The translations under genes and the position numbers were made by a program. DNA of 64,000 nucleotides, from contig CAUJEL010000046.1 of assembly GCA_963169875.1 (NCBI GenBank), positions 25,463 to 89,462 of the forward strand, given 5' to 3'. Positions 1 to 64,000 of the stretch are shown here, piece by piece (positions within the stretch are counted from its first letter, which is position 1; each line of letters starts with the position of its first letter). The stretch comes from Candidatus Zhuqueibacterota bacterium (GTDB taxonomy: Bacteria; Zhuqueibacterota; Zhuqueibacteria; Residuimicrobiales; Residuimicrobiaceae). The notes beneath the pieces are model-generated. The model had not been told where the DNA came from. It ran no database searches and saw nothing but the letters and a program-made list of their open reading frames with translations.

Positions 1-117
1 GTGAAAGGCGGGCATTAAGTTATTTGACTCGTTGATGGTTCGGTGAACATGTGCAAGTTGTGTCTCCAAGAATAAAGCAATATAGCTTTGAATAAGCTTA
101 AAATCAAGGAAAAAGTC

Positions 118-151
118 AAAAAAAACGCCTTCCCCTAAAACTGGAAGGCGT
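118..151 (-). terminator. Rho-independent terminator of the GH2-like gene
   Basis: A perfect 9-bp stem (ACGCCTTCC / GGAAGGCGT) with a 9-nt loop is followed on the minus strand by a run of about eight T. It lies 28 bp past the stop of the minus-strand gene ending at 179. Bases 1-117 hold nothing I can recognise. Confidence 0.8.
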
Positions 152-178
152 ATAAAAATCATCGTATTTTTCGCTGCT

Positions 179-1231
179 TCACTCCCAATCCCCATCGAAC
201 AGCTTCTCGAGAAACTCCCCGAAGGAGTGGACGCGATCCTGGTTCCTTGCGTATTTCATCCAGGCTGAACGGGTGGTTATGCCGATGGATCCTTCATAGA
301 TGCCGCCATCGCGCCAGACATCTTTCACCCGAACGGCGATGACATTTTCACCGTTCCAGCGCACCAGATCACGAGGAATGGTGTAAAACCGCTCCATCTG
401 GTACCAATTCGAATGAGCTGCATCTCCCTGCTCAAAATTCATATCTCCAGTATAGCCAATACGCTCGCCGTTGAGATAAACCTCATCGACATCGTCAATC
501 CGCCCCAGGGACAGGATGAGACGCTCATCTTCCAGATCGCGCCCAATCACTACTTTTTTCCGGTACCAGGCAAATCCATCATACTCGGCAAAGCCTTGAT
601 AGTCCCAACGCATGGGCACGATCAGCTCCTGCCAGTCGCTGTCATCGGCATCCCGGTCGCGCCAGGCCAGGTCATCTCCGGTGCGGAATTTCCAGGTGCC
701 GCTGAGATTGACGTGCATGGCCAGCGCTTTGCGCTCACTCTGAATACTCACGCCGCTGCCGACAATGCCACCTTCGAGTTCACTGTCATAAACCTGAATG
801 GCGATGACATTTACGCCGCCATAATGCAGCAGCTCGGGAGGAAGATAATACGTACGCTGCGCCGAATAAGCCGTGAAGTATTTCGGTGGCATGCCGCCGG
901 TTCCATTCAGCAGTTTGCCATTAAGATAAACCCGGTCGCAATCATCGATACGGCCGAGATGCAGAAAGAGAGTCTTCTCTTTCAGATCACGGGGCAGATC
1001 AAACTTTTTGCGGTACCAGGCAAATCCATCATAACCCGGAAAACCCTGATCTTCCCAGCGGCCGGGCACGCGAATGCTTTCCCAATGGCTGTCATCATAC
1101 TCCGCTTGACTGTATTGCGGCCTGTCGCCAATTTCAAATTTCCACTTGCCGCGCAGATCGACCTCGTTTATGCCCGCCAGACACAAAGCCGGCAGCAACA
1201 CGATCCATATCCAGATATTTTTTCCATTCAT
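179..1231 (-). CDS. Secreted protein with two tandem GH2-type sugar-binding (jelly-roll) domains
   Basis: The protein has 350 aa from the chosen ATG, which is preceded by AGGAGG at 8 nt; the track's upstream ATG lacks such a site. Residues 1-20 form a Sec signal peptide (WIWIVLLPALCLAG). Two homologous domains follow, about residues 24-165 and 175-320. Both contain the same landmarks: a GKWKF/GTWKF strand, DGFAWYRKK, LGRIDD and VYLNG. This pattern is that of the N-terminal sugar-binding beta-sandwich of glycoside hydrolase family 2. No immunoglobulin-like or catalytic TIM-barrel domain follows, so hydrolase activity is not expected. I infer a periplasmic or surface carbohydrate-binding role. 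It stands alone, with its own terminator. Confidence 0.75.
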   Translation of the reverse strand: MNGKNIWIWIVLLPALCLAGINEVDLRGKWKFEIGDRPQYSQAEYDDSHWESIRVPGRWEDQGFPGYDGFAWYRKKFDLPRDLKEKTLFLHLGRIDDCDRVYLNGKLLNGTGGMPPKYFTAYSAQRTYYLPPELLHYGGVNVIAIQVYDSELEGGIVGSGVSIQSERKALAMHVNLSGTWKFRTGDDLAWRDRDADDSDWQELIVPMRWDYQGFAEYDGFAWYRKKVVIGRDLEDERLILSLGRIDDVDEVYLNGERIGYTGDMNFEQGDAAHSNWYQMERFYTIPRDLVRWNGENVIAVRVKDVWRDGGIYEGSIGITTRSAWMKYARNQDRVHSFGEFLEKLFDGDWE

Positions 1232-1256
1232 GATGAGTTCCTCCTCTTGACATCTC

Positions 1257-1288
1257 AATATACGCCCGGGAAAAATAAAAGGTGTCAA
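1257..1288 (-). promoter_or_regulatory. Possible promoter of the GH2-like gene
   Basis: On the minus strand a perfect TTGACA (1288-1283) is followed after 20 nt by TATATT (1262-1257), about 25 bp before the start codon. The spacing is longer than the usual 17 bp and promoters of this phylum are poorly known, so this is only a candidate. Confidence 0.3.
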
Positions 1289-1513
1289 GACGGCGTAAAG
1301 AGATGTAAAAAATTGTCATGCAGCTGAAGAATGTACCGCCAGAAACACAGAGATACACCAGGTCATTAAATCATGACTTGCCCTGGTCTCGAATCGTGCT
1401 CTCGGAAAAAGTCCGAATCAAGCACGCTTCTACAATCTCAGGCAATCCAGATCAGCGATTTTTGCGCACGCGGCGATTTATGAATTGAACAATACAAGCA
1501 AGGGGAGTTTGCT

Positions 1514-4045
1514 TCAACGGCGGGAGAAGAAGGCTTCCAGTTCTGCAAAAACCTGTTCCTTGTTGCCGATGACGACGCGGCAGGGCGGCAGGGAATTCAT
1601 GAAGCGTTTGCCATAATTCTTGCGGACGACGCGGTTGTCGAATATGATGACAGAACCGCGGTCGGTTTTGCGGCGGATGAGTCGTCCGAAGCCCTGTTTG
1701 AACTTGAGCACCGCCAGCGGCACGGCGTATTCCATGAAGGCATTGCCGCCGCCGCGCTCGATAGCCTCGTAGCGCGCCTGGATGATCGGTTCATCCGGGA
1801 CTTTGAATGGCAGCTTGCTGATGATGACATTTTCGAGCGCCTCCCCTTCCACATCCACGCCCTCCCAGAAGGAATCGGTACCGAAAAGCACGGAGGATTT
1901 GTCGTGGCGAAAACGGTTCAGCAGCTGGTCGCGGTTTTCTTCCCCCTGTTTTAGCGGGGTGATGCCGAGCATTTTCAGCGACTCCGCCAGTTGCCGGTAG
2001 ATAATATTAAGCAGCCCATAGGAAGTGAAAAGGATGAAAGCGCGGCCCTGGGAGATGGACACGGCGCGGTAAATCATCTTCGCCAGTTCATCTGCGAAGT
2101 TCCGGGCACCGGGATCGGGAATATCCATGGGCACACAAAGGACGGCCTGTTTTTGATAATCAAAGGGCGCCGGCAGCAGCAGCGCGGTGCGCCTGGTTTC
2201 CTCTTCGCGATTCAGGCCGATGCGCTGACCGAGGAAATCGAAGCTGCCCTCAACGGCCAGTGTGGCGGAGGTCATCACCACGGTGCCGAACATATCGTAC
2301 ACCGCCTGTTTCATCATGGGGCTGATGTCTAGCGGTGAGGACTGAAAGCGTACAATATTGCGGCTGCGGTATCCGGGGCGCACTTCGATCCAGCGGATAT
2401 TTTCTTCATCCTGTTTAAACACGACTTCTTCGATCACCGCGGCGGCTTCATCGAGCCGGTCCGCGGCAGCCTTGATTTCGATAACCACCGAAGCCCAGTC
2501 CTCCCTGGCCTGTTCCTGGGCACGATTGAGCAGCCCGGTCAATTGTCCCAGGTTGCCGGCCAGTTCGTGCAAACTGTCCGTGTACTCTTTGATGAGCCGG
2601 CTCAATCCCGAGTCCACCAGCAGAGCCTGGACCACCTCCGGCAGCAGCCGCAGTTTGATCTCGGTATTCTGGCTCTCCTGAGCAAAAGCCTTGACCGCCT
2701 CGTAGATATGATCCATGAGCACATGGGTTGACTCGTGCAAAGCGATCACTTCGGGCACCAGACGTGTGCTGATGGTGCTATCAATTTTTTGACACATCTC
2801 CGTATCGACGGTGCCGCGCACGCGGTTGAGTTTATTCAGGGCGGTGTGTAAATGGCCCTTGAACACCTGTTTGTGTTCGCGATGCAGGCGGCTTAGCATG
2901 CGCATGATACCGGCGCGGGTGATACGGTCGCCAAAATAGTTGGTCGCCACATCCTCGATATGATGCGCTTCATCGAAAATGATGCGCTCATAGGGTGGCA
3001 GGACCGCCGCTTCGCTCATCGAACCGATCTGGTAGCGAATGGAAAGATCGGCGAAAAGGAGATGATGATTCACCACCAGCAGATGCGCCCGGGCCGCGAA
3101 CCGCCGCGCCCTGTTGACAAAACAGTCCCGGAAATGGGGACAGCGGCTGCGGGTGCAGGTATCACCTTCGGCGGCGATTTTTTCCCAGACGATGTCGCGC
3201 GGCAGCATGCCCAGATCCGACTTGGAGCCATCCTGGGATGTTTCCGCCCAGGCGAGCAGCTGCAGCAGCTCGGCCTTGTCCTCTTCATCGCTGTGGAGAT
3301 CAAGTTCGCCCCTGATCTCATGCACCTTGCGCAGGCAGACATAATTGCTGCGGCCTTTTACCAAAACCGCGGTGAAAGCATCGGGAAGCACTTTTTGCAA
3401 AAAAGGGATGTCTTTTTTGATCAACTGTTCCTGCAGATTGATGGTATTGGTGGAGACCACCACCCGTTCCTTATTCTGCAGCGCCCAGCGGATGGCGGGG
3501 AGCAGATAGGCGAGGGTTTTGCCGGTCCCGGTGCCCGCCTCGATGACCGCGATTTTATCCTCATTGAACGCCCCGGCTACGGAACGGATCATCTCCTCCT
3601 GCTGCGGACGGGATTCATACCCGGAGAGTTTTTTGGAAACCGGTCCGCCGGGATGGATGATTTGCACCAGGTTATCAGCTTCGAGCGGGACCTTTTCATG
3701 CTTGGCAAAAGGCTCGACCACGACATAAATATCATCCACCTCATTGTTGACGATATAAAAACCAACCCGGAAGGGGTCGAGGGCCATGGCGATGGCGAGA
3801 TCGGCTTCGGAGGGGGTGAGATGGCCGGAAGGGTGATTGTGAATGACGACATCGGCCTCGGCCGCCAGATTCATGATGGCGGGCACAGCCGTGCGATGGC
3901 CGCGCGCCGCCACAGAAGCCTGGTGGCAGACGAGATCCTCTTCGGTATATCCGACGAAAAAGACTTCGTTGCCGTGGGCCTCATCAATGGCCTGACGGAT
4001 AACGTCGATGACATCGGTGGAGAGATATTTTTCGATGTGGGACAA
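1514..4045 (-). CDS. dinG: DinG/XPD-family DNA helicase with N-terminal RadC/JAB domain
   Basis: The protein has 843 aa if translation starts at the TTG at 4045, which follows an AGGA motif. The longer ORF start at 4291 runs through an intergenic repeat island and is probably wrong. Residues 1-120 resemble the RadC/JAB (MPN+) fold and carry the metal-binding motif HNHPSG-x4-SEAD near residue 69. From about residue 140 a superfamily 2 helicase follows: Walker A AGTGTGKT (about 170-177), a DEAH box (IFDEAHHIED), and motif VI QGFGRLIRR. Four cysteines (YVCLRK, DTCTRSRC, RDC) fit the XPD/DinG iron-sulfur cluster. DinG enzymes unwind DNA 5'-3' in repair and at R-loops. The JAB domain sits where Firmicute DinG has an exonuclease; its role here is unknown. 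Confidence 0.88.
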   Translation of the reverse strand: MSHIEKYLSTDVIDVIRQAIDEAHGNEVFFVGYTEEDLVCHQASVAARGHRTAVPAIMNLAAEADVVIHNHPSGHLTPSEADLAIAMALDPFRVGFYIVNNEVDDIYVVVEPFAKHEKVPLEADNLVQIIHPGGPVSKKLSGYESRPQQEEMIRSVAGAFNEDKIAVIEAGTGTGKTLAYLLPAIRWALQNKERVVVSTNTINLQEQLIKKDIPFLQKVLPDAFTAVLVKGRSNYVCLRKVHEIRGELDLHSDEEDKAELLQLLAWAETSQDGSKSDLGMLPRDIVWEKIAAEGDTCTRSRCPHFRDCFVNRARRFAARAHLLVVNHHLLFADLSIRYQIGSMSEAAVLPPYERIIFDEAHHIEDVATNYFGDRITRAGIMRMLSRLHREHKQVFKGHLHTALNKLNRVRGTVDTEMCQKIDSTISTRLVPEVIALHESTHVLMDHIYEAVKAFAQESQNTEIKLRLLPEVVQALLVDSGLSRLIKEYTDSLHELAGNLGQLTGLLNRAQEQAREDWASVVIEIKAAADRLDEAAAVIEEVVFKQDEENIRWIEVRPGYRSRNIVRFQSSPLDISPMMKQAVYDMFGTVVMTSATLAVEGSFDFLGQRIGLNREEETRRTALLLPAPFDYQKQAVLCVPMDIPDPGARNFADELAKMIYRAVSISQGRAFILFTSYGLLNIIYRQLAESLKMLGITPLKQGEENRDQLLNRFRHDKSSVLFGTDSFWEGVDVEGEALENVIISKLPFKVPDEPIIQARYEAIERGGGNAFMEYAVPLAVLKFKQGFGRLIRRKTDRGSVIIFDNRVVRKNYGKRFMNSLPPCRVVIGNKEQVFAELEAFFSRR

Positions 4046-4117
4046 TATTTTTCCTAATCCGACAAATCTTTTTGCATGGCCTACGGCTGTTCCACACCTG
4101 CTTTGGGATGTTCGATC

Positions 4118-4292
4118 GCGCTCTGGAGAGCGCCCCTGTAAATGCGTTTCCAATGCTCCTGCAGGAGGCCTCTCCTGAGGCCGACCTCTGTGTCTCCGTG
4201 CCTCGTGGTGAAAAAGATTAACCACAGGGACACAGAGGCACAGAGAAAAAAGATGTTCCAAGTTGGGGCCCATCTGCGAGATAGAGCCCAAC
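4118..4292. repeat. Composite intergenic repeat island 1
   Basis: Three modules are stacked. The first is the palindrome GCGCTCT-GG-AGAGCGC (4118-4133). The second is a roughly 60-bp inverted repeat (4185-4245) whose arms read CCTCTGTGTCTCCGTG and ACCACAGGGACACAGAGG. The third is a GTTGGGGC...GAGCCCAAC hairpin (4262-4292). The same modules recur near 41.7 kb and 56.3 kb. The CACAGAG-type repeat resembles a repetitive intergenic sequence seen in many environmental bacterial genomes. Confidence 0.75.
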
Positions 4293-4300
4293 GGCGTTGT

Positions 4301-5146
4301 CTAGAGTCCCATCTCCGAAAACGTATCGCCCTGTTTCAGGTCGCCGGTTTGGAATCCCTTTTTAAACCAATACTGCCGCTGCTTCGAAGAACCATGGGTG
4401 AAGGCATCCGGGACGACATAACCTTGCGTGCGTTTCTGGATGCGATCATCACCGACAGCGCTGGCTGCATTCAAGGCCTCTTCCAGATCTCCGGACTCTA
4501 AAATATTGTGCATCCTCTCTGCATAGTGGGCCCATACACCCGCGAGAAAATCCGCCTGCAACTCCAGCGCCACGCTGTACTGATTATACTCCGCTTCGCT
4601 GATGCGTCCGCGCATGGCATCGATCTGATCGGTGATGCCCATCAAATTCTGGACATGGTGCCCGATCTCGTGCGAAATGACATAGGCAATGGCAAAATCA
4701 CCCGGCGCTTGAAAATCGTGTTTCAGTTCCTCAAAGAAAGACAGGTCAATGTAAACTTTTTGATCCGGCGGACAATAAAAAGGTCCCGTGGCGGCGCTGC
4801 CGTAGCCGCACGCGGATTGGATGGCATCGGTGTAGAGCACCAGCTTGGGTTCCTGATAGGTCTGGCCGCTCTGTTGAAAAATCGTATTCCAGACATCTTC
4901 GGTTTCGGCCAGAACAACGCCGACGAACTGCGCCATCTGGTTTTCTTCGGTGCTTCGCGGCTGCGTCTGTACCGTCGCGGTATTGGATTCGGGCATATTC
5001 TGCAGCAGCTGTTGGGGATCCCCACCGAGAAGCCAGACCAGCAAAACAATGATCAGCGTGCCGATGCCGCCACCGACCATTCGGCGCGACGTGGTGCCGC
5101 GCACATCTTCAACATTATCGCTTTGACGCCGTCCCATCCAACGCAT
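4301..5146 (-). CDS. ypfJ: Neutral zinc metallopeptidase, YpfJ-like, membrane anchored
   Basis: The protein has 281 aa starting at MRWMGRRQSDN, with GAGGAGG 7 nt upstream; this start matches the family's usual N-terminus. A single membrane segment follows at about residues 25-43 (GIGTLIIVLLVWLLGG). The rest is extracytoplasmic and contains the zinc-binding HExxH motif (ISHEIGHHVQN) of the Zn_peptidase family (PF04228). Near the C-terminus TQGYVVPDAFTHGSS is also typical of this family. The substrate is unknown in this family. The gene is separate from its neighbours and ends next to repeat island 1. Confidence 0.88.
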   Translation of the reverse strand: MRWMGRRQSDNVEDVRGTTSRRMVGGGIGTLIIVLLVWLLGGDPQQLLQNMPESNTATVQTQPRSTEENQMAQFVGVVLAETEDVWNTIFQQSGQTYQEPKLVLYTDAIQSACGYGSAATGPFYCPPDQKVYIDLSFFEELKHDFQAPGDFAIAYVISHEIGHHVQNLMGITDQIDAMRGRISEAEYNQYSVALELQADFLAGVWAHYAERMHNILESGDLEEALNAASAVGDDRIQKRTQGYVVPDAFTHGSSKQRQYWFKKGFQTGDLKQGDTFSEMGL

Positions 5147-5431
5147 GATAAATCCTCCTCGAAAGAGAAATTCCGCCGGCATTATTCCAGACAGAAAAGT
5201 GCATTCACATTGGAAATAAAACCGGTTGTTCGACCATCAAAGACTCCCCCTGGAAAATCTGATAATGGATTTGCATCCATGGCAAGCGCATATCCCGGGT
5301 GAGCTTGAAATATTGACCACGCAGAAATATAGCCTTTTGAAATTCATGATTCAAGAAAAAAATCATAGGGTTTTTTCACGATTATCCGTAATAGTATATG
5401 AGCATGAATTCTACAAAAAAGTGGTGTGCCT

Positions 5432-6400
5432 ATGCATAAAAGCTACAAAATAATCGCCAAAAGACTTGCAGGCGAAATCAGCGAAGATGATCCCGAATTT
5501 TTGCAGTGGCGGCAGCGTGCTGATGAAAATGGAAACTGGTATCAATCCATCGAAAAAAGATGGGATGAATTCGCGGCTGTCACTTCCACAGATCAACCGG
5601 ATTTAGCCAGGGGTTGGCAAAAACTAACACAGGAATTAAAGCCGCTGGCCCAGAACCGGACAAAACCCGTGCGGCGTTTTCAACTCGCACCCGCTTTCTC
5701 CGTGGCGTTCGCTCTGACCGCTCTGGTACTCTTTTTCTTGGTCTGGCATTCCACGCAACCCGAGATGCAATGGCTTGAAATGACCACAGCCAATGCGGAA
5801 AAGCGGATCGTTGTTCTGGCAGATGGATCCAAAGTTACGCTGAACAGCGCATCGCGCTTGCACTATCCCAGCACATTCAAATCCGGAGAGCGCGCCTGCC
5901 GCCTCGAGGGTGAAGCTTTTTTTGAAATTATACAAAATGCGCACCACCCCTTTGTGGTGCAGACAGATAATTCTCGCATCACCGTACTCGGCACGAGCTA
6001 CAACGTCTGCAACAGGGATGGCAAGACGCGCGTGATCGTGCTTGATGGACGCGTAAGATTACAGATGCTTGTTTCCGACAAAGCAGTAATACTGAATGCT
6101 GGACAAACCTCTACGGTGGTCGGCCAGAACCCGCCGACACCCGTTCAAACGAGTACTTCCCTTGCAGAATTGGCCTGGCTGCAGAATCGGCTTTATTTTG
6201 AAAAGACCTCCCTCAATGAGGTGGTCGCGGAACTGGAACGCTTTTATGACATTTCAATACATATAGAAAATCAGCGTTTTGCATCCATGACCTTGACGGG
6301 TGAATTTACCGACCTGTCTGCTGATTCCGCCATTGCATCCATTTGCCTGACCCTGGAAATTCATTATCGCAAAGAACTGGACATCTATTATCTATTTTAG
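5432..6400 (+). CDS. fecR: FecR-family anti-sigma factor / signal transducer
   Basis: The protein has 322 aa. A GTG lies six bases upstream of the chosen ATG; neither has a strong ribosome-binding site. Residues 1-75 are cytoplasmic and helical, as in the sigma-interacting N-terminus of FecR proteins. A membrane segment lies at about 80-103 (FSVAFALTALVLFFLVWHS). The periplasmic FecR domain covers about 110-210 (VVLADGSKVTLNSASRL, LEGEAFFEI). A C-terminal DUF4974/STN-like domain begins near LYFEKTSLNEVVAELERFYD. Such proteins relay receptor occupancy to an ECF sigma factor. The stop is 3 nt before the receptor gene, so the two are co-transcribed; the cognate sigma factor is probably the gene at 9865. 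Confidence 0.88.
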   Translation: MHKSYKIIAKRLAGEISEDDPEFLQWRQRADENGNWYQSIEKRWDEFAAVTSTDQPDLARGWQKLTQELKPLAQNRTKPVRRFQLAPAFSVAFALTALVLFFLVWHSTQPEMQWLEMTTANAEKRIVVLADGSKVTLNSASRLHYPSTFKSGERACRLEGEAFFEIIQNAHHPFVVQTDNSRITVLGTSYNVCNRDGKTRVIVLDGRVRLQMLVSDKAVILNAGQTSTVVGQNPPTPVQTSTSLAELAWLQNRLYFEKTSLNEVVAELERFYDISIHIENQRFASMTLTGEFTDLSADSAIASICLTLEIHYRKELDIYYLF

Positions 6401-6403
6401 AAA

Positions 6404-9055
6404 ATGCCCATGAACCGACTCCTCTCATACTATTTCCTGGTGGTTCTCGTACTGGCCGCGTGCATCGGGATCAGTCCCGGCCAGGGGAAAAATTCCCAGA
6501 TGGCATTGCGGGAACTATTGCGCCAATTCAGCAAGAAAACCGGCACGCGGCTGATCTACAACGATGCCCTGGTCGAAGGTAAGATGGCTGACGCCGCCCT
6601 TGCCGAGATCGGAAACGACAGCTCGATCGCCGCCATCCTGGAACAGAATGGCGTTCGCTGGAAAAAACTGCCGAACGGCCCGATGATCCTTTACAGCCAA
6701 CAGGAGCGCAATATCACCGGAATGATCATCGACAAAGAGCAAAACGCCGGCGTGCCCTATGCGAATATCCGTCTGAAAGGAACTCACGCCGGCACCACTT
6801 CAGACGAAAATGGCTTCTTTCATATCATGGTGCAGCCGGTTCACCTGTGCACACTGCTGGTGGCCCATATCGGCTATCAAAGCTATGAAATGCCGTTGCT
6901 CCTGTCCAGCAAACAGGAAAAAGTGCTGGTTCCCCTGCAGCAACGGCAGCTGCCCGTACCGGGTATGACCATTACAGCGAATTCAGAGCCGGATGGGATA
7001 TTTTCACGTGATGGCAACTATGTTCTCAGCCCTGCAAAAATCGCAGCAATACCCGGCGAATCGCCCAAAGATATCCTGCAGGCCGTCCAATCGCTGCCCG
7101 GCATGACCTCCTTCGACACCGGCTTGTCGGTTCATGGCAACTGGCCGGGCCAGAACAGAATCCTGTTCAATGGCATTCCGATCCTGGCCCCCTATCATCT
7201 CTTTGGATTTATATCCGCCGTGGATCCGCAGACCATCGATGAAGTGACCGTCTACCGCGGCCGTGGTCCTTTTGAACTGGGAGATTTCTCCGGGGGCATT
7301 ATTTTATTAAAAAGCTTGACCCATCATCCGAAGCGACCACAAATGACGGTTGGCATCAACTCTTTGTACAGCCATGCAATGTGCAAAATTCCAGTCGCGA
7401 AAACCAGCGCCTTGCTGCTTTCCTTTCGCGATAGCCATCTGCAAAAAAATTTACCACTCTACCGACAAATCTTTAGATATCAAACCGGGTATGACCTTTC
7501 CGTACCTGTCGAGCAATATGGCCGAACCACCCAACCTCATTCAATTATGATGGATGGCAGCATGGTTCTGAAGTGGAATGCCACAAAAAAACATGCCTTT
7601 GAGGGCAGCGTTCTGTGGCATCAGAATCGTTATTGGCAGGCTGATATTTCAGGAGAACCCCTGACCGATGATTACCAGGGCGAGAATAATTCAGTTTGGA
7701 CGGGTTTAACGTGGGGTTTCAAGTACCGGCAGATCTGGAACGCCAAATGGCTATCCACGCTCACCGTGTATCAAGCCGGCAACCGCTCTGATTTTGCCGA
7801 TTATGCGACTGCTTATCGTATGACGTTCATCGACCGGAATGTTAAATGGGATCACACCTATCAATATTCAGAAAGACAAACCTTCCTGCTTGGTCTCGGA
7901 TTTGCGCAAAAAAATCTCAGCAAACAATACGCCTGGTGGCAAGAGCCCTATGTAATTTATCCACCCGAACGAGGCCGGCAGTGGTACCTGAGCGCACAAC
8001 ACCAGTTGCAGGTTGCATCACATTTCCACATCGAATCCGGGCTTCATGCCACACAATATGTCTTTAAAACCGAAGAACCTGTGCTTCTTATGAAACCGCC
8101 CTATCAGAAAACCTGTTATGAACCGTCTTTACGACTCATTTATAAAATAAATGAATCCTGGAGTACGGACCTGGATTTATATCAATCTTATCAATTTGCC
8201 TATAGCATCGATTATCCGCCGTCGCAGCGGGAAGTCCGTTTCGAATACCGTGTCGGGAAGGCGCTGCCGGACTGGCAATTGGCTGAGAAACTGCATCAAC
8301 CTGTTCGCACCCGACATGCCCAGGTAAGTGCGTATTTTTCCAATAACGTTTTTGACTGCAGTGTTGCAGCATATGCACAGCATACCTTAAATTATGATAT
8401 GGGAACCATGGTCGGGCTGCAAAATCTTGATATCTCTTCACCCTACCAGGTGGTCAATTCACATCAATCCAGCATGGGCGTTGATTGTTTCCTTGAAAAA
8501 AGATCAGAAACAGTGACAGGCTGGTTGTCATACACGTTGGGACGTGTGCGTGAACACGGAAATCTGCTGCCAAATGAAAACTATGCCGAACTCGGCTCCA
8601 CCTCTATCAGTTCACTTTTCACAGAGGATCACGCATCCCCGCTGGATATACGCCATGCTGTAAACCTTGGCCTTCAGGCAAGCATCAAGAACTGGAACCT
8701 GTCAGCCGTGTGGAAATACCATAGTGGACAACCCTATAACAAACCCGTTGGTTTTTTTCAATTGAAGGACTTGGAGAATAATATAGGATACTATTTTGAT
8801 TTTTATGGGATCAACAGGTTCCGGCTGCCGCACTATCAAGCCATAAATATCTCGCTGACCAAGTCTTACTTTTCAGCATCCCGAAACAGATCCCTTGAAT
8901 TGGGAATCACCGTGACCAATCTGCTGGGCCATAAAAATGTCCTGTATCGAACCTATCATCTGGAAAAGAACAGCCAGGATCAACCGTTTATCCGTACCAG
9001 TGAAGTCCTGACGCCGCGCTTCCAACCCAATCTCTTTCTGGCACTGACTTTATAA
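6404..9055 (+). CDS. TonB-dependent receptor with STN signalling domain (FecA-like)
   Basis: The protein has 883 aa with an N-terminal signal peptide (residues 1-27). An STN domain at about 30-98 (LLRQFSKKTGTRLIYND) can contact FecR in the periplasm. A carboxypeptidase-regulatory-like beta-sandwich follows at about 105-185 (GVPYANIRLKGTHAGTTSDENG). The plug begins near 190 and includes DILQAVQSLPGM and YRGRGPFELGDFSGG. The remaining ~600 residues form the outer-membrane barrel. The architecture is that of a transducing receptor; the ligand cannot be told from sequence. It lies between fecR and a DUF4249-like lipoprotein with gaps under 10 bp, indicating an operon. Confidence 0.88.
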   Translation: MPMNRLLSYYFLVVLVLAACIGISPGQGKNSQMALRELLRQFSKKTGTRLIYNDALVEGKMADAALAEIGNDSSIAAILEQNGVRWKKLPNGPMILYSQQERNITGMIIDKEQNAGVPYANIRLKGTHAGTTSDENGFFHIMVQPVHLCTLLVAHIGYQSYEMPLLLSSKQEKVLVPLQQRQLPVPGMTITANSEPDGIFSRDGNYVLSPAKIAAIPGESPKDILQAVQSLPGMTSFDTGLSVHGNWPGQNRILFNGIPILAPYHLFGFISAVDPQTIDEVTVYRGRGPFELGDFSGGIILLKSLTHHPKRPQMTVGINSLYSHAMCKIPVAKTSALLLSFRDSHLQKNLPLYRQIFRYQTGYDLSVPVEQYGRTTQPHSIMMDGSMVLKWNATKKHAFEGSVLWHQNRYWQADISGEPLTDDYQGENNSVWTGLTWGFKYRQIWNAKWLSTLTVYQAGNRSDFADYATAYRMTFIDRNVKWDHTYQYSERQTFLLGLGFAQKNLSKQYAWWQEPYVIYPPERGRQWYLSAQHQLQVASHFHIESGLHATQYVFKTEEPVLLMKPPYQKTCYEPSLRLIYKINESWSTDLDLYQSYQFAYSIDYPPSQREVRFEYRVGKALPDWQLAEKLHQPVRTRHAQVSAYFSNNVFDCSVAAYAQHTLNYDMGTMVGLQNLDISSPYQVVNSHQSSMGVDCFLEKRSETVTGWLSYTLGRVREHGNLLPNENYAELGSTSISSLFTEDHASPLDIRHAVNLGLQASIKNWNLSAVWKYHSGQPYNKPVGFFQLKDLENNIGYYFDFYGINRFRLPHYQAINISLTKSYFSASRNRSLELGITVTNLLGHKNVLYRTYHLEKNSQDQPFIRTSEVLTPRFQPNLFLALTL

Positions 9056-9063
9056 GGGCAACC

Positions 9064-9855
9064 ATGAGAACACTTCTTCTATTGACCATAACAATTATGG
9101 TGGCCGGGTTCGGATGCGACGAGCAACCGATGGCGCCTAAACCGGAAGACAGAATTATAGTCCGGGCTTATCTGCTGGAAGGGCAGCCCGTTGAAAATAT
9201 TCAACTGATGCACTGCTATCCCATCGATGAACCTCCTTTGGCAAAATTTCCGGCTGTTTCGGACGCCCAGATCACGCTGTCCATAAACAATCAAAAACAC
9301 CGCCTGGAATTGGTGAATGCAGACAGTGGTTATTACGCGATTGGTGACAACCAGATCCGCATCCGTGGCGGCGATTCTCTCTTTTTACACATTCACTGGA
9401 ATAGCATAGAAATCACTGCTGCGACCAAGGTTCCGGAACATGTGCAACAAAACGCTGCGTTTCCAGATACGGTCTACATAGACACTCAAAATCCGGACCA
9501 GCCAGCCGTAACTTTATATTTTCAGGCTGAAGCAGCAACAGCTGAACTTGCAGTTCTGGATAAAAATCCGCAATGGCTCTGGTATGGCCATGAATATCAA
9601 TTTCTTCCAGCAACAAGTGATCCACAAGGTCAGACTCAGATCATTTACAATGCCTGGTTCGAATATGCGGGACAGCATCAGATGATACTGATGCAATTCA
9701 GCAACCACCAGTTCTTGAGATACAATCAAAATTCATTTGGTTATACCAGGGATTTTTTGTTTACTGCACTTGAGACCAATATTCAGGGAGGATTGGGTTA
9801 TCTGACTGCCGCGGTTGTGGATACATTTACCTTTTATGTTGCGAAACTTCAATAG
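9064..9855 (+). CDS. DUF4249-like lipoprotein partner of the TonB receptor
   Basis: The protein has 263 aa and begins with a lipoprotein signal ending GFGC, so the mature protein would start at that cysteine. A charged proline-containing linker (DEQPMAPKPED) follows. The body resembles DUF4249: VRAYLLEGQPVENIQLMHCYPI and an AQITLSINNQKHRLEL strand near the start, then a predicted beta-rich remainder. DUF4249 lipoproteins commonly sit next to STN-type TonB receptors in Bacteroidetes and are thought to be surface or periplasmic partners. It is 8 bp downstream of the receptor and 9 bp upstream of the sigma-factor gene. Assignment to DUF4249 rests on the pattern only. Confidence 0.65.
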   Translation: MRTLLLLTITIMVAGFGCDEQPMAPKPEDRIIVRAYLLEGQPVENIQLMHCYPIDEPPLAKFPAVSDAQITLSINNQKHRLELVNADSGYYAIGDNQIRIRGGDSLFLHIHWNSIEITAATKVPEHVQQNAAFPDTVYIDTQNPDQPAVTLYFQAEAATAELAVLDKNPQWLWYGHEYQFLPATSDPQGQTQIIYNAWFEYAGQHQMILMQFSNHQFLRYNQNSFGYTRDFLFTALETNIQGGLGYLTAAVVDTFTFYVAKLQ

Positions 9856-9864
9856 GCTTCCGGA

Positions 9865-10404
9865 ATGATCTGGTCTGGGCAAGTAAATAAACTACACAAC
9901 CGGAAACCTGTTGAACCTGAGAAGCTGATGGAATGGGCCGACTTTGAAAAAGCCTATTTCGAGCATGGCACGCTTCTCTATCACTTTATTCGTCGCCGTG
10001 TTCGCTGCGCTGAACTGGCAAAAGATATCCTCCATGATGTCTATGTCAGATTGTGGGAGCATCGCGGGCGCCTTGATCCCGACAAATCCGTAAAATCTTA
10101 TCTCTTCAAGATCGCATCCAATCTGGTAATCGATCACTTGCGTAAAAATAATCGCGGCGTGTCCTCACTGGAGGATGACCTTGCCTCCTCCAGCAGGCCA
10201 GACCATATACTGGAAGTGCAGGAAAAGATTGAAACTTTACTTTGTAAAATGTCACCAAAAATTAAAAATGTATTCATCATGAGCCGGCTTGATGGATTCA
10301 GTTATAAAGAGATGGCGGACATCTGCGGCGTTTCAGTCAAAACCATAGAAGCCTGGATGGGAAAAGCCATCAAAATTATGTCACAAGAACGAGGAGGGGA
10401 TTGA
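9865..10404 (+). CDS. ECF-type RNA polymerase sigma factor (FecI-like)
   Basis: The protein has up to 179 aa; an internal ATG at 9928 (MEWADFEKAYF) is an alternative start closer to the family length. Region 2 lies around FIRRRVRCAELAKDILHDVYVRLW and SYLFKIASNLVIDHLRK, and includes the core-binding and -10-recognition helices. Region 4 contains the helix-turn-helix GFSYKEMADICGVSVKTIEAWMGKAI. These features match the Bacteroidetes FecI-like group. It probably pairs with the FecR protein at 5432 and controls this receptor operon. Unusually, it is the fourth gene of the cluster; fecI normally precedes fecR. Confidence 0.9.
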   Translation: MIWSGQVNKLHNRKPVEPEKLMEWADFEKAYFEHGTLLYHFIRRRVRCAELAKDILHDVYVRLWEHRGRLDPDKSVKSYLFKIASNLVIDHLRKNNRGVSSLEDDLASSSRPDHILEVQEKIETLLCKMSPKIKNVFIMSRLDGFSYKEMADICGVSVKTIEAWMGKAIKIMSQERGGD

Positions 10405-10475
10405 CGATACCTTGCTAGAGCGCTTTTTGAATGCGGTCATCCAATCACTGAATCCTTATCTATCCGGAGGCTTTT

Positions 10476-11360
10476 ATGAAAAAATTAACAGTTTGTCTGA
10501 TTATTGCAGTGACGTTCTTCATCATGTCTTGTGACAAAGAACAGCAACCCTTGGCGCCGAAATCACTGAAAAAAGCCAGCACGATCGACTGGGAGACGTT
10601 TAAATATCCACTCGAGATTGGCAATAGCTGGCAGTATGACAGAACCTTTTCCATCACACTCATACCGGTTGACACCAGCAAAGCTGATTCTCTTATCCAA
10701 GCGAAGGCGGCCGCGAAAGTGCACATCGCCGGACAGACCATGATTGACAGCACCAATACCTTCCACTTTGTGGAAACTTATCATGAGAAAGAGTTCGAAA
10801 TGATTCACGAAGGCTGGTATGCGAACCAGGCGGATGGGTTTTATTGTTATGCTTATAAAAATGCGGGCGTAGCGACGGCCTTGTTTAAAGATGCGGCCCC
10901 AAAGAAGCTGCGCGTCAATGGCAGAATGTATCATTCCGTGCGCGAAATCAGTGATTATTACTTCAACAGGATGGCTTCAACGCACGTGTCCATGAGCGAC
11001 TCGATGATCTATGAAAATCCACCCACGAAAATGCTGCCCTATCCCATGACAGACGGGACGCAATGGGTTTACCGGAGAACGCCCTATTTCACAACGGCTC
11101 ATCGAATTGTCGGTGAGGAAGCTGTGGAATGCCCGGCTGGGACCTTTCTCTGCAAAAAAATCGAATATCTATTCTATGACGATGTATTTGGCCGATGGGT
11201 TCATGTCGTACAGGCGGCTGATTATATCAGTGAGGCGGGGTTGGTAAAAAGAATTCTATATTGCACAGGAGAACTCTGGACCACAGACGATTCGCCATTC
11301 CCCATCGGTACCGTGAACACCTCTGATGAAATGGTATTAACGCAATTTACTGTCAAATAG
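10476..11360 (+). CDS. Lipoprotein of unknown function
   Basis: The protein has 294 aa, with GGAGG six bases before the ATG. It begins with a lipoprotein signal (VTFFIMSC). The linker DKEQQPLAPKS resembles that of the lipoprotein two genes upstream. The mature part opens with YPLEIGNSWQYDRTF, a phrase type common in uncharacterised secreted proteins of FCB-group bacteria, and contains a second similar unit, YPMTDGTQWVYRRTPYF. It is probably beta-rich and surface or periplasmic. It follows the sigma-factor gene after 71 bp and may be the last gene of that operon, closed by the terminator at 11400. No function is recognisable. Confidence 0.7.
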   Translation: MKKLTVCLIIAVTFFIMSCDKEQQPLAPKSLKKASTIDWETFKYPLEIGNSWQYDRTFSITLIPVDTSKADSLIQAKAAAKVHIAGQTMIDSTNTFHFVETYHEKEFEMIHEGWYANQADGFYCYAYKNAGVATALFKDAAPKKLRVNGRMYHSVREISDYYFNRMASTHVSMSDSMIYENPPTKMLPYPMTDGTQWVYRRTPYFTTAHRIVGEEAVECPAGTFLCKKIEYLFYDDVFGRWVHVVQAADYISEAGLVKRILYCTGELWTTDDSPFPIGTVNTSDEMVLTQFTVK

Positions 11361-11399
11361 TCCCAATGGATCATTTCGGGATTTGGGATTATTACCCGT

Positions 11400-11433
11400 A
11401 AGGAGAACCATTTGCCGGTTCTCCTTATTTTTA
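11400..11433 (+). terminator. Rho-independent terminator
   Basis: A perfect 10-bp stem (AAGGAGAACC / GGTTCTCCTT) with a 7-nt loop is followed by ATTTTTATT. It closes the plus-strand FecR/receptor/sigma cluster. The convergent hydrolase gene ends inside its T-tract. Confidence 0.85.
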
Positions 11434-12393
11434 TTCCTGAGCCACCAGCATCTCGGCATCCCAACCGAGATCGCAAAGATGGTTGGGAAACGTGGCAAAT
11501 CCATGCGTGGTGTATATTTTTTTCGCCCCCACCCGGCGCACGAACTCGATGAGTTCATAGAAATCAGCATGATCGCTGAGCGCAATGCGGTGGTCCGTTC
11601 GCCAGCCCGGGCCATGCCCGGCATTGGTCCAGCCCGATAAAAACACCGTACGACGTCGTCCCACAAACTGCAGCGCCCGCGTAAACGTCACATGCGGCGG
11701 CACCATGAGCACCTGGCGCGGCCCCACCTGCGCGCCCGCCCAGAGGCTGCAATTGACAAATGAAATCCCGAATTTTTCATAGACCTGCGCCATCTGCCAG
11801 ATCGAAGGATGCACCAGCACCTCGTAGCCGCGATCGCCGAGGATTTTCATCGCCTCCTGCGATTTGCCCAAGGCATATGCCATCACCACCGGCGTATAAT
11901 TGGCGGCAAAGCAGCTTTCAATAAAGCCGATCAACTCTTCGATCAGCATCTCCCGGCTTTGTTGCACCACATATTGCGGATGCCCGTAGGTGGATTCTGT
12001 GATGAGTATATCAGCCTGCGGAATTTCAATGGGCTCGCAGGTGTCGCTGGGACGCAGTTTGAAATCACCACTGTATAAGAGCGAAACCCCATCGCGCTCG
12101 ACGCGGATCATGGCGGAACCGAGGATATGACCGGCCGGGAAGAGCTGCACCCGCATGCCATCCATCTCAAAGGCTTCCCCAAATTCAAGCGCGTGCACAT
12201 CCGCTTGACGGCTGCGTAATGCGTGGAAGCAAATCGTAGCCGGTGTGGCCAATATCTTTTGATGATTCTTGAGGTGATCGCTGTGCCCATGGGAGACGAA
12301 AGAATAATCCACCTTGCGCAGGGCATCGAGCCAAAGCCCGGCGCCTTTGATTTTTATGCCTTTGCAGTCGTAGTCAAACATATAATTTTTCAT
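11431..12393 (-). CDS. Metallo-beta-lactamase-fold hydrolase, beta-CASP/CPSF exonuclease-like
   Basis: The protein has 320 aa. Metal-binding motifs of the MBL fold are visible: SHGHSDH near residue 35, PAGHILGSAM near 87, LLYSGDF near 108, and SDHADF near 280. The order and the late SDHADFYEL motif followed by KIYTTHGF resemble mRNA 3'-end processing (CPSF-like) and ligase-associated DNA exonucleases rather than beta-lactamases. A two-metal phosphodiesterase acting on RNA or DNA is likely. No DNA ligase gene is adjacent, so the ligase-associated subfamily is not supported by context. The gene converges on the plus-strand sigma cluster. Confidence 0.8.
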   Translation of the reverse strand: MKNYMFDYDCKGIKIKGAGLWLDALRKVDYSFVSHGHSDHLKNHQKILATPATICFHALRSRQADVHALEFGEAFEMDGMRVQLFPAGHILGSAMIRVERDGVSLLYSGDFKLRPSDTCEPIEIPQADILITESTYGHPQYVVQQSREMLIEELIGFIESCFAANYTPVVMAYALGKSQEAMKILGDRGYEVLVHPSIWQMAQVYEKFGISFVNCSLWAGAQVGPRQVLMVPPHVTFTRALQFVGRRRTVFLSGWTNAGHGPGWRTDHRIALSDHADFYELIEFVRRVGAKKIYTTHGFATFPNHLCDLGWDAEMLVAQE

Positions 12394-12874
12394 TCAACCA
12401 TTTTTTAAAAACCGGATTTATCCCCCGAACGCTGTCAATGATCGCTAACAGCCACTTCCCTTCACCGCAACAGTGATTGTTTTTGAGCTTGCAAGGCGTG
12501 CGAACACCGAATCAGAGCATTCATAAGCCTGAGCCCGCCAGGCCGTTTTTGTCGGATATACAGAACAAATATGGATTCGAATTTTATTTCAGACTTTAAG
12601 CTGCTGCCGAGGGCATTTTTAAGTTTGTTTCTCTTTGTGCATCGTCACGTTCGCGGCGGAAAATTTCACAAACAAAATAGGCAAAATTCCACTCTTTTCC
12701 AATAAAAACCCCGCCTGCTTCCTCATCGAAATGTTTTTTCAGGCGTTTTCCCGCCAAAACATGACAATTATTTACATCTGTTGACGTAACCATGACAACC
12801 TTTACATTAATTTCCGGTATACAAGGGTGGAAAGAGAAATTAAGCTGTAGTTAACCCATACAAGGAGGTATATC
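12394..12874. other. 480-bp intergenic region, no gene recognised
   Basis: The region separates a minus-strand hydrolase from a plus-strand secreted protein. A 65-aa minus-strand ORF at 12596-12793 has no ribosome-binding site or family pattern and is probably random. Weak stems (CGCCTG...CAGGCG before a short T run at about 12711-12744) may be terminator debris. A TTGACG at about 12781 is the only -35-like hexamer seen, without a convincing -10. Confidence 0.5.
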
Positions 12875-13270
12875 ATGAAACGCTTCACGATGTTCGTACT
12901 GATGACTGTGACGGCTGGATGCCTGATGGCGTCGCCCGATTTTGAGAGTATCAAGATGCAGGCCATCCAGGGCTACAAGATGGCCCTCGCTTCTGATAAC
13001 TGCGGTTTGAGAAATGACGCCCTGCACAAAATCGCCCGGATGAAATCAGAATACCCTGAAACTGATTTAAGCTGCTTCGAACCCATCCTCAAGAAAATGG
13101 CTGTGAAGGACGCGGACGCCATGGTGCGCATGAACGCCCAACTGACGCTGAATTATCTCCGCGACAGCGCCATCTCGGAATGGGTACCGACGCAAAAAGC
13201 TGAAACCTCTTTTGAGTTTTTCAACCGCCTCTATCAGCAAATGACGACGATCTTCGCCGCGGCCCAGTAA
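12875..13270 (+). CDS. Small secreted helical protein of unknown function
   Basis: The protein has 131 aa and starts after an excellent AAGGAGGT site. Residues 1-19 form a signal peptide ending CLMAS, which could be cut by signal peptidase I. The mature ~110 residues look all-helical (YKMALASDNCGLRNDALHKIARMKSEYPETD, then ADAMVRMNAQLTLNYLRDSAI), like one or two HEAT-type hairpins. Two cysteines (DNCGL and LSCFEP) remain and might pair after export. The gene is monocistronic, with a strong terminator downstream. I do not recognise a family. Confidence 0.75.
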   Translation: MKRFTMFVLMTVTAGCLMASPDFESIKMQAIQGYKMALASDNCGLRNDALHKIARMKSEYPETDLSCFEPILKKMAVKDADAMVRMNAQLTLNYLRDSAISEWVPTQKAETSFEFFNRLYQQMTTIFAAAQ

Positions 13271-13295
13271 CGACTCCTGATCTCGCGGCGGCACG

Positions 13296-13329
13296 GCGCC
13301 GGGGTCTCACAACTCCGGCGCTTTTTTTT
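13296..13329 (+). terminator. Rho-independent terminator
   Basis: A GC-rich stem (GCGCCGGGG / CTCCGGCGC, one mismatch) is followed by eight T. It sits 25 bp after the small secreted protein gene. Confidence 0.88.
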
Positions 13330-13403
13330 GTTTTTCCTGATCAGAAAATTTACGATATTAAGGGCAATCAACCTCACTCATCCACTCATCAGGATCACAG
13401 ACT

Positions 13404-14513
13404 ATGATATATCGTCCATACGGTGCTGCAGGCGTGCAACTCTCCGCCATCGGATTTGGCGGCATGCGCTTCCTGGATCAGAACGACGTCGATGCCTGCG
13501 CCGCGCTGGTTCATGCGGCGTATGAGCATGGCATCAATTATTTTGATACCGCCTCTGGATACGGACGCTCCGAAGAACTGTTCGGCGTCGCCTTCAAAGA
13601 AATGCAGAAACAGCGGGGCCTGAAACCTTTTTACGTCTCCAGCAAAACGTCGGCCGGCAATGCTGACGACATCCGCCGCGATCTGGAAACCTCCCTGCAA
13701 CGCATGGGACTGAATCAAATCGATTTTTATCACGTCTGGTGCGTGATGACCAAAGAGGATTACCTGACGCGACAGCACAAGGGCGTCCTTAAAACATTCG
13801 AACAACTGCAACGGGAAGGACTGGTGCGGCACATCTGCGTCTCCAGTCACATGACCGGCGCCGAGATCGAGTGGATGCTCGGGGATTACCCTTTTGCGGG
13901 CATCCTCCTCGGCTATTCGGCGATGAATTTCGCCTACCGGGATCAGGGCATCAGCGCGGCGGCGGCTTTGCAGCGCGGCGTGGTCATCATGAATCCCCTG
14001 GGCGGCGGCATCATTCCCCAGCACCCACAGCGGTTCGATTTTGTGCGCACCCGTCCGGATGAGACGGTGGTTCAAGGCGCCCTGCGTTTCCTGATCAACG
14101 ACGCCCGCATCACCACAGCCCTGGTGGGATTCAGCACGATCGATCAAATCAAAGAGGCTGTCAGTGCCGTGGATGGCTTTGAGCCCCTGACCGCAGCCGC
14201 TGTTCAGAAAATCCGCGGCCATCTTCAGGACGCCTTTGATCAGATGTGCACCGGATGCGGTTACTGCGACCACTGCCCGGAAGGCGTACCCGTGCCGAAA
14301 ATGATGGACAGCTACAACCAGTTCCTTCTCTCCAGCAATACCTCATCCATCCCGGATCGTTTGGCCTGGCACTGGGGTATCGGCCGTCGCAGCGACGTCC
14401 ACGACCTGTGCACGGAATGCGGTCTGTGCGAAGAGCTGTGCACGCAAAAACTGCCCATTCGCGCGCGACTGCGGGAAATCAAGACCATCGTGCACTCTCA
14501 ATTAAACAAATAG
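13404..14513 (+). CDS. Aldo/keto reductase with C-terminal ferredoxin-type 4Fe-4S domain
   Basis: The protein has 369 aa. Residues 1-270 form an aldo/keto reductase barrel: GFGGMRF near the N-terminus, NYFDTASGYGRSEE with the catalytic Asp and Tyr, and FYVSSKT with the catalytic Lys. The histidine normally following is replaced in the pattern HVWCVM. Residues 285-365 carry cysteine clusters CTGCGYCDHCPEGV and CTECGLCEELC, which could bind two 4Fe-4S clusters. Such fusions are common in anaerobes and likely exchange electrons between NAD(P)H, the cluster and a carbonyl substrate, which is unknown. An esterase gene follows 85 bp downstream on the same strand. Confidence 0.88.
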   Translation: MIYRPYGAAGVQLSAIGFGGMRFLDQNDVDACAALVHAAYEHGINYFDTASGYGRSEELFGVAFKEMQKQRGLKPFYVSSKTSAGNADDIRRDLETSLQRMGLNQIDFYHVWCVMTKEDYLTRQHKGVLKTFEQLQREGLVRHICVSSHMTGAEIEWMLGDYPFAGILLGYSAMNFAYRDQGISAAAALQRGVVIMNPLGGGIIPQHPQRFDFVRTRPDETVVQGALRFLINDARITTALVGFSTIDQIKEAVSAVDGFEPLTAAAVQKIRGHLQDAFDQMCTGCGYCDHCPEGVPVPKMMDSYNQFLLSSNTSSIPDRLAWHWGIGRRSDVHDLCTECGLCEELCTQKLPIRARLREIKTIVHSQLNK

Positions 14514-14598
14514 GGCTGCCTTGCGCGCACAGCATCAGCGAGACGGCAGATCACATCAACCACACCATTTACACGTCATTAAACAGAGAGAATTAACA

Positions 14599-15531
14599 AT
14601 GCCCAGTTTTAAAAGCCGCCTTTTCATTTTTCTGCTGCGCCATCGCAACATGTTCAAATTCCAGTTTAAAAACCGGCCGGAAATCACCTGGGATACCTCC
14701 ATCCCGGATCTGCGCGCCAGGACGGAGAAAGCAGGGCGCATGTTCGGCAAACTGCCGGAAAATATGCGAATCGAAGAGGCTGTAATCGGAGAGATGTACG
14801 CGGAATGGATGATACCGGGAGATGCCACCAGGGACAAGGCGATCCTCTATTTTCACGGCGGCGGTTATGTGATCGGATCACCGCAGGGGCATCGCCCCCA
14901 CGTCGCCAAGGTAGTACAAGGCAGCGGCATCCCGGCCCTGGTTATCGATTACCGTCTGGCGCCGGAAAGCCCCTTCCCGGCCGCCCTGGATGATGCGCTC
15001 GCCGGCTATCGCTGGCTCCTCGAGCAGAAAACCGCCCCGGAGCACATCGTCTTCATGGGCGATTCCGCGGGCGGCGGTCTGTGCCTGGCCGCTCTGCTGG
15101 CCATTCGCCAGCAAGGTCTCCCCCTCCCTGGCGGTGCCGTGGCCCTGTCGCCGTGGACCGACCTCACCTGCAGCGGCGCATCGCTTAAAAGTAACGAAAA
15201 GGTCGATCCCCTGACGTGGCGGGAATCCTGGACTATTTTCAGCAAATATTATGTCGGCGAACACGATGCGGCGGATCCGCTGGTCTCGCCCCTGTTCGGC
15301 GATCTCGCAGGCCTGCCGCCGCTGCTCATCTGTGCCGGCAATGATGAACTCTTGCGCGACGATGCGGTACGTTATGCGGAAAAAGCCAAAGCAGCGGGTG
15401 TGGATGTGACTCTTCGCGTCGGCGAGGGTATGTTCCACTGCTATCCGGTGTGCGCGCCGATGTTTCCCGAGGCGACCGCGGCGATGAAAGAGCTGACAGA
15501 ATTTATCCGGATACGCACGCGGGTGGATTAA
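14599..15531 (+). CDS. Alpha/beta-hydrolase, hormone-sensitive-lipase family esterase
   Basis: The protein has 310 aa from the ATG at 14599, preceded by AGAGAG at 8 nt; the longer track ORF adds 26 unlikely residues. The oxyanion-hole motif FHGGGYVIGSP and the nucleophile elbow GDSAGGG are those of the HSL (type IV) lipase/esterase family. The acid is probably the Asp in CAGNDELLRDDA and the base the His in GMFHCYP. It should hydrolyse short-chain carboxyl esters in the cytoplasm, as no signal peptide is present. It may be transcribed with the aldo/keto reductase upstream. Confidence 0.88.
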   Translation: MPSFKSRLFIFLLRHRNMFKFQFKNRPEITWDTSIPDLRARTEKAGRMFGKLPENMRIEEAVIGEMYAEWMIPGDATRDKAILYFHGGGYVIGSPQGHRPHVAKVVQGSGIPALVIDYRLAPESPFPAALDDALAGYRWLLEQKTAPEHIVFMGDSAGGGLCLAALLAIRQQGLPLPGGAVALSPWTDLTCSGASLKSNEKVDPLTWRESWTIFSKYYVGEHDAADPLVSPLFGDLAGLPPLLICAGNDELLRDDAVRYAEKAKAAGVDVTLRVGEGMFHCYPVCAPMFPEATAAMKELTEFIRIRTRVD

Positions 15532-15710
15532 AATTTCTGTGGCAACCGTCTTCAAAAGAGCCGGTTGTAAAGCGGAACAAGTATACGGTGTCGAATTGAA
15601 AAGCTCGCTTTTCCGCCCCGCCCGGGGACAGCCGGTTGACGAAACGTAAAAGGGCTCTGTTTATTGACAGAAAAGTGCAACTCTTCCCCACCCCGCTCCA
15701 GGATCGTTTG

Positions 15711-15902
15711 TCAACCCTGGTATCCTCTCAACCCGGAAAAGGGACGCAGCTTGGGATTCTTGCCATCATGCCAGTTATCTCCCCACACAGCCAGCGCACG
15801 GGCGACCGGGGAACGCCGCACGCCTGCACGTACAAGATTATGCAATCCGTTGTCCGCGTGCGCATAAGGACATACGCGCACGCAGCGGGCGCAGTTGCTG
15901 AT
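15711..15902 (-). pseudogene. Remnant of a 4Fe-4S ferredoxin-domain protein (C-terminal piece)
   Basis: About 63 codons remain open and read NCARCVRVCPYAHADNG, then a basic segment LVRAGVRRSP, ALAVWGD and DGKNP. The CxxCxxxCP cluster followed by a helical tail and a W-D-x5-G-K-x-P-like end resembles the C-terminus of reductive-dehalogenase-like or dicluster Fe-S proteins. Upstream of about 15902 the resemblance stops and the frame runs into the NAD(P)-binding gene. There is no start or ribosome-binding site. I infer a deletion remnant; the 180 bp before it (15532-15710) hold nothing recognisable. Confidence 0.5.
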
Positions 15903-15903
15903 G

Positions 15904-16569
15904 TTACGACGATCCTTCCCCGTGCATCTCCTGCGCGGGGACAATGTACAGACCTGGACGCCCTTGACGGGCACTGGCGAGCATGGCCGCGGCTACCTGC
16001 GCTGCCTGGTTGGGCTTGTAAGCCGCCAGCCGTCCACGGAACAGAAAACCCGTGAAGCGGAAAAACCACGCAGCCGCCTCTTCGCGCCGGCGCCGCTCAC
16101 TGCGGGCACCCAGCAGCAGGGAGGGCCGGAAAAAGGTGATCGCGGGTATGGACAAGCCCGAAATATCGCGTTCGGTTTCACCCTTGACCCGGTTATAAAA
16201 AACCTTTGACTTGGCATCCGCACCGATGGCGCTCACCAGCAAGAACTGCTTGACGCCGTGGTCGCTGGCCCACCGCGCCAACTGCACCGGATAATCATGA
16301 TCGACATGAATAAAGGCCTCCCGGGTTCGGGCCTTTTTCATGGTGGTGCCCAGACAACAAAAAAGAGCATCCGCTTTGACGCCCCGCAGGGTCTCCTCAA
16401 GCCGTTCAAAGTCAACCACTTTATTTTCCAATTTTTCGTGGGCAACAGCCAGAGGCTGGCGGCTCAGAGCGATAACCTGTTTGCAGGCGGGCTCTTCAAG
16501 GAGTTGCTTAAGGCAATACGAGCCGACCAGACCGGTGGCGCCGGCGAGAAGAACGGTTTGAAGGTTCAT
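15904..16569 (-). CDS. NAD(P)-binding oxidoreductase, atypical short-chain dehydrogenase (HTATIP2/NmrA-like)
   Basis: The protein has 221 aa. The Rossmann dinucleotide motif is at the start (LLAGATGLVGSY, about residues 7-18). DALFCCLGTTMKKA (about 67-80), HVDHDYPVQLARWASDHG and FLLVSAIGADAKS follow the pattern of HTATIP2/TIP30-type proteins. YNRVKGETE supplies a tyrosine and lysine in the YxxxK spacing, and the C-terminal part has ITFFRPSLLLG. The substrate is unknown; proteins of this group act as NADPH-binding regulators or small reductases. Its 3' end abuts the Fe-S remnant. Confidence 0.8.
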   Translation of the reverse strand: MNLQTVLLAGATGLVGSYCLKQLLEEPACKQVIALSRQPLAVAHEKLENKVVDFERLEETLRGVKADALFCCLGTTMKKARTREAFIHVDHDYPVQLARWASDHGVKQFLLVSAIGADAKSKVFYNRVKGETERDISGLSIPAITFFRPSLLLGARSERRRREEAAAWFFRFTGFLFRGRLAAYKPNQAAQVAAAMLASARQGRPGLYIVPAQEMHGEGSS

Positions 16570-16656
16570 GTCTTCGTTCCCGAAAAGAGTTGTTCTTTGG
16601 TTGCAAACATGCTGCCGCCCCCCTGATCTGAAATTGCTGGCACCAGGGCAGGGCTC

Positions 16657-18690
16657 TTATAATCCATACGCCGCGCTGATATCCAGCGGCGGCATCGGGC
16701 CGTGCAGCGGCTTGAGATCCTTGACGTACCAGTCGTACCACGCCAGGGTGCGATGGAGCACATCGATCTGACCGGGCTGACGGCGGTTGCCGTGCCCCTC
16801 GCCCGGATACTGCACCAGGCGCACCGCCGGATGGTCGTTCATTTTGAGGCGGCGGTACAGCTCCATGCTCTGCGAGGGATGGACGCGCGTATCGGCCGCC
16901 CCGCCAAAGATGAGCATCGCGGTCTTGCTCTGGTGCGCCCAGTAGACCGGACTGCGTTTCAGGCTCAAATCCCACATCTCCTCATGCCGTTTGCCCATAT
17001 GCACGTAATAATCTTCGTAGGGGATATCCGTGGTGCCGCCCTTGCTGACCAGGTCGCTGATGCCGACGAACATACACGCTGCGCGAACCAGTTCAGTGTA
17101 ATAGGTGCCGAACCATGCCGCAGCATACCCGCCATAGGAGCCGCCGCCCAGGCCGACGCGTGTGCCATCGACCAGACCCTCCTTCACCAGCGCCTTGATG
17201 CCGTCGGCGACATCGTCGAACTCCACGCCGGCCGGATCGCCGAAACCCGCCAGGGCGAATTCGCCGCCATACCCGGTGCTGGCGCGGTAATTGGGGTAAA
17301 AGACAAAATAGCCGCGTCCCGCCAGCACCTGTCCCGGTTCGCTGTAGCGCGTCAACCAACCGTTGCTATAGTGACTTTCCGGGCCGCCGTGCACCAGCAC
17401 AACCAGGGGATAGGTTTTACCCGCCTCGTATCCAAGCGGGTAGATCAACAGGCCTTCGATACTTTGGCCGTCGCGCGCTCTGTACGAGTAGAGCTTTTGT
17501 TCACCCAGCGTCCTCACCTTGAGCCAGGCATTCAAATCGGTGAGTTGCGTCGTGTTGCCATCTGCTTTAAGCTGGAACAGATTCCCGGGCATGGTGGATG
17601 ATTGACCGGCGAGGATGATCGTGCCATCGGATCCGCCAAAACTTATATCATGGAATACAAATCCAAGCCGGGAGGAGTGAAGCGTACTCTGCCGCTGTGC
17701 GCCGGAGAGATCCACCGAGGCCAGCAGGGTGTGCACGCCTTCGCTGGCGCGGTACCAGATGCGGGCGTCGTCGCGCCAGCCCACCCAGTGAATATGTCCG
17801 CGATAATTCGCCGGCGTCAGATTGACGGTTTTACGGCTGTTCAGATCGATGACAAAGGCCTGGCTCACAGCATGGTCTTTCTGCTCGCGCGCAGCGGCGT
17901 AGGCCAGATGCGTGCCGGCGGGATTGAAACCATAATTCCCGAGTTTCCAGGGTTGGGCGACCAGCGTGGTCATCTGAGCTGTCGCCGCATCGATGAGCAC
18001 GATCTTGCGGAACATGTACTGCTGATCGATGAGATTTTGTGGGCTGACCGAGGCGGCGATACGGGAACCATCGCGGTCGAATTCGAAATCCCAGACCGTC
18101 ATATCCGTACTGATCTGACGCGGCGCATTTTGATCACCGGCCAGATCGAGCAGATAGAGATTGCGATGCTTGAGATTTTCCTCATAAAAAACGAATCCAA
18201 ACCCTTTTTTATCCAGGTTCTTCTCAGCCGCGCTCCTGGGCGTTTCGGCGATGTAACCAATCTGCCGGCCGGATGGGTGCCAGCGATAGTATTGTACAGC
18301 GGTTTCGCTGTTGCTCAGGGGATAAGCTTCTCCGCCGTCCACAGGAATGGCATAAATCTGCGTCACGTTGGCGTTGCCGCGCTTGCCGAGGAACGAGATC
18401 AGCTTTCCGTCCGGGGACCACTGGATCGCCGATAGATTGGTTTTGTCGGTAATGTACCCGCGGCTGTTGCCGGTGGCGCGATCCAGGACGTACAATTCAT
18501 TGTAGGCGCCGCCCGGTTCCTCCTGGGCCGTGCGCATGCTGTTGACGACATAGGCAATGAGAGATCCATCCGGGCTCGTTTCCACTGCGGAGATGTATTG
18601 AACCTGTTGCACATCCGCTGCTGTGAAGGGACTGGCAGCCAAGGCGACACCGGCCAATACGATGAATGCGAAAAAGAAAAACCTGCGCAT
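16657..18690 (-). CDS. S9-family (prolyl oligopeptidase/DPP IV-type) secreted peptidase
   Basis: The protein has 677 aa, with a GGAG site before the ATG and a signal peptide (FFFFAFIVLAGVALAA). Residues 20-400 form a WD40-like beta-propeller with repeated blades (SPDGSLIAYV, WSPDGKLISFLG, YRWHPSGRQIGYI). The C-terminal alpha/beta-hydrolase carries the S9 nucleophile GGGSYGGYA (about 520), the acid in GGAADTRVHP (about 600) and the histidine in GEGHGNRR (about 633). It probably cleaves short peptides in the periplasm. It is monocistronic. Confidence 0.93.
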   Translation of the reverse strand: MRRFFFFAFIVLAGVALAASPFTAADVQQVQYISAVETSPDGSLIAYVVNSMRTAQEEPGGAYNELYVLDRATGNSRGYITDKTNLSAIQWSPDGKLISFLGKRGNANVTQIYAIPVDGGEAYPLSNSETAVQYYRWHPSGRQIGYIAETPRSAAEKNLDKKGFGFVFYEENLKHRNLYLLDLAGDQNAPRQISTDMTVWDFEFDRDGSRIAASVSPQNLIDQQYMFRKIVLIDAATAQMTTLVAQPWKLGNYGFNPAGTHLAYAAAREQKDHAVSQAFVIDLNSRKTVNLTPANYRGHIHWVGWRDDARIWYRASEGVHTLLASVDLSGAQRQSTLHSSRLGFVFHDISFGGSDGTIILAGQSSTMPGNLFQLKADGNTTQLTDLNAWLKVRTLGEQKLYSYRARDGQSIEGLLIYPLGYEAGKTYPLVVLVHGGPESHYSNGWLTRYSEPGQVLAGRGYFVFYPNYRASTGYGGEFALAGFGDPAGVEFDDVADGIKALVKEGLVDGTRVGLGGGSYGGYAAAWFGTYYTELVRAACMFVGISDLVSKGGTTDIPYEDYYVHMGKRHEEMWDLSLKRSPVYWAHQSKTAMLIFGGAADTRVHPSQSMELYRRLKMNDHPAVRLVQYPGEGHGNRRQPGQIDVLHRTLAWYDWYVKDLKPLHGPMPPLDISAAYGL

Positions 18691-18818
18691 GTTTTCTCCA
18701 GTTTTTTATTTTTTATCTGGTTGAGTAAAAACGGGAATGTTAATCAAAATGACATCATTGTGACCACCACTAACCCCATGATGTGAAAATGGAGTACTAT
18801 CACACATTACACACTGAT

Positions 18819-18852
18819 CTCAGACTGCAAAAACAATCAAATGCAGTCTGAG
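18819..18852. repeat. Perfect 11-bp inverted repeat
   Basis: CTCAGACTGCA and TGCAGTCTGAG are separated by 12 nt, between the OsmC stop and the S9 peptidase promoter region. No T-tract follows on the minus strand, so it is either a weak terminator or an operator-like site. Confidence 0.55.
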
Positions 18853-18876
18853 AATCAAGCGGATTTTGCGGGACGG

Positions 18877-19293
18877 TTAAACCAGCGTGGCGGTCAGCTT
18901 TTTCTCCGGGCCGCTCAGCGCCTTGGAGACGGGACAGTTATTTTTTGCGGTCTCGGCGAGTTCCTGAAAGCGGCTCGCGGAAACGCCGGGCACGCGCGCA
19001 GTGCAGCTCAGTTCAATCAGCGTGATGGCCGGGCCTTCGCCGAGATGAACTGCGGCTGTGGCGTGAATGGATTCGGGCACAAACCCCTCTTTGGTCAGCA
19101 GCGCTGACAAAAACATCGAAAAACAGCCGGCCTGGGCCGCGCCGATCAATTCTTCCGGATTGGTTCCTGGGCCCGACTCGAAACGGGATGCGAAGGTGAA
19201 GGGGCCTTCATAGGCACCGCTGCCCAATTTCATGGTGCCGGCGCCCTCTTTGAGACTGCCTTTCCATTCCGCGTTTGCATTTCGTATGGCCAT
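18877..19293 (-). CDS. osmC: OsmC-family peroxiredoxin
   Basis: The protein has 138 aa from the ATG at 19293, chosen because AAGGAG sits 8 nt upstream; the ATG two codons earlier would be only 2 nt away. The two catalytic cysteines of the Ohr/OsmC family are present in QAGCFSMFLS and NNCPVSKAL. The segments GTNPEELIGAA and YEGPFTF match the OsmC subgroup. The enzyme reduces organic hydroperoxides in the cytoplasm using thiols. It is a single gene, with no OhrR regulator nearby. Confidence 0.92.
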   Translation of the reverse strand: MAIRNANAEWKGSLKEGAGTMKLGSGAYEGPFTFASRFESGPGTNPEELIGAAQAGCFSMFLSALLTKEGFVPESIHATAAVHLGEGPAITLIELSCTARVPGVSASRFQELAETAKNNCPVSKALSGPEKKLTATLV

Positions 19294-19399
19294 AATCATT
19301 TCTCCTTATTGCATGTGTGAATGAACTACATTTGCACAATTTAACAGCAAGGAGGCCATTTTTGTTTCCTCTTGAATTTAATATTGGAATTTATTATAT

Positions 19400-21196
19400 A
19401 TGAACATGAAAAAATTCATACGCCTCATTTGTATCGCCATCGCCTTCATGACCATGGCCTCTGCGTGCTGGGCGCAGTTCAAGATTTCCAAACCATCCTC
19501 CGTTTTTCGCACCGAGCTGGCATCCGGTCGCCATCCCTGGTACGGCCAAAATTTCCACAATCAACCGCAAAATTTTCAGTTTGTCATCCTCTGCGACCGC
19601 ACCGGCGGCAACCAGCGCGGCATCTTTGAAGAGACCATCCCCAGGATCAATCAGCTGCGGCCGGAATTTGTCATTTCAATCGGCGATCTCATCGATGGCT
19701 ATACGGAGAACGATTCGCTCATCAATTGGCAGTGGCGCGATCTCGAAACAGCCATCGCCCCCCTGGAAATGCCCCTCTTTATGCTCCCCGGCAACCATGA
19801 CATCAGCAATCCGCGCATGCGCCGGGTCTGGGAAAAACGCTTTGGCACCACCTATTACCATTTCATCTACCGCGATGTGCTCTTTCTCATGATCAACAGC
19901 GAAGATCCGCCTTACGCAACGATGGGGCAGGAGCAGGTGGACTATTTTTCAAAAATCCTTGCGACAAACACGCAGGTGCGCTGGACGCTGGTCTTTCTGC
20001 ATGAGCCGTTATGGACATATGAAAATCCATCCGGCTATGCGCAATTGGACGCGCTGCTGAAAAATCGGCCGCACACGGTCATTGCCGGGCATACGCACCA
20101 GTACCGCAAGACCGAAGCGGATGGCGTGCGCCGTTACATCGTGGCCACCACCGGCGGCGGCAGCGGCAACCGCGGAGCCGAGTTCGGCGAATTTCATCAC
20201 ATCGTCTGGGTCACCATGAGTGATGCCGGCCCGCTTCTGGTCAATCTGGAGGTCAGCGGCATCCTGCCCGATGACATCGTCTCGGACGCAAACTTTACAG
20301 AAGTGCAAACCCTGCGCGACGGCGCATGGATGCAGGTAAAACCCGCTGTCAGCCGGACGCATTCATGGCAGACGCTGGATGCGGAAATCCTGTTTCAGAA
20401 TCCAACCACCACGCCTTTGCACATCCGCGCCGATTGGCCCGCGCAACAGGGCATCCAGTTTACGCCGCAGCAAATCGACACCCTGCTCCCGCCCGGCGGC
20501 AGATGGCCGGCGCGCATCCGCCTCTCCCCGGAAAAAGCGCTGACCACGGACAGCCTTGCTTTTCTCACCCTGGAAGCCACGGGCTCCTTTTCGCAAAAAA
20601 ATTCAGGCGTGCTGACATTGCCGACCAAAAAACGCCTGCTCATGGAAACCCCGCACGCGGTCCCGCAAAAATCGTTCGCCTTGAACCTGGATGGCAGTAC
20701 CGGTGAGTGGCCGGCGCATCTTTGGCACGAATGCGTCCAACCGCAGCAGGTGCAGGAGGAGTGGGATTGGCGCGGCTGCAGCGACGGCCGGTTCGGTTAC
20801 GCCATTACCAAAACAGACTCTTTTCTGTATTTCGCGCTTAAATCTTTCGATGACAAGCAGCTTTTTACAGCAGGCACGCTGCAAAAAAATCAGGATCAGT
20901 TTTACATCGATGTGGAGATGCCCGGCAGAAAGGCAGTACGCCTCAAGGTGGCGCCCGGCATTATCCACAGCGATTCGAGCTTGCAGGTAAAGGGCGCATG
21001 CCTGGCTGCATCCGGCGGTCTCGAAGCCGAACTGCGCCTGCCCCTTCCCGGCTGGCAGGAGATGCGTTTGAATTTTGGCTATATGGATCACGACCAGCCC
21101 TTCAACAACAAACCTTCCATTTTGTGGTGGCGGCCGCTCTGGGACGGAAACTTGGATTACGCCGCATCAGGACGGTTTCACATGGGGAAGGAGTGA
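19400..21196 (+). CDS. Secreted calcineurin-like metallophosphoesterase
   Basis: The protein has 598 aa, with a signal peptide ending about SACWAQ. The metallophosphoesterase motifs are in order at about residues 55-240: LCDRTGG in place of DxH, SIGDLIDG, MLPGNHD, FLHEPLW and IAGHTHQY. The first motif has D but no H, as in several secreted members. The C-terminal ~300 residues are beta-rich and end in a segment resembling a carbohydrate-binding family 9 sandwich (ALNLDGSTGEWP onward). No ribosome-binding site is visible; ATGs at 19400 and 19406 directly follow an AT-rich TTATAT box, so translation may be leaderless. The substrate is unknown. Confidence 0.85.
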   Translation: MNMKKFIRLICIAIAFMTMASACWAQFKISKPSSVFRTELASGRHPWYGQNFHNQPQNFQFVILCDRTGGNQRGIFEETIPRINQLRPEFVISIGDLIDGYTENDSLINWQWRDLETAIAPLEMPLFMLPGNHDISNPRMRRVWEKRFGTTYYHFIYRDVLFLMINSEDPPYATMGQEQVDYFSKILATNTQVRWTLVFLHEPLWTYENPSGYAQLDALLKNRPHTVIAGHTHQYRKTEADGVRRYIVATTGGGSGNRGAEFGEFHHIVWVTMSDAGPLLVNLEVSGILPDDIVSDANFTEVQTLRDGAWMQVKPAVSRTHSWQTLDAEILFQNPTTTPLHIRADWPAQQGIQFTPQQIDTLLPPGGRWPARIRLSPEKALTTDSLAFLTLEATGSFSQKNSGVLTLPTKKRLLMETPHAVPQKSFALNLDGSTGEWPAHLWHECVQPQQVQEEWDWRGCSDGRFGYAITKTDSFLYFALKSFDDKQLFTAGTLQKNQDQFYIDVEMPGRKAVRLKVAPGIIHSDSSLQVKGACLAASGGLEAELRLPLPGWQEMRLNFGYMDHDQPFNNKPSILWWRPLWDGNLDYAASGRFHMGKE

Positions 21197-21244
21197 ACAC
21201 GTAGCCTGCTTTATTCAAATACTTCATACTGAGAAGGTTTACCC

Positions 21245-21407
21245 GGTTCTATTCATTTTTCGCCGAGCGCGCCGAGCTGTTTTTAGAGTGATTATCGAAC
21301 AATTTTTGTCTGATTTTCAACTCAAATAAAAAAGTTGCTATCGATGCTATTTTTACGTTTTTCTTTTCTTTGCGCATCTCTGCATTCCCGGCGGTGCATA
21401 ATTCAGG
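21245..21407 (+). repeat. MITE-like intergenic repeat, copy A
   Basis: About 163 bp, related to copies at 35733 (minus) and 57895 (plus). Shared blocks include GTTCTATTCAT, CGCCGAG, ATTATCGAACAA, AAAGTTGCTA-CGATG-TATTTTTA and a TTTTTCTTTTCTTTGCGC stretch ending in CGGCGGTG...AATTCAGG. The two ends form an imperfect inverted repeat. There is no ORF. The rest of the 384-bp gap (21197-21580) holds nothing else recognised apart from the next gene's ribosome-binding site. Confidence 0.75.
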
Positions 21408-21580
21408 TTAAGCAAGCGAAATAAAGTACTTTTCAAAACCGGCGTGGATTCGTATATTCACTGTAATGCCCAAGCCGGATACAGCGGAGCCAAATGTCGA
21501 ACATTTCTTGACCATTTTATTTTGCGCAAGTGATAACTTTTGACAGCTCATATTCAGCCAATAAACGAGGACCTATTCCA

Positions 21581-22453
21581 ATGAGCATCCCCGGTCTCAC
21601 CCTTATCGCCGAATCGATCAACGATTCAGTCCCATCGACTCATGTCCTGTTTGAGGAAAATAATCTCCAAGGCATCGTGGAGCTGGCGCGATTTCAAGCC
21701 GAGAAAGGCGCGGCGTATATCGATGTCAACGTCGGCTTACGGACACCCGCTTTCATGGCGGAAGTGGTGCAAAAAATCCAGCAGCATATATCGCTGCCGC
21801 TGTCAATCGACACCCCGGATCCGGAAATGGCCGCCGCTGCGCTGGAAGTCTATGACAGGGCGCGCTCCGGTGATCCGATCCCCATTCTCAATTCCATCTC
21901 GGAAGCGCGGCTGGAAATGTTCGACCTGTACCAAAAGCATCCCTTCATCCCGATTCTGCTGGCCACCGAAGGCAAGGATGAATTCGGCGGCATCAAGATG
22001 AACAAAACAGCCGCAGAGACCCACGCCACAGCCAGATCCATCGTCCACATCGCGCGGCAGCGCGTTGAAGGCCTGAGCAATGATAAAATTATCATCGATC
22101 CGGGGATCATGCCGATCGGCAGCGATTCGACCGGGAATTTCAGGAGATTGATGAATGCAATGCAGTTGATCCATCAGGACAGCGATCTGGCGGGCGTGAA
22201 TATGTCCGTGGGATTGAGTAATTTCACGGTGATGCTGCCGCCGCAGAAAGCGGACGGCTCAGCGGTGAAAGGCCCCCTTGAAAGCGCCTTTCTCACCATG
22301 GCCATGCCCCTGGGGTTGAACACGATCGTCGGTTCGGTGAAGCGCAAATATGCGCTGCTGCCGCCCGATCATCCCGCTATGCAATGCCTGACGGATGTGC
22401 TCAATCTGGAGGGCATGGAGATCATCATGCGGGTGATGAGTTATATATCTTAA
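21581..22453 (+). CDS. Pterin-binding methyltransferase (methyltetrahydrofolate:corrinoid type)
   Basis: The protein has 290 aa from MSIPGLTLIAESIND, with GAGGA 9 nt upstream. It is a dihydropteroate-synthase-like TIM barrel: AAYIDVNVGLRTP, LPLSIDTPDPE and DKIIIDPGIMPIGSD supply the pterin-binding residues. NMSVGLSNFTVMLP matches the AcsE/MtgA branch, which moves a methyl group between tetrahydrofolate and a corrinoid protein. It does not resemble true FolP. The next gene encodes a corrinoid protein, so the pair probably forms one methyl-transfer system. No substrate-specific methyltransferase or reductive activator is in the window. Confidence 0.83.
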   Translation: MSIPGLTLIAESINDSVPSTHVLFEENNLQGIVELARFQAEKGAAYIDVNVGLRTPAFMAEVVQKIQQHISLPLSIDTPDPEMAAAALEVYDRARSGDPIPILNSISEARLEMFDLYQKHPFIPILLATEGKDEFGGIKMNKTAAETHATARSIVHIARQRVEGLSNDKIIIDPGIMPIGSDSTGNFRRLMNAMQLIHQDSDLAGVNMSVGLSNFTVMLPPQKADGSAVKGPLESAFLTMAMPLGLNTIVGSVKRKYALLPPDHPAMQCLTDVLNLEGMEIIMRVMSYIS

Positions 22454-22506
22454 ACGACCGGCATTTTTGTTAGCGAATAATATTTCATAAATCTGGGAGT
22501 TCTGTC

Positions 22507-23175
22507 ATGCAAGAGATCACTGAACGGATTGCAACCTGTGTAGAATTGGGCAAAATATCCAAAACCACCCCTTTTCCGCCGCATATGAAAGGCCAGGACG
22601 GCGCCGACGAGATAGCGGCCGAAGCCCTGAAAAACGGCGTCCACCCCGACGCCCTCCTGGCCGGATGCATGCAGGGCATGGAACGCATCGGCAAACAATA
22701 TTCCGAGAATCTGGTGTTTGTGCCCAACTTGCTCATGTCCGCTGCGGCCATGAACGCGGTGATGAAGCACCTGAAACCCTATCTGGAGAGCGGCGCCCTC
22801 AAGCGCAAAGGCACCTTCATCATCGGCACGGTTGCCGGCGATTTGCACGACCTCGGCAAAAATCTGGTCGCCATGACCATCAAGGGCGGGGGATTTGAAG
22901 TGATCGATTTGGGGGTGGACTGTTCGACGGAAAAATTTCTCAATGCCATTGCGCAGCACCCGGATTGCAGCGTCGGTCTCTCGGCTCTGTTGACCACGAC
23001 CCTGATCAATATGGAAAAAAGCGTGCAGGCCATTAAAAAGGCGCATCCGTCGGTCAAGGTGCTCATCGGCGGCGCGCCGGTGACGGATAATTATTGCCGC
23101 CAGATTGGCGCTGATTTTTATTCAGCCAATCCCCAGGGCGCGGTGGAATTTTTGAACAAAAATAAAAACATATAA
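22507..23175 (+). CDS. Corrinoid-binding protein (MtaC/MtbC-like, B12-binding)
   Basis: The protein has 222 aa, with GGGAG before the ATG. The N-terminal ~90 residues form the helical cap (LLAGCMQGMERIGKQYSE, FVPNLLMSAAAMNAVM). The Rossmann domain carries the cobalamin-ligand motif DLHDLGKN (DxHxxG), the serine of SALLTTT and the glycine pair of IGGAPVT, all needed for base-off corrinoid binding. It accepts a methyl group from a substrate or hands it to the pterin methyltransferase encoded 53 bp upstream. It could be part of an O- or N-demethylation or one-carbon route; the substrate is unknown. Confidence 0.9.
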   Translation: MQEITERIATCVELGKISKTTPFPPHMKGQDGADEIAAEALKNGVHPDALLAGCMQGMERIGKQYSENLVFVPNLLMSAAAMNAVMKHLKPYLESGALKRKGTFIIGTVAGDLHDLGKNLVAMTIKGGGFEVIDLGVDCSTEKFLNAIAQHPDCSVGLSALLTTTLINMEKSVQAIKKAHPSVKVLIGGAPVTDNYCRQIGADFYSANPQGAVEFLNKNKNI

Positions 23176-23265
23176 AGCTGTTTCCGCCACCATAATGACC
23201 AAGCCCTCTTTTACAGGTTCATAGAGTGGCCATCTCGAATAAAATATCAACCTGAAAACTGCTTC

Positions 23266-23320
23266 TGCCACCATGATTTCACGGCCGTCTTGCAAGGAGG
23301 CCTGTCATGGTGGCATTTTT
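23266..23320 (+). terminator. Rho-independent terminator of the methyltransferase operon
   Basis: An 11-bp perfect stem (TGCCACCATGA / TCATGGTGGCA) encloses a 28-nt loop and is followed by TTTTT. It closes the corrinoid operon. A partial copy of the left arm (CGCCACCAT) lies at about 23186. Confidence 0.75.
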
Positions 23321-23331
23321 ATGTGCGCTGT

Positions 23332-24474
23332 CTAATCCACTTGACCAGATTGCTTCATCTCCTTATAGATCATCCCCCGCCAATGGTAGGCGTACATGGT
23401 GTCGCCGATGAGCTGCGCCAGCAGCCACGGCGCCTCTTCTTCATACTGAGACGGGTCCATTTGGAACTGATACCGTTTCAAAACACGGGTCACATCGTCT
23501 TTTCCCGAAAGCCACACATTGCCATGGTGGGCAATACACACGATAATATCTCCATTGGGTGCAAGATGGGGATTTTGAAAAACCAGAACGCCGCCCATGG
23601 ATTCATGGGGTTTGGGGAGATAGCCCACTCTTTGCAGCGACTTGTCGATCTCTGTGGAGACAAAAGTGATTTCCTCGAGAAAATGGCCCTTATAATCATA
23701 CTTGCGAATGACAGGATAATAGTCAAAGACGCACCAGATATATTCCGAATTCGCATCGGCCAGGACGTGGTAGGGCAGCCGCCGTGAAAAAGAAAAGACC
23801 AGGGTATCGTCTGCTGTGACAGGGCCGAGATTGCGTAACTCCTGACTCTTGCCGTCGTGCACGGTGATCATATGGAGCAGATCCGCATGCAATGGCGGCG
23901 GATCGCCAGGTTTCTTTTGCAGAATCTCGGGGGCGCAGATCTGACCGGTCTTGGAAGGCGCAAAGAGCAGAACACCATTACAACCTACGGCGAAATTGGG
24001 GCGCTCGAGCATGGTATTAGTGATCGTGCGCAGGTAGTTCAATCCCAGATCATAGACTTTGATGTGGTTGAAAAAATCCGGGATGTAAATCTCGTCGCCT
24101 GCGCGCAAAAGGGTGCGGTGCATGTATTCAAATTTGCCCGGTCCCTCTTTGGCGCCCTGGTACTGTTTGACGAAGCGGCCGTGGGCGTTTAATTGGACAA
24201 TACGGGTGCTGATGTCATCCCATAACAGCAGGGTTGAATCCGGCCCTGGCGTCAGCATGTGAATGCTGCGCACATGCGGCATTTTGCGTTTACCGTCTTT
24301 GACGTGGCGCTGATTGTCATAGATGAGTTGCACGGGAATCTGTTCCGCAGGCAGGGTTTTATCCACCTCTTCGAGATCGATTATGGTGGATTTTTGCGGC
24401 AGGTAATCGGGTGCTGGCTTTTGGCAGGCCAGCGCCAGGGCGACTGCACAAGTAATGATCGTCAACTTGTTCAT
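23332..24474 (-). CDS. Lipoprotein with predicted six-bladed beta-propeller
   Basis: The protein has 380 aa from MNKLTIIT, which follows AGGGAG; the track start is 10 codons earlier without a site. A lipoprotein signal ends ALALAC. The mature protein has repeating units typical of the 6-bladed propeller lipoproteins of FCB bacteria: LLLWDDISTRIVQLNAHGRFVKQY, IYIPDFFNHIKVYDLGLNYL, YIWCVFDYYPVIRKYDYKGHFLEE. Such proteins are of unknown function, possibly ligand-binding at the cell surface. It converges on the corrinoid operon. Confidence 0.75.
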   Translation of the reverse strand: MNKLTIITCAVALALACQKPAPDYLPQKSTIIDLEEVDKTLPAEQIPVQLIYDNQRHVKDGKRKMPHVRSIHMLTPGPDSTLLLWDDISTRIVQLNAHGRFVKQYQGAKEGPGKFEYMHRTLLRAGDEIYIPDFFNHIKVYDLGLNYLRTITNTMLERPNFAVGCNGVLLFAPSKTGQICAPEILQKKPGDPPPLHADLLHMITVHDGKSQELRNLGPVTADDTLVFSFSRRLPYHVLADANSEYIWCVFDYYPVIRKYDYKGHFLEEITFVSTEIDKSLQRVGYLPKPHESMGGVLVFQNPHLAPNGDIIVCIAHHGNVWLSGKDDVTRVLKRYQFQMDPSQYEEEAPWLLAQLIGDTMYAYHWRGMIYKEMKQSGQVD

Positions 24475-24696
24475 AGTACGGACTCCCTTGAAAGTGTGCA
24501 CCAAACTGCGCTCACAAACAGAGGCAGGGCTATCCTCTTCTTATTGATAGCGATTTAGTGCATAAAAATCAAGGGCAAAAATCGCCACTCCTTTCACGTC
24601 GTATGGCAGGAGGGCAGCCGTCAGCAGCAGAGAGTAGAATAAACGCCGCAAAGCCGGCCCCCCCATGCGGCAATCATCGACGAGTGAGGTGACGTT

Positions 24697-25842
24697 CTAT
24701 TTTCTATTTGGATTATAGCGCACCGGTTTACCCTCCACCCGCTCGATCGGATCATTCACATAAACCTTGCCCAGGCCAATGGCGGAAGTGAAAGTGCCTC
24801 CCTTTCTGTCCTCGCTGATCCCGTCCGAATAGCCGAGGTCCACGGGAATTTTCCCGCGCCCGCCCTGGGCATCAATGACAAAGGTCGGACGCAGAAAACC
24901 GGTGGTGGCGCCGCAGAGGTCACGGCAGATTTCTTTTCCCTTGTAAACCTCCGTTCTGAAGTGCCCGGTTCCCTCCACCAAATCCGCGTAGTAGAGATAA
25001 TAGGGTTTGATGCCCATCCGGCCAAGTCCATGCATGAGTTCGCGCATTACATCGGTATCATCGTTGACACCCTTGAGAAGGACGGTCTGATTGCCGATGG
25101 GAATGCCCAAATCCCGCAGGCATTTCACCGCCTGATAACTCTGTTCGGTAATCTCGTTGGGATGATTGAAATGGGTATTGATAAATAATTGCGGTTCCTT
25201 CAACGATTTGGGCGTATGTTTTTTTAACATCTCGATGAATTCTTTATCCTCATATATTTTTTGCGGCCAGACACAGGGAACGCGGCTGCCGATGCGGATG
25301 AGGTCGAGGTGCTTTATTTGCCGTAATCTACCAAGTATATCGTCGAGTTTTTTGCTGCCGAGGAGCAGAGGATCACCGCCGGAAATCAGCACATCGCGGA
25401 TGTCGTCGTGGGTGGCTATGTATTCGATCCCCTTGTTGATCTCGTCCGCGCTGGGATGTTTGTGCTCATCGCCGACCTTGCGTTTTCTCGTGCAGAAGCG
25501 GCAGTACATGGCGCATTCGATGGAAACAAAAAGCAGCACACGATCCGGATAGCGGTGGATGATGGTTCTGGGGCCGCCCAACGGGATGTCACCCTCTTCA
25601 TCCAGCGGATCCTCGGTGAGGTCCATGAAATGCTCGAGTTCAAGGACATCGGGAACAGCCTGTTTCCAGATGCCGTCATTCACTTTTTCAATCAGACTCA
25701 GATAGTACGTGTTTATCCGCATCGGATACTTGGCGATGACATCTCTGAGTCTGGGATCGACTCTGGCTTTTTGACTGGTGAGCCATTTCTCCAGATCTTC
25801 ATAACTCTTGAGCGAATTTTTCAGAATTTCCTTGTAGGCCAT
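24697..25842 (-). CDS. kamA: KamA-family radical SAM aminomutase (probably lysine 2,3-aminomutase)
   Basis: The protein has 381 aa, with AGGAG before the ATG. The radical SAM cluster motif is CAMYCRFCTRKRKVG (CxxxCxxC) near residue 111, followed by ISGGDPLLL. The PLP lysine is expected in DAQGGRGKIPV. In ADLVEGTGHFRT and VIDAQGG, the two aspartates that bind the lysine side chain in clostridial lysine 2,3-aminomutase appear conserved, which favours lysine over glutamate as substrate. The reaction converts L-alpha-lysine to L-beta-lysine, used in lysine fermentation or as the osmolyte N-acetyl-beta-lysine. Neither an acetyltransferase (AblB) nor other fermentation genes are adjacent. Confidence 0.88.
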   Translation of the reverse strand: MAYKEILKNSLKSYEDLEKWLTSQKARVDPRLRDVIAKYPMRINTYYLSLIEKVNDGIWKQAVPDVLELEHFMDLTEDPLDEEGDIPLGGPRTIIHRYPDRVLLFVSIECAMYCRFCTRKRKVGDEHKHPSADEINKGIEYIATHDDIRDVLISGGDPLLLGSKKLDDILGRLRQIKHLDLIRIGSRVPCVWPQKIYEDKEFIEMLKKHTPKSLKEPQLFINTHFNHPNEITEQSYQAVKCLRDLGIPIGNQTVLLKGVNDDTDVMRELMHGLGRMGIKPYYLYYADLVEGTGHFRTEVYKGKEICRDLCGATTGFLRPTFVIDAQGGRGKIPVDLGYSDGISEDRKGGTFTSAIGLGKVYVNDPIERVEGKPVRYNPNRK

Positions 25843-26000
25843 GATCGCTTCTCCTGCTTGAACAACAATGTATGCGTGTATGTTACCCGAAAATGAATAA
25901 CGACCGATTTCTCCCGGTTTTCGAATTCACCCAGGTTGAAATCCCTCTTAATCGTTTAGAATTTCTAAATAACATTACCTGATTGGATAGTTTTCCCCCT

Positions 26001-26336
26001 TCACAAACAGCACATTGGCTGCAGCATCTTCCACGCCTGGGGATCGAGTTGAATCAGCGTAAGCTGCAGGGTGGGCAACAAACCGGCTTGCGGTTGCACA
26101 TAAAGTGAAGCGATGAGTTCGCGGCCGCGGCGCAACTCCCGCAGCGCCGGCCGCCAGCGCGGATCCCCGCAGAGCAGATCGAGCAGCTCCAGGGCGCGCT
26201 CCAACGCGCTGCCGTATTCGCGTGGATTTTCGCGTAAATTATAAGCGCGATTGAGTTCGTTGGCGACCATCAGCAACTGCTGGTGCTTGGGAAAACTACT
26301 AAACCGGTTTGCGAGGGAGACATGCCAACGCGTCAT
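26001..26336 (-). CDS. Hypothetical protein translationally coupled to DUF5674
   Basis: The protein has 111 aa. Its start overlaps the upstream DUF5674 stop by 4 bp (ATGA), which indicates coupled translation. It is rich in Leu and Arg and probably helical (ALERALELLDLLCGDPRWRPALRELRRG). No signal peptide, membrane segment or known motif is visible. The strict overlap suggests a role linked to its partner. I do not recognise the family. Confidence 0.65.
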   Translation of the reverse strand: MTRWHVSLANRFSSFPKHQQLLMVANELNRAYNLRENPREYGSALERALELLDLLCGDPRWRPALRELRRGRELIASLYVQPQAGLLPTLQLTLIQLDPQAWKMLQPMCCL

Positions 26337-26707
26337 GAATCACCTCCCGGCATATCTTCATCGCGTCCCAACAAAAATTGCTCCGCCAAAAGGTGCATTT
26401 TGGAACGAATCTCCGGGTTCAGCACCTCCATGGCGGCGTTGTCATCGGACGGGCGGATATTGATAAAGCTGGTGAACTCGAGGCGCTGTTCCGGGGCATT
26501 CCAGGGATAGAAATTGCCGCCCCAGAGGTCGCTCTGCCGGCTGCCCTGTGCCAGGAGCATCGCCTCAGCATCGGCATGCATCTCGCCCCCAACGGCCATC
26601 CTCTCCTGCTGAATATCAACCACAAACTTTACCATGGTGTCAAAATGAGCCCGGCAGAGTTCGGTCAGTTCTGCACTGGATAACTTTTGTTGGATTATTT
26701 TTATCAT
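26333..26707 (-). CDS. DUF5674-family protein
   Basis: The protein has 124 aa starting at MIKIIQQKLSS, the usual N-terminus of this family; the track ORF starts five codons earlier. The pattern MVKFVVDIQQERMAVGGEMHADAE, then LLAQGSRQSDLWGGNFYP and INIRPSDDN, fits DUF5674. The family is found in bacteria as small cytoplasmic proteins without assigned function. The conserved GGEMHAD and DLWG patches might form an active site, but this is speculation. It overlaps the downstream 111-aa gene by 4 bp. Confidence 0.8.
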   Translation of the reverse strand: MIKIIQQKLSSAELTELCRAHFDTMVKFVVDIQQERMAVGGEMHADAEAMLLAQGSRQSDLWGGNFYPWNAPEQRLEFTSFINIRPSDDNAAMEVLNPEIRSKMHLLAEQFLLGRDEDMPGGDS

Positions 26708-26840
26708 AGCGCAAAATAGCATTTTGCAGCGAATTTGTCAACGTTATTATTATTGTCTTTGGCTTCCCACAGGGGGCCAATGTGCTGTGAAAAGAGGGCT
26801 TGTTTATCAGGGTATGAATTAATACACTAAACAATCATGA

Positions 26841-28436
26841 CCTTACGCCGAAAGCACTTCACCGACTACCAACTCCCTGTGCTCGTGCAGATCGACGCTG
26901 TCCATCGACCTGGTCGGTGATCTGGAAGAGACCGACTCATCGCGCAAGAATCGCATCGATTCCTCCAGCGTCGAGACCGTCTATCCGCTCAACACCCAAT
27001 ACGTGGCCGGCCTGAACTGGCGCAGCCTCTGGGGCAAAAAAGGCTATGGCAATGTCTCGGTCTATGCAGTCGGCTCACGCTATGACGTCGATGTCTATCT
27101 CGATTTCGTGCGTCAGGCGCGCGGCCCCGAAGGCGAGGTGCTCTCCTATGATGTGCTCCACACCCATACATTCTATCACAACCATTCCAAGGAGACCTAT
27201 CTCGCCGCAAAATATGAGGTATTCTATCAACCCCATGCCCGCCATGAGTGGTCGGCGGGCGCGCAGGTGCAGACCGCGCAGGACTGGGTCAACGATATCT
27301 ATATCGCGGCCGATACCACCCGCTACGATCTGAACCGGGATGGCATCCACGAAACCGGACCCATTCTGCAGCCAAAAGCGCAATTCGTCAAGGAGATCAA
27401 ACTCGGCGAGGCTTCCAGGTACTATCTCTACGCCAATGAAAAATTCACCGTCCATCCGCGCCTCTTTCTCAACCTCGGCGTGCGTTACGATCACTTTACC
27501 TATACCGGCCGCGGGGCTTTCTCTCCACGAACCAGCCTCTCGTATCAACTCGTGCCTGCGCTGACTACCTTGACACTCTCCCTGGGCCGCTATCCGCAGA
27601 CGCCGCCGTTTCCCCTGCTCGGCGACCGCCTCGATCGCGACATCAACCGCCGTCTCGATTATATATATTCGGATCATGCCGTGGTGGGGTTGGAACACAT
27701 CCTCGGGGAGGGTCTAAAATTGAATGCGGAAGTTTACTACAAACACTATCGCCAGATCCCGGTTTCGGAAGAGTACATCTATTCGGCCATCGATACCCTG
27801 CGCTCGGACCGCTACTTGACGATCGGCAAACGCCGCTCCTACGGGCTGGAATTTTTTCTCGAGCAGAAACAGGTGCACGATTTCTACGGCACCCTGAGCG
27901 TTTCGCTGTCGAAATCCCTGGAAACCGATCCGCGCGTGCCGCAGTTGGTGGATCACTATGCTTCAGAGTATGACTATCCGGTGATTGTGACGGCATTGGC
28001 GGGCAAGGTGGTGCGGGATGTGCGCAAATCGCTGGACAAGGCGCCGTTTTTTATCAAATATCCCAGCGTTATACTGCCCTTGTCAAACGAAATGGAGATT
28101 GGTTTCAAATACCGCTATCAGAGCGGCAGGCCTTATACGCCGCTGGCGTTTGTCACCTGGCAGCAGCGCCGCGAGGGCGAGATCAAGTGGTCCAGGGGTT
28201 CCTGGGTGCGCAGCGATGACATCAACGCCGCGCGCTATCCGGCGTATCATCGCCTCGACATTCAATGGCTCAGCCGCTTTTATTTCTCCGGCTGGAACAT
28301 GAACGTCTATGTCGCCATTCAGAATGTCCTCAACACCAAAAATGTGTTCTTCACCAATTACCGCAGCGATGGCAGCACCGAGACCATCTATCAGTATGCT
28401 TTCTTTCCGGTGGGGGGATTGGAGATAGAGTTTTAG
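26841..28436 (+). pseudogene. 5'-truncated TonB-dependent receptor
   Basis: About 530 codons are open from a stop at 26838, but receptor-like sequence begins only near 26898 (LSIDLVGDLEETDSS). What remains is the C-terminal half of the barrel: YRYQSGRPYTPL, YHRLDIQWLSRFYFSGW and YVAIQNVLNTKNVFF, ending GLEIEF as outer-membrane barrels do. Signal peptide, regulatory-like domain, plug and first barrel strands are absent, and no ribosome-binding site precedes the GTG at 27003 used in the track. I see a remnant left by a deletion, with the remaining frame still intact, so the loss may be recent or an assembly join. Confidence 0.8.
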
Positions 28437-28571
28437 GGCAAAATTCAACCACAAAAATTCGTCGCTCAAATCGGCGAGCAGCTTACGCATGTTCTACGTA
28501 AAAACGCGGTGGCTATGGATCAAGTATCCTGGCAGTTCGTTGTTCGTAGTCCCGTATTTGGACATAAATCA

Positions 28572-28587
28572 CTCCGGCTAGCCGGAG
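28572..28587. repeat. Perfect 16-bp palindrome
   Basis: CTCCGGCTAGCCGGAG lies between the truncated receptor and the convergent yceH gene. It is preceded by GTTCGTAGT, which also precedes a CCGGC-TTTA-GCCGG hairpin at 47949-47974. It may be a terminator core or a member of a short repeat family. Confidence 0.5.
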
Positions 28588-28670
28588 CTACTATCGTGTA
28601 CACACCCTCCCAGGATGCGCGGTCAAAGGGTTACCCGGCCGCGTCAGCATCCAGAAGCAAATATACAGCC

Positions 28671-29318
28671 TCATTCAAACTGGGCTTTCCAGTTCAGGAA
28701 CGCCTCTTTGAGCGCGTTCAATTCCTGCGCCAAAGCCGCCACTTTTTCCTCCAGCGCCGCGATGCGCACGCGATCGCCCTCGTCGGAGGCATCGGGCGCA
28801 AAACTCCAGGTCGACAGATCCGGCTCCCCGCAAAGCAGATGCACATAGCGCTGCTCTTTCTGTCCGGGCTGGCGCGGCAGCTGCCGGATTAACGGCGCCT
28901 CGCCGCCGCTCAATTCCTGCAGCACGGCATCGACCTCGGTTAAATCCACAAAGGGAAACATGCGTTCGGCACGGCCGCGCAGTTCTCCGGGCGTCTGTGG
29001 ACCACGCAGCATCAATTCGCAGAGGATGGCCACCTGCGGGTCACTGAGTTTCAGCTTGTCTTTGAAATAGTGCCGGTATTTGGGGGTACGAATGCCTGCG
29101 CCGGTCACCATGGCGGCCAATCCCTTGGCGCGGAGGCGGTCCAGCGTCTGCTGCACCGTCAATTCGTCATATTGCAGGACCGGATTACGGTTCGATTTTT
29201 GATTGCAGGCATTGGTGATGGCGTTCACGGTCATGGGATAATATTCCGGCGTGGTCAGTTCCTTCTCCACCAGACACGCCAGCACGCGCGCTTCTTCCTG
29301 ATCCAGTATCACATCCAT
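28671..29318 (-). CDS. yceH: YceH-family protein (UPF0502/DUF480)
   Basis: The protein has 215 aa, with CAGGAG 8 nt before the ATG. It matches the YceH family along its length: EEARVLACLVEKELTTPEYYP, NACNQKSNRNPV, RLRAKGLA, KYRHYF and LMLRGPQTPGELRGR. The fold is two winged helices, suggesting nucleic-acid binding, but no function is established. The last ~30 residues (EEKVAALAQELNALKEAFLNWK) form a coiled coil, as in other members. It is monocistronic. Confidence 0.93.
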   Translation of the reverse strand: MDVILDQEEARVLACLVEKELTTPEYYPMTVNAITNACNQKSNRNPVLQYDELTVQQTLDRLRAKGLAAMVTGAGIRTPKYRHYFKDKLKLSDPQVAILCELMLRGPQTPGELRGRAERMFPFVDLTEVDAVLQELSGGEAPLIRQLPRQPGQKEQRYVHLLCGEPDLSTWSFAPDASDEGDRVRIAALEEKVAALAQELNALKEAFLNWKAQFE

Positions 29319-29577
29319 TGCATCTACTCCTGTTTCGGCAAGATCTCAATTTAATCAAACCAAAATTGAGCGATTCGTACTTTTTAATGGCTAACTGGTT
29401 GCACGGGCCAGCACAATCGCTCAGATCAAATCAAATTAACAATCCATAAATGAAAAACAAATCGTTTTTTTAAGTCGTGCATGCCGTGATGCCGTCAATG
29501 TGATTGCAAATCCATATTGCGGAATTTTTCTGCATCCCGGAGATGGCAAAATAAAAGACGAGGAAGGAAACCGTAAC

Positions 29578-29766
29578 ATGGAGAATAGAAAACGGGGGTG
29601 GAGTGAGGAGGACGAGAACGTTGATCAGGCTGGTGACGATATTTCCGCTGACCAGCCAAAGTGCCACAGGTGCATGGACTCCTGTGGTAAAAAATCACAA
29701 TTCTGTGATATTTCCGGTGACCAGAAAAAGTGCCACAGGTGCACGGACTCCTGTGGCAAAAAATAG
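29578..29766 (+). CDS. Possible small Cys-rich protein with two CHRC-DSCGKK repeats
   Basis: The ORF has 62 aa, with AAGGA 9 nt before the ATG. After a charged N-terminus it consists of two in-frame 23-residue units containing KCHRCMDSCGKK and KCHRCTDSCGKK, separated by SQFC. Each unit has three closely spaced cysteines, which could bind zinc or form disulfides. There is no signal peptide. The DNA repeat under it also contains inverted repeats, so it might instead be a pair of hairpins with an incidental frame. The rest of the 540-bp gap (29319-29859) holds nothing else recognised. Confidence 0.35.
   Translation: MENRKRGWSEEDENVDQAGDDISADQPKCHRCMDSCGKKSQFCDISGDQKKCHRCTDSCGKK
29638..29764 (+). 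repeat. Tandem duplication of a 58-bp unit, period 69 bp
   Basis: Copies at 29638-29695 and 29707-29764 differ at only five positions. Each contains CCACAGG...CCTGTGG; in the second copy the stem extends to TGCCACAGG / CCTGTGGCA. On the minus strand the second hairpin is followed by CTTTTT, like a terminator. Confidence 0.8.
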
Positions 29767-29859
29767 ATTCCATTTCTCCTTGTATTTTAGTTGATATTTG
29801 GGTATTTTTCGAAAAGTACAGAGTGGCTATTGATTTTACGTGTAACGTGAGGAGCGGGC

Positions 29860-30240
29860 ATGAAGGTGATGGTAGTCGACGATGAGCGGGATGTTGAACT
29901 GCTGTTCCGGCAGTATTTCCGCAAAGAGATCCGCCAACAGCAAATCGATTTCACGTTTTCCCTTTCCGGCGAGGAAGCATTACAACAGCTGCACGCCATG
30001 AACCAGCCCCCGGCGATTGTACTCATCCTCTCCGATATCAACATGCCCGGCATGAATGGCCTGCAGTTGCTCAAAGCCGTCAAGCACCATTTCCCCGCCA
30101 TCAAGGTCGCGATGATCACCGCCTACAGCAACCAGTATTATAAGGATGCCATGGAAAATGGAGCGGATAACTATTACACCAAACCCCTCGACTTCACTCA
30201 GCTTAAAAAGGAATTGTTTCGGGAGGTGGTTAATGGATAG
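29860..30240 (+). CDS. Single-domain response regulator (receiver only)
   Basis: The protein has 126 aa, with GAGGAG 5 nt before the ATG. It is a CheY-like receiver: acidic pocket MVVDDE at the start, phospho-acceptor aspartate in LSDINMPGMNG near residue 55, the switch threonine in MITAYS and the lysine in YTKPLDF. No output domain follows. Its stop overlaps the start of the histidine kinase by 8 bp, so the two are made together. It probably receives phosphate from that kinase and passes it on or regulates it allosterically. Confidence 0.93.
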   Translation: MKVMVVDDERDVELLFRQYFRKEIRQQQIDFTFSLSGEEALQQLHAMNQPPAIVLILSDINMPGMNGLQLLKAVKHHFPAIKVAMITAYSNQYYKDAMENGADNYYTKPLDFTQLKKELFREVVNG

Positions 30241-33200
30241 AATCCGCATCTGGTTCCTGGTGCTGCTGTGCACAGCCGCCCGCGCCGCCGAAACCGGCAT
30301 GCCTTTTATGACTATTTACCCCTGCAAAGAGTTCGGCGGCCATACGCAGTTCTGGGCGATCGAACAGGATGACCGGGGTGTCATGTATATCGGCGACGGG
30401 TACGGCATCCAGGAATTCGACGGGGCGAACTGGCGCATGATCATCAATGCCAACCACTCCTTTGGCCGCTCCCTCTGCAAAGATGAAAACGGCAGAATCT
30501 ATGCCGGTTCCTCCGCCATGCTCGGCTACCTTGAAGCGGACGATCATGGCGAGATGCAGTACCGTTCGCTCATGGACTATATCGCACCTGAGGACCGCCT
30601 TTTTAATTATGTCTGGTCGGTGCATGCCACGCCGCAAGGTATCTATTACCAGGCCAATGAAAGGCTCTTCCGCTTTCATCCCCCCGACTCCGGCGCACCT
30701 GACGAAAAGTGGACGGTCGCTGTCTGGCGCCCGCAGGACTCCTTCGGCTACACGTTTTGGGTTGATCAGACTCTATATGTCCAGCAGTACGGCATCGGAT
30801 TGATGAAAATGGTGAACGATTCACTGGTTATACTGCCGGGAGGTGATCAATTCGCCAGTGACCGCATCCATGTCATGCTGCCGTATCCGGGCAAGGCGGG
30901 ACAGTATCTGGTGGGCACGTTCAGCCGGGGTCTGTTTCTATGGGATGGAAACACCTTTGCCCCTCTTCCGACCGATGCCGATTTCTTACTCTCCCAAGGC
31001 ACCCTTTATGCCGGTGTGCTAACACCGGACAGCTGTTTTGCTCTGGGCACCATGGCCAATGGACTGGTCATCATCGACCGAGAGGGCCGGATCAGACATC
31101 ATTTCACCCAAGCCAATGGATTCCTCTCCAATACGGTGAGCTGTCTTTTAATGGACCGGCAAAAAAACCTCTGGGTGGGCATGGATGGCGGAGTAGCCGT
31201 GCTCGAGTACAATTCGCCACTCTCAGAGTTTATAGTTCCCGGCGGCACCGGCCCTTCGGATTTTTGCAGATACCAGGGCATCCTCTATGTCACCTGCAAC
31301 GATGGCGTCTATTATCTGGATGAACAGGACGGCCTGTTTAAGATGGTCGCCGGAATCGTCGGCAACTCTCAATCCTTCTTTTTTTATCAGATCAATAACG
31401 AATTGTTTGTCACCGTCAACCAGGGCATCTATCGTATCAAGGGCAAAACGGCTTATCTGGCCTTGCCGACCCGGGAAATATCCGTACCGGTTCTCTGCAT
31501 GAGCAAAATGAGTCTTGTGCCGAATGTCATTGTGGCTGGCACACCCGCAAGTGCGGCTCTTTTACGCTATGACCCATCCCTTCCCCAACGTCTCAGCTGG
31601 ATGGGCGATTTACCAGGGGTCCACGAATATATCCGGCTTGTTGGGGAGGCTGAACCAGGCGTGGTCTGGCTGGGTACCATGGATGCCGGATTGATACGCT
31701 TGTCTTTCGCCGCGGACCGGCTGCTGACGCCAGACGTTGACAAATATGGTATTGAGCACGGACTGCCCCCAGGCGGGGCGATTTTCCTCAAGCCGGGAGG
31801 CCGGCCTCTGTTTTGCACAAAAAAAGGCGTGTACCAGTTCAATCCGCAGCAAAACAGATTCGCGCCCGATCCATTTTTTAAGGACCTGGGTTTGGGTAGA
31901 AATCCGGATGAAGGCATCATCGTAGCGGATGCTCACGGCAACCTCTGGATCAATCTTGGCAAGGAATCGGCCGTTTATAAAAAGTTGCCGGATGGCCAGT
32001 ACAAACTGGAGAAAGCCCAGCTGGCGCGATTCGCCGATGATGTGATCAATATCATTTATCCGGAGAGCAATGGCGTCGTCTGGTACGGCACGGCGAACAA
32101 TGTGATCCGTTTCGCGCCGGGGCAACATCAGTCGGAGCTGAGCGCGTTTCCGGCCATCATCCGCCGTGTCGCTCTGGCCGGTGATTCGGTCGTCTATTAC
32201 GGCACCGCCATGCCCGGCCACCGTTTGCAGGACCCGGCGGCACAGCGCTTTCCGTTTCGCGGCAATGCCCTGCGCTTTGATTTTTCCGCCTCCTCTTATC
32301 TCAATCCCCACGCCAACGCGTTCCGCACCCGGCTCGAGGGATTTGACGCCGATTGGTCGACATGGAGCCGCGATACCCGTCGGGACTATACCAATCTCCC
32401 CGCTGGCAAGTATCGCTTCCGTGTTCAGGCGCGCAACATCTTTCAGCAGGAAAGCAGTGAGGATGTCTATGCGTTTACCATCACCCCTCCCTGGTACCGA
32501 ACCTGGTGGGCATGGGCGTTCTATCTGCTCGGCGCCGCCGGCTTGATCTTTGGCGTGGTTCGCGCCCGCACCCGGCAGCTGCAGGAACGCAGCCGCGCGC
32601 TGGAAAAGATCGTCCAGGATCGCACCGCCGAAATACAGGCACAAAAAAACAACGTTGAACAGCTCAGCCTGATCGGCCGCGAGATCACGGCCACGCTCTC
32701 GATTGGCAACATCATCCACACGATCTATGAAAACGTCAACCACCTGATGGATGCCTCGGTGTTTGGTATCGGTATTTATAATGCGGAAAAGCAGCAACTC
32801 GATTTTCCCGCCACAACGGAAAAAAATGAGCTCCTGCCGGCCTATTCGCTCTCGCTATCTGACGAAGACCGCCTCGCGATCTGGTGCTTCAAAAACCAGC
32901 AAGAGGTGGTCATCAACGATTATGCCAGGGATTTCAGCGTCTATATTAAACAGCTTCAGGCGCCTGTCGCCGGTGAAAATCCCGAGTCCATTCTTTACCT
33001 GCCCCTGACCTACAAGGAAAAGTGCATCGGCGTCATCACCGCCCAGAGTTTCAGAAAAAATGCCTATACCGATTATCATCTAAACATGCTGCGCAACCTG
33101 GCCACGTACAGCGCCATCGCCCTTGAAAACGCTGATGCCTACCATCGCGTGAATGAGCTGCTCACCGATCTCAAAAATACCCAGGAGAAACTGGTCACCC

Positions 33201-33973
33201 AGTCCAAGTTGGCTGCCCTGGGCGCCCTCACCGCCGGCATCGCCCACGAGATCAAGAATCCCCTGAACTTTGTCAATAATTTTGCAGAGCTCATCACGGA
33301 TCTGATCTCCGAATTGCGCGAGGTGTTGCGCTCACAAATGGACCAGATGGAGCCGGTGAAAAAAAACGAGGCCACAGAGATACTGGATACCCTGCAGCAG
33401 AATGCCACCAAGATTATCGAGCACGGCAAGCGGGCGGACAGCATCGTCAAGAGCATGCTGCAACATTCACGCGGCAAATCCAATGAGCGCCAGCTCACCG
33501 ACATCAACGCCATGCTCGCCGAAGACATCAATCTGGCCTACCACGGCATGCGCGCCCAGGACAGCAGCTTTAACATCACGATCGAAACCGATTTTGATCC
33601 AGCGGTCGGCAAGATGGAGATCGTGCCTCAGGACGTCAGCCGCGTATTTCTAAATATCATCACCAACGGCTGCTATGAAGCGCATCGCAAAAAACAGGAG
33701 CAAAACGGGGCGTTCTCTCCGACACTCTCGGTTAAAACCCGGAACCTCGACGGCCACATCGAGGTGCGCATTCGGGACAACGGTAACGGGATTCCCGAGG
33801 CCGTGCGCGAAAAGCTCTTCACACCCTTTTTCACCACCAAGCCGCCCGGCAAGGGCACCGGTCTCGGTCTATCCATCAGTTATGACGTCATCGTGCATCA
33901 GCACGGAGGTCAGTTATTCTTTGAATCCGAAGAGGGTCAATTTGCAGAATTTATCGTCCGCTTGCCCAAATAA
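30233..33973 (+). CDS. Hybrid-type periplasmic-propeller sensor histidine kinase (no receiver)
   Basis: The protein has 1246 aa from MDRIRIWF, after GGGAGG; the track start lies inside the upstream gene. A signal peptide is followed by a large periplasmic two-component-regulator propeller region (about 20-640; [22 protein letters not shown]) and a Y_Y_Y domain (about 660-745; [11 protein letters not shown]). A membrane segment is at about 756-778. A GAF domain covers about 810-965. HisKA has the phospho-accepting His in [12 protein letters not shown] (about 1003). The ATPase domain has [19 protein letters not shown] and [10 protein letters not shown]. Its sensor half matches Bacteroides hybrid two-component systems that detect oligosaccharides, but the receiver and AraC output are missing; the receiver is the separate upstream gene. 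Its position suggests control of the neighbouring pectin genes. Confidence 0.92.
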
Positions 33974-34247
33974 TGTGTGATTCCAGGCGTGTCCGCTGCT
34001 TGCAACAATCCATTTGTGAATGACGAACCGGTTCTGCCAGAGGTTTCAAATCCGAGGGTGGTCATTGCTGCATACAGCTTCGCTTGCCCGTTAACTGGAT
34101 AGGGCCCATGCGGCGATCCCGTGGGTGAGCGACGGCATCGTTTACATTAAAATCGCGACCATCACAAAAGCAATAAAATATGTTTTGACGAATCCATGAT
34201 TTACCTCAACTCTTTGGACCGTCTGATCGAAAAAGGAGTCCTGTCTT

Positions 34248-35459
34248 ATGCATCTTCGCATTGTGGTTTTTTTTCTCTGTCTGATCGCCTCCGCGCATGC
34301 GCAGAAATTCCCCGGATTGGCGCCAACGCCGCCCATGGGCTGGAACAGCTGGAACAAATTCGGCTGCGATGTCAACGAAGAACTGATCCGCGCCACCGCC
34401 GACGCCATGGCCGCCAGCGGCATGAAAGCGGCAGGCTATCAATATGTGGTCATCGACGACTGCTGGCACGGCCAGCGCGACTCCCTCGGCTTCATCCACC
34501 CCGATCCCCAGCGCTTCCCGTCCGGCATGAAAGCCCTGGCGGAATACATCCACAGCAAAGGCCTCAAATTCGGCATTTACTCGGACGCGGGCTGGAAGAC
34601 CTGCGGCGGCCGGCCGGGCAGCCGCGGCCGCGAATTCCAGGACGCGCAAACGTATGCCAGCTGGGGCATCGACTATCTCAAATACGACTGGTGTTACACC
34701 GACGATCTGGCCGCCAAAGGGGCCTATAAAACCATGAGCGAGGCCATTCGCCAGGCGGGCCGTCCCATCGTCTTCAGTCTGTGCGAATGGGGCAGTAACA
34801 AACCCTGGGAATGGGCGAAAGAGGTGGGACATCTGTGGCGCACCACCGGCGACATCGCCGTGGTCTTTGACGGCGTCGTCGACCACGGCACCTGGAAATC
34901 GTGGGGCGTGATGCAGATCCTCGATATGCAGGAAGGACTGCGCGTTTATGCGGGTCCGGACCACTGGAACGATCCCGACATGATGGAAGTGGGCAATGGC
35001 ATGACCGCGGCTGAGGACCGGGCCCATTTCTCCATGTGGTGCATGCTGGCCGCGCCCCTCATGGCCGGGAACGACCTGCGCACCATGAGCCCGGAGACCA
35101 AAGCGATTCTCACCAATCCCGGGGCCATCGCCATCAATCAGGATCCGCTGGGCATTCAGGGATTGAAATATTTCGCCCAGGACAGCCTGGAAATCTGGTT
35201 CAAGCCGCTGCAGCAGGGTGAATGGGCGGTCTGTTTCCTGAACCGCAGCCAGCTGGATAAAACGGTGCGTTTTAACTGGGATGAGCACCACATCGTTGAT
35301 ACGTTCAGCAAACGCGAGATCGATTTCAGCAAAGGGATATGGACACTGTTCGATATATGGGCCGATCAAGCCACAGGAACAACGCAAAGACCGCTGTCGG
35401 CGAAAATTTCAACGCATGATGTTTTGCTGCTCAGGCTGGTTTCATCCCCAAAAAAGTAA
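34248..35459 (+). CDS. Glycoside hydrolase family 27 alpha-galactosidase, secreted
   Basis: The protein has 403 aa, with AAGGAG 9 nt before the ATG and a signal peptide ending ASAHAQ. The GH27 signature PPMGWNSWNKFGC is at about residues 29-41. The nucleophile is the aspartate of YLKYDWCY (about 148) and the acid/base the aspartate of NDPDMMEVG (about 245). A C-terminal beta-sandwich follows (about 300-400). It should release terminal alpha-galactose in the periplasm or outside the cell, for example from galactan side chains or galactomannan. It lies between the sensor kinase and the divergently read pectin locus. Confidence 0.95.
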   Translation: MHLRIVVFFLCLIASAHAQKFPGLAPTPPMGWNSWNKFGCDVNEELIRATADAMAASGMKAAGYQYVVIDDCWHGQRDSLGFIHPDPQRFPSGMKALAEYIHSKGLKFGIYSDAGWKTCGGRPGSRGREFQDAQTYASWGIDYLKYDWCYTDDLAAKGAYKTMSEAIRQAGRPIVFSLCEWGSNKPWEWAKEVGHLWRTTGDIAVVFDGVVDHGTWKSWGVMQILDMQEGLRVYAGPDHWNDPDMMEVGNGMTAAEDRAHFSMWCMLAAPLMAGNDLRTMSPETKAILTNPGAIAINQDPLGIQGLKYFAQDSLEIWFKPLQQGEWAVCFLNRSQLDKTVRFNWDEHHIVDTFSKREIDFSKGIWTLFDIWADQATGTTQRPLSAKISTHDVLLLRLVSSPKK

Positions 35460-35536
35460 ACTCGGGAATCTTATACTCTGGCGAAAAAATCTAATGTCAA
35501 TGCAAAAATCGTGGCCAACGCTGGTTCTCAACGTTT

Positions 35537-35606
35537 ACCTGAAAGATGCCTTCTGCATGACTGGCATAATAATATTGGGGTGTCATTCAGCAGTAATCTT
35601 TCAGGT
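35537..35606. repeat. Long two-part hairpin downstream of GH27
   Basis: ACCTGAAAGAT and ATCTTTCAGGT form a perfect 11-bp outer stem. Inside it, after a 5x5 internal loop, CTGCATGAC pairs with GTCATTCAG with one mismatch around a 20-nt loop. There is no T-tract. It could be an mRNA 3' stabiliser or a small structured RNA. Of the 447-bp gap (35460-35907) only this and repeat copy C are recognised. Confidence 0.5.
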
Positions 35607-35732
35607 TCAAGGAAAAAGATCTGCTGTTGGTGACAAATTCACAGCAGGCGCGGATCTATGTGATTATTAAAAATCAGCAATTTATCAAGTGTTGCCCACA
35701 TAATTTATAGAGAATTGAATCAATCATACTAA

Positions 35733-35905
35733 CCTGAATTATTCACCGACGAGGACGCAGAGGTACGCAAAGAATAGAAAAACATAAAGATGACATTGAT
35801 AACAACTTTGATCGCTGAGATCAACATCAAATCAATATATTTTCGATAAATATAATAAAAATAGCTTGGCGGCCTCGGCGCGCTCGGCGGTTTATGAATA
35901 GAACA
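35733..35905 (-). repeat. MITE-like intergenic repeat, copy C
   Basis: About 173 bp in minus orientation. It has the best-preserved ends: CCTG-x3-TATTCATAAACCGCCGAG on one side and CCTGAATTATTCACCGACGAG on the other, forming a terminal inverted repeat of about 21 bp. It lies immediately after the stop codon of the PL10-GH28 gene. Confidence 0.75.
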
Positions 35906-35907
35906 GG

Positions 35908-38496
35908 CTAATACGGTTTCCCATTAATCATCACCCCGCGGCTCTTCTCCACGGAAAAAACCGGCGTTGCCGCGGAGGTGATCTCCGCATCCCTGACCAC
36001 GATCTGCGCTGCGTGTTTTATCTGCACCCCCTGTCCGGCCGAGATGCGCACGTTTTCCATGGTGATATCCTGTAATGGCATCTCCGGCAAGCCAGTCATG
36101 ACAACCGCTTTGCCCGCACCGAGGCAGACAATGTTTCTGAAATGAATCGCCTCAAAACGCGGCGTCTCTTCGCTCACCTCGGGCACGGCCGTGCCGCCCT
36201 TGCTGCCCCCGGTGTAGAACAGATCAAATAAAATCGCTTCCCCCGGGATATCCATCATCTGGATATCTTGCACCTGGATATTACGCACAACGCCGCCACG
36301 GCCGCGCGCGCTCTTGAAACGCAATCCCACATCCGTGCCGATGAACGTGCACTGCGCCACCCAGATATTTTCAACACCGCCCGACATCTCGCTGCCAATG
36401 GTGAATCCGCCGTGGCCATGATACACCGTGCAGTTCTGAATGACGATCTTTTCGCTCGGACGCCCGCGCATGCGGCCCTCCTCGTTCTTGCCCGATTTGA
36501 TGCAGATGGCATCATCTCCCACGTCAAAGTTGCAGTTCGTCACCAGCACATTTCTGCACGACTCCAGGTCGAGTCCATCACCATTCTGCGAGTACCAGGG
36601 ATTGCGCACGCTGATGTTGCGGATGATCACATTTTCACACATCAGCGGATGGATGTTCCACGCCGGCGAATTCTGAAATGTGGGACCGTCCAGCAAGACA
36701 TTCCGGCAGTTGACCAGCCGGATCATCACCGGACGCAAAAATTCTTTCACCGGCGCCACATCCGCCCGCGTTATCGGGCGCCCGCTCTTGCTCAAGGAAT
36801 CCAGCAGACCTTCCCCGCGTAAAGCAGCGGCCGTCGGCCACCAGATTTTTCCCGCCTTGTCCACCACGCCGCCCGAGGCGCGCAGCGTCTGCCACTGGTT
36901 GTTGCTGAGCTTGAATTGCTTGACCGGCCGCCACGCATCACCCGCGCCATCGATAATGCCCTCTCCGGTGATGGCGATATTCTCAACATTCACTGCATTG
37001 ATGGGCGAGGTGCAGCGGAACTGCGCCTCACCTTCGTAATTACCTTCGATCAACGGATAATCATCATACTCACGGCTGAACAACAGCAGCGCGCCTTGTT
37101 CAAGATGCAAATTGACCTTGCTGGCCAGATGAATGGGGCCGCTGAGCCAGATGCCGCGCGGAATCCGTACGCGGCCGCCGCCCGCCGCCGCGCAGGCGGA
37201 AATGGTCTGCACAATGGCCTCGGTATTTTTTATCTGTCCCCCCGGCACGGCGCCATAATCAATTATGTTAAAATCCCGATCAGGGAATGAGGGCACTGCC
37301 AACGCCGGAAATTCAAAGGGAACCCCTGTAACTTGAACGGACCCGTTTGCGGACCTGTACAACGGCTCATAGGGGGAGATCAGATCGCCCCATTTATCAT
37401 GCCACGCCGGCCACGATTTGGCGAGCAGTTCGGCGGGCCAGTCGCCGAGCCAGGCATAATCGTTGCGGCGCTCAGAGGAGATTTCGGACAGGTCGTAATA
37501 AATCTTGCCGTCGCGGTCGCTGAAAAAGGGCCGGTTTTTGCCGATGAGATAAAAACGCGCCCACAAAGGCGGTGCGGCGGAATCGCTCACCACCACCTTG
37601 TTGAAACCCGTCGGACTGGAAGCATCCGCCACATAATCCTCCCGTATGCCGTGGATTTTGACCTTCTCAAACCACTCTATCGCGCCATGGATGGCGCGAA
37701 CCACTTCGGGTGATGGAGACTCGATGCCCATCAGAAACTGGACGATGGACACGGATTCTTTGCCGCTCAGGGAGACCAGCTCATACGCCCGCGCCTTGGC
37801 CGGCAGCAGCGTCTCTTCATCATATTGGGCGCACCAGGCGCTGGGATGACCATCCTCTTCGAGCTGCGTCTTCAGGATGCAGTCGATGCCTTTTTCAACC
37901 GCCTTTGCCGCCCGTTCCCGCCGGTCATTATCCACAAAGGCATAGTCTCGCGCCACTTGCCGCAACAAGGAGAGCACGCCGACCATGGCGTCGTCATTAT
38001 ACGTGATATGGGAATAGTAACCCTTGAGCAACGGATAGAACTGCGGCCAGCCGCCGTTGTCGTACTGCGCCGCCAGCAGATAATCGAGTCCGCGGAGAAA
38101 GGCCGCGATCCAGCGTGGTTCGTCAGCGGATTTGATCATTCGGGTCAGGAAGAAAAGTTGCGAATAGGTGGCGCCGTTATCGATCGTGGCATAGGGTTGA
38201 TCAGGCTGGCGCGCCAGTTTTTCGCGCAGCTCCGCAGGGACCGGCCTGGTCATATCGATATTTTTGGGCCAGCCGCCGCTGGCGCGCTGATAGAGCAGCA
38301 CATTATCAGCAACAGCAGCCGCTTCTTTTGACGCGTACCAGGAGGCATCGCGGTTCATGAGGGACTCCCAGACGGGGGAAGAGAAGGAAACGGCAAATGG
38401 TTGCCGAGCCTCCACGCTCGCTTGGGCCAGGGCGACCCATAACAGGACCGCTATGAGCAAACATTTTCCGGGCAATACATAGTGACGCAGATGCAT
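35908..38496 (-). CDS. Pectate lyase (PL10)-polygalacturonase (GH28) fusion
   Basis: The protein has 862 aa, with AAGGAA before the ATG and a signal peptide ending AQA. Residues about 35-390 match family 10 pectate lyases (PelA type): LLYQRASGGWPKNIDM, ATIDNGATYSQL, YDNGGWPQFYP, ITYNDDAMVG. A second catalytic domain, about 402-862, is a GH28 beta-helix: NGDGLDLESC, VGDDAICIKSG, YHGHGGFTIGSE and RFKSARGRGG supply the paired aspartates, histidine and RxK. The enzyme would cut homogalacturonan by both beta-elimination and hydrolysis. There is no type IX tail, so it is probably periplasmic. It is the last gene of the minus-strand pectin locus. Confidence 0.92.
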   Translation of the reverse strand: MHLRHYVLPGKCLLIAVLLWVALAQASVEARQPFAVSFSSPVWESLMNRDASWYASKEAAAVADNVLLYQRASGGWPKNIDMTRPVPAELREKLARQPDQPYATIDNGATYSQLFFLTRMIKSADEPRWIAAFLRGLDYLLAAQYDNGGWPQFYPLLKGYYSHITYNDDAMVGVLSLLRQVARDYAFVDNDRRERAAKAVEKGIDCILKTQLEEDGHPSAWCAQYDEETLLPAKARAYELVSLSGKESVSIVQFLMGIESPSPEVVRAIHGAIEWFEKVKIHGIREDYVADASSPTGFNKVVVSDSAAPPLWARFYLIGKNRPFFSDRDGKIYYDLSEISSERRNDYAWLGDWPAELLAKSWPAWHDKWGDLISPYEPLYRSANGSVQVTGVPFEFPALAVPSFPDRDFNIIDYGAVPGGQIKNTEAIVQTISACAAAGGGRVRIPRGIWLSGPIHLASKVNLHLEQGALLLFSREYDDYPLIEGNYEGEAQFRCTSPINAVNVENIAITGEGIIDGAGDAWRPVKQFKLSNNQWQTLRASGGVVDKAGKIWWPTAAALRGEGLLDSLSKSGRPITRADVAPVKEFLRPVMIRLVNCRNVLLDGPTFQNSPAWNIHPLMCENVIIRNISVRNPWYSQNGDGLDLESCRNVLVTNCNFDVGDDAICIKSGKNEEGRMRGRPSEKIVIQNCTVYHGHGGFTIGSEMSGGVENIWVAQCTFIGTDVGLRFKSARGRGGVVRNIQVQDIQMMDIPGEAILFDLFYTGGSKGGTAVPEVSEETPRFEAIHFRNIVCLGAGKAVVMTGLPEMPLQDITMENVRISAGQGVQIKHAAQIVVRDAEITSAATPVFSVEKSRGVMINGKPY

Positions 38497-38639
38497 TCTA
38501 GATTTCCTTTATTTCCAGGTATCTTATCGTCACAGCATTTTAACCCGGAGTCTGTGTTAAGAATCGTTATGATCTCAAATCTTGCACCCGTTGGATTACC
38601 GTACAAATCTCAAATACCGAGTTAGCACCGAATCCGGAT

Positions 38640-40226
38640 TTAACGTTGCAACGTTGTGACGTTCCCGATTTTCACCGCATCCGCTTTCATGGCCGTTTTT
38701 TTGAGCCAATCGCCCATGGTATGCGGATGTGCAATGGCATCGAGCGCGATGCCCGAACACTGTTTCAGAGCAACGACCGGTGCCTGCTCCGGAGTCCCCG
38801 TCCCCCCGGGAAGTGCAATATCCCGGGCATAGGTCATCTCCACGCCCTTTCGCGCGGTGAACGCGCTGTTGCGCAGCTGAATGTTCTGCACCGGCATCTC
38901 CGCCAGACCGTTGATGTAGACCGCCTGCTCCGCGCCGGCGCAATAAATGTGCTCCATGGTGATGTTGCGAAAGATGGGCGTCTCCGCGGTCACCGGTTGC
39001 GCCAGGGTGTCGGCTGCATTGGATTCATAATAGGCGTCAAAGAATACGGCCTCGTTGACGATATCCTTCATAAAGATATTTTTTATCTGGATATTCTCAA
39101 CCACGCCGCCGCGTCCACGGGCGCTCTTGAAACGCAACCCCACATCGGTGCCAATAAAAGTGCAGTTTTCGACGACGATATCCCGCATGCCGCCATCGGT
39201 GTTGCTGCCGACGACAAAGCCGCCATGGCCATGATAGACGATGCAATCGCGGATGACGATCTTGTTCAGCGCCGGGCCGCTGCGTCCGGAGCGGCTGCTC
39301 GATTTCAGACAGATGCCGTCATCCCCGGCCGTGACCGTGCACCCCTCGACCAGGACGTTTTGACAGGCGCTGATATCGATGCCGTCTCCGTTCTGCGCCC
39401 ACGGCTCATTATTCACCTTGACGTCGCGGATGACCATCTGGTCGCACCAGGTGGGACACAGGGCGAATTTCGGCGAATTCTTGACGGTCACGCCCTCGAT
39501 CAGCACGCGTTTGCAATCAATCAGGGAGACCATATACGGCCGCAAAAAATCGCGCGCCGGCAGATAATCCTCCGCCACAATATCTTTTTTCTTCTTGCCG
39601 GCGCTGAGTTTCTTGAGATAACTCTCCCCCTCCATGGCCGCTTGCGAAGGCCACCACATGCTGCCCTTTTCATCGACGACGCCGCCCGATTGCAGCAGGG
39701 CTTTCCACTGATTGGAGGTGGTCTTGAATTTCTTCACCGGCCGCCAGCTCTCACCCGCGCCGTCGATGATGCCTTTTCCGGTGATGGCGATATCCTCAAG
39801 TCCAAAACCCGACAGAGGTGGCATCACGCCCAACCCCCTTGAGGGCGCCTTGATAATGGGATAAAGACTGTGATCAGGGGAGAAAAGGAGCAGCGCCCCC
39901 GCTTCGAGATGGAGATCAATTTTGCCGCGCAGCTGCAGAGGACCCGTAAGCCAGATGCCCGGCGGAATGACGACGCGGCCGCCGCCCGCTTTTGCCGCCG
40001 CATCGATGGTTTTTTGGATGGACTCGGTGTTGAGAAAAAGGCCGTCCCCCTTTGCGCCGTGATCAAGAATTGAAATGTGCTTATCCGGGATGAGGGGCAA
40101 ATCGATCTCGTAAAGAGAGATGGAAGCGCAAGCCACCTTGACTGTATTCGATAATTTTGGCTGAGAGGCGACTGGCAGTGCAATAGCGACAGTAACCGTT
40201 ATCAGCCAATGGAAAAAAGTACGCAT
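38640..40226 (-). CDS. GH28 polygalacturonase-type hydrolase
   Basis: The protein has 528 aa with a signal peptide ending LPVASQ. It is a single right-handed beta-helix with all GH28 signatures: NGDGIDISAC, AGDDGICLKSS, YHGHGGFVVGS and RFKSARGRGG. A lysine-rich insertion (LKKLSAGKKKKD) lies near residue 210 in the same place as an insertion of the PL10-GH28 protein; the two GH28 domains are close relatives. It should hydrolyse alpha-1,4-galacturonosyl bonds, probably as an exo-acting periplasmic enzyme. It starts 2 bp after the esterase stop, so the two are one transcript. Confidence 0.93.
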   Translation of the reverse strand: MRTFFHWLITVTVAIALPVASQPKLSNTVKVACASISLYEIDLPLIPDKHISILDHGAKGDGLFLNTESIQKTIDAAAKAGGGRVVIPPGIWLTGPLQLRGKIDLHLEAGALLLFSPDHSLYPIIKAPSRGLGVMPPLSGFGLEDIAITGKGIIDGAGESWRPVKKFKTTSNQWKALLQSGGVVDEKGSMWWPSQAAMEGESYLKKLSAGKKKKDIVAEDYLPARDFLRPYMVSLIDCKRVLIEGVTVKNSPKFALCPTWCDQMVIRDVKVNNEPWAQNGDGIDISACQNVLVEGCTVTAGDDGICLKSSSRSGRSGPALNKIVIRDCIVYHGHGGFVVGSNTDGGMRDIVVENCTFIGTDVGLRFKSARGRGGVVENIQIKNIFMKDIVNEAVFFDAYYESNAADTLAQPVTAETPIFRNITMEHIYCAGAEQAVYINGLAEMPVQNIQLRNSAFTARKGVEMTYARDIALPGGTGTPEQAPVVALKQCSGIALDAIAHPHTMGDWLKKTAMKADAVKIGNVTTLQR

Positions 40227-40228
40227 AG

Positions 40229-41410
40229 CTAATCCTTCTGCAAAATGAACTGTTCATCGAGCCAACGGAAAGCTTCCTCCTGCATTTCCATCGAGAATTG
40301 GTGGCCGCCGGGCCAGAATTTAGTGACCAGTTTGTCCGCGGCCTGTTGCGAGGCCCAGATGGCCTGCATCTTGGCAAAAGCGGGCTCCACGGCCGCGCGC
40401 GGAAAGAGATGATCGCTCTCCCCATTGAAGAACAGCATGGGTTTGGGGCAGGCCAGCGCGGCGACATCGGGATAATCCAGCAGATTGGCCAGCCCGGGAT
40501 GGGTGGTGGTGTATGACGATTGTCCTTTGGTCAGGTTATTGCCGGGCACGAGCAGCTCATTACGGCCGGCCATCCAACAGACGCAAACCGCCGCCCGGAT
40601 CTGATCTGAGAGAGCCGCCAGCTGCCAGGCGCGGTATGAACCGAAGGAGTGGCCCATGGCGGCGATGCGGGTGTTGTCCACTTCGGGCATAGAGCTCACG
40701 AAACGAACCGTCGCCAAATCTTCCCAGGCCACCAGGCCTGCCAGGGACATGCCCATATTCAGCAGATTCGAGGCCAATGCCTGTTGTCCCTCCTTGCCTG
40801 CGCCGCCGCGGTCGCCCCAGTTGAGCGCATCCGTGGCGAAACAGACATAGCCGCGCTTGGCCAGTTCATCACCGACGAAGCGGCCGCCATAACCAGGGGT
40901 GGTCCATTTCTCTGCTGAATCCATGATCTCCGCTGCGACATGAAAAGGCCGTATCATCTTTTCCTTGCCGATGTCGAATTTGGCGCCGTGATCGTGCAAC
41001 AGCAGGACGGCAGGAAATGTACCTTTGCCTTTGGGAACCAGCAGGTAGCCGAGCACGCGGCTGCAGGCGTTGAGATTAAAAACGACCTTTTTTGCCGTAT
41101 AACTGCCACGATCCTCTGTATCTATTACTTGCGGATTAAAGTCGCACTCCGGCGGCTGCGTCAGGAACAGGGTTTTTACTTTTTCGCGTGTTTCATTGCG
41201 CCAGCTGTTGAAATCGCTGAATGAACCGGAGAGCCAGGATTGCGGAAAAACAAGGTGTTCTTTGGCCTTGATGTAAAACTGCGGCAAATTATCGATGACA
41301 CCGATACGCTGGTAACTTGTGTCGATGGCAAAAGGATTTGCGGTTGCAGTCTGGGCAGAGACAGAAGAAAACCGTAATATAACAAGAGAAAGACAAAAAA
41401 AGTATTTCAT
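40229..41410 (-). CDS. Secreted alpha/beta-hydrolase, putative pectin/xylan acetylesterase
   Basis: The protein has 393 aa from MKYFFCLSLV, with a signal peptide ending SSVSAQ; the track start is 18 codons earlier. It resembles the Abhydrolase_7 / acetyl-xylan-esterase-like group. LLLHDHGAKFD forms the oxyanion region, GHSFGSYRAW the nucleophile elbow (Ser about 240), NGESDHLFP the acid and PGGHQFSME the histidine. It is coupled to a GH28 gene 2 bp downstream. In a pectin locus it most likely removes acetyl or other ester groups that block GH28; this substrate is inference. Confidence 0.78.
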   Translation of the reverse strand: MKYFFCLSLVILRFSSVSAQTATANPFAIDTSYQRIGVIDNLPQFYIKAKEHLVFPQSWLSGSFSDFNSWRNETREKVKTLFLTQPPECDFNPQVIDTEDRGSYTAKKVVFNLNACSRVLGYLLVPKGKGTFPAVLLLHDHGAKFDIGKEKMIRPFHVAAEIMDSAEKWTTPGYGGRFVGDELAKRGYVCFATDALNWGDRGGAGKEGQQALASNLLNMGMSLAGLVAWEDLATVRFVSSMPEVDNTRIAAMGHSFGSYRAWQLAALSDQIRAAVCVCWMAGRNELLVPGNNLTKGQSSYTTTHPGLANLLDYPDVAALACPKPMLFFNGESDHLFPRAAVEPAFAKMQAIWASQQAADKLVTKFWPGGHQFSMEMQEEAFRWLDEQFILQKD

Positions 41411-41473
41411 AGCATTGACGTTGTAAATTTTAAAAAACCGGATTCTGATTTGCCAACTCTGCATTATCGCTCA

Positions 41474-41830
41474 CCCTCTCCCTTTACGGGAGAGGGCTGG
41501 GGCAAGAGTGCTGCCTCATATATGCTTCTTCTCCCGGTCACTCCTCCACAACAGATGGAGAGTACTGGTTTACCGATTTACTCCTTCCCATGGTCCTCTG
41601 TGGGAAGGCCGTCTGGCCGCCACTGCGGCCTGGCAGATAATCGCAGTCGGGCTCCTCTAAAACAAGCAGGTCACACCTGCTCATCTCTGTGCCTCTGTGC
41701 CTCCGTGGTTAATAGTTTCACCACCTGGGCACAGAAACACAGAGCATAACGATAGGCGCCGGATACCTTTCGGGAGTCCGGCACCAGCGTAGCTATGCCT
41801 TGGGCCCCGCTTTAGAGGTGGAGCCCAAGG
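41474..41830. repeat. Composite intergenic repeat island 2
   Basis: Modules from left to right: hairpin CCCTCTCCC-tttac-GGGAGAGGG (41474-41496); the CACAGAG inverted repeat (41685-41744; CTCTGTGCCTCTGTGCCTCC and CACAGAAACACAGAG arms); hairpin GCCGGA...TCCGGC (about 41757-41782); and hairpin CCTTGGGC...GAGCCCAAGG (41798-41830). The island fills the 426-bp gap between the CE8 and esterase genes. No ORF in it is credible. Confidence 0.75.
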
Positions 41831-41836
41831 TTCAAA

Positions 41837-44800
41837 TCACTTCAGCAACAGCATCTTTTTGGTCGTCGTAAAGTCACCGGCAACCATGCGATAGAAATAG
41901 GTGCCGCTGCCCAGCAGACGGCCATCCAGTTGCACGCTGTAGCGGCCGGCGCTTTGCTGCCGGTCCACCAGCGTCATGACCTGGGCGCCAAGGATGTTGT
42001 ACACCGTCATCTTCACCTTGCCAGCCTTGGGCAGTTCATAATTGATGGTAGTGACGGGATTGAACGGATTGGGGTAATTCTGCGACAATGCATATTGCGT
42101 TGGCAGCGCTTGTTTTTCCATTTGTTCATTCAATCCGGTGAAGACCGGTTGTTCGGGCAGCCAGTCCCAGCCGAACTCAGGCCAGCTGGTTTTGGCAAAA
42201 ATATTGGCGATGGTGTACTGAGCCGCCTCGTCATCGGTGAGCTGACGTCCGCCATAGATGCGCTTGGAATAGTCCGAACCTGGACCATAGCACTGGTATT
42301 CAGCAAACAGCTTCGGTTGTGCTGACATCGGCCCCCAGCCATCCGGACTAACCGAGGCGGGTTCTTCGCAGCGGATGAAGACGCACTGCGGTGCACCTTG
42401 CCAGGGTCTGCCGAGGATGAAACTGGTGATCGGGATGCCATTGAATCCAACCGAGTCCGCGGTGATTTTGCAGTCCATAAAGACCAGACCGAATTTCGCG
42501 GCTGCCTCCGTGCTGGACGCAGTCAGAGCACCGCCCTGGCGATTGATATGGATTTCGCACTGATCGAGCAAAACAATATTGCGTCCAAAGATGAAATCGA
42601 CCGAACCTTCGATGTAACAATTCTTCATATAGGTCCGTCCGGTGCCGCGGCCGCCCCAGGCATAGTAGGTATCCTGATAGCCGAGCAAACGGCAGTTATA
42701 ATAGCTCTGGCGGTCGCCATTGACGCGCAGAGCAACACCCTGCTGATCGGCAAAAGTGCCGTCGTTCTTGATCGTGTTCTGGAAGGTGATGTCATGGGCG
42801 CTGAAATCATCGGCATCAATGGCGGTGCTGTAGCAGTTGGACGTGCCGCCCACGCCCGCTTTGCCGGCATAATCGTCATAGGTCAGGATCGTGGTTTCAG
42901 CATTTTCGCCCTTAAGGACAACGTTCGTCTTGTTGCGGTCCAGCAGCAGTTTTTCATAATAGACGCCCGCCCGGACGAAAATATACCAGGTGCCGGTGTA
43001 GAAATCGGGCACGTCATTGAAGGCCGCCTGCACCGTCGTATAGTCGCCGCTGCCATCCTGGGCCACCACCTTGAGCACATCCGGCGCCGGAGTCTGGGTG
43101 GTGAACGTATCCACCTGTCCATAGCCCGTGCCTTTGCCGTTGCTGGCATAGGCGCGCACATAATAGGTGGTGTTCGCCTGCAGCGGAAACATCAGGCTGG
43201 TGAAAGTGAGTTTGTCGATGGTTTGTACGGTTTTGGCATCCGCAGTGGTGGGATCACCCGTGGTATTCCAGCACACGCCATAGACGGTCAGTGTGTCGCC
43301 GCCCCAGGACGTCACCGTGCCACCGGATTTCGCCGATTTGACCAGAATGGTATTGGTCCCGGCGGTGACGACCGTCGGCACGCCCACGGAATCCAGGGTG
43401 GTGAATTCCATTTCTTCGCCGTAAGCGGTCCCGGCATCATTGGTGGCATAAGCGCGTAGATAATACCTGGTGGCCGGTGTTAAACCGGTCAACTGGCTCA
43501 CAAAGGAACCCGCACCCGCGCCATCGCTTGTTTTTTGCTGCTCGACGGTCGGCGCCGGTTCCGTATTCCAGCACACGCCCCTGGCAGTGACCGGCGCACC
43601 GCCATCGGTCGCAATCACGCCGCCGCTGCTGGCAAAGGTGTCGGAGATATGGGTGACCTCATTGGTTACGATAGCGGGCGGGTCCGCGGAGACGCCCATG
43701 GTGGAACCCCAGATGAGCACGCTATCGACTGCCACCAGCTTGGCCCATCCCTGGGTCGCGGTGTTATAGGGATAAACGCGCAAGTAGAAGGTTTCGCCTG
43801 TGTACACCGTATCCTTGAAGGTCGCAGCGAGCGGCATCACCGCGTTGCCGACGATAAAGGTATCGGGCACAATAATGGTTTTGGTCGCAAATGTGGGATC
43901 TTTGGAATAACAGATTTGCGCCTTGAATTTGTCGGTGAACCAGCCGCCGATGTACATGGACATGCCGTCCAGGAACAGGGTGCCGCCGTGTTTGGGCGCC
44001 ACCGCATACTGGAACCACAGGCTGTCGCTGATGGCTTCCTCAGCGACCCAGGTTTTGGAAACCGTCTGGATGGCGCCGCAGGTCTGGTTGATGCCATCCG
44101 GGTTGGGCAGATTGGCGAATTGGTTGTAAAACTTCATCGCCGGACTGTAGGCCTGCTGCTGCGCGTTGATGGCGCCGGAGGTCTCCGGCTGGTCATCGAC
44201 TTCAAAGGGCCACAGGGCATAGGTCGGCATCGGCGCGTCTGCGGTTATGCCCGCAATCACCACATTTTGCACCGTTAGATACTTCCCGGTTGCGGTGGAG
44301 GCGTTGTTATGCACCCAGGGATTGATGCGCAGATAAAAAGTCTCGCCGGCCTCGATGAGCAGGTCGGGCTGCGCGGTCACGGTCTGACAGGTATTGCTGG
44401 TGTTGCGCGGCAGGTAATTATTCACGGTATCGGCGGTCTGATAGACGACCTGGACCGGATTAAGGAAATCGGGATCCTTGGAATACCAGATATTTGCTTT
44501 CAAATTGTTGAGTGAATGGCAGCCGAGATCCATGGAAATCGCTGTCACCGTGAATTTGGCGCCGGGTTTGGGCGAGACGGCAAACTGGACATAGACCGTG
44601 TCGATCTGATCCATCTGTCCGGCCGGCCAGACATACTGGCCCGGACTGGAGACGATGCGCAGACGCTGCGCGCCATTGAATCCCGTGTACTGATTGATGT
44701 TCATGTTATTGAGGTATTCATCGGGCGCGATCAATTTCCCGGTCACCGCGGCGGTCTGACCGGTTCCACCCGCATTGGGATCGGTGCAGGCCCAGGTGAC

Positions 44801-45466
44801 GGAAGCGGGCATGGGTGCGGATTCTACTTTGCCGGAGATGCTCACATTTTGGATGGTGAGATACTTGCCCGAAGTGGCGCTGGTATTATTATGCACCCAG
44901 GGATAAACACGAAGATAAAAAGTTTCGCCATCGTTCACCCACAAATCCGGTTCGCCGGTCACCGTCTGGCAGGTATTGGTGGTATTGCGCGGCAAATAGT
45001 TGTTGGCCGTATCCGCGGTCTGAAAAACAACCTGCACCGGATTGAGAAAATCCGGATCCTTGGAATACCACACATTCGCCTTGAAATTGTTGATGGAATG
45101 ACAGCCGAGATCCATGGTGAAATCGGTCACTTTAAAATTATAACCGGTCTTGGGAGAGACCGCAAACTGGACATAGACCGTGTCGATCTGGTCCATTTGA
45201 CCAGCCGGCCAGTTATATTGGCCCGGCGCGGATATAATGCGCAAACGCTGCGCGCCGTTGAAACCCGTGTACTGATTGATGTTCATGTTGGTCAGTGCTT
45301 CATCCTGGGCTGCAACCTGCCCGGACGTGACCACTGTCTGGCCGCTGCCCCCCGCATTGGGGTCGGTACAGCTCCACGTGGCGGAGGCCGGCGCCTGCGC
45401 CCAAACACCGCCGGCCATGAGCACAACCAGCATCAAGCCGAGAAAAACGGTAATGATTTGTTTCAT
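41837..45466 (-). CDS. Multidomain pectinesterase (CE8) with type IX secretion tail
   Basis: The protein has 1209 aa, with AGGGAGG before the ATG and a signal peptide ending GVWAQ. Three beta-sandwich units of about 190 aa come first; the first two are nearly identical (WPAGQMDQIDTVYVQFAVSPK in both, shown shortened) and the third is divergent. Two fibronectin-III-like units follow (GVCWNTEPAPT, GVCWNTTGDPT; about 600-790). The CE8 beta-helix is at about 796-1095: ADQQGVALR, YQDTYY and GSVDFIFGR contain the catalytic glutamine and aspartates. The end (YALSQNYPNPFNP to KMLLLK) is a type IX sorting domain, so the enzyme is exported to the cell surface. It removes methyl esters from pectin, exposing it to the lyases and GH28 enzymes. 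Confidence 0.93.
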   Translation of the reverse strand: MKQIITVFLGLMLVVLMAGGVWAQAPASATWSCTDPNAGGSGQTVVTSGQVAAQDEALTNMNINQYTGFNGAQRLRIISAPGQYNWPAGQMDQIDTVYVQFAVSPKTGYNFKVTDFTMDLGCHSINNFKANVWYSKDPDFLNPVQVVFQTADTANNYLPRNTTNTCQTVTGEPDLWVNDGETFYLRVYPWVHNNTSATSGKYLTIQNVSISGKVESAPMPASVTWACTDPNAGGTGQTAAVTGKLIAPDEYLNNMNINQYTGFNGAQRLRIVSSPGQYVWPAGQMDQIDTVYVQFAVSPKPGAKFTVTAISMDLGCHSLNNLKANIWYSKDPDFLNPVQVVYQTADTVNNYLPRNTSNTCQTVTAQPDLLIEAGETFYLRINPWVHNNASTATGKYLTVQNVVIAGITADAPMPTYALWPFEVDDQPETSGAINAQQQAYSPAMKFYNQFANLPNPDGINQTCGAIQTVSKTWVAEEAISDSLWFQYAVAPKHGGTLFLDGMSMYIGGWFTDKFKAQICYSKDPTFATKTIIVPDTFIVGNAVMPLAATFKDTVYTGETFYLRVYPYNTATQGWAKLVAVDSVLIWGSTMGVSADPPAIVTNEVTHISDTFASSGGVIATDGGAPVTARGVCWNTEPAPTVEQQKTSDGAGAGSFVSQLTGLTPATRYYLRAYATNDAGTAYGEEMEFTTLDSVGVPTVVTAGTNTILVKSAKSGGTVTSWGGDTLTVYGVCWNTTGDPTTADAKTVQTIDKLTFTSLMFPLQANTTYYVRAYASNGKGTGYGQVDTFTTQTPAPDVLKVVAQDGSGDYTTVQAAFNDVPDFYTGTWYIFVRAGVYYEKLLLDRNKTNVVLKGENAETTILTYDDYAGKAGVGGTSNCYSTAIDADDFSAHDITFQNTIKNDGTFADQQGVALRVNGDRQSYYNCRLLGYQDTYYAWGGRGTGRTYMKNCYIEGSVDFIFGRNIVLLDQCEIHINRQGGALTASSTEAAAKFGLVFMDCKITADSVGFNGIPITSFILGRPWQGAPQCVFIRCEEPASVSPDGWGPMSAQPKLFAEYQCYGPGSDYSKRIYGGRQLTDDEAAQYTIANIFAKTSWPEFGWDWLPEQPVFTGLNEQMEKQALPTQYALSQNYPNPFNPVTTINYELPKAGKVKMTVYNILGAQVMTLVDRQQSAGRYSVQLDGRLLGSGTYFYRMVAGDFTTTKKMLLLK
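44240..45390 (-). repeat. Internal duplication in the CE8 gene
   Basis: Two tandem copies of a ~190-codon beta-sandwich unit, roughly 44820-45390 and 44240-44810. Protein landmarks CTDPNAGG, NMNINQYTGFNGAQRLRI, MDLGCHS and WYSKDPDFLNPVQVV recur in both. High similarity points to recent duplication or gene conversion. Confidence 0.85.
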
Positions 45467-45493
45467 GCTACCTCCCTTGCAATACGTTATATA

Positions 45494-46315
45494 TTAAGGA
45501 TTGGGTGCGTCCTGTAATGGAATGGGCCAGGGCGGCAGCGGCGGATCGGGCCACTTTGACTCTGGCAGCAAATACTTGCACAAAGGATGTTTCAGGTCTT
45601 TCAGGCCAGCAGCGACCAAGCCGGCCATCGTCGCCGCGCCCTTTTCCATAAAGTGGGTATTGTCAGATTTGCCATTGGGCAGCGCGTTGAAAAAACCCGG
45701 CGGCACCCGCATAAACAGCGGTTCTGATTTTTCCGCTCCCAACCCGGAAAGCAGCTGCATGCTGCTGGCGTGCATGTCGATGAGCGGCACCTGATAAAGA
45801 TTTGCCACCTCCCGTACGACAGCGGGATAGTCGCCATGACCGTCTTTGAGCACACCGTCCTCGGAAAAGGAACGGCGGGCGACGGGGGTTAGGAGAATGG
45901 GAAAGGCATTTTTCGCCCGCGTTTCCGCAACGAAACGGATCAGATTATCGCGGTATGCGGTGTGCGCCCCGGCGTAACGGGTGGAATCCGATATCTTGGC
46001 ATCGTTATGGCCGAATTGGATGAAGAGATAGTCGCCTGGCTTGAGATCGGTCAAAACGCTGTCCCAGCGGCCCTCCCTGATGAAGCTTTTGCTGCTGCGG
46101 CCGTTTTTGGCATAATTCACGACCTGGATCTCCTGCTTGAAGAACTGGTCAAAGAGCTGACCCCAGCCGCGCTCGGGCGTATCCGCCGCCGGTTTGTTCG
46201 CCATGGTGGAATCGCCGATCAAACGCAGAGCAGGTTTATCCTTTTCAGGACAAAACCGCGGGGAACAGGCTGCCAGGAGAAATAAAAAGATCAGCCATTT
46301 ACCAAATCGCATCAT
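45494..46315 (-). CDS. Rhamnogalacturonan acetylesterase (CE12, SGNH hydrolase) lipoprotein
   Basis: The protein has 273 aa. A lipoprotein signal ends LLAAC, so it should be membrane-anchored. The SGNH blocks are complete: GDSTM with the nucleophile serine, NGRSSKSF with the glycine, QFGHND with the asparagine, and DNTHF with the catalytic aspartate and histidine. These fit carbohydrate esterase family 12, which removes acetyl groups from rhamnogalacturonan I. The start lies 1 bp after the GH43 stop, showing a shared transcript; a tandem ATG leaves the exact start open by one codon. Confidence 0.92.
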   Translation of the reverse strand: MMRFGKWLIFLFLLAACSPRFCPEKDKPALRLIGDSTMANKPAADTPERGWGQLFDQFFKQEIQVVNYAKNGRSSKSFIREGRWDSVLTDLKPGDYLFIQFGHNDAKISDSTRYAGAHTAYRDNLIRFVAETRAKNAFPILLTPVARRSFSEDGVLKDGHGDYPAVVREVANLYQVPLIDMHASSMQLLSGLGAEKSEPLFMRVPPGFFNALPNGKSDNTHFMEKGAATMAGLVAAGLKDLKHPLCKYLLPESKWPDPPLPPWPIPLQDAPNP

Positions 46316-46316
46316 A

Positions 46317-47891
46317 TCACTCGATTATTTTGACGTGAAAAAAATCAAAATCGCTGTAACCGGATGTATTTTCGCCTCTGCTCATGGCGTAAAGTCCTGT
46401 CTTGGCGCCCACCCATTTGCCGGGCAGCGCGGTGAACAGGGGACCCAATGGACAATAGCTGCTGCCATCTCTGCTGTAGCTGAACTGAACCTGCGCGCCT
46501 GTCGCGATATCTACCTTGAAGAAAACCTCAGAGACGGGAATACGCGCAGTCGCAGCGATCACCTCTTCCGCCCCTTTTTCAGCATCCTGGCAAATGATTT
46601 GTTCCAGCACATAGCCCTGGTCGTCGCGGCGAATGGTGATGGCCGCGTAAGCGTTGCCAAACACCACCAATCCGGCGCGCTCCTGCTGCGACTGCGGCTG
46701 AAACAAGAGCCGCGTTTCGACTGCGAATGCATCTGCCGGGAACTTCTGGGCGACAATATTGGGCAGGTTCCACAAATTTTTATAATCACCAGCCATTGGA
46801 CACATCGGCAGACGCAACCAGCCGGCCTTACTTTTTAAATCATACCAATGGGTATCGATGTTCGCCTGCCACTGCCATTGCAGTCCCAGCTCATCCCCCG
46901 AGAAATCATCCCACATGGCGATGGTATCTTTTTCAGCGCCCTGGACAGAAGGCACGGTTCCTGATGGAACCGGCTCGCCGATGCCATCTCCATCCAGATC
47001 GGCCCCCATCACCGGCCAATCCGCACGCCAATCCATCGGCTGCAGGTGAAGAATGCGGCCGCAGGTGCCATGATCCTGGAAATGGATGAATTTGTCGTCG
47101 CCGTTGGCCAGTTCGATCCAGGCGCCCTGGTGCGGACCATTGATGTCTGTCTTGCCCTGTTCCAGGACGGTCCTGTCTTCATAGGGACCAAAGATGGAGC
47201 GGGCGCGCAGCACAGTCTGCCATCCAGATTTTACGCCGCCGGCCGGCGCGAATATATAGTACCAGCCATTGCGCTTGTACATTTTGGGGCCTTCGATGGT
47301 TGGGTGGTGTTCGTGGCCATCGAAAACCGTAACGCCTTCATCGAGGATGCGGGTGCCATCCGCACTCATGCGGTGCAGGGTGAGGATGGAATTGAATCCA
47401 ACGCGGCTCTTGGCCCAGGCGTGGACGAGATAGGCCCGGCCATCCTCATCCCAAAAGGGACAGGGATCGATCCAGCCTTTGGCGCGGTGGACCAGCAGCG
47501 GCGCATCCCAGGGTCCGGCCGGATCGGCGCCTTTCACCAGATAGATGCCGAAATCCGGATCGCCATAATATATCCGGTATTCCCCCTGATGATAGCGAAT
47601 ACTGGGCGCCCAGATGCCTTTGCCATGCTGCGGCTGGTCATAGAGCGAATCGGGGATTCGCGGCACCGCGTGGCAGAGGATTTTCCAGTGCACCAGGTCG
47701 CGGGAGTGCAGCACCGGGAGTCCGGGCGCATGGGCGAAACTGGAGGAGACCAAATAATAGTCTTCGCCGACCCGGATGACATCGGGATCGGAATAATCCG
47801 CGTGCACAATGGGATTGGTGTAGGTGATGTGGCGCGGGGCGCATCGCAAAAAGACCAGCGCCAGCAGTATGGGAATCCAGCTTTTGCGCAT
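46317..47891 (-). CDS. GH43-family hydrolase (arabinofuranosidase/xylosidase/galactanase type)
   Basis: The protein has 524 aa from the ATG at 47891; the track start is a TTG two codons earlier. The N-terminus is lipoprotein-like (LALVFLRC). The five-bladed GH43 propeller covers about 27-310, with the base aspartate in ADYSDPDVI, the modulating aspartate in WIDPCPFWD and the acid glutamate in TIEGPKMY. A C-terminal beta-sandwich (about 330-524) includes WDDFSGDELGLQWQWQAN, as in many GH43 enzymes. It probably trims arabinan or galactan side chains of rhamnogalacturonan; the exact substrate is not readable. It is coupled to the CE12 gene. Confidence 0.9.
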   Translation of the reverse strand: MRKSWIPILLALVFLRCAPRHITYTNPIVHADYSDPDVIRVGEDYYLVSSSFAHAPGLPVLHSRDLVHWKILCHAVPRIPDSLYDQPQHGKGIWAPSIRYHQGEYRIYYGDPDFGIYLVKGADPAGPWDAPLLVHRAKGWIDPCPFWDEDGRAYLVHAWAKSRVGFNSILTLHRMSADGTRILDEGVTVFDGHEHHPTIEGPKMYKRNGWYYIFAPAGGVKSGWQTVLRARSIFGPYEDRTVLEQGKTDINGPHQGAWIELANGDDKFIHFQDHGTCGRILHLQPMDWRADWPVMGADLDGDGIGEPVPSGTVPSVQGAEKDTIAMWDDFSGDELGLQWQWQANIDTHWYDLKSKAGWLRLPMCPMAGDYKNLWNLPNIVAQKFPADAFAVETRLLFQPQSQQERAGLVVFGNAYAAITIRRDDQGYVLEQIICQDAEKGAEEVIAATARIPVSEVFFKVDIATGAQVQFSYSRDGSSYCPLGPLFTALPGKWVGAKTGLYAMSRGENTSGYSDFDFFHVKIIE

Positions 47892-47948
47892 GTTCAAACT
47901 ACTCTTGTAATTTGGTATTTCTCATCTCCACGGAACCTGAACAGCACA

Positions 47949-48022
47949 CGTTCGTAGTACCGGCTTTAGCCGGCCGTTTTTCGCCGCAATCAGTTGAGCC
48001 CCACCAAGCGCAGGGGGAGCCC
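47949..48022. repeat. Short hairpin repeats in the GH43-PorV gap
   Basis: CGTTCGTAGTACCGGC-TTTA-GCCGG with a T run after it (about 47949-47983), then a GTTGAGCCCC...GGGGGAGCCCAAC hairpin (about 47990-48022) of the family seen in the three repeat islands. On the plus strand the first resembles a weak terminator. Confidence 0.5.
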
Positions 48023-48028
48023 AACACG

Positions 48029-49048
48029 CTAAAATCCAATACCCAATGAAAACCGGTTGACGCCATCGAACACGTCAAAACTCGAATAAGAATAGTCGAA
48101 TGCGATGGCGCTGCCCCCCATCATGGTATGCAGGCCAACCCCGGCCGACCACGATGCGATGTCCTGATTGGATTGATATCCCCCGCGCAGGGCGAATTTC
48201 TGCAGGAAGAGATATTCCAGTCCCACATTGACCCGCTCCGAATAGTTATTGGGATGGAGAAAATCGACGGCGAGGGTCATCTGATAATCATCGTTACCGG
48301 TCGGGGAGATAAAGTCGTAGAGATCGACTGCAGCGCCCATCACAAAAGTCAGCGGCAGCTGCTCGTTGATCTCCTCGCGTTTGATATTGGACGAAAAATT
48401 ACGGATCGCCATGCCGAAGCGAAAGCTCTTCAATCCGGTGTAATATTTGACGCCGGCATCAAAAACCAGTTTGCTGGCGTTGTTGTCTTTGACGTTGCCG
48501 CCCGCCATGGCGGTCGATCCGAGATTCTGTCCCGCGATGCGCGCATTGCCGGCGATCAAAAACTGCGTGCTGATGGCGCGACCGTAGCTGATGCCGAACG
48601 CATAAGCGCCCACATTGCTGGCCAGTCCGGTATCCTTGTACCCGCCCGGATAGAGTGCCTTCTCGGCGTCATCCAGCAGCGACGTGGTGTAGATGTCGCC
48701 ATAATCGACGCTGAGAAAACTCAAACCGATTGTGCCGTAGCGTCCCAGGTCATACGAGAAAGCGCCGGCCATGTAATTGATATCCGCAATCCATTGCACC
48801 GCATAGAGCCGGACGTCAAATTTAGTGCCCGCCTCAGCCAGTCCGGCCGGATTGTAGAAAATACTCTCCGCGCCGCGGCCGATGCCGCAAAGGGTCTCCC
48901 CCATGCCGCTCGCCTTGGCCGACACGCCCACCTGGAGAAAATTCATCGTGCTCTGGGCGATCTTGTTCAAGCCCACCTGAGCCTGTACCATGGAAACAGT
49001 TAACAGCAGGGCGATCAGGATGAGCCGTATTGATTTCAAATTAGTCAT
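48029..49048 (-). CDS. PorV/PorQ-like (UPF0164) outer-membrane barrel protein
   Basis: The protein has 339 aa, with AAGGAG before the ATG and a signal peptide ending VQAQ. The opening QVGVSAKASGMGETLCG...ESIFYNPAGLAE is the hallmark of the PorV/UPF0164 family, FadL-like barrels; the C-terminus alternates in barrel fashion and ends SLGIGF. In type IX secretion PorV shuttles cargo proteins from the translocon to the attachment complex. This copy is encoded with a TonB receptor and a tailed surface protein, so it may be a locus-specific partner and not the general PorV. Confidence 0.87.
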   Translation of the reverse strand: MTNLKSIRLILIALLLTVSMVQAQVGLNKIAQSTMNFLQVGVSAKASGMGETLCGIGRGAESIFYNPAGLAEAGTKFDVRLYAVQWIADINYMAGAFSYDLGRYGTIGLSFLSVDYGDIYTTSLLDDAEKALYPGGYKDTGLASNVGAYAFGISYGRAISTQFLIAGNARIAGQNLGSTAMAGGNVKDNNASKLVFDAGVKYYTGLKSFRFGMAIRNFSSNIKREEINEQLPLTFVMGAAVDLYDFISPTGNDDYQMTLAVDFLHPNNYSERVNVGLEYLFLQKFALRGGYQSNQDIASWSAGVGLHTMMGGSAIAFDYSYSSFDVFDGVNRFSLGIGF

Positions 49049-49072
49049 GGACTCTCTCTCCTTCTATCCGGA

Positions 49073-51211
49073 TCACCGGACCACCATTAATTTTTGATAA
49101 GTCATTTCGCCATTGGGTTTCTGGAAAACCACGATATAGACGCCGCTGCTGATCACCTGCTGATTGCGGGTGACCATGTCCCAGAAATCATTGCCCGCTT
49201 CCACCGGACTATCATGATCGATGGTTTGAACCAGATCGCCGTTTTCAGTATATATTTTAATCTGCACCTGCCCCGGCAGATTGTAGAACATGATGCCGCG
49301 CTGATCCGCCCACCCGGTTTTGGCCAGCAGCGGGTCATTGATGTTGTAGGGATTGGGCACCATGCGAATTTTGGTCAAATCATTCTGGGAAAAATAGGGC
49401 GGTTTGATGCCGAATCGCGTCAATTGCAGGGCGCGGTTGCTGTAGATGATTTTGCCGCGACTCAGGGGATCCGCCAACGGATCATTGACGTCGATCTGCG
49501 CCTTGGCCTGCACATAATAATAATACTGCGCGCCGATCATGACGTTCTTGTCGCTGTAGACATGCTCGCCGGCTTTATCTTCCGGCCCGGACGAATATAT
49601 TTCCTCATAAAAGAGAGTATCCAGGGCCGAGAGGCGGCGCATGATGCGATAGCCGGCAAAATCGGGACGGACCTCCGCATCCGGGTCGCTCCATCTGATT
49701 TCAACGCCGGTGCCCAGTCCGGTGATGGAGACCGAAGATGGTGGCGGCGGCGCCTGGGGAATACGATAACCCTGTTCAAAATTCCATTGGGCGCGCCAGG
49801 CGCTCTTCATCAGGGAATCGATGCCGGTGCTGAGCCAGCGGTCCTTGCGCATATCCACTTCAGAGGCCCCCAGCGGAAAGGCAAAATTATCCGGCAAAAA
49901 TCCCGTGCGGCTGTTGGGCAGTCCCGGTGGATCTTCAAGGGTACCGTTGAGCCATTTCTTGCCGACTTGTTGTGCCGTCTGAATATCGATCCCGGAATAC
50001 CCACTGGCGAACACCAGGTGCAGCTTTTGTCCGGGCGCAAAGGTATAGGGCCCGAACGTGGAAAACATCTTGGAGTTATTGGCCTGGGTGGTGCCCGCCG
50101 GATGGTTGGAATAGTCCGGTTTGCCCTGTTCATCGATGTTGCCGGCGTGGTGGGTGCCGGGCCAGGTGGCGCCGCTCATGGGGAAGAAATCGGAGTAAGC
50201 GCCGCGCAATGCCCAGAAATTCTTGTCGCCGTACTCATCGCCCTCGACGTTGTAGGGGAATTTGGTTGCCGTGCCCATGTAGGTGACTTTGGGCTGGAGA
50301 AAATCATCGCGATCATCGGCCGCATCCACATAGGGTTTTTCCGAGGCGTGCAGGATGGCATACCAGACAAATTTGTGATTGGTCAGGCGCCCGCCCTGCG
50401 ACGGCACGGGGCCGCCCATGTTGTCCCCGGGCGTGGCCGGATCGTCGGCGCTGTATTCGTAAAAGACGCGCAGGCTGTCGCCGGCGCGGCCGCCGTAATA
50501 GTGCTGCCACGTGGTGGCCGGATTGTAACGCTCGCTGCTGCCGGGCTGGGGATTGAGCGCATTGGAGCGATAACTGTTATAGCCATTGGATTCCACATTG
50601 ATGTGGAACTCTTTCAGCGTGTCGTCGCTGCTATTGGTCAATTCGACATCGAGGATCAGATAATCGTCATTGAGCGTCTGGCCCCAGGCCATGATCTGCC
50701 GCTTCACCTGGACGCCGTAGACATTCTGCGTTGTCACCCGCACGATCTGGTCGCAGGTCAGATCGCCGAATTGCGAGGGATCGACCACGCCAAAAACATC
50801 CAGGGTGTCCTTTCTGAAATCGATGGTCGGTTCGGTATATTCATTGCGGACGTAATTGGTCATGCGCTCGACCACCTTGCCGAACTTCATGAACTCATTG
50901 ACAGGTCCATAGATGGCCACGGTGTGCAGGGTATCGATGGGATCGCGCCAATTGGTGGTCGCCATTTTAAATCCGGCGCCGACCCAGAGATCCTGCTCCT
51001 GGCCTCTGATGCCGATGATATCATGATCATTGGGAAAAAATACCGCGCGATAGTCAAAATTGCCCTTGTCGCCGTTGGCGGTCACGCCCGCCCAGATGCG
51101 GCCTGTTTTGATCAGCGCGGTCTCCAGTTCCGGTTGCTTCTGCGCCCACAACGGCTGCATCAACAGCAACAGCAACCCGGCGGCGTATAACGTATGATTC
51201 AGGCTCTTCAT
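49073..51211 (-). CDS. Secreted surface protein with FN3-like domain and type IX-like tail
   Basis: The protein has 712 aa, with GGAG before the ATG and a signal peptide ending PLWAQ. No enzyme family is recognised in residues 25-480, which contain many Trp, Tyr and Asp residues and motifs such as DLWVGAGF and WYAILHASE. An FN3-like unit occurs at about 485-590 (ADFAGYRI-type strand). The C-terminal ~90 residues (MVPNPYNIND, FYNLPGQVQIKIYTENGD, SSGVYIVVFQ) are a variant sorting domain. It lies directly between the SusC-like receptor and the PorV-like gene with gaps of 24-36 bp. I infer a surface glycan-handling partner of the receptor, in the position SusD holds in Bacteroides; it has no visible SusD helices. 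Confidence 0.72.
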   Translation of the reverse strand: MKSLNHTLYAAGLLLLLMQPLWAQKQPELETALIKTGRIWAGVTANGDKGNFDYRAVFFPNDHDIIGIRGQEQDLWVGAGFKMATTNWRDPIDTLHTVAIYGPVNEFMKFGKVVERMTNYVRNEYTEPTIDFRKDTLDVFGVVDPSQFGDLTCDQIVRVTTQNVYGVQVKRQIMAWGQTLNDDYLILDVELTNSSDDTLKEFHINVESNGYNSYRSNALNPQPGSSERYNPATTWQHYYGGRAGDSLRVFYEYSADDPATPGDNMGGPVPSQGGRLTNHKFVWYAILHASEKPYVDAADDRDDFLQPKVTYMGTATKFPYNVEGDEYGDKNFWALRGAYSDFFPMSGATWPGTHHAGNIDEQGKPDYSNHPAGTTQANNSKMFSTFGPYTFAPGQKLHLVFASGYSGIDIQTAQQVGKKWLNGTLEDPPGLPNSRTGFLPDNFAFPLGASEVDMRKDRWLSTGIDSLMKSAWRAQWNFEQGYRIPQAPPPPSSVSITGLGTGVEIRWSDPDAEVRPDFAGYRIMRRLSALDTLFYEEIYSSGPEDKAGEHVYSDKNVMIGAQYYYYVQAKAQIDVNDPLADPLSRGKIIYSNRALQLTRFGIKPPYFSQNDLTKIRMVPNPYNINDPLLAKTGWADQRGIMFYNLPGQVQIKIYTENGDLVQTIDHDSPVEAGNDFWDMVTRNQQVISSGVYIVVFQKPNGEMTYQKLMVVR

Positions 51212-51247
51212 TCAAGACTCCGTTCTGCATATACTCGTTCAAGCGCC

Positions 51248-54200
51248 CTAGAAAGCGAAGCGCAGTCCAAACCAGATATCCCGCGGCTGGCCATAGAGCC
51301 AGAAAGCAAAGTTGGGATCGTTGACATAAGGTTTATCACTGGAGCGCAGATCGCCCACCTTGTCGTCCCCCGGGATGAAAAAACCGGGATTCTTGGCGCG
51401 GAGATCATCATATTCCGGCCCGTCGTACATGGGCAGATGCAAGGAAGCGAGATATTTGTACTCATCATTGGTGGCGCCATCAAAGGCATAGCCCCGGTGC
51501 ATGAGATTCACTTCGAAATTGAATAGATTACTGATGTCCACATACGCCGTGGTCTCGATGCCCGCCAGTTTCACGGTCTTGGTGACTTTCAGATCCACCA
51601 TGTAGTAATCGGGCCAGCGCAGATTGTCGTTGACGTGCAACTGACTGAGGGGATTGAAGGTGAAATAGTCGCCCGCCTCCCATTCGCCAAAGAACGTGAT
51701 ATTCCAGCCGCTGAGGGGATGGGTTCCCAAAACACGCGGCCCCCATTTTTCCGGCGCGCGCAAGGTGAGATTGGCATTGACGCGGGGGATGGGCAGCGAA
51801 CTGGATTCCTGGCCGGCGTATAATCCCTCTTTGTCGTCGCCGATGGTGACATCGGTGACGATCTCGCGACCGGTCAGTCCGGATTTTTTCAGCATATAAT
51901 TCAGGTTGACCCAGCCGTTGATCCAGCCGCCATCGTTCTTGCTCAGATTGAATTCAAATCCCTGGATGTCTTCATATTCATTATTGGCCCAGGCATCATA
52001 ATTGACATTGCCGGCGGCGTTGGTGTAGGTCAACTCCCCATGCTGGCCGCTGACGTCCTTTGAATAACTCGATATTTTCGCCACATAACTTTCCCGGAAA
52101 TTGTAGGCCACGCCCAGTTCATACGAGATCGTGCGCGGCGGCTCGAGATTGGGATTGGACATGTCGTAGAGGCCGTTCTTGGTGTAGCGGTAACGGTACA
52201 AATACATGGTATAATAGGGTGGATTGGAACGGAAATGACCATAGTTGAAATAAAACTTGGAGCGATCCGACACCGGGAATGAAACCCCGACGCGCGGACT
52301 GAGGGTGAAATGGTTCTTGATGGGCTGGAGAAAACCGGGATGGGTCTTGTCGTATTCCACCCAGGTGTCCCAGATGTAGGAGCGGCCGGACTTGAGATAC
52401 TCGAAGAGAATGGAATCTTCGGCCACGCTCTGCGGCGTGAAGGCATCCACCGCAAAAGCGTCGCCCGTGGGCCACTCGCCGCCGCCACCGTAATAATAGT
52501 CAAGCCGCAGGCCGATGTTGGCGATCAGGGATTCGAGGCTGATTTGATCCTGGACATAAACGCCGGTCTGACTCGGTTTGCGGTGATAGTTGAATTCGTA
52601 GGCATTATAATAATTCTCATTCCATTTTTGCCACAGGTTGTGGTTGAGATCGATATAATTATACTCCAGTCCGGCCTTGAGATAATGGCTGGTATTCAAC
52701 TGCGCCGCCATATCGAACTTGGCGCGGTACTGGCCGACGCGCACATTGGTATAGAGGTCGCCCTCCTTGCGGCGGAAGCGGTACGGCACGCCGGGGATGC
52801 CGTCGTAACTGGGGTAGGTATAGGTGTAGCTGGTATCGACGACCAGCTTGTTGGTGCCATACATGAATTTGCCATAGGGCATCTCGGTGACCGGAAAGGG
52901 ACCGAACATGGTGAGAATGGTCTGGTCGCGATTGTCGCCCACCGGCGCATGATCCTTGATGCCCAGGGCGCTGAGGGAGAGTTCCCAATAGGCGGTCTTG
53001 CTCAAGACGTGGTTGATGGTCACACCGCCCATGAGGGTGGTCTGGTCGAGCAGGGGGAAAAAGGGCGGATCGAACCAGTAGGCGTAACTGTCGCCGGAAT
53101 TCTTGACATTTTTGATGTTATCCACCGGCATGAAGCCGCCGGAACGACTGGCATCGGGAAAATCGCCAAAGGCCGGGCGGATCGGACTGACGCCCATCTG
53201 GCGCTTGTGCAGTCCGTTGAAGGTAATGGTCAGGTTATTCATCGGCTGGCTGCGTATGGTGGCAAAAGTTGTATAGAGCTCTTCGCTGGAACGCGACACC
53301 GGCATGATGTAATGCCGTTCACGGGCATTGTGCGACAGATAAAAAGTGGCATTGCCCAGTTTTTTGCCGATCAGAGGCACCGGGCCGCCAAATCCGCCGT
53401 CGATATTCCAGTCCGAGCCCTCTTCCTCCATGTGGTGTTCCGCAAAGAGTTTTTTGTGTTCATCGCTGACCGTGTAGCCCAGTTTGGCAAGGCCGTCGTA
53501 ATCGGGCACGGTCATGAACATCCAGCATCCGAGGAGATAATAATCCAACGGCGTGGCCGGAATTTTGGGATTGGACCGGTTGAAATTGGCCGCCGCCGCA
53601 TTCCAGCCGGTGAAACGGGGATACTGTTCCCGCAGATACGCATCATCTTTCCAGGCTTCATCGGTGCCAACGAAAGAGACCGCCGGATCGAGGTATGAGC
53701 GCAGAATCGGCCCCCTGGTGTCATAAAAAGAATCGCCGAAACGGCGCATGTGCGACTGATCCATGGAAAGACTCAGGGTACCGTGGTAGGCGGTTTTGGA
53801 ACCGCTCTTGGTGCTGACATTGATGAGGCCGGAGCGGAAATTGCCATATTCGGCATTGTAGCCGCCGGACATGAGCGATACCTGTTCGATGGCGCTGAGG
53901 GGGATGGAGGTTTCGGCATTGCCCGCCGCGGCATTGACATAAGAGAGTCCGTTGACCATCATGCCGGTCTGATCCGCGGAGCCGCCGCGAATGGTCAGAT
54001 AGCCGTTGTCGGTGGAGACACCGGGCAGCTTGGCGAGAAAAGCGTTGATCTCGCGGATGCCCGTGGCGTCCTGCAGCTGCACATCGTTGACCACCATCTG
54101 GGTGTTGGAGACCTCGAGATGCAGTTCGTCGCGCTTCGCCTGGACCACCACTTCACTGCCCTGGAGCACGGTTTCCCTGAGCGCAAAATCTGCCTTGGCG

Positions 54201-54499
54201 ACGCGGTCCGCCGAAACCATCACGTTGGTGACTTTCTGCGCGGTATAACCCACCAGAGAGGCGCGCACAGCAACGGTTCCCACCGGCACATTGATGATGA
54301 CGTACTCGCCCTTGATATTGGTGACAGCCCCCAGGCTGGTGCCCTCGATCATCACATTGACGCCGGGCAGGGGCGCTTTGCTGGCGGCATCCTTGACCAC
54401 GCCGCTGATGCGACTGCGGGTCTGCGCCTGCACTCCCACAGAACCGATCAACAGAAACAGGGCCACAAAGCCAATGCCCCACGTTCTTTTACATCGCAT
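51248..54499 (-). CDS. SusC-like TonB-dependent receptor of the pectin locus
   Basis: The protein has 1083 aa from the ATG at 54499, 5 nt after AAGGAG; the track uses a GTG two codons earlier. A signal peptide is followed by a carboxypeptidase-regulatory-like domain (about 30-110; GVVKDAASKAPLPGVNV). The plug comes next (FLAKLPGVSTDNGYLTIRGG, GYNAEYGNFRSGLINVSTKSG), then a ~850-residue barrel that ends IWFGLRFAF. No STN domain is present, so it does not signal through FecR. It likely imports oligogalacturonides or rhamnogalacturonan fragments. It lies 14 bp after the PL1 gene and 36 bp before the 712-aa protein gene. Confidence 0.93.
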   Translation of the reverse strand: MRCKRTWGIGFVALFLLIGSVGVQAQTRSRISGVVKDAASKAPLPGVNVMIEGTSLGAVTNIKGEYVIINVPVGTVAVRASLVGYTAQKVTNVMVSADRVAKADFALRETVLQGSEVVVQAKRDELHLEVSNTQMVVNDVQLQDATGIREINAFLAKLPGVSTDNGYLTIRGGSADQTGMMVNGLSYVNAAAGNAETSIPLSAIEQVSLMSGGYNAEYGNFRSGLINVSTKSGSKTAYHGTLSLSMDQSHMRRFGDSFYDTRGPILRSYLDPAVSFVGTDEAWKDDAYLREQYPRFTGWNAAAANFNRSNPKIPATPLDYYLLGCWMFMTVPDYDGLAKLGYTVSDEHKKLFAEHHMEEEGSDWNIDGGFGGPVPLIGKKLGNATFYLSHNARERHYIMPVSRSSEELYTTFATIRSQPMNNLTITFNGLHKRQMGVSPIRPAFGDFPDASRSGGFMPVDNIKNVKNSGDSYAYWFDPPFFPLLDQTTLMGGVTINHVLSKTAYWELSLSALGIKDHAPVGDNRDQTILTMFGPFPVTEMPYGKFMYGTNKLVVDTSYTYTYPSYDGIPGVPYRFRRKEGDLYTNVRVGQYRAKFDMAAQLNTSHYLKAGLEYNYIDLNHNLWQKWNENYYNAYEFNYHRKPSQTGVYVQDQISLESLIANIGLRLDYYYGGGGEWPTGDAFAVDAFTPQSVAEDSILFEYLKSGRSYIWDTWVEYDKTHPGFLQPIKNHFTLSPRVGVSFPVSDRSKFYFNYGHFRSNPPYYTMYLYRYRYTKNGLYDMSNPNLEPPRTISYELGVAYNFRESYVAKISSYSKDVSGQHGELTYTNAAGNVNYDAWANNEYEDIQGFEFNLSKNDGGWINGWVNLNYMLKKSGLTGREIVTDVTIGDDKEGLYAGQESSSLPIPRVNANLTLRAPEKWGPRVLGTHPLSGWNITFFGEWEAGDYFTFNPLSQLHVNDNLRWPDYYMVDLKVTKTVKLAGIETTAYVDISNLFNFEVNLMHRGYAFDGATNDEYKYLASLHLPMYDGPEYDDLRAKNPGFFIPGDDKVGDLRSSDKPYVNDPNFAFWLYGQPRDIWFGLRFAF

Positions 54500-54513
54500 A
54501 ACCACTCCTTGTA

Positions 54514-56187
54514 TTAGCGAATGAGCTGCAGCTTGATGACTCTGCTCTCTTGTCGATGGCGGACCACGAAAAAGTAAACACCCGAAGCGACCGGTTTACG
54601 CTGCGCATCCAAGCCATCCCAGCGGATGGTATGGGTTCCCGGGCGCAAGACGCCGCTGAGCGTGCGAACCACCCGGCGGCCCGAGATATCATAGATGCAA
54701 CCTTCCACCTCACCCGGAGACGGAAGTGATATGAGCCACGCCGTGCTGTGGTTGAAAGGATTCGGATAATTCTGCGTCAGGGTGAAATTGGCCGGAAGGG
54801 CAGTCGCAGGACTCGTCACACTGGAAACAGCTCCCGTCAGACTGTTCAAATAGAGTTCCAGTTGGGTATAGCCCTCCGCGTTCAGCAGATTGCGATCCGA
54901 TGCATCCGCCGGATCGAGTCCGTTGGCGCGCTCCCAGGCATCGGCCATGCCATCGTGGTCATTGTCTTCGGGCGCCGGCAGACTGAATAGTTCGGGCCAG
55001 CCGCCTACCTGCGTCTGCGAATCGATGATGCCGCGGACAACTGCAGTATCGGACATGCCCTGGTTTTTCTCATACCCCTTGCCGTCAAAGGTGGCCGTGC
55101 CGCTGAACACATCGGCAACGATGCGGGCATCGACGATGTCGCGTTTGGGCAGGGTAGCGCCCGCTCCGGCCAGAACCAGGGTGTACGCCTCCTCGGCGCT
55201 TTGCTGGGTGATCGGGATATAGGGATGCGGCGTATAAGCCCGGGAGATCGTCTCGCTGCGATAGGTACCCTGGACGCCGCCGGCCCAGTTGTTGGCGGTG
55301 ATCGCCGGGGATCCGGCGACATAATTTTCCTCGACATACCACTTGCCCTTGCCGTCGGAGGGCTCGACGATGCGGTAGCGTACACCGCTCTTGGTGGCGG
55401 GCCCGGCTTTGTAATAGTTGGCCACGATGTTGATGGTGCCGCCTTCGCCGCCATAGCCGCTGTTAAAGCCCCAGTTGTAGATCACATTGTTGCGGAAATC
55501 CATATTGATGCAGAGGGCGTTGGAACCATCGAAGCGGGGATTGCGGCTGGAATGATGGGCGAGGAGGTTGTGATGAAAACTGACATTTTCACCGCCCCAG
55601 ATGCCGCCGTAACCATGGGCGCCTTTTGAGTGCGTAGAGAGATAGAGACTTTCGGAGATGAGGCACCATTGAATGGTGGTGCTGTCGTTGCCATAAAAGG
55701 ACATACACTCATCCACGCTCCAGCTGGCGGAGCAGTGGTCGATGAGGATGTGTTTGCGATAGCGGCCCCAGATGGCGTCATCCTCGGTGGCCAGGACGTC
55801 GCCAAGGCGAAAACGCAGATGCCGCAGGATGACATTGCTGGCGTTGATCACCACGGTCTGATCGCGCAGGCAGATGCCGTCGCCGGGCGCGGTCTGGCCG
55901 GCGATGGTGATATCGCCCGAATTGATTTTAAGATCGCTTTTGAGTTGGATAGTTCCTGAAACACGGAATACAATGGTGCGTTTGCCGGATTTGTTCACGG
56001 CTTCGCGCAGACTGCCGGCGCCGCTGTCGTTGAGGTTGGTCACTTCATAGACCGCGCCGCCGCGGCCGCCTGTGGTGTATTTCCCGGCGCCTTCTGCGCC
56101 CGGAAACGCCACAATCTGGGCTGACGCAACGGCCGCCAATAAAAAACAGATGACGATACCCGACATGAATATTTTGTTGAACTGCAT
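54514..56187 (-). CDS. Pectate lyase (PL1 family) with type IX secretion tail
   Basis: The protein has 557 aa, with AAGGAG 4 nt before the ATG and a signal peptide ending VASAQ. The PL1 beta-helix covers about 25-400: FPGAEGAGKYTTGGRGG, LRHLRFRLGD, DHCSASWSVDE and HHNLLAHHSSRNPRFDG include the calcium site and catalytic arginine region of pectate lyases. A calcium-loop-like segment DNDHDGMADAWE follows at about 420. The C-terminus (QNYPNPFNH to IKLQLIR) is a type IX sorting domain. It cleaves de-esterified homogalacturonan outside the cell and is co-transcribed with the TonB receptor. Confidence 0.93.
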   Translation of the reverse strand: MQFNKIFMSGIVICFLLAAVASAQIVAFPGAEGAGKYTTGGRGGAVYEVTNLNDSGAGSLREAVNKSGKRTIVFRVSGTIQLKSDLKINSGDITIAGQTAPGDGICLRDQTVVINASNVILRHLRFRLGDVLATEDDAIWGRYRKHILIDHCSASWSVDECMSFYGNDSTTIQWCLISESLYLSTHSKGAHGYGGIWGGENVSFHHNLLAHHSSRNPRFDGSNALCINMDFRNNVIYNWGFNSGYGGEGGTINIVANYYKAGPATKSGVRYRIVEPSDGKGKWYVEENYVAGSPAITANNWAGGVQGTYRSETISRAYTPHPYIPITQQSAEEAYTLVLAGAGATLPKRDIVDARIVADVFSGTATFDGKGYEKNQGMSDTAVVRGIIDSQTQVGGWPELFSLPAPEDNDHDGMADAWERANGLDPADASDRNLLNAEGYTQLELYLNSLTGAVSSVTSPATALPANFTLTQNYPNPFNHSTAWLISLPSPGEVEGCIYDISGRRVVRTLSGVLRPGTHTIRWDGLDAQRKPVASGVYFFVVRHRQESRVIKLQLIR

Positions 56188-56212
56188 GCAACTCCTTTTA
56201 AAATTACCTTTG

Positions 56213-56467
56213 GGGCTCTCCAGAGCCCGACGGTGGGCTCCACCTGTTGTTGGTTGGGCACACCTCTAATGATGGTCCGAGTTGGGCCCCGTCTACAGAA
56301 GACAGAGCCCAACGTTTGCCCTCTGGAGAGGGCTCTTACGAATCCATCCCCGGAAGCGTGGGCGGATGCGCCCCCCCCTGTGTCTCTGTGCCTCGGTGGT
56401 AAAAAAGATTAACCACGGGGACACAGAGGCACGGAGAAAAATCCTGCTGTTTCGCGCTCTGGAGAGC
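56213..56467. repeat. Composite intergenic repeat island 3
   Basis: Modules in order: palindrome GGGCTCT-CC-AGAGCCC (56213-56228); hairpin GTTGGGC...GAGCCCAAC (56281-56313); palindrome GCCCTCT-GG-AGAGGGC (56318-56333); CACAGAG inverted repeat (56377-56436; arms CCTGTGTCTCTGTGCCTC and ACCACGGGGACACAGAGG); palindrome GCTCT-GG-AGAGC (56456-56467). It fills the 299-bp gap between the PL1 and DUF4957-like genes. Confidence 0.78.
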
Positions 56468-56486
56468 TCTCCTGCAAAACCAGCCC

Positions 56487-57860
56487 TTACTTGACCAGCA
56501 GCATCTTTTTGGTGCGGCTGAAATTTTCCCCGGTCAATTCGTAAAAATAGACACCGGATGGTAAATCAGCGCCTGAAAAGTCGACCTGATGATCGCCGGC
56601 GCCATACCGTCCCTGCGCCAGAACCTTCATCCGGCGGCCGCGCGTATCATAAACCGTCAACGTAATGGTTTGCGCTTTGGAAAGTGAAAAGGCGATGGTC
56701 GTGGCCGGATTGAAGGGATTGGGATAATTCTGTGCCAGCACAAAAGCTTCGGGCAATGCAGCCCCGTTTTGTGCCACCGCCGAAGCATTCGCAGCCCAAC
56801 GGCGGTCGCCAATGGGACCTTTATTGTCGGCATAGGTGAGCAGGGGCGAACCAGCCGGCAGCGTAAAATCGCCGTTGGCGGGATCGGCAAAGCCGGGATC
56901 CATGCGGATCGTGTCCCGAACCGTATGCTTCAGCCAGTTCTTCTTGGCGCTGAGCTGCCACATGCAGATGTTGGTGATGACAGCCATATTGTCATTGAGG
57001 GTTGTTTTGATATTGAGAGCCGTCTTGGTGCTGGTCTCCCAGTTCGTCTGCGTGGAAAAGATAGAGTTGGTGATATAAATCGGTTTATCAAACAATGCCG
57101 TGGCTTTTTCAGTCAAAATGATCTCGCGCGGATCGCCCAAGCCCATGTTGTACCAGGTGGTGTGATCCACCGTGACCTCTGGATATTCAAATCGCTGCGT
57201 GTCGCTGTTGCCGTTGATGCGAATACCATAACTGGTGATGTTGTACAGGGTGGAATTGTTCACCAGGATATAGTTGCAGCCGACATATTTGTAATGGACG
57301 ACGGTGCCGGTATTATGAATGATGCACTGGTTTATGATCGTTGTGTCCACCACCACATTGCCGGCCAGGCTGGTGCCTGCGCCGTCAAGGACATTGCCCT
57401 TGAGGTTCATGACATTACAGTTGTGTACAAAGATCTTTTTAATAAACGTCGGCGCCGGGGTTTCGCCCATATAGCAGCGCGCCAGATAAGAGACTTTGGT
57501 GACACCCTCCACGGCGCCGTCGAACTCCAGGCCGTAAAGGATCAGCTTGCCATTATTGCCGACATTGAAGAATTGACAGGTACCTTCTCCGGGATCGGTC
57601 AGGATCTTGACTCTGGCTTTCACCGAACCGTCCCCCTCCACATAAATGCCGAGGGTCTTTTCGGCGATGGTGCCGATGGTCTTGTTGACCGATTCGGTGT
57701 ATTCGGCCTCGGGCAGGAGGCGCAGGATGTCGCCGTCGTTGGCCGCGGCAATGGCGGCGGAGAGGGTGCCGTCACCCGGGGCGACATCGACATAATTTTG
57801 CGCCGCGGCATAACCCGCCAGGCCGAGCGCAGCCATCACAAACAGTAGCATTCTTTTCAT
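56487..57860 (-). CDS. DUF4957/DUF5123-like beta-helix protein with type IX tail
   Basis: The protein has 457 aa from MKRMLLFV, 7 nt after AAGGAG; the track start lies 15 codons upstream next to a repeat. A signal peptide ends GYAAAQ. Residues about 25-360 look like a parallel beta-helix (AAIAAANDGDILRLLPEAEYTESV, NNSTLYNITSYGIRINGNSD) similar to the DUF4957-DUF5123 pair found in pectin and other polysaccharide loci. The final part (AFVLAQNYPNPFNP to KKMLLVK) is a type IX sorting domain. No lyase residues are evident, so binding or an uncharacterised polyuronide activity at the cell surface is possible. Confidence 0.8.
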   Translation of the reverse strand: MKRMLLFVMAALGLAGYAAAQNYVDVAPGDGTLSAAIAAANDGDILRLLPEAEYTESVNKTIGTIAEKTLGIYVEGDGSVKARVKILTDPGEGTCQFFNVGNNGKLILYGLEFDGAVEGVTKVSYLARCYMGETPAPTFIKKIFVHNCNVMNLKGNVLDGAGTSLAGNVVVDTTIINQCIIHNTGTVVHYKYVGCNYILVNNSTLYNITSYGIRINGNSDTQRFEYPEVTVDHTTWYNMGLGDPREIILTEKATALFDKPIYITNSIFSTQTNWETSTKTALNIKTTLNDNMAVITNICMWQLSAKKNWLKHTVRDTIRMDPGFADPANGDFTLPAGSPLLTYADNKGPIGDRRWAANASAVAQNGAALPEAFVLAQNYPNPFNPATTIAFSLSKAQTITLTVYDTRGRRMKVLAQGRYGAGDHQVDFSGADLPSGVYFYELTGENFSRTKKMLLVK

Positions 57861-57894
57861 GATCGTTCTCCTTTTTTTGCCATAACGATTAACC

Positions 57895-58048
57895 AGTTCT
57901 TTCATAAACCGCCGAGCAATTTTTATTGGAATTATCGAACAAATTTTGCTTTGAATTTCGTCTTTGTCATAAAAGTTGCTAACGATGTTATTTTTATGTT
58001 TTTCTTTTCCTTGCGCGTCTCTGCTTTCTCGGCGGTGAATAGTTCAGG
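57895..58048 (+). repeat. MITE-like intergenic repeat, copy B
   Basis: About 154 bp in plus orientation, with terminal inverted repeats containing perfect ACCGCCGAG / CTCGGCGGT. It lies between the DUF4861 stop and the DUF4957-like start, inside the minus-strand locus, and interrupts an otherwise short intergenic distance. Confidence 0.75.
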
Positions 58049-58053
58049 CTAAA

Positions 58054-59307
58054 TTATAAGATGATTTTTACCGGATCATTCAACCGCTGCACACTCTCGT
58101 GCAAATAGGTCACAAAACCCTGCTTGTTGGCGATGCCGCCGGGCTCCTTTTCCCAGGCCGCGAGAAAATAATAGTCGAGGCCGCGATTTTCCGGCTGCAG
58201 CACCACCACATGGCTATTGGCGTCTTCCGTCAACTGCATCTCGTCCGCGCGGCGGTACAAGATGGCGATGCCAAGGCTGTCGTTATTCAAGCTCTGCAAT
58301 CCCCAGGTGGCCAGCCAGGTCCATTCACCCTCCATGGGGCCCGGGATCATTTCCGTGCCCGGCATTTTAACCAGGCCGGTGCACAGATTCGGCAGGTCCG
58401 CATCCATGGCCAGCCGCTGGCGGGTCATGCGGCTTCCCGCTGTGATGGAGAGTTGACTGGTCAGCCGTGTCGACATAGCGCCCAAATTCCAGCCATAATA
58501 GGTGGTCGTGATGCCCGAGTAGATCGGTCCCGATACGGTGACCGCGCTGAAAATACTGTCGGTTACCGCCACCCGCTCCGCCTTCTGGCCGTCCCAGAAC
58601 GCAATCGAGCCAATGCCCAGCGACTCACCCACTTTGAGGATATCCATGCCCCAGGGGCCGGGATTGTGGTAGGAATCGAAGCCATCCTGTCCGACATTTT
58701 GCAGCACCATCTCCGGCGTCAATTTGCCAAAGATGTCCGTGGCGTTGCGCCAGTCGAGATAGAAGCGGTAACCCACCTTATCCGATTCCCAGCCCGGTCC
58801 TTCATAGCGAATATACCATGAGTGATCCGTGTGTTCGGGAGGCACGCGCAGGGAGGTGACATTGGTGAACGTCCCGCCTTCATATTTCCGGCCCTGCCAT
58901 TTTCCACCCGTGCGGATGGAAAGTTCCGCCTGGGTGCGGCGTTTGTATTCGCGCACATTGTAGCCCGTTTGGGCGTAGCGAAGTTTCAGACTGACCGTCT
59001 CCTGTGGTTTAAAATTCAAACAGGCGAGGATAACATCCGCCTGGCCATCCCCGTCTTCGTCCAGCAACTGCACCGGGACTTCCTGGTCGCCCTGCAGTAG
59101 AACCATCGCCAGGGGATTGAAAGCGGGGGCCTTGGCTTTCACTTCCGTCAACGATAATGCCACCATCGCATCAGGCCGCGCGGCAGCGGTTGGATTCTGC
59201 AGTTGCAGAGCCAGAAAAGCAGGGTACTCTTTTTCCATTTTCTGCTGAAACGCTGAAGTGCAGCTTAAGACGGCCACAGCGGCAGCCAATAAAAAGCTCA
59301 TTCGCAT
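58054..59307 (-). CDS. DUF4861-family lipoprotein
   Basis: The protein has 417 aa from MRMSFLLAAA, 7 nt after AAGGAG. A lipoprotein signal ends AVLSC. The body matches DUF4861 by its PVQLLDEDGDGQADVILA segment, WYIRYEGPGWESDKVGYRFYLDWRNA and HNPGPWGMDILKVGESLG. DUF4861 proteins are recurrent in pectin and rhamnogalacturonan loci; the fold is beta-rich and no reaction is established. It starts 17 bp after the GH28-GH105 stop. A role in rhamnogalacturonan processing is inferred from context. Confidence 0.83.
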   Translation of the reverse strand: MRMSFLLAAAVAVLSCTSAFQQKMEKEYPAFLALQLQNPTAAARPDAMVALSLTEVKAKAPAFNPLAMVLLQGDQEVPVQLLDEDGDGQADVILACLNFKPQETVSLKLRYAQTGYNVREYKRRTQAELSIRTGGKWQGRKYEGGTFTNVTSLRVPPEHTDHSWYIRYEGPGWESDKVGYRFYLDWRNATDIFGKLTPEMVLQNVGQDGFDSYHNPGPWGMDILKVGESLGIGSIAFWDGQKAERVAVTDSIFSAVTVSGPIYSGITTTYYGWNLGAMSTRLTSQLSITAGSRMTRQRLAMDADLPNLCTGLVKMPGTEMIPGPMEGEWTWLATWGLQSLNNDSLGIAILYRRADEMQLTEDANSHVVVLQPENRGLDYYFLAAWEKEPGGIANKQGFVTYLHESVQRLNDPVKIIL

Positions 59308-59324
59308 ACGATATCTCCTTGTTT

Positions 59325-61808
59325 TCAACGGCGTAATTCCAGTTCCACACTGGCGAGGATGAACGGGCCGAGGCCTTTGCCATCATCATCGCGAATTTCG
59401 GTCTGATGCACATAATAATCATACGAGCCATCGCGGCCGTAACCGAGACCGGCGGTGGTGCAGGTTTTGGTCAACGAGATAGTGCCATCAGTATGATACT
59501 TGATAAATTCTCTGGTCATCCCGGCGAAACCTTTCTCGGCCACCGCCAGGTATTTTCCATCCAGATAACCCAGGCGCACGCCCTTGGCCAATGCATAAAC
59601 AAACATGGCAGAGGCCGAGGATTCGAGATAATTGCCTTCCCGGCCGCCTTGATCCAGCACCTGCCACCATAGTCCGCTCTTTTCGTCCTGCACCCGGGTG
59701 ATGGCCGGGGCGAGCCGCTGCAGAATCTGAACAAGAGAATCGCGGCCGGCATGATGCGGGGGCAGATAATCGAGCACATCCACCAGGGCCATGGCGTACC
59801 AGCCCAGGCCGCGGCCCCAGAAATTGGCGCTGCAGCCGGTCTGCGGATCCGCCCAGCTCTGCTGCCGGCTTTCATCCCAGCCATGGTAGAGAAGTCCGGT
59901 TTTCGCATCGCGGGTTTGCCGCTCACACAAAGTGAATTGGTGCACGATGTCATCAAAGGCCGCCGGGTCATCATACTGGGCGGCGTATTCGGCATAGAAC
60001 GGCGCGCCCATGTAAAGGCCGTCCAGCCACATCTGCCAGGGATAGCGCTGCTTGTGCCAGAATCCGCCTGACTGGGTGCGGGGGTGGTCGCGCAGCTGCT
60101 GACGCAGTTGATCGGCGGCTGTTTTGTAATGCGCCGCGCCGGTCTGCTTGTGGAGAAAGATCACATTGCAACCTTGGCGTATCTCATCGATGTTGAATTC
60201 ACCTGGCGTGTAGTTGGCGATCTGACCTTCGCCGTTCACCACCGAATCGACTGTGGATTGAATGTAAGCGAGATAGCGCGCATCGCTGGTCTCGCGCCAC
60301 AACTCTTCAAACGCACTCAACACGGTGCCGGTGACGTAATCCCATTCATCATACGCCTTGGGATTGCGTCTCATGATCGATTCGGCCATGCGCACCGCCC
60401 AGGTATCGAGCCCCCTGGCCAGTACGCCATTGATGGACACGTCGGCCAGGTGCAATCCCGCGACGTGCTGAATCACGCTGCCCTCGGCAACACCGGCAAA
60501 TTGACAATCGCTGAGAGAGATATTCTCGATGGGTGAACGTTCATATCCGATCAGATGCAGCGCATATTGACTCTTTTTGCTGCTCACATCAGCCACGTGA
60601 ATATTTCGCACCACGGGCGTGTGCTGGCCGACATCGCCCTCCATGTAATTGAAATCGACCAGTACCACGGCTTCCTTGACTTCACCGACCTGAACATTGC
60701 GCATGAAGATATTTTCAACCACCCCGCCGCGCAGGGAATTGGTTTTAATACGCAAGGCGCGGTCGAGATTGGGACTGTCCATGACGCAGGTTTCGGCGAA
60801 GACGTTGCGGCATCCTCCGGCTATCTCGCTGCCGATGACCACGCCACCATGACCGTCTTTCATGGTGCAGCCGCGGATGACAATATTTTCACTGGGCACG
60901 TTGATGCGGCGGCCGTCTTCATTGCGACCCGATTTGATGGCGATGCAATCATCGCCGGTATCAAAATAGCAGTTTTCGATGAGAACGTTTTTGCAGCTCT
61001 CCGGATTGCAACCGTCATTGTTGGGCCCATGGCTCTCGATGTGGACATTGCGCACCGTCACATTGGTGCACAGAACAGGATGGATCTCCCACATGGGCGA
61101 GTTTTTAATCGTGACACCTTCGATGAGGACATTCTGGCATTTATAGGGTTGGATGAAATTGGGGCGGATGACGTACCCCGGGCCGAAAATTCGCTGCTCC
61201 GCGGGCACGCCGTCGGCCATCATGTTCAGGAGCCTGTCTCGATCCGGTGGTCTGGTCTGGTCCCCTTCCGGCCGCGGTTGCACTTCCAATTTTTTCCACG
61301 TCCACCAGTCACCGCGGTCCGCCCGGCCATCGAGCGTGCCGCTGCCGGTGATGGCAATATTCTTTTGACCATAGGCATAAATGAAGGGAGAGTAATTTTT
61401 CAGCTCCATGCCTTCATAGCGCGTGAAGACCAGCGGCAGAAAGTGCTCCGGATTGGTGCTGAATAACAGGGTGGCGCCTTCTGCCAGATGCAGATTGATG
61501 TTGCTTTTGAGATGGATGGCGCCGGTCAGAAAGATGCCTTTTGGCACCACCACCCGGCCGCCGCCGCCATCGGCGCACGCCGAAATCGCCTTGCGAATGG
61601 CCTCTGTGCAATCGTCAAGACCGTCTCCGCGGGCGCCAAATTGCGTGATCTCAAAATCCCTGTCCGGGAATGTGGGCGGCACAATCTGCTTCAGGATAGC
61701 CGGGACTTGATCCCACGCCATGCTTTGCTCACAACCGAGAAAATTCACGGAGAGCAGCGCGCCAAGGATCACAAAAAAATGCAGGGTATTTTTGCTGGTT
61801 CGCGTCAT
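59325..61808 (-). CDS. GH28-GH105 fusion (exo-polygalacturonase / unsaturated rhamnogalacturonyl hydrolase)
   Basis: The protein has 827 aa and a lipoprotein signal ending NFLGC. Residues about 44-455 form a GH28 beta-helix: NNDGCNPESC, TGDDCIAIKSG, KDGHGGVVIGSE and RIKTNSLRGG. Residues about 470-827 form a GH105 (alpha/alpha)6 barrel: PWQMWLDGLYMGAPFYAEYA with the catalytic aspartate, LLYHGWDESRQQSWADP and FWGRGLGWYAMALVDVLD. The first half would release terminal galacturonate units; the second removes the unsaturated sugar that lyases leave at the non-reducing end. Both act in sequence on oligomers, probably in the periplasm. It is co-directional with DUF4861, 17 bp apart. Confidence 0.93.
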   Translation of the reverse strand: MTRTSKNTLHFFVILGALLSVNFLGCEQSMAWDQVPAILKQIVPPTFPDRDFEITQFGARGDGLDDCTEAIRKAISACADGGGGRVVVPKGIFLTGAIHLKSNINLHLAEGATLLFSTNPEHFLPLVFTRYEGMELKNYSPFIYAYGQKNIAITGSGTLDGRADRGDWWTWKKLEVQPRPEGDQTRPPDRDRLLNMMADGVPAEQRIFGPGYVIRPNFIQPYKCQNVLIEGVTIKNSPMWEIHPVLCTNVTVRNVHIESHGPNNDGCNPESCKNVLIENCYFDTGDDCIAIKSGRNEDGRRINVPSENIVIRGCTMKDGHGGVVIGSEIAGGCRNVFAETCVMDSPNLDRALRIKTNSLRGGVVENIFMRNVQVGEVKEAVVLVDFNYMEGDVGQHTPVVRNIHVADVSSKKSQYALHLIGYERSPIENISLSDCQFAGVAEGSVIQHVAGLHLADVSINGVLARGLDTWAVRMAESIMRRNPKAYDEWDYVTGTVLSAFEELWRETSDARYLAYIQSTVDSVVNGEGQIANYTPGEFNIDEIRQGCNVIFLHKQTGAAHYKTAADQLRQQLRDHPRTQSGGFWHKQRYPWQMWLDGLYMGAPFYAEYAAQYDDPAAFDDIVHQFTLCERQTRDAKTGLLYHGWDESRQQSWADPQTGCSANFWGRGLGWYAMALVDVLDYLPPHHAGRDSLVQILQRLAPAITRVQDEKSGLWWQVLDQGGREGNYLESSASAMFVYALAKGVRLGYLDGKYLAVAEKGFAGMTREFIKYHTDGTISLTKTCTTAGLGYGRDGSYDYYVHQTEIRDDDGKGLGPFILASVELELRR

Positions 61809-61877
61809 GATTTTGGTCCAACCTCTGTCAATCTTTAAGTGGCGAAACAGGACTATGCTATGATTCGAGAAGACAAG

Positions 61878-61912
61878 TCGAGGGCGCCCACTCGACGCGC
61901 GGGCACCCTCGA
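61878..61912 (-). terminator. Probable terminator-like hairpin
   Basis: TCGAGGGCGCCC and GGGCACCCTCGA form a 12-bp stem with one mismatch around an 11-nt loop, about 50 bp after the stop of the gene at 61962. The following minus-strand bases (CTTGTCTTCT) are only moderately T-rich, so partial read-through into the GH28-GH105 gene is possible. Confidence 0.55.
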
Positions 61913-61961
61913 CAGGTTTACGTTGCCATAGAGAAAAGAATTATTTCCCCATGCTGACTAA

Positions 61962-64000
61962 TTACTTAAGCAGGGTCATCTTTTTCACGTCGACAAAATG
62001 TTTGCTTTCGACGCGATAAAAATAGACGCCGCTCGGCAGATTGAGGCCGTTGAACTGGAATTTGTGATAGCCGGCCGTCAGTTTGCCCTCATACAGGGTG
62101 GCCATCTCTTTGCCAAGTATATCAAACACCTTGATTTTGACCTCGCCCGCCTCCGGCGCTGCAAATTCGATGGTGGTCACCGGATTGAACGGATTGGGAT
62201 GATTCTGCAGCAGCGCATAATCCGTGGGCAGGTTATTATCCTTGCCATCGACATTGGTTATGATCACAAAGTCAGTGGCGCTGCGCGGCCGGATTTCGTA
62301 AACGCTGTCCGCCGGCGTACTGCGGTCGTATTGATCAACGACTCCGATGATATCAACCCAGCCGGTGGGTGCCGGCGTGCCATCGATGTCGGTCTCTTTG
62401 TCGATGAAGACTTCGACGATATCGGTGCCGTTGGTGAAATAGAGCCCGAGCGAGTTTTTGGTGGCCGCGGGCCATTTGGACGGATCCATGATTTTATAGC
62501 GGAACAGTTTGACCAGAGAGGCTTCGGTGGCCTCGCCCATATCACTGGCCAGAATGGGCGTGGGATCGGGAACTCGGCGCGAACCGCCAACCACAATGTC
62601 CTCCGCCACGGTGGGCTCGATCTCGGTCAATCCGTTAAAGTGTTTGATGACGCCGGTGACCGTGACATAATCGCCCATGTTCAGGTTGGTGGTCAGGGCG
62701 CCGCTGTAGAGGTTGATGCCCGCGGTCTCATCCTGCATATAGTACTGAGTCCGGTTCGAATAATTGGGCGTGGTGATGATGCCGCAGATGGTCACAGTCT
62801 GGTTGAGCAGATCAGGGACGAAATCGCCATTGGCATCCACCTTGACATCGGCGATGGGCGTGCAGCTGAGCTGATTTTCCCAGGCTGATTTTTTATCCGG
62901 GAACCAGTTGAGATCGCCGGCCGGGAAACCACCTTCAGCGCCCATATAGGCCAGAGAAGTAGCAGGATAGGAGACATCCAGCGTATCGCGGAAGTATTCG
63001 ACAAAACGGCGGTCAAAATCGTCGCGCGCGCGGACGAAATTGGCCTTGTCTTTGGTCTTGTTGCCGCCGGAGGGACTCTCATACCAGCGCATCAGGGTGG
63101 TCATCATACGCGGAATGTTGACCGGGGTGAGTTCTTCCAGATACGTGAACGCATCCGCGCCAACACCTGGCCGGCTCATGATGTGATCTGAGAGGGGAGC
63201 GGCTGGCCCGAATCCGAAATCATTCAGGAACGCCCAGCCGGAATCACTGATGGCAAAAAAGTTATTGCTGATCTTCCATTGTGTGGTATCGTTGGGCGAA
63301 GTAAAGATCCACTGGATCTTGTTGTTGCCGTTGGCGTAGAATTCACCAGTGTTGGCCCATTCGGCAATGCGGGTGACATCGGTGGAATCTTCACCCAGTC
63401 CAAACGCATCGATGAAGAGATTGTTGGTGATCGTCATCTCGCGGCCGACACCACCGAGAGACAGCAGTCCGTGAAAGCCCATGCCGTTGACAAAGGTATT
63501 GTGATCGATCAGACCCTGGATGATGGGCTGCGTCGAAGTGGCATTCCAGTGGCGGATGGGGCGATCCTGGTAATTGACAAAGGTATTGTTGACGAGCACG
63601 AGATTACCGCAGGTCACGTCGCGCAAATCAAATGCTTTTCCGGCGCCAAAGTTGGAGGTCACCAGATTGCCCATGTTGACGAACTGGCAGTTGGTGGCGA
63701 CGACTTCCAGGGTGCTGGTATTGGTGCGGACATGATTGCCATTGGTATTGGACATGATGACGCCATCGAGGTTGATGCTGCCGCCGGCGGAGCTGGCCGT
63801 CTGAATCAGACCGCCCTGCATATTGTCCGCGGCAGTGGGCTCGTATTCATAGATGCCCACCATGCAGATATCCTTAACTTCCGCATGACCGCCATTCAGG
63901 GTGATGCTCCAGCCCGGCGGTCTCTGGGGATTGGATCCCGAACCAGTCGGCCACAGATAGATGACCGGCAGCGGACCATCGCCCTCACTGGCGCGGAAAC
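61962..64000 (-). CDS. Beta-helix protein with OB-fold-like region and type IX tail (5' end outside window)
   Basis: The frame is open to the window edge; the track's ATG at 63863 is internal, because in-frame codons upstream read WPTGSGSNPQ and ITLNGGHAEVKDI. About 679 aa are visible. The first ~300 residues look like a parallel beta-helix (NTFVNYQDRPIRHWN, MTITNNLFIDAFG). A middle region, VTICGIITTPNY...YYMQDETAGINLYSG...GDYVTVTGVIKHFNG, matches the OB-fold pattern seen in DUF5689-like secreted proteins. The end (YALLQNHPNPFNP to KKMTLLK) is a type IX sorting domain. Its enzymatic role is unknown; position at the head of the locus suggests a surface pectin lyase or binder. Confidence 0.8.
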   Translation of the reverse strand, partial: FRASEGDGPLPVIYLWPTGSGSNPQRPPGWSITLNGGHAEVKDICMVGIYEYEPTAADNMQGGLIQTASSAGGSINLDGVIMSNTNGNHVRTNTSTLEVVATNCQFVNMGNLVTSNFGAGKAFDLRDVTCGNLVLVNNTFVNYQDRPIRHWNATSTQPIIQGLIDHNTFVNGMGFHGLLSLGGVGREMTITNNLFIDAFGLGEDSTDVTRIAEWANTGEFYANGNNKIQWIFTSPNDTTQWKISNNFFAISDSGWAFLNDFGFGPAAPLSDHIMSRPGVGADAFTYLEELTPVNIPRMMTTLMRWYESPSGGNKTKDKANFVRARDDFDRRFVEYFRDTLDVSYPATSLAYMGAEGGFPAGDLNWFPDKKSAWENQLSCTPIADVKVDANGDFVPDLLNQTVTICGIITTPNYSNRTQYYMQDETAGINLYSGALTTNLNMGDYVTVTGVIKHFNGLTEIEPTVAEDIVVGGSRRVPDPTPILASDMGEATEASLVKLFRYKIMDPSKWPAATKNSLGLYFTNGTDIVEVFIDKETDIDGTPAPTGWVDIIGVVDQYDRSTPADSVYEIRPRSATDFVIITNVDGKDNNLPTDYALLQNHPNPFNPVTTIEFAAPEAGEVKIKVFDILGKEMATLYEGKLTAGYHKFQFNGLNLPSGVYFYRVESKHFVDVKKMTLLK

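Follow-up and report, generated by a model that had tools for sequence, protein, structure and literature searches.

A TonB-dependent receptor, a tailed surface protein and a PorV-family barrel as a candidate stand-in for SusCD in a bacterial pectin locus

The stretch of Candidatus Zhuqueibacterota DNA analysed here (the window; 64,000 nucleotides) contains a pectin locus in which three genes, encoding a TonB-dependent receptor, a 712-aa surface protein and an outer membrane barrel of the PorV family, make up what looks like an undescribed stand-in for the classic SusC/SusD sugar-uptake pair. SusCD is the textbook route of complex-sugar uptake in these Bacteroidota relatives. The initial annotation had proposed the trio, with spacings of 36 and 24 bp, as a SusCD replacement. 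Open reading frame coordinates and strand bear out the arrangement: all three genes lie on the minus strand (Table 1), with 36 bp separating the receptor gene from that of the 712-aa protein and 24 bp separating the latter from the PorV-family gene. The replacement idea is plausible because SusD is absent from this genome, in which neither PF14322 nor PF07980 found a match. Since SusD exceeds its cut-off in 14 of the 59 genomes of the phylum, the SusD and trio systems are not mutually exclusive.

Table 1. Features of the trio, the pectin locus and its surroundings in the window.
Feature	Position	Strand	Evidence
Sensor kinase, Reg_prop and Y_Y_Y sensor repeats	30146..33973	+	
Pectic acid lyase (Pec_lyase, PL10)-GH28 fusion	35908..38496	-	
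GH28 polygalacturonase family	38640..40226	-	
Alpha/beta hydrolase, acetyl-esterase-like	40229..41464	-	
Pectinesterase, type A tail	41837..45466	-	Profile match
GDSL esterase, rhamnogalacturonan/pectin acetylesterase-like	45494..46315	-	Profile match
GH43 with GH43_C2 domain	46317..47897	-	Domain match
Outer membrane barrel of the PorV/PorQ family (339 aa), proposed as a dedicated holder of the tail	48029..49048	-	NF033709
712-aa surface protein	49073..51211	-	ORF, AlphaFold, Foldseek, FN3 profile, tail class
TonB-dependent receptor, 1083 aa: signal peptide, CarboxypepD_reg_2 extension, plug, barrel	51248..54499	-	Pfam, all domains over cut-off
PL1-like pectate lyase, canonical type A tail	54514..56187	-	Pfam and NCBIfam PelZ similarity
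DUF5123/DUF4957 protein, type A tail	56487..57905	-	Domain match
DUF4861 protein, member of pectin set	58054..59328	-	
GH28-GH88 fusion (GH88, unsaturated uronyl hydrolase family)	59325..61808	-	

The receptor gene starts at an ATG at position 54499, preceded by an AAGGAG ribosome-binding site, and follows the end of the PL1-like pectate lyase gene by 14 bp. Its product had been called SusC-like, a description that holds for the TonB barrel, plug and CarboxypepD_reg_2 domains (each over its Pfam cut-off) but is a loose label, the SusC/RagA model (TIGR04056) giving only a partial match of 41.6 bits against a cut-off of 368. Upstream of the lyase gene, the DUF5123/DUF4957 protein is probably a beta-helix belonging to the pectin set.

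No direct sequence match in the PDB was found for any of the three trio proteins, and the 712-aa protein has no Pfam match either. The latter is divided into a signal peptide at residues ~1-23, a modelled beta-supersandwich at ~24-484, an FN3 domain at ~493-583 and a PorZ-like C-terminal domain at ~612-712; its AlphaFold model has a pLDDT of 90.3, or 92.2 for the N-domain alone. The earlier description of a secreted protein with FN3 and a sorting tail stands as to the FN3, which was found by profile and with which the model is compatible; the tail looks PorZ-like rather than like a canonical sorting tail. A disguised SusD homologue was ruled out, no SusD match being found by family or by fold. 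As modelled, the main domain is of a fold type known from sugar enzymes: its nearest folds by Foldseek, at low TM-scores of 0.2-0.35, are the supersandwich domains of GH94, GH65 and GH116, together with epimerases. Many of its polar residues do not vary among orthologues, and some are conserved without change throughout the family; the positions invariant in the orthologues include several D, H, R, W and Y.

Both the fold neighbours and these invariant positions would suit a surface enzyme of lyase, epimerase or esterase type, built on the supersandwich fold and stationed near the receptor, so that the complex would be real but would cut rather than bind. We consider this unlikely. The glycoside phosphorylases and hydrolases among the fold matches carry most of their active site in a helical-barrel domain, which the 712-aa protein is missing. 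Members of its family also accompany receptors where the locus lacks these pectin enzymes, and the enzymes surrounding the trio carry type A tails, which the 712-aa protein does not.

The tail of the 712-aa protein most resembles, by weak sequence similarity, that of PorZ and not a standard cargo tail. The PorZ profile is its best match (E 1.5e-5, below the equivalog cut-off) and also matches 46 of 69 members of the family. This likeness is confined to the tail, with no full-length match, so the protein is not PorZ proper; the genome's own PorZ lies elsewhere (contig C182, 306 bits). Canonical type A cargo was ruled out by the TIGR04183 cut-off of 23 bits, both for the protein itself (18.7 bits) and for its 69 relatives, whose best match (E 2.3e-4) corresponds to ~21 bits as converted from the E-value. 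The type B CTD/PorP pairing was likewise rejected, with no TIGR04131 tail match among the 69 relatives at E 0.01 and no PorP/SprF-family protein (TIGR03519) over cut-off in the genome. Among ten tails of other receptor/PorV-linked proteins, PorZ was the best match for eight and one exceeded the type A cut-off, whereas all ten enzyme tails compared exceeded it, with type A or PorU as their best match. Some type A tails also match the PorZ-type profile.

The identification of a PorV-like barrel as the third gene was confirmed by the NCBIfam PorV/PorQ-family model, which the 339-aa protein matches at 169 bits against a cut-off of 90, and the protein falls below every equivalog cut-off (PorV, PorQ and PorV2). 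PorU is held on PorV and PorZ on PorQ (PMC5562754), and the CTDs of PorU and PorZ stay uncleaved (PMC8545088, PMC11285876). That a PorV-like protein might anchor the 712-aa protein or deliver it, as suggested earlier, is supported by the PorZ-like tail, since PorZ is held by PorQ; the barrel probably holds this tail. The translocon and sortase that T9SS-dependent secretion requires are present in the genome, SprA at 863 bits in all and the PorU sortase at 887 bits, alongside PorU-like proteins whose genes, too, are directly followed by one of the PorV family.

We weighed whether the barrel might instead be only a cargo-specific shuttle, taking the 712-aa protein from SprA to the tail-cutting sortase for release or fixation to lipopolysaccharide, and standing outside any uptake complex. 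PorV, for one, acts as a shuttle (PMC5562754); for type B tails, the gene of the cognate shuttle lies directly downstream (PMC12618676); and the PorU sortase and PorU-like proteins are at hand in this genome. Even so, type B shuttles appear to stay attached to the cargo and anchor it (PMC9143113, PMC12618676), the 712-aa tail is nearer to the uncut PorZ and PorU tails than to cut type A tails, and barrel and receptor have diversified in step (r 0.77 between their distances among paralogous trios), which is not required of a mere shuttle. We regard this role as quite improbable.

The genome contains 29 PorV-family genes, of which 16 have a receptor upstream on the same strand within 9 kb, against ~1.0 expected (binomial p 3e-16), ruling out a chance neighbourhood of the trio genes. 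Across 15 paralogous trios in this one genome, the receptor, tailed-protein and barrel distances correlate (r 0.58-0.80, Mantel p 2e-4); the trio genes therefore diversify together. Conserved co-occurrence in other genomes had been set beforehand as a test of the proposal, and it was found in several phyla, besides the many duplications of the unit within one genome. The comparison covered 78 related loci, drawn from the little-studied phyla and classes KSB1, Calditrichota, Neomarinimicrobiota, Ignavibacteria and Kryptoniota: the upstream neighbour is a receptor in 63/64, and in 62/76 the gene directly downstream belongs to the PorV family.

The expectation that different triplets would neighbour different enzyme sets was also supported, as regards the orthologue group and the paralogues: enzymes of the window's pectin locus flank the close orthologues in 34/37 loci and the distant paralogues in 0/41. 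Retention of these neighbours across several phyla makes it very improbable that the trio imports something else than pectin fragments, such as a vitamin, metal or peptide, and sits in the pectin locus by chance, even though receptor families are broad and many of this genome's paralogous trios lie outside pectin loci.

On balance we favour a reading in which the trio forms one outer-membrane glycan-uptake complex that does the job of SusCD with another partner, and in which we infer retention by the barrel, receptor contact, glycan binding and import. The 712-aa protein would exit the periplasm via the type IX translocon with its PorZ-like C-terminal domain leading. The PorV-family barrel encoded by the adjacent gene would grip this domain and, unlike with ordinary cargo, leave the tail uncut, and the protein would therefore remain at the surface, like PorZ on PorQ and PorU on PorV. 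There the beta-supersandwich domain, lengthened by the FN3, would bind pectin fragments produced by the surface enzymes of the locus and hand them to the neighbouring TonB-dependent receptor for import.

Such a complex would share with the SusCD systems of Bacteroidota a TonB-dependent receptor with a CarboxypepD_reg extension, a surface-protein partner, a setting beside glycan enzymes in a polysaccharide locus and many duplicates per genome. It differs in that the partner is a T9SS-type tailed beta-protein where SusD is a helical lipoprotein, in its third component, the PorV-family barrel, and in a receptor far under the SusC/RagA cut-off. With PorZ-PorQ and PorU-PorV it has in common a PorV/PorQ-family barrel as mate of a surface protein, whose C-terminal domain bears a weak resemblance to their uncut domains; the trio pair, however, occurs in many copies linked to nutrient receptors, and its front domain is a supersandwich whereas PorZ has propellers and PorU a protease. 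Type B CTD cargo resembles it in the cognate barrel gene directly downstream of a T9SS substrate, a barrel thought to be an anchor, but the trio barrel is of the PorV and not the PorP family and the trio tail is not type B.

Our literature searches, which covered largely openly available papers, turned up no account of a trio made of receptor, tailed protein and PorV. The Melioribacter roseus genome paper reports pectinases and a starch locus of SusCDE type, and text searches of it revealed no such trio (PMC3534657).

Several phyla combine abundant glycan enzymes with a scarcity or absence of SusD genes, which calls for another explanation, and the conserved, much-duplicated trio is a testable one. 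It is an evenly poised proposition that KSB1, Calditrichota, Neomarinimicrobiota, Ignavibacteria and relatives possess a so far unknown importer class. In it, a surface protein not homologous to SusD would take SusD's place, delivered by the type IX system and kept for good next to the receptor by a PorV-family barrel of its own; the PorV paralogues would then form a set of matched anchors, assigning surface proteins to their particular receptors. The trio would help to make sense of the expansion of PorV-family barrels, which is hard to explain otherwise, and it suggests that the anchoring principle of PorZ-PorQ and PorU-PorV has been reused for nutrition. If so, trio families would reveal the substrate preference of uncultured bacteria, as SusCD loci do.

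The sensor kinase on the plus strand is a possible regulator of the pectin locus. On contig C115, two receptor/tailed-protein pairs occur without a PorV-family gene of their own, so that one barrel may serve several tailed proteins.

The minus strand of the window carries a long pectin-degradation locus that includes, in succession, genes for a TonB-dependent receptor, a 712-aa secreted protein and a PorV-family protein. The initial annotation had proposed this trio with intergenic gaps of 36 and 24 bp, and the window's genes confirm it. A good ribosome site precedes the receptor start at 54499, which lies 14 bp past the stop of the PL1-like lyase. Two fusions within the locus, pectic acid lyase (PL10) with GH28 and GH28 with GH88, each unite successive pectin-breakdown steps in one protein. 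The window also encodes a large sensor kinase with Reg_prop, Y_Y_Y, GAF, HisKA and HATPase domains, whose sensor half resembles hybrid two-component regulators of polysaccharide loci, and a second, short TonB-dependent receptor (883 aa) followed by a DUF4249 protein, a further receptor/partner pairing with neither SusD nor a PorV-family match within the window.

Genes of the pectin locus in order of transcription, and two other features of the window
Feature	Position	Strand	Remark
GH28-GH88 fusion	61808-59325	-	first in locus
DUF4861		-	
DUF5123/DUF4957		-	
PL1-like lyase		-	T9SS tail
TonB-dependent receptor	51248-54499	-	trio
712-aa secreted protein	49073-51211	-	trio
PorV-family protein	48029-49048	-	trio
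GH43		-	
GDSL esterase		-	
Pectinesterase		-	tailed
Alpha/beta hydrolase		-	
GH28		-	
PL10-GH28 fusion	35908-38496	-	
Sensor kinase	30146-33973	+	
Short receptor, DUF4249 protein	6404-9855	+	

Structure modelling of the 712-aa protein from a 69-sequence alignment was confident (pLDDT 90.3, pTM 0.87). Its N-domain precedes an FN3 domain, identified by profile, and the C-terminal domain. Modelled alone (pLDDT 92.2, pTM 0.93), the N-domain showed weak but consistent matches (best E 1.7e-5, TM 0.2–0.35) to the beta-supersandwich domains found in GH94, GH65 and GH116 enzymes and in aldose epimerases, which have this fold in common. The fold comparison revealed no resemblance to SusD. The top full-length Foldseek match was PorZ; identity with PorZ itself was considered and rejected.

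The genome's enzymes bear the usual QNYPNPFNP tail, whereas receptor-linked proteins bear a different version (VVPNPY ... GKFAIIK or similar). Among linked tails, chosen by position only, the NCBIfam PorZ model was best in 8 of 10 and one of 10 passed the type A cut-off; among enzyme tails, all 10 passed that cut-off and none matched PorZ best (Fisher p 7e-4 for PorZ, and 1e-4 for type A, the latter comparison being partly circular because the enzyme set was selected by its motif). Across the 712-aa family, 46 of 69 tails matched PorZ and 23 type A, the strongest type A match (E 2.3e-4, ~21 bits after conversion) falling below the cut-off. We therefore rejected type A cargo as an identity for the 712-aa protein, its tail being under that cut-off. 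A type B/PorP pair was likewise rejected for the protein and its barrel; PorP, which anchors type B proteins, was not found in the window's genome, which does encode SprA and PorU. In Porphyromonas, PorV and PorQ keep PorU and PorZ on the cell (PMC5562754); the PorZ domain is uncleaved (PMC8545088), and both PorU and PorZ belong to the non-cleaved class (PMC11285876). Anchoring in the trio probably resembles that of PorZ by PorQ. On contigs C10 and C178 of the genome, a PorV-family gene lies directly downstream of each of two large PorU-like genes, whose products (~1630–1645 aa) are under the PorU cut-off; C178 also encodes SprA.

We propose that the trio works in a manner akin to SusCD. After Sec export, the C-terminal domain would lead the 712-aa protein through the type IX system, and the dedicated barrel would capture and retain it, so displaying the supersandwich domain next to, and presumably in contact with, the receptor; the displayed protein may then bind pectin fragments for TonB-driven import. 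Since PorV loops hold the substrate tail in solved translocon structures (PMC10994853), the capture step is reasonable. Identity with SusCD was rejected, as the receptor is under the SusC cut-off and two models found no SusD in the window's genome; of the 59 genomes sampled from the phylum, 14 had SusD-like_3 above its cut-off. No description of the trio was found in the open literature searched, coverage of which was incomplete.

The association recurs throughout the window's own genome (5.0 Mb, 95.6% complete), where the PorV/PorQ-family profile gave 33 matches and the receptor plug profile 40. For sixteen of the 29 PorV-family genes used for the linkage count, a same-strand receptor lies no more than 9 kb upstream, against ~1.0 expected (binomial p 3e-16), and a tailed protein adjoins most of these sixteen, as well as some lacking a plug match. 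Gene order varies, the barrel preceding the tailed protein in two loci. On contig C115 (loci L134 and L135), three consecutive receptor/tailed pairs are accompanied by just one PorV-family gene and one IPT/TIG-domain lipoprotein, an arrangement suggesting that a barrel can be common to more than one tailed protein. Other trios adjoin other genes, including IPT/TIG-domain lipoproteins resembling surface glycan-binding proteins. Tailed proteins of a second receptor/PorV-linked class (1080–1220 aa; L131, L132, L133, L138–L141, L145) appear to have only their tail in common with the 712-aa family; the two members scanned against Pfam gave essentially no match.

Across 15 trios of this genome, pairwise distances were correlated for receptor and tailed protein (0.78), receptor and barrel (0.77) and barrel and tail (0.58), each with Mantel p 2e-4, the lowest value attainable with 5000 permutations. 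Because all 15 come from one genome, a common species history alone cannot explain these correlations; they fit duplication and divergence as a unit and are no proof of contact between the proteins.

Scanning 84,980 species genomes yielded 78 loci, from KSB1, Calditrichota, Neomarinimicrobiota, Ignavibacteria/Melioribacter, Kryptoniota and unnamed relatives (phylum labels as given in the titles of the records). In loci with enough flanking sequence, a receptor lay directly upstream in 63 of 64 and the gene directly downstream was of the PorV family in 62 of 76; in several of the remainder, one lipoprotein-like gene intervenes. Lipoprotein-like genes between or after the trio genes occur in L106, L107, L114 and L128 (Neomarinimicrobiota and related), in some cases with an IPT-like start and propeller-like repeats. 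The PorV-family gene at L089:9023-10016 is split, by decay or assembly error, over three reading frames, and the receptor at L062:3628-6924 over two. Within the phylum, 57 of the 59 sampled genomes carry the 712-aa family, with at least 19 copies in the richest. The nearest hit (89% identity) is from the MAG 'bacterium UBA2214', a name that belongs to a KSB1 lineage. Relatives of the window's pectin-locus enzymes accompany 34 of the 37 closest loci (41–89% identity to the 712-aa protein) versus none of the 41 more distant members (p 5e-19).
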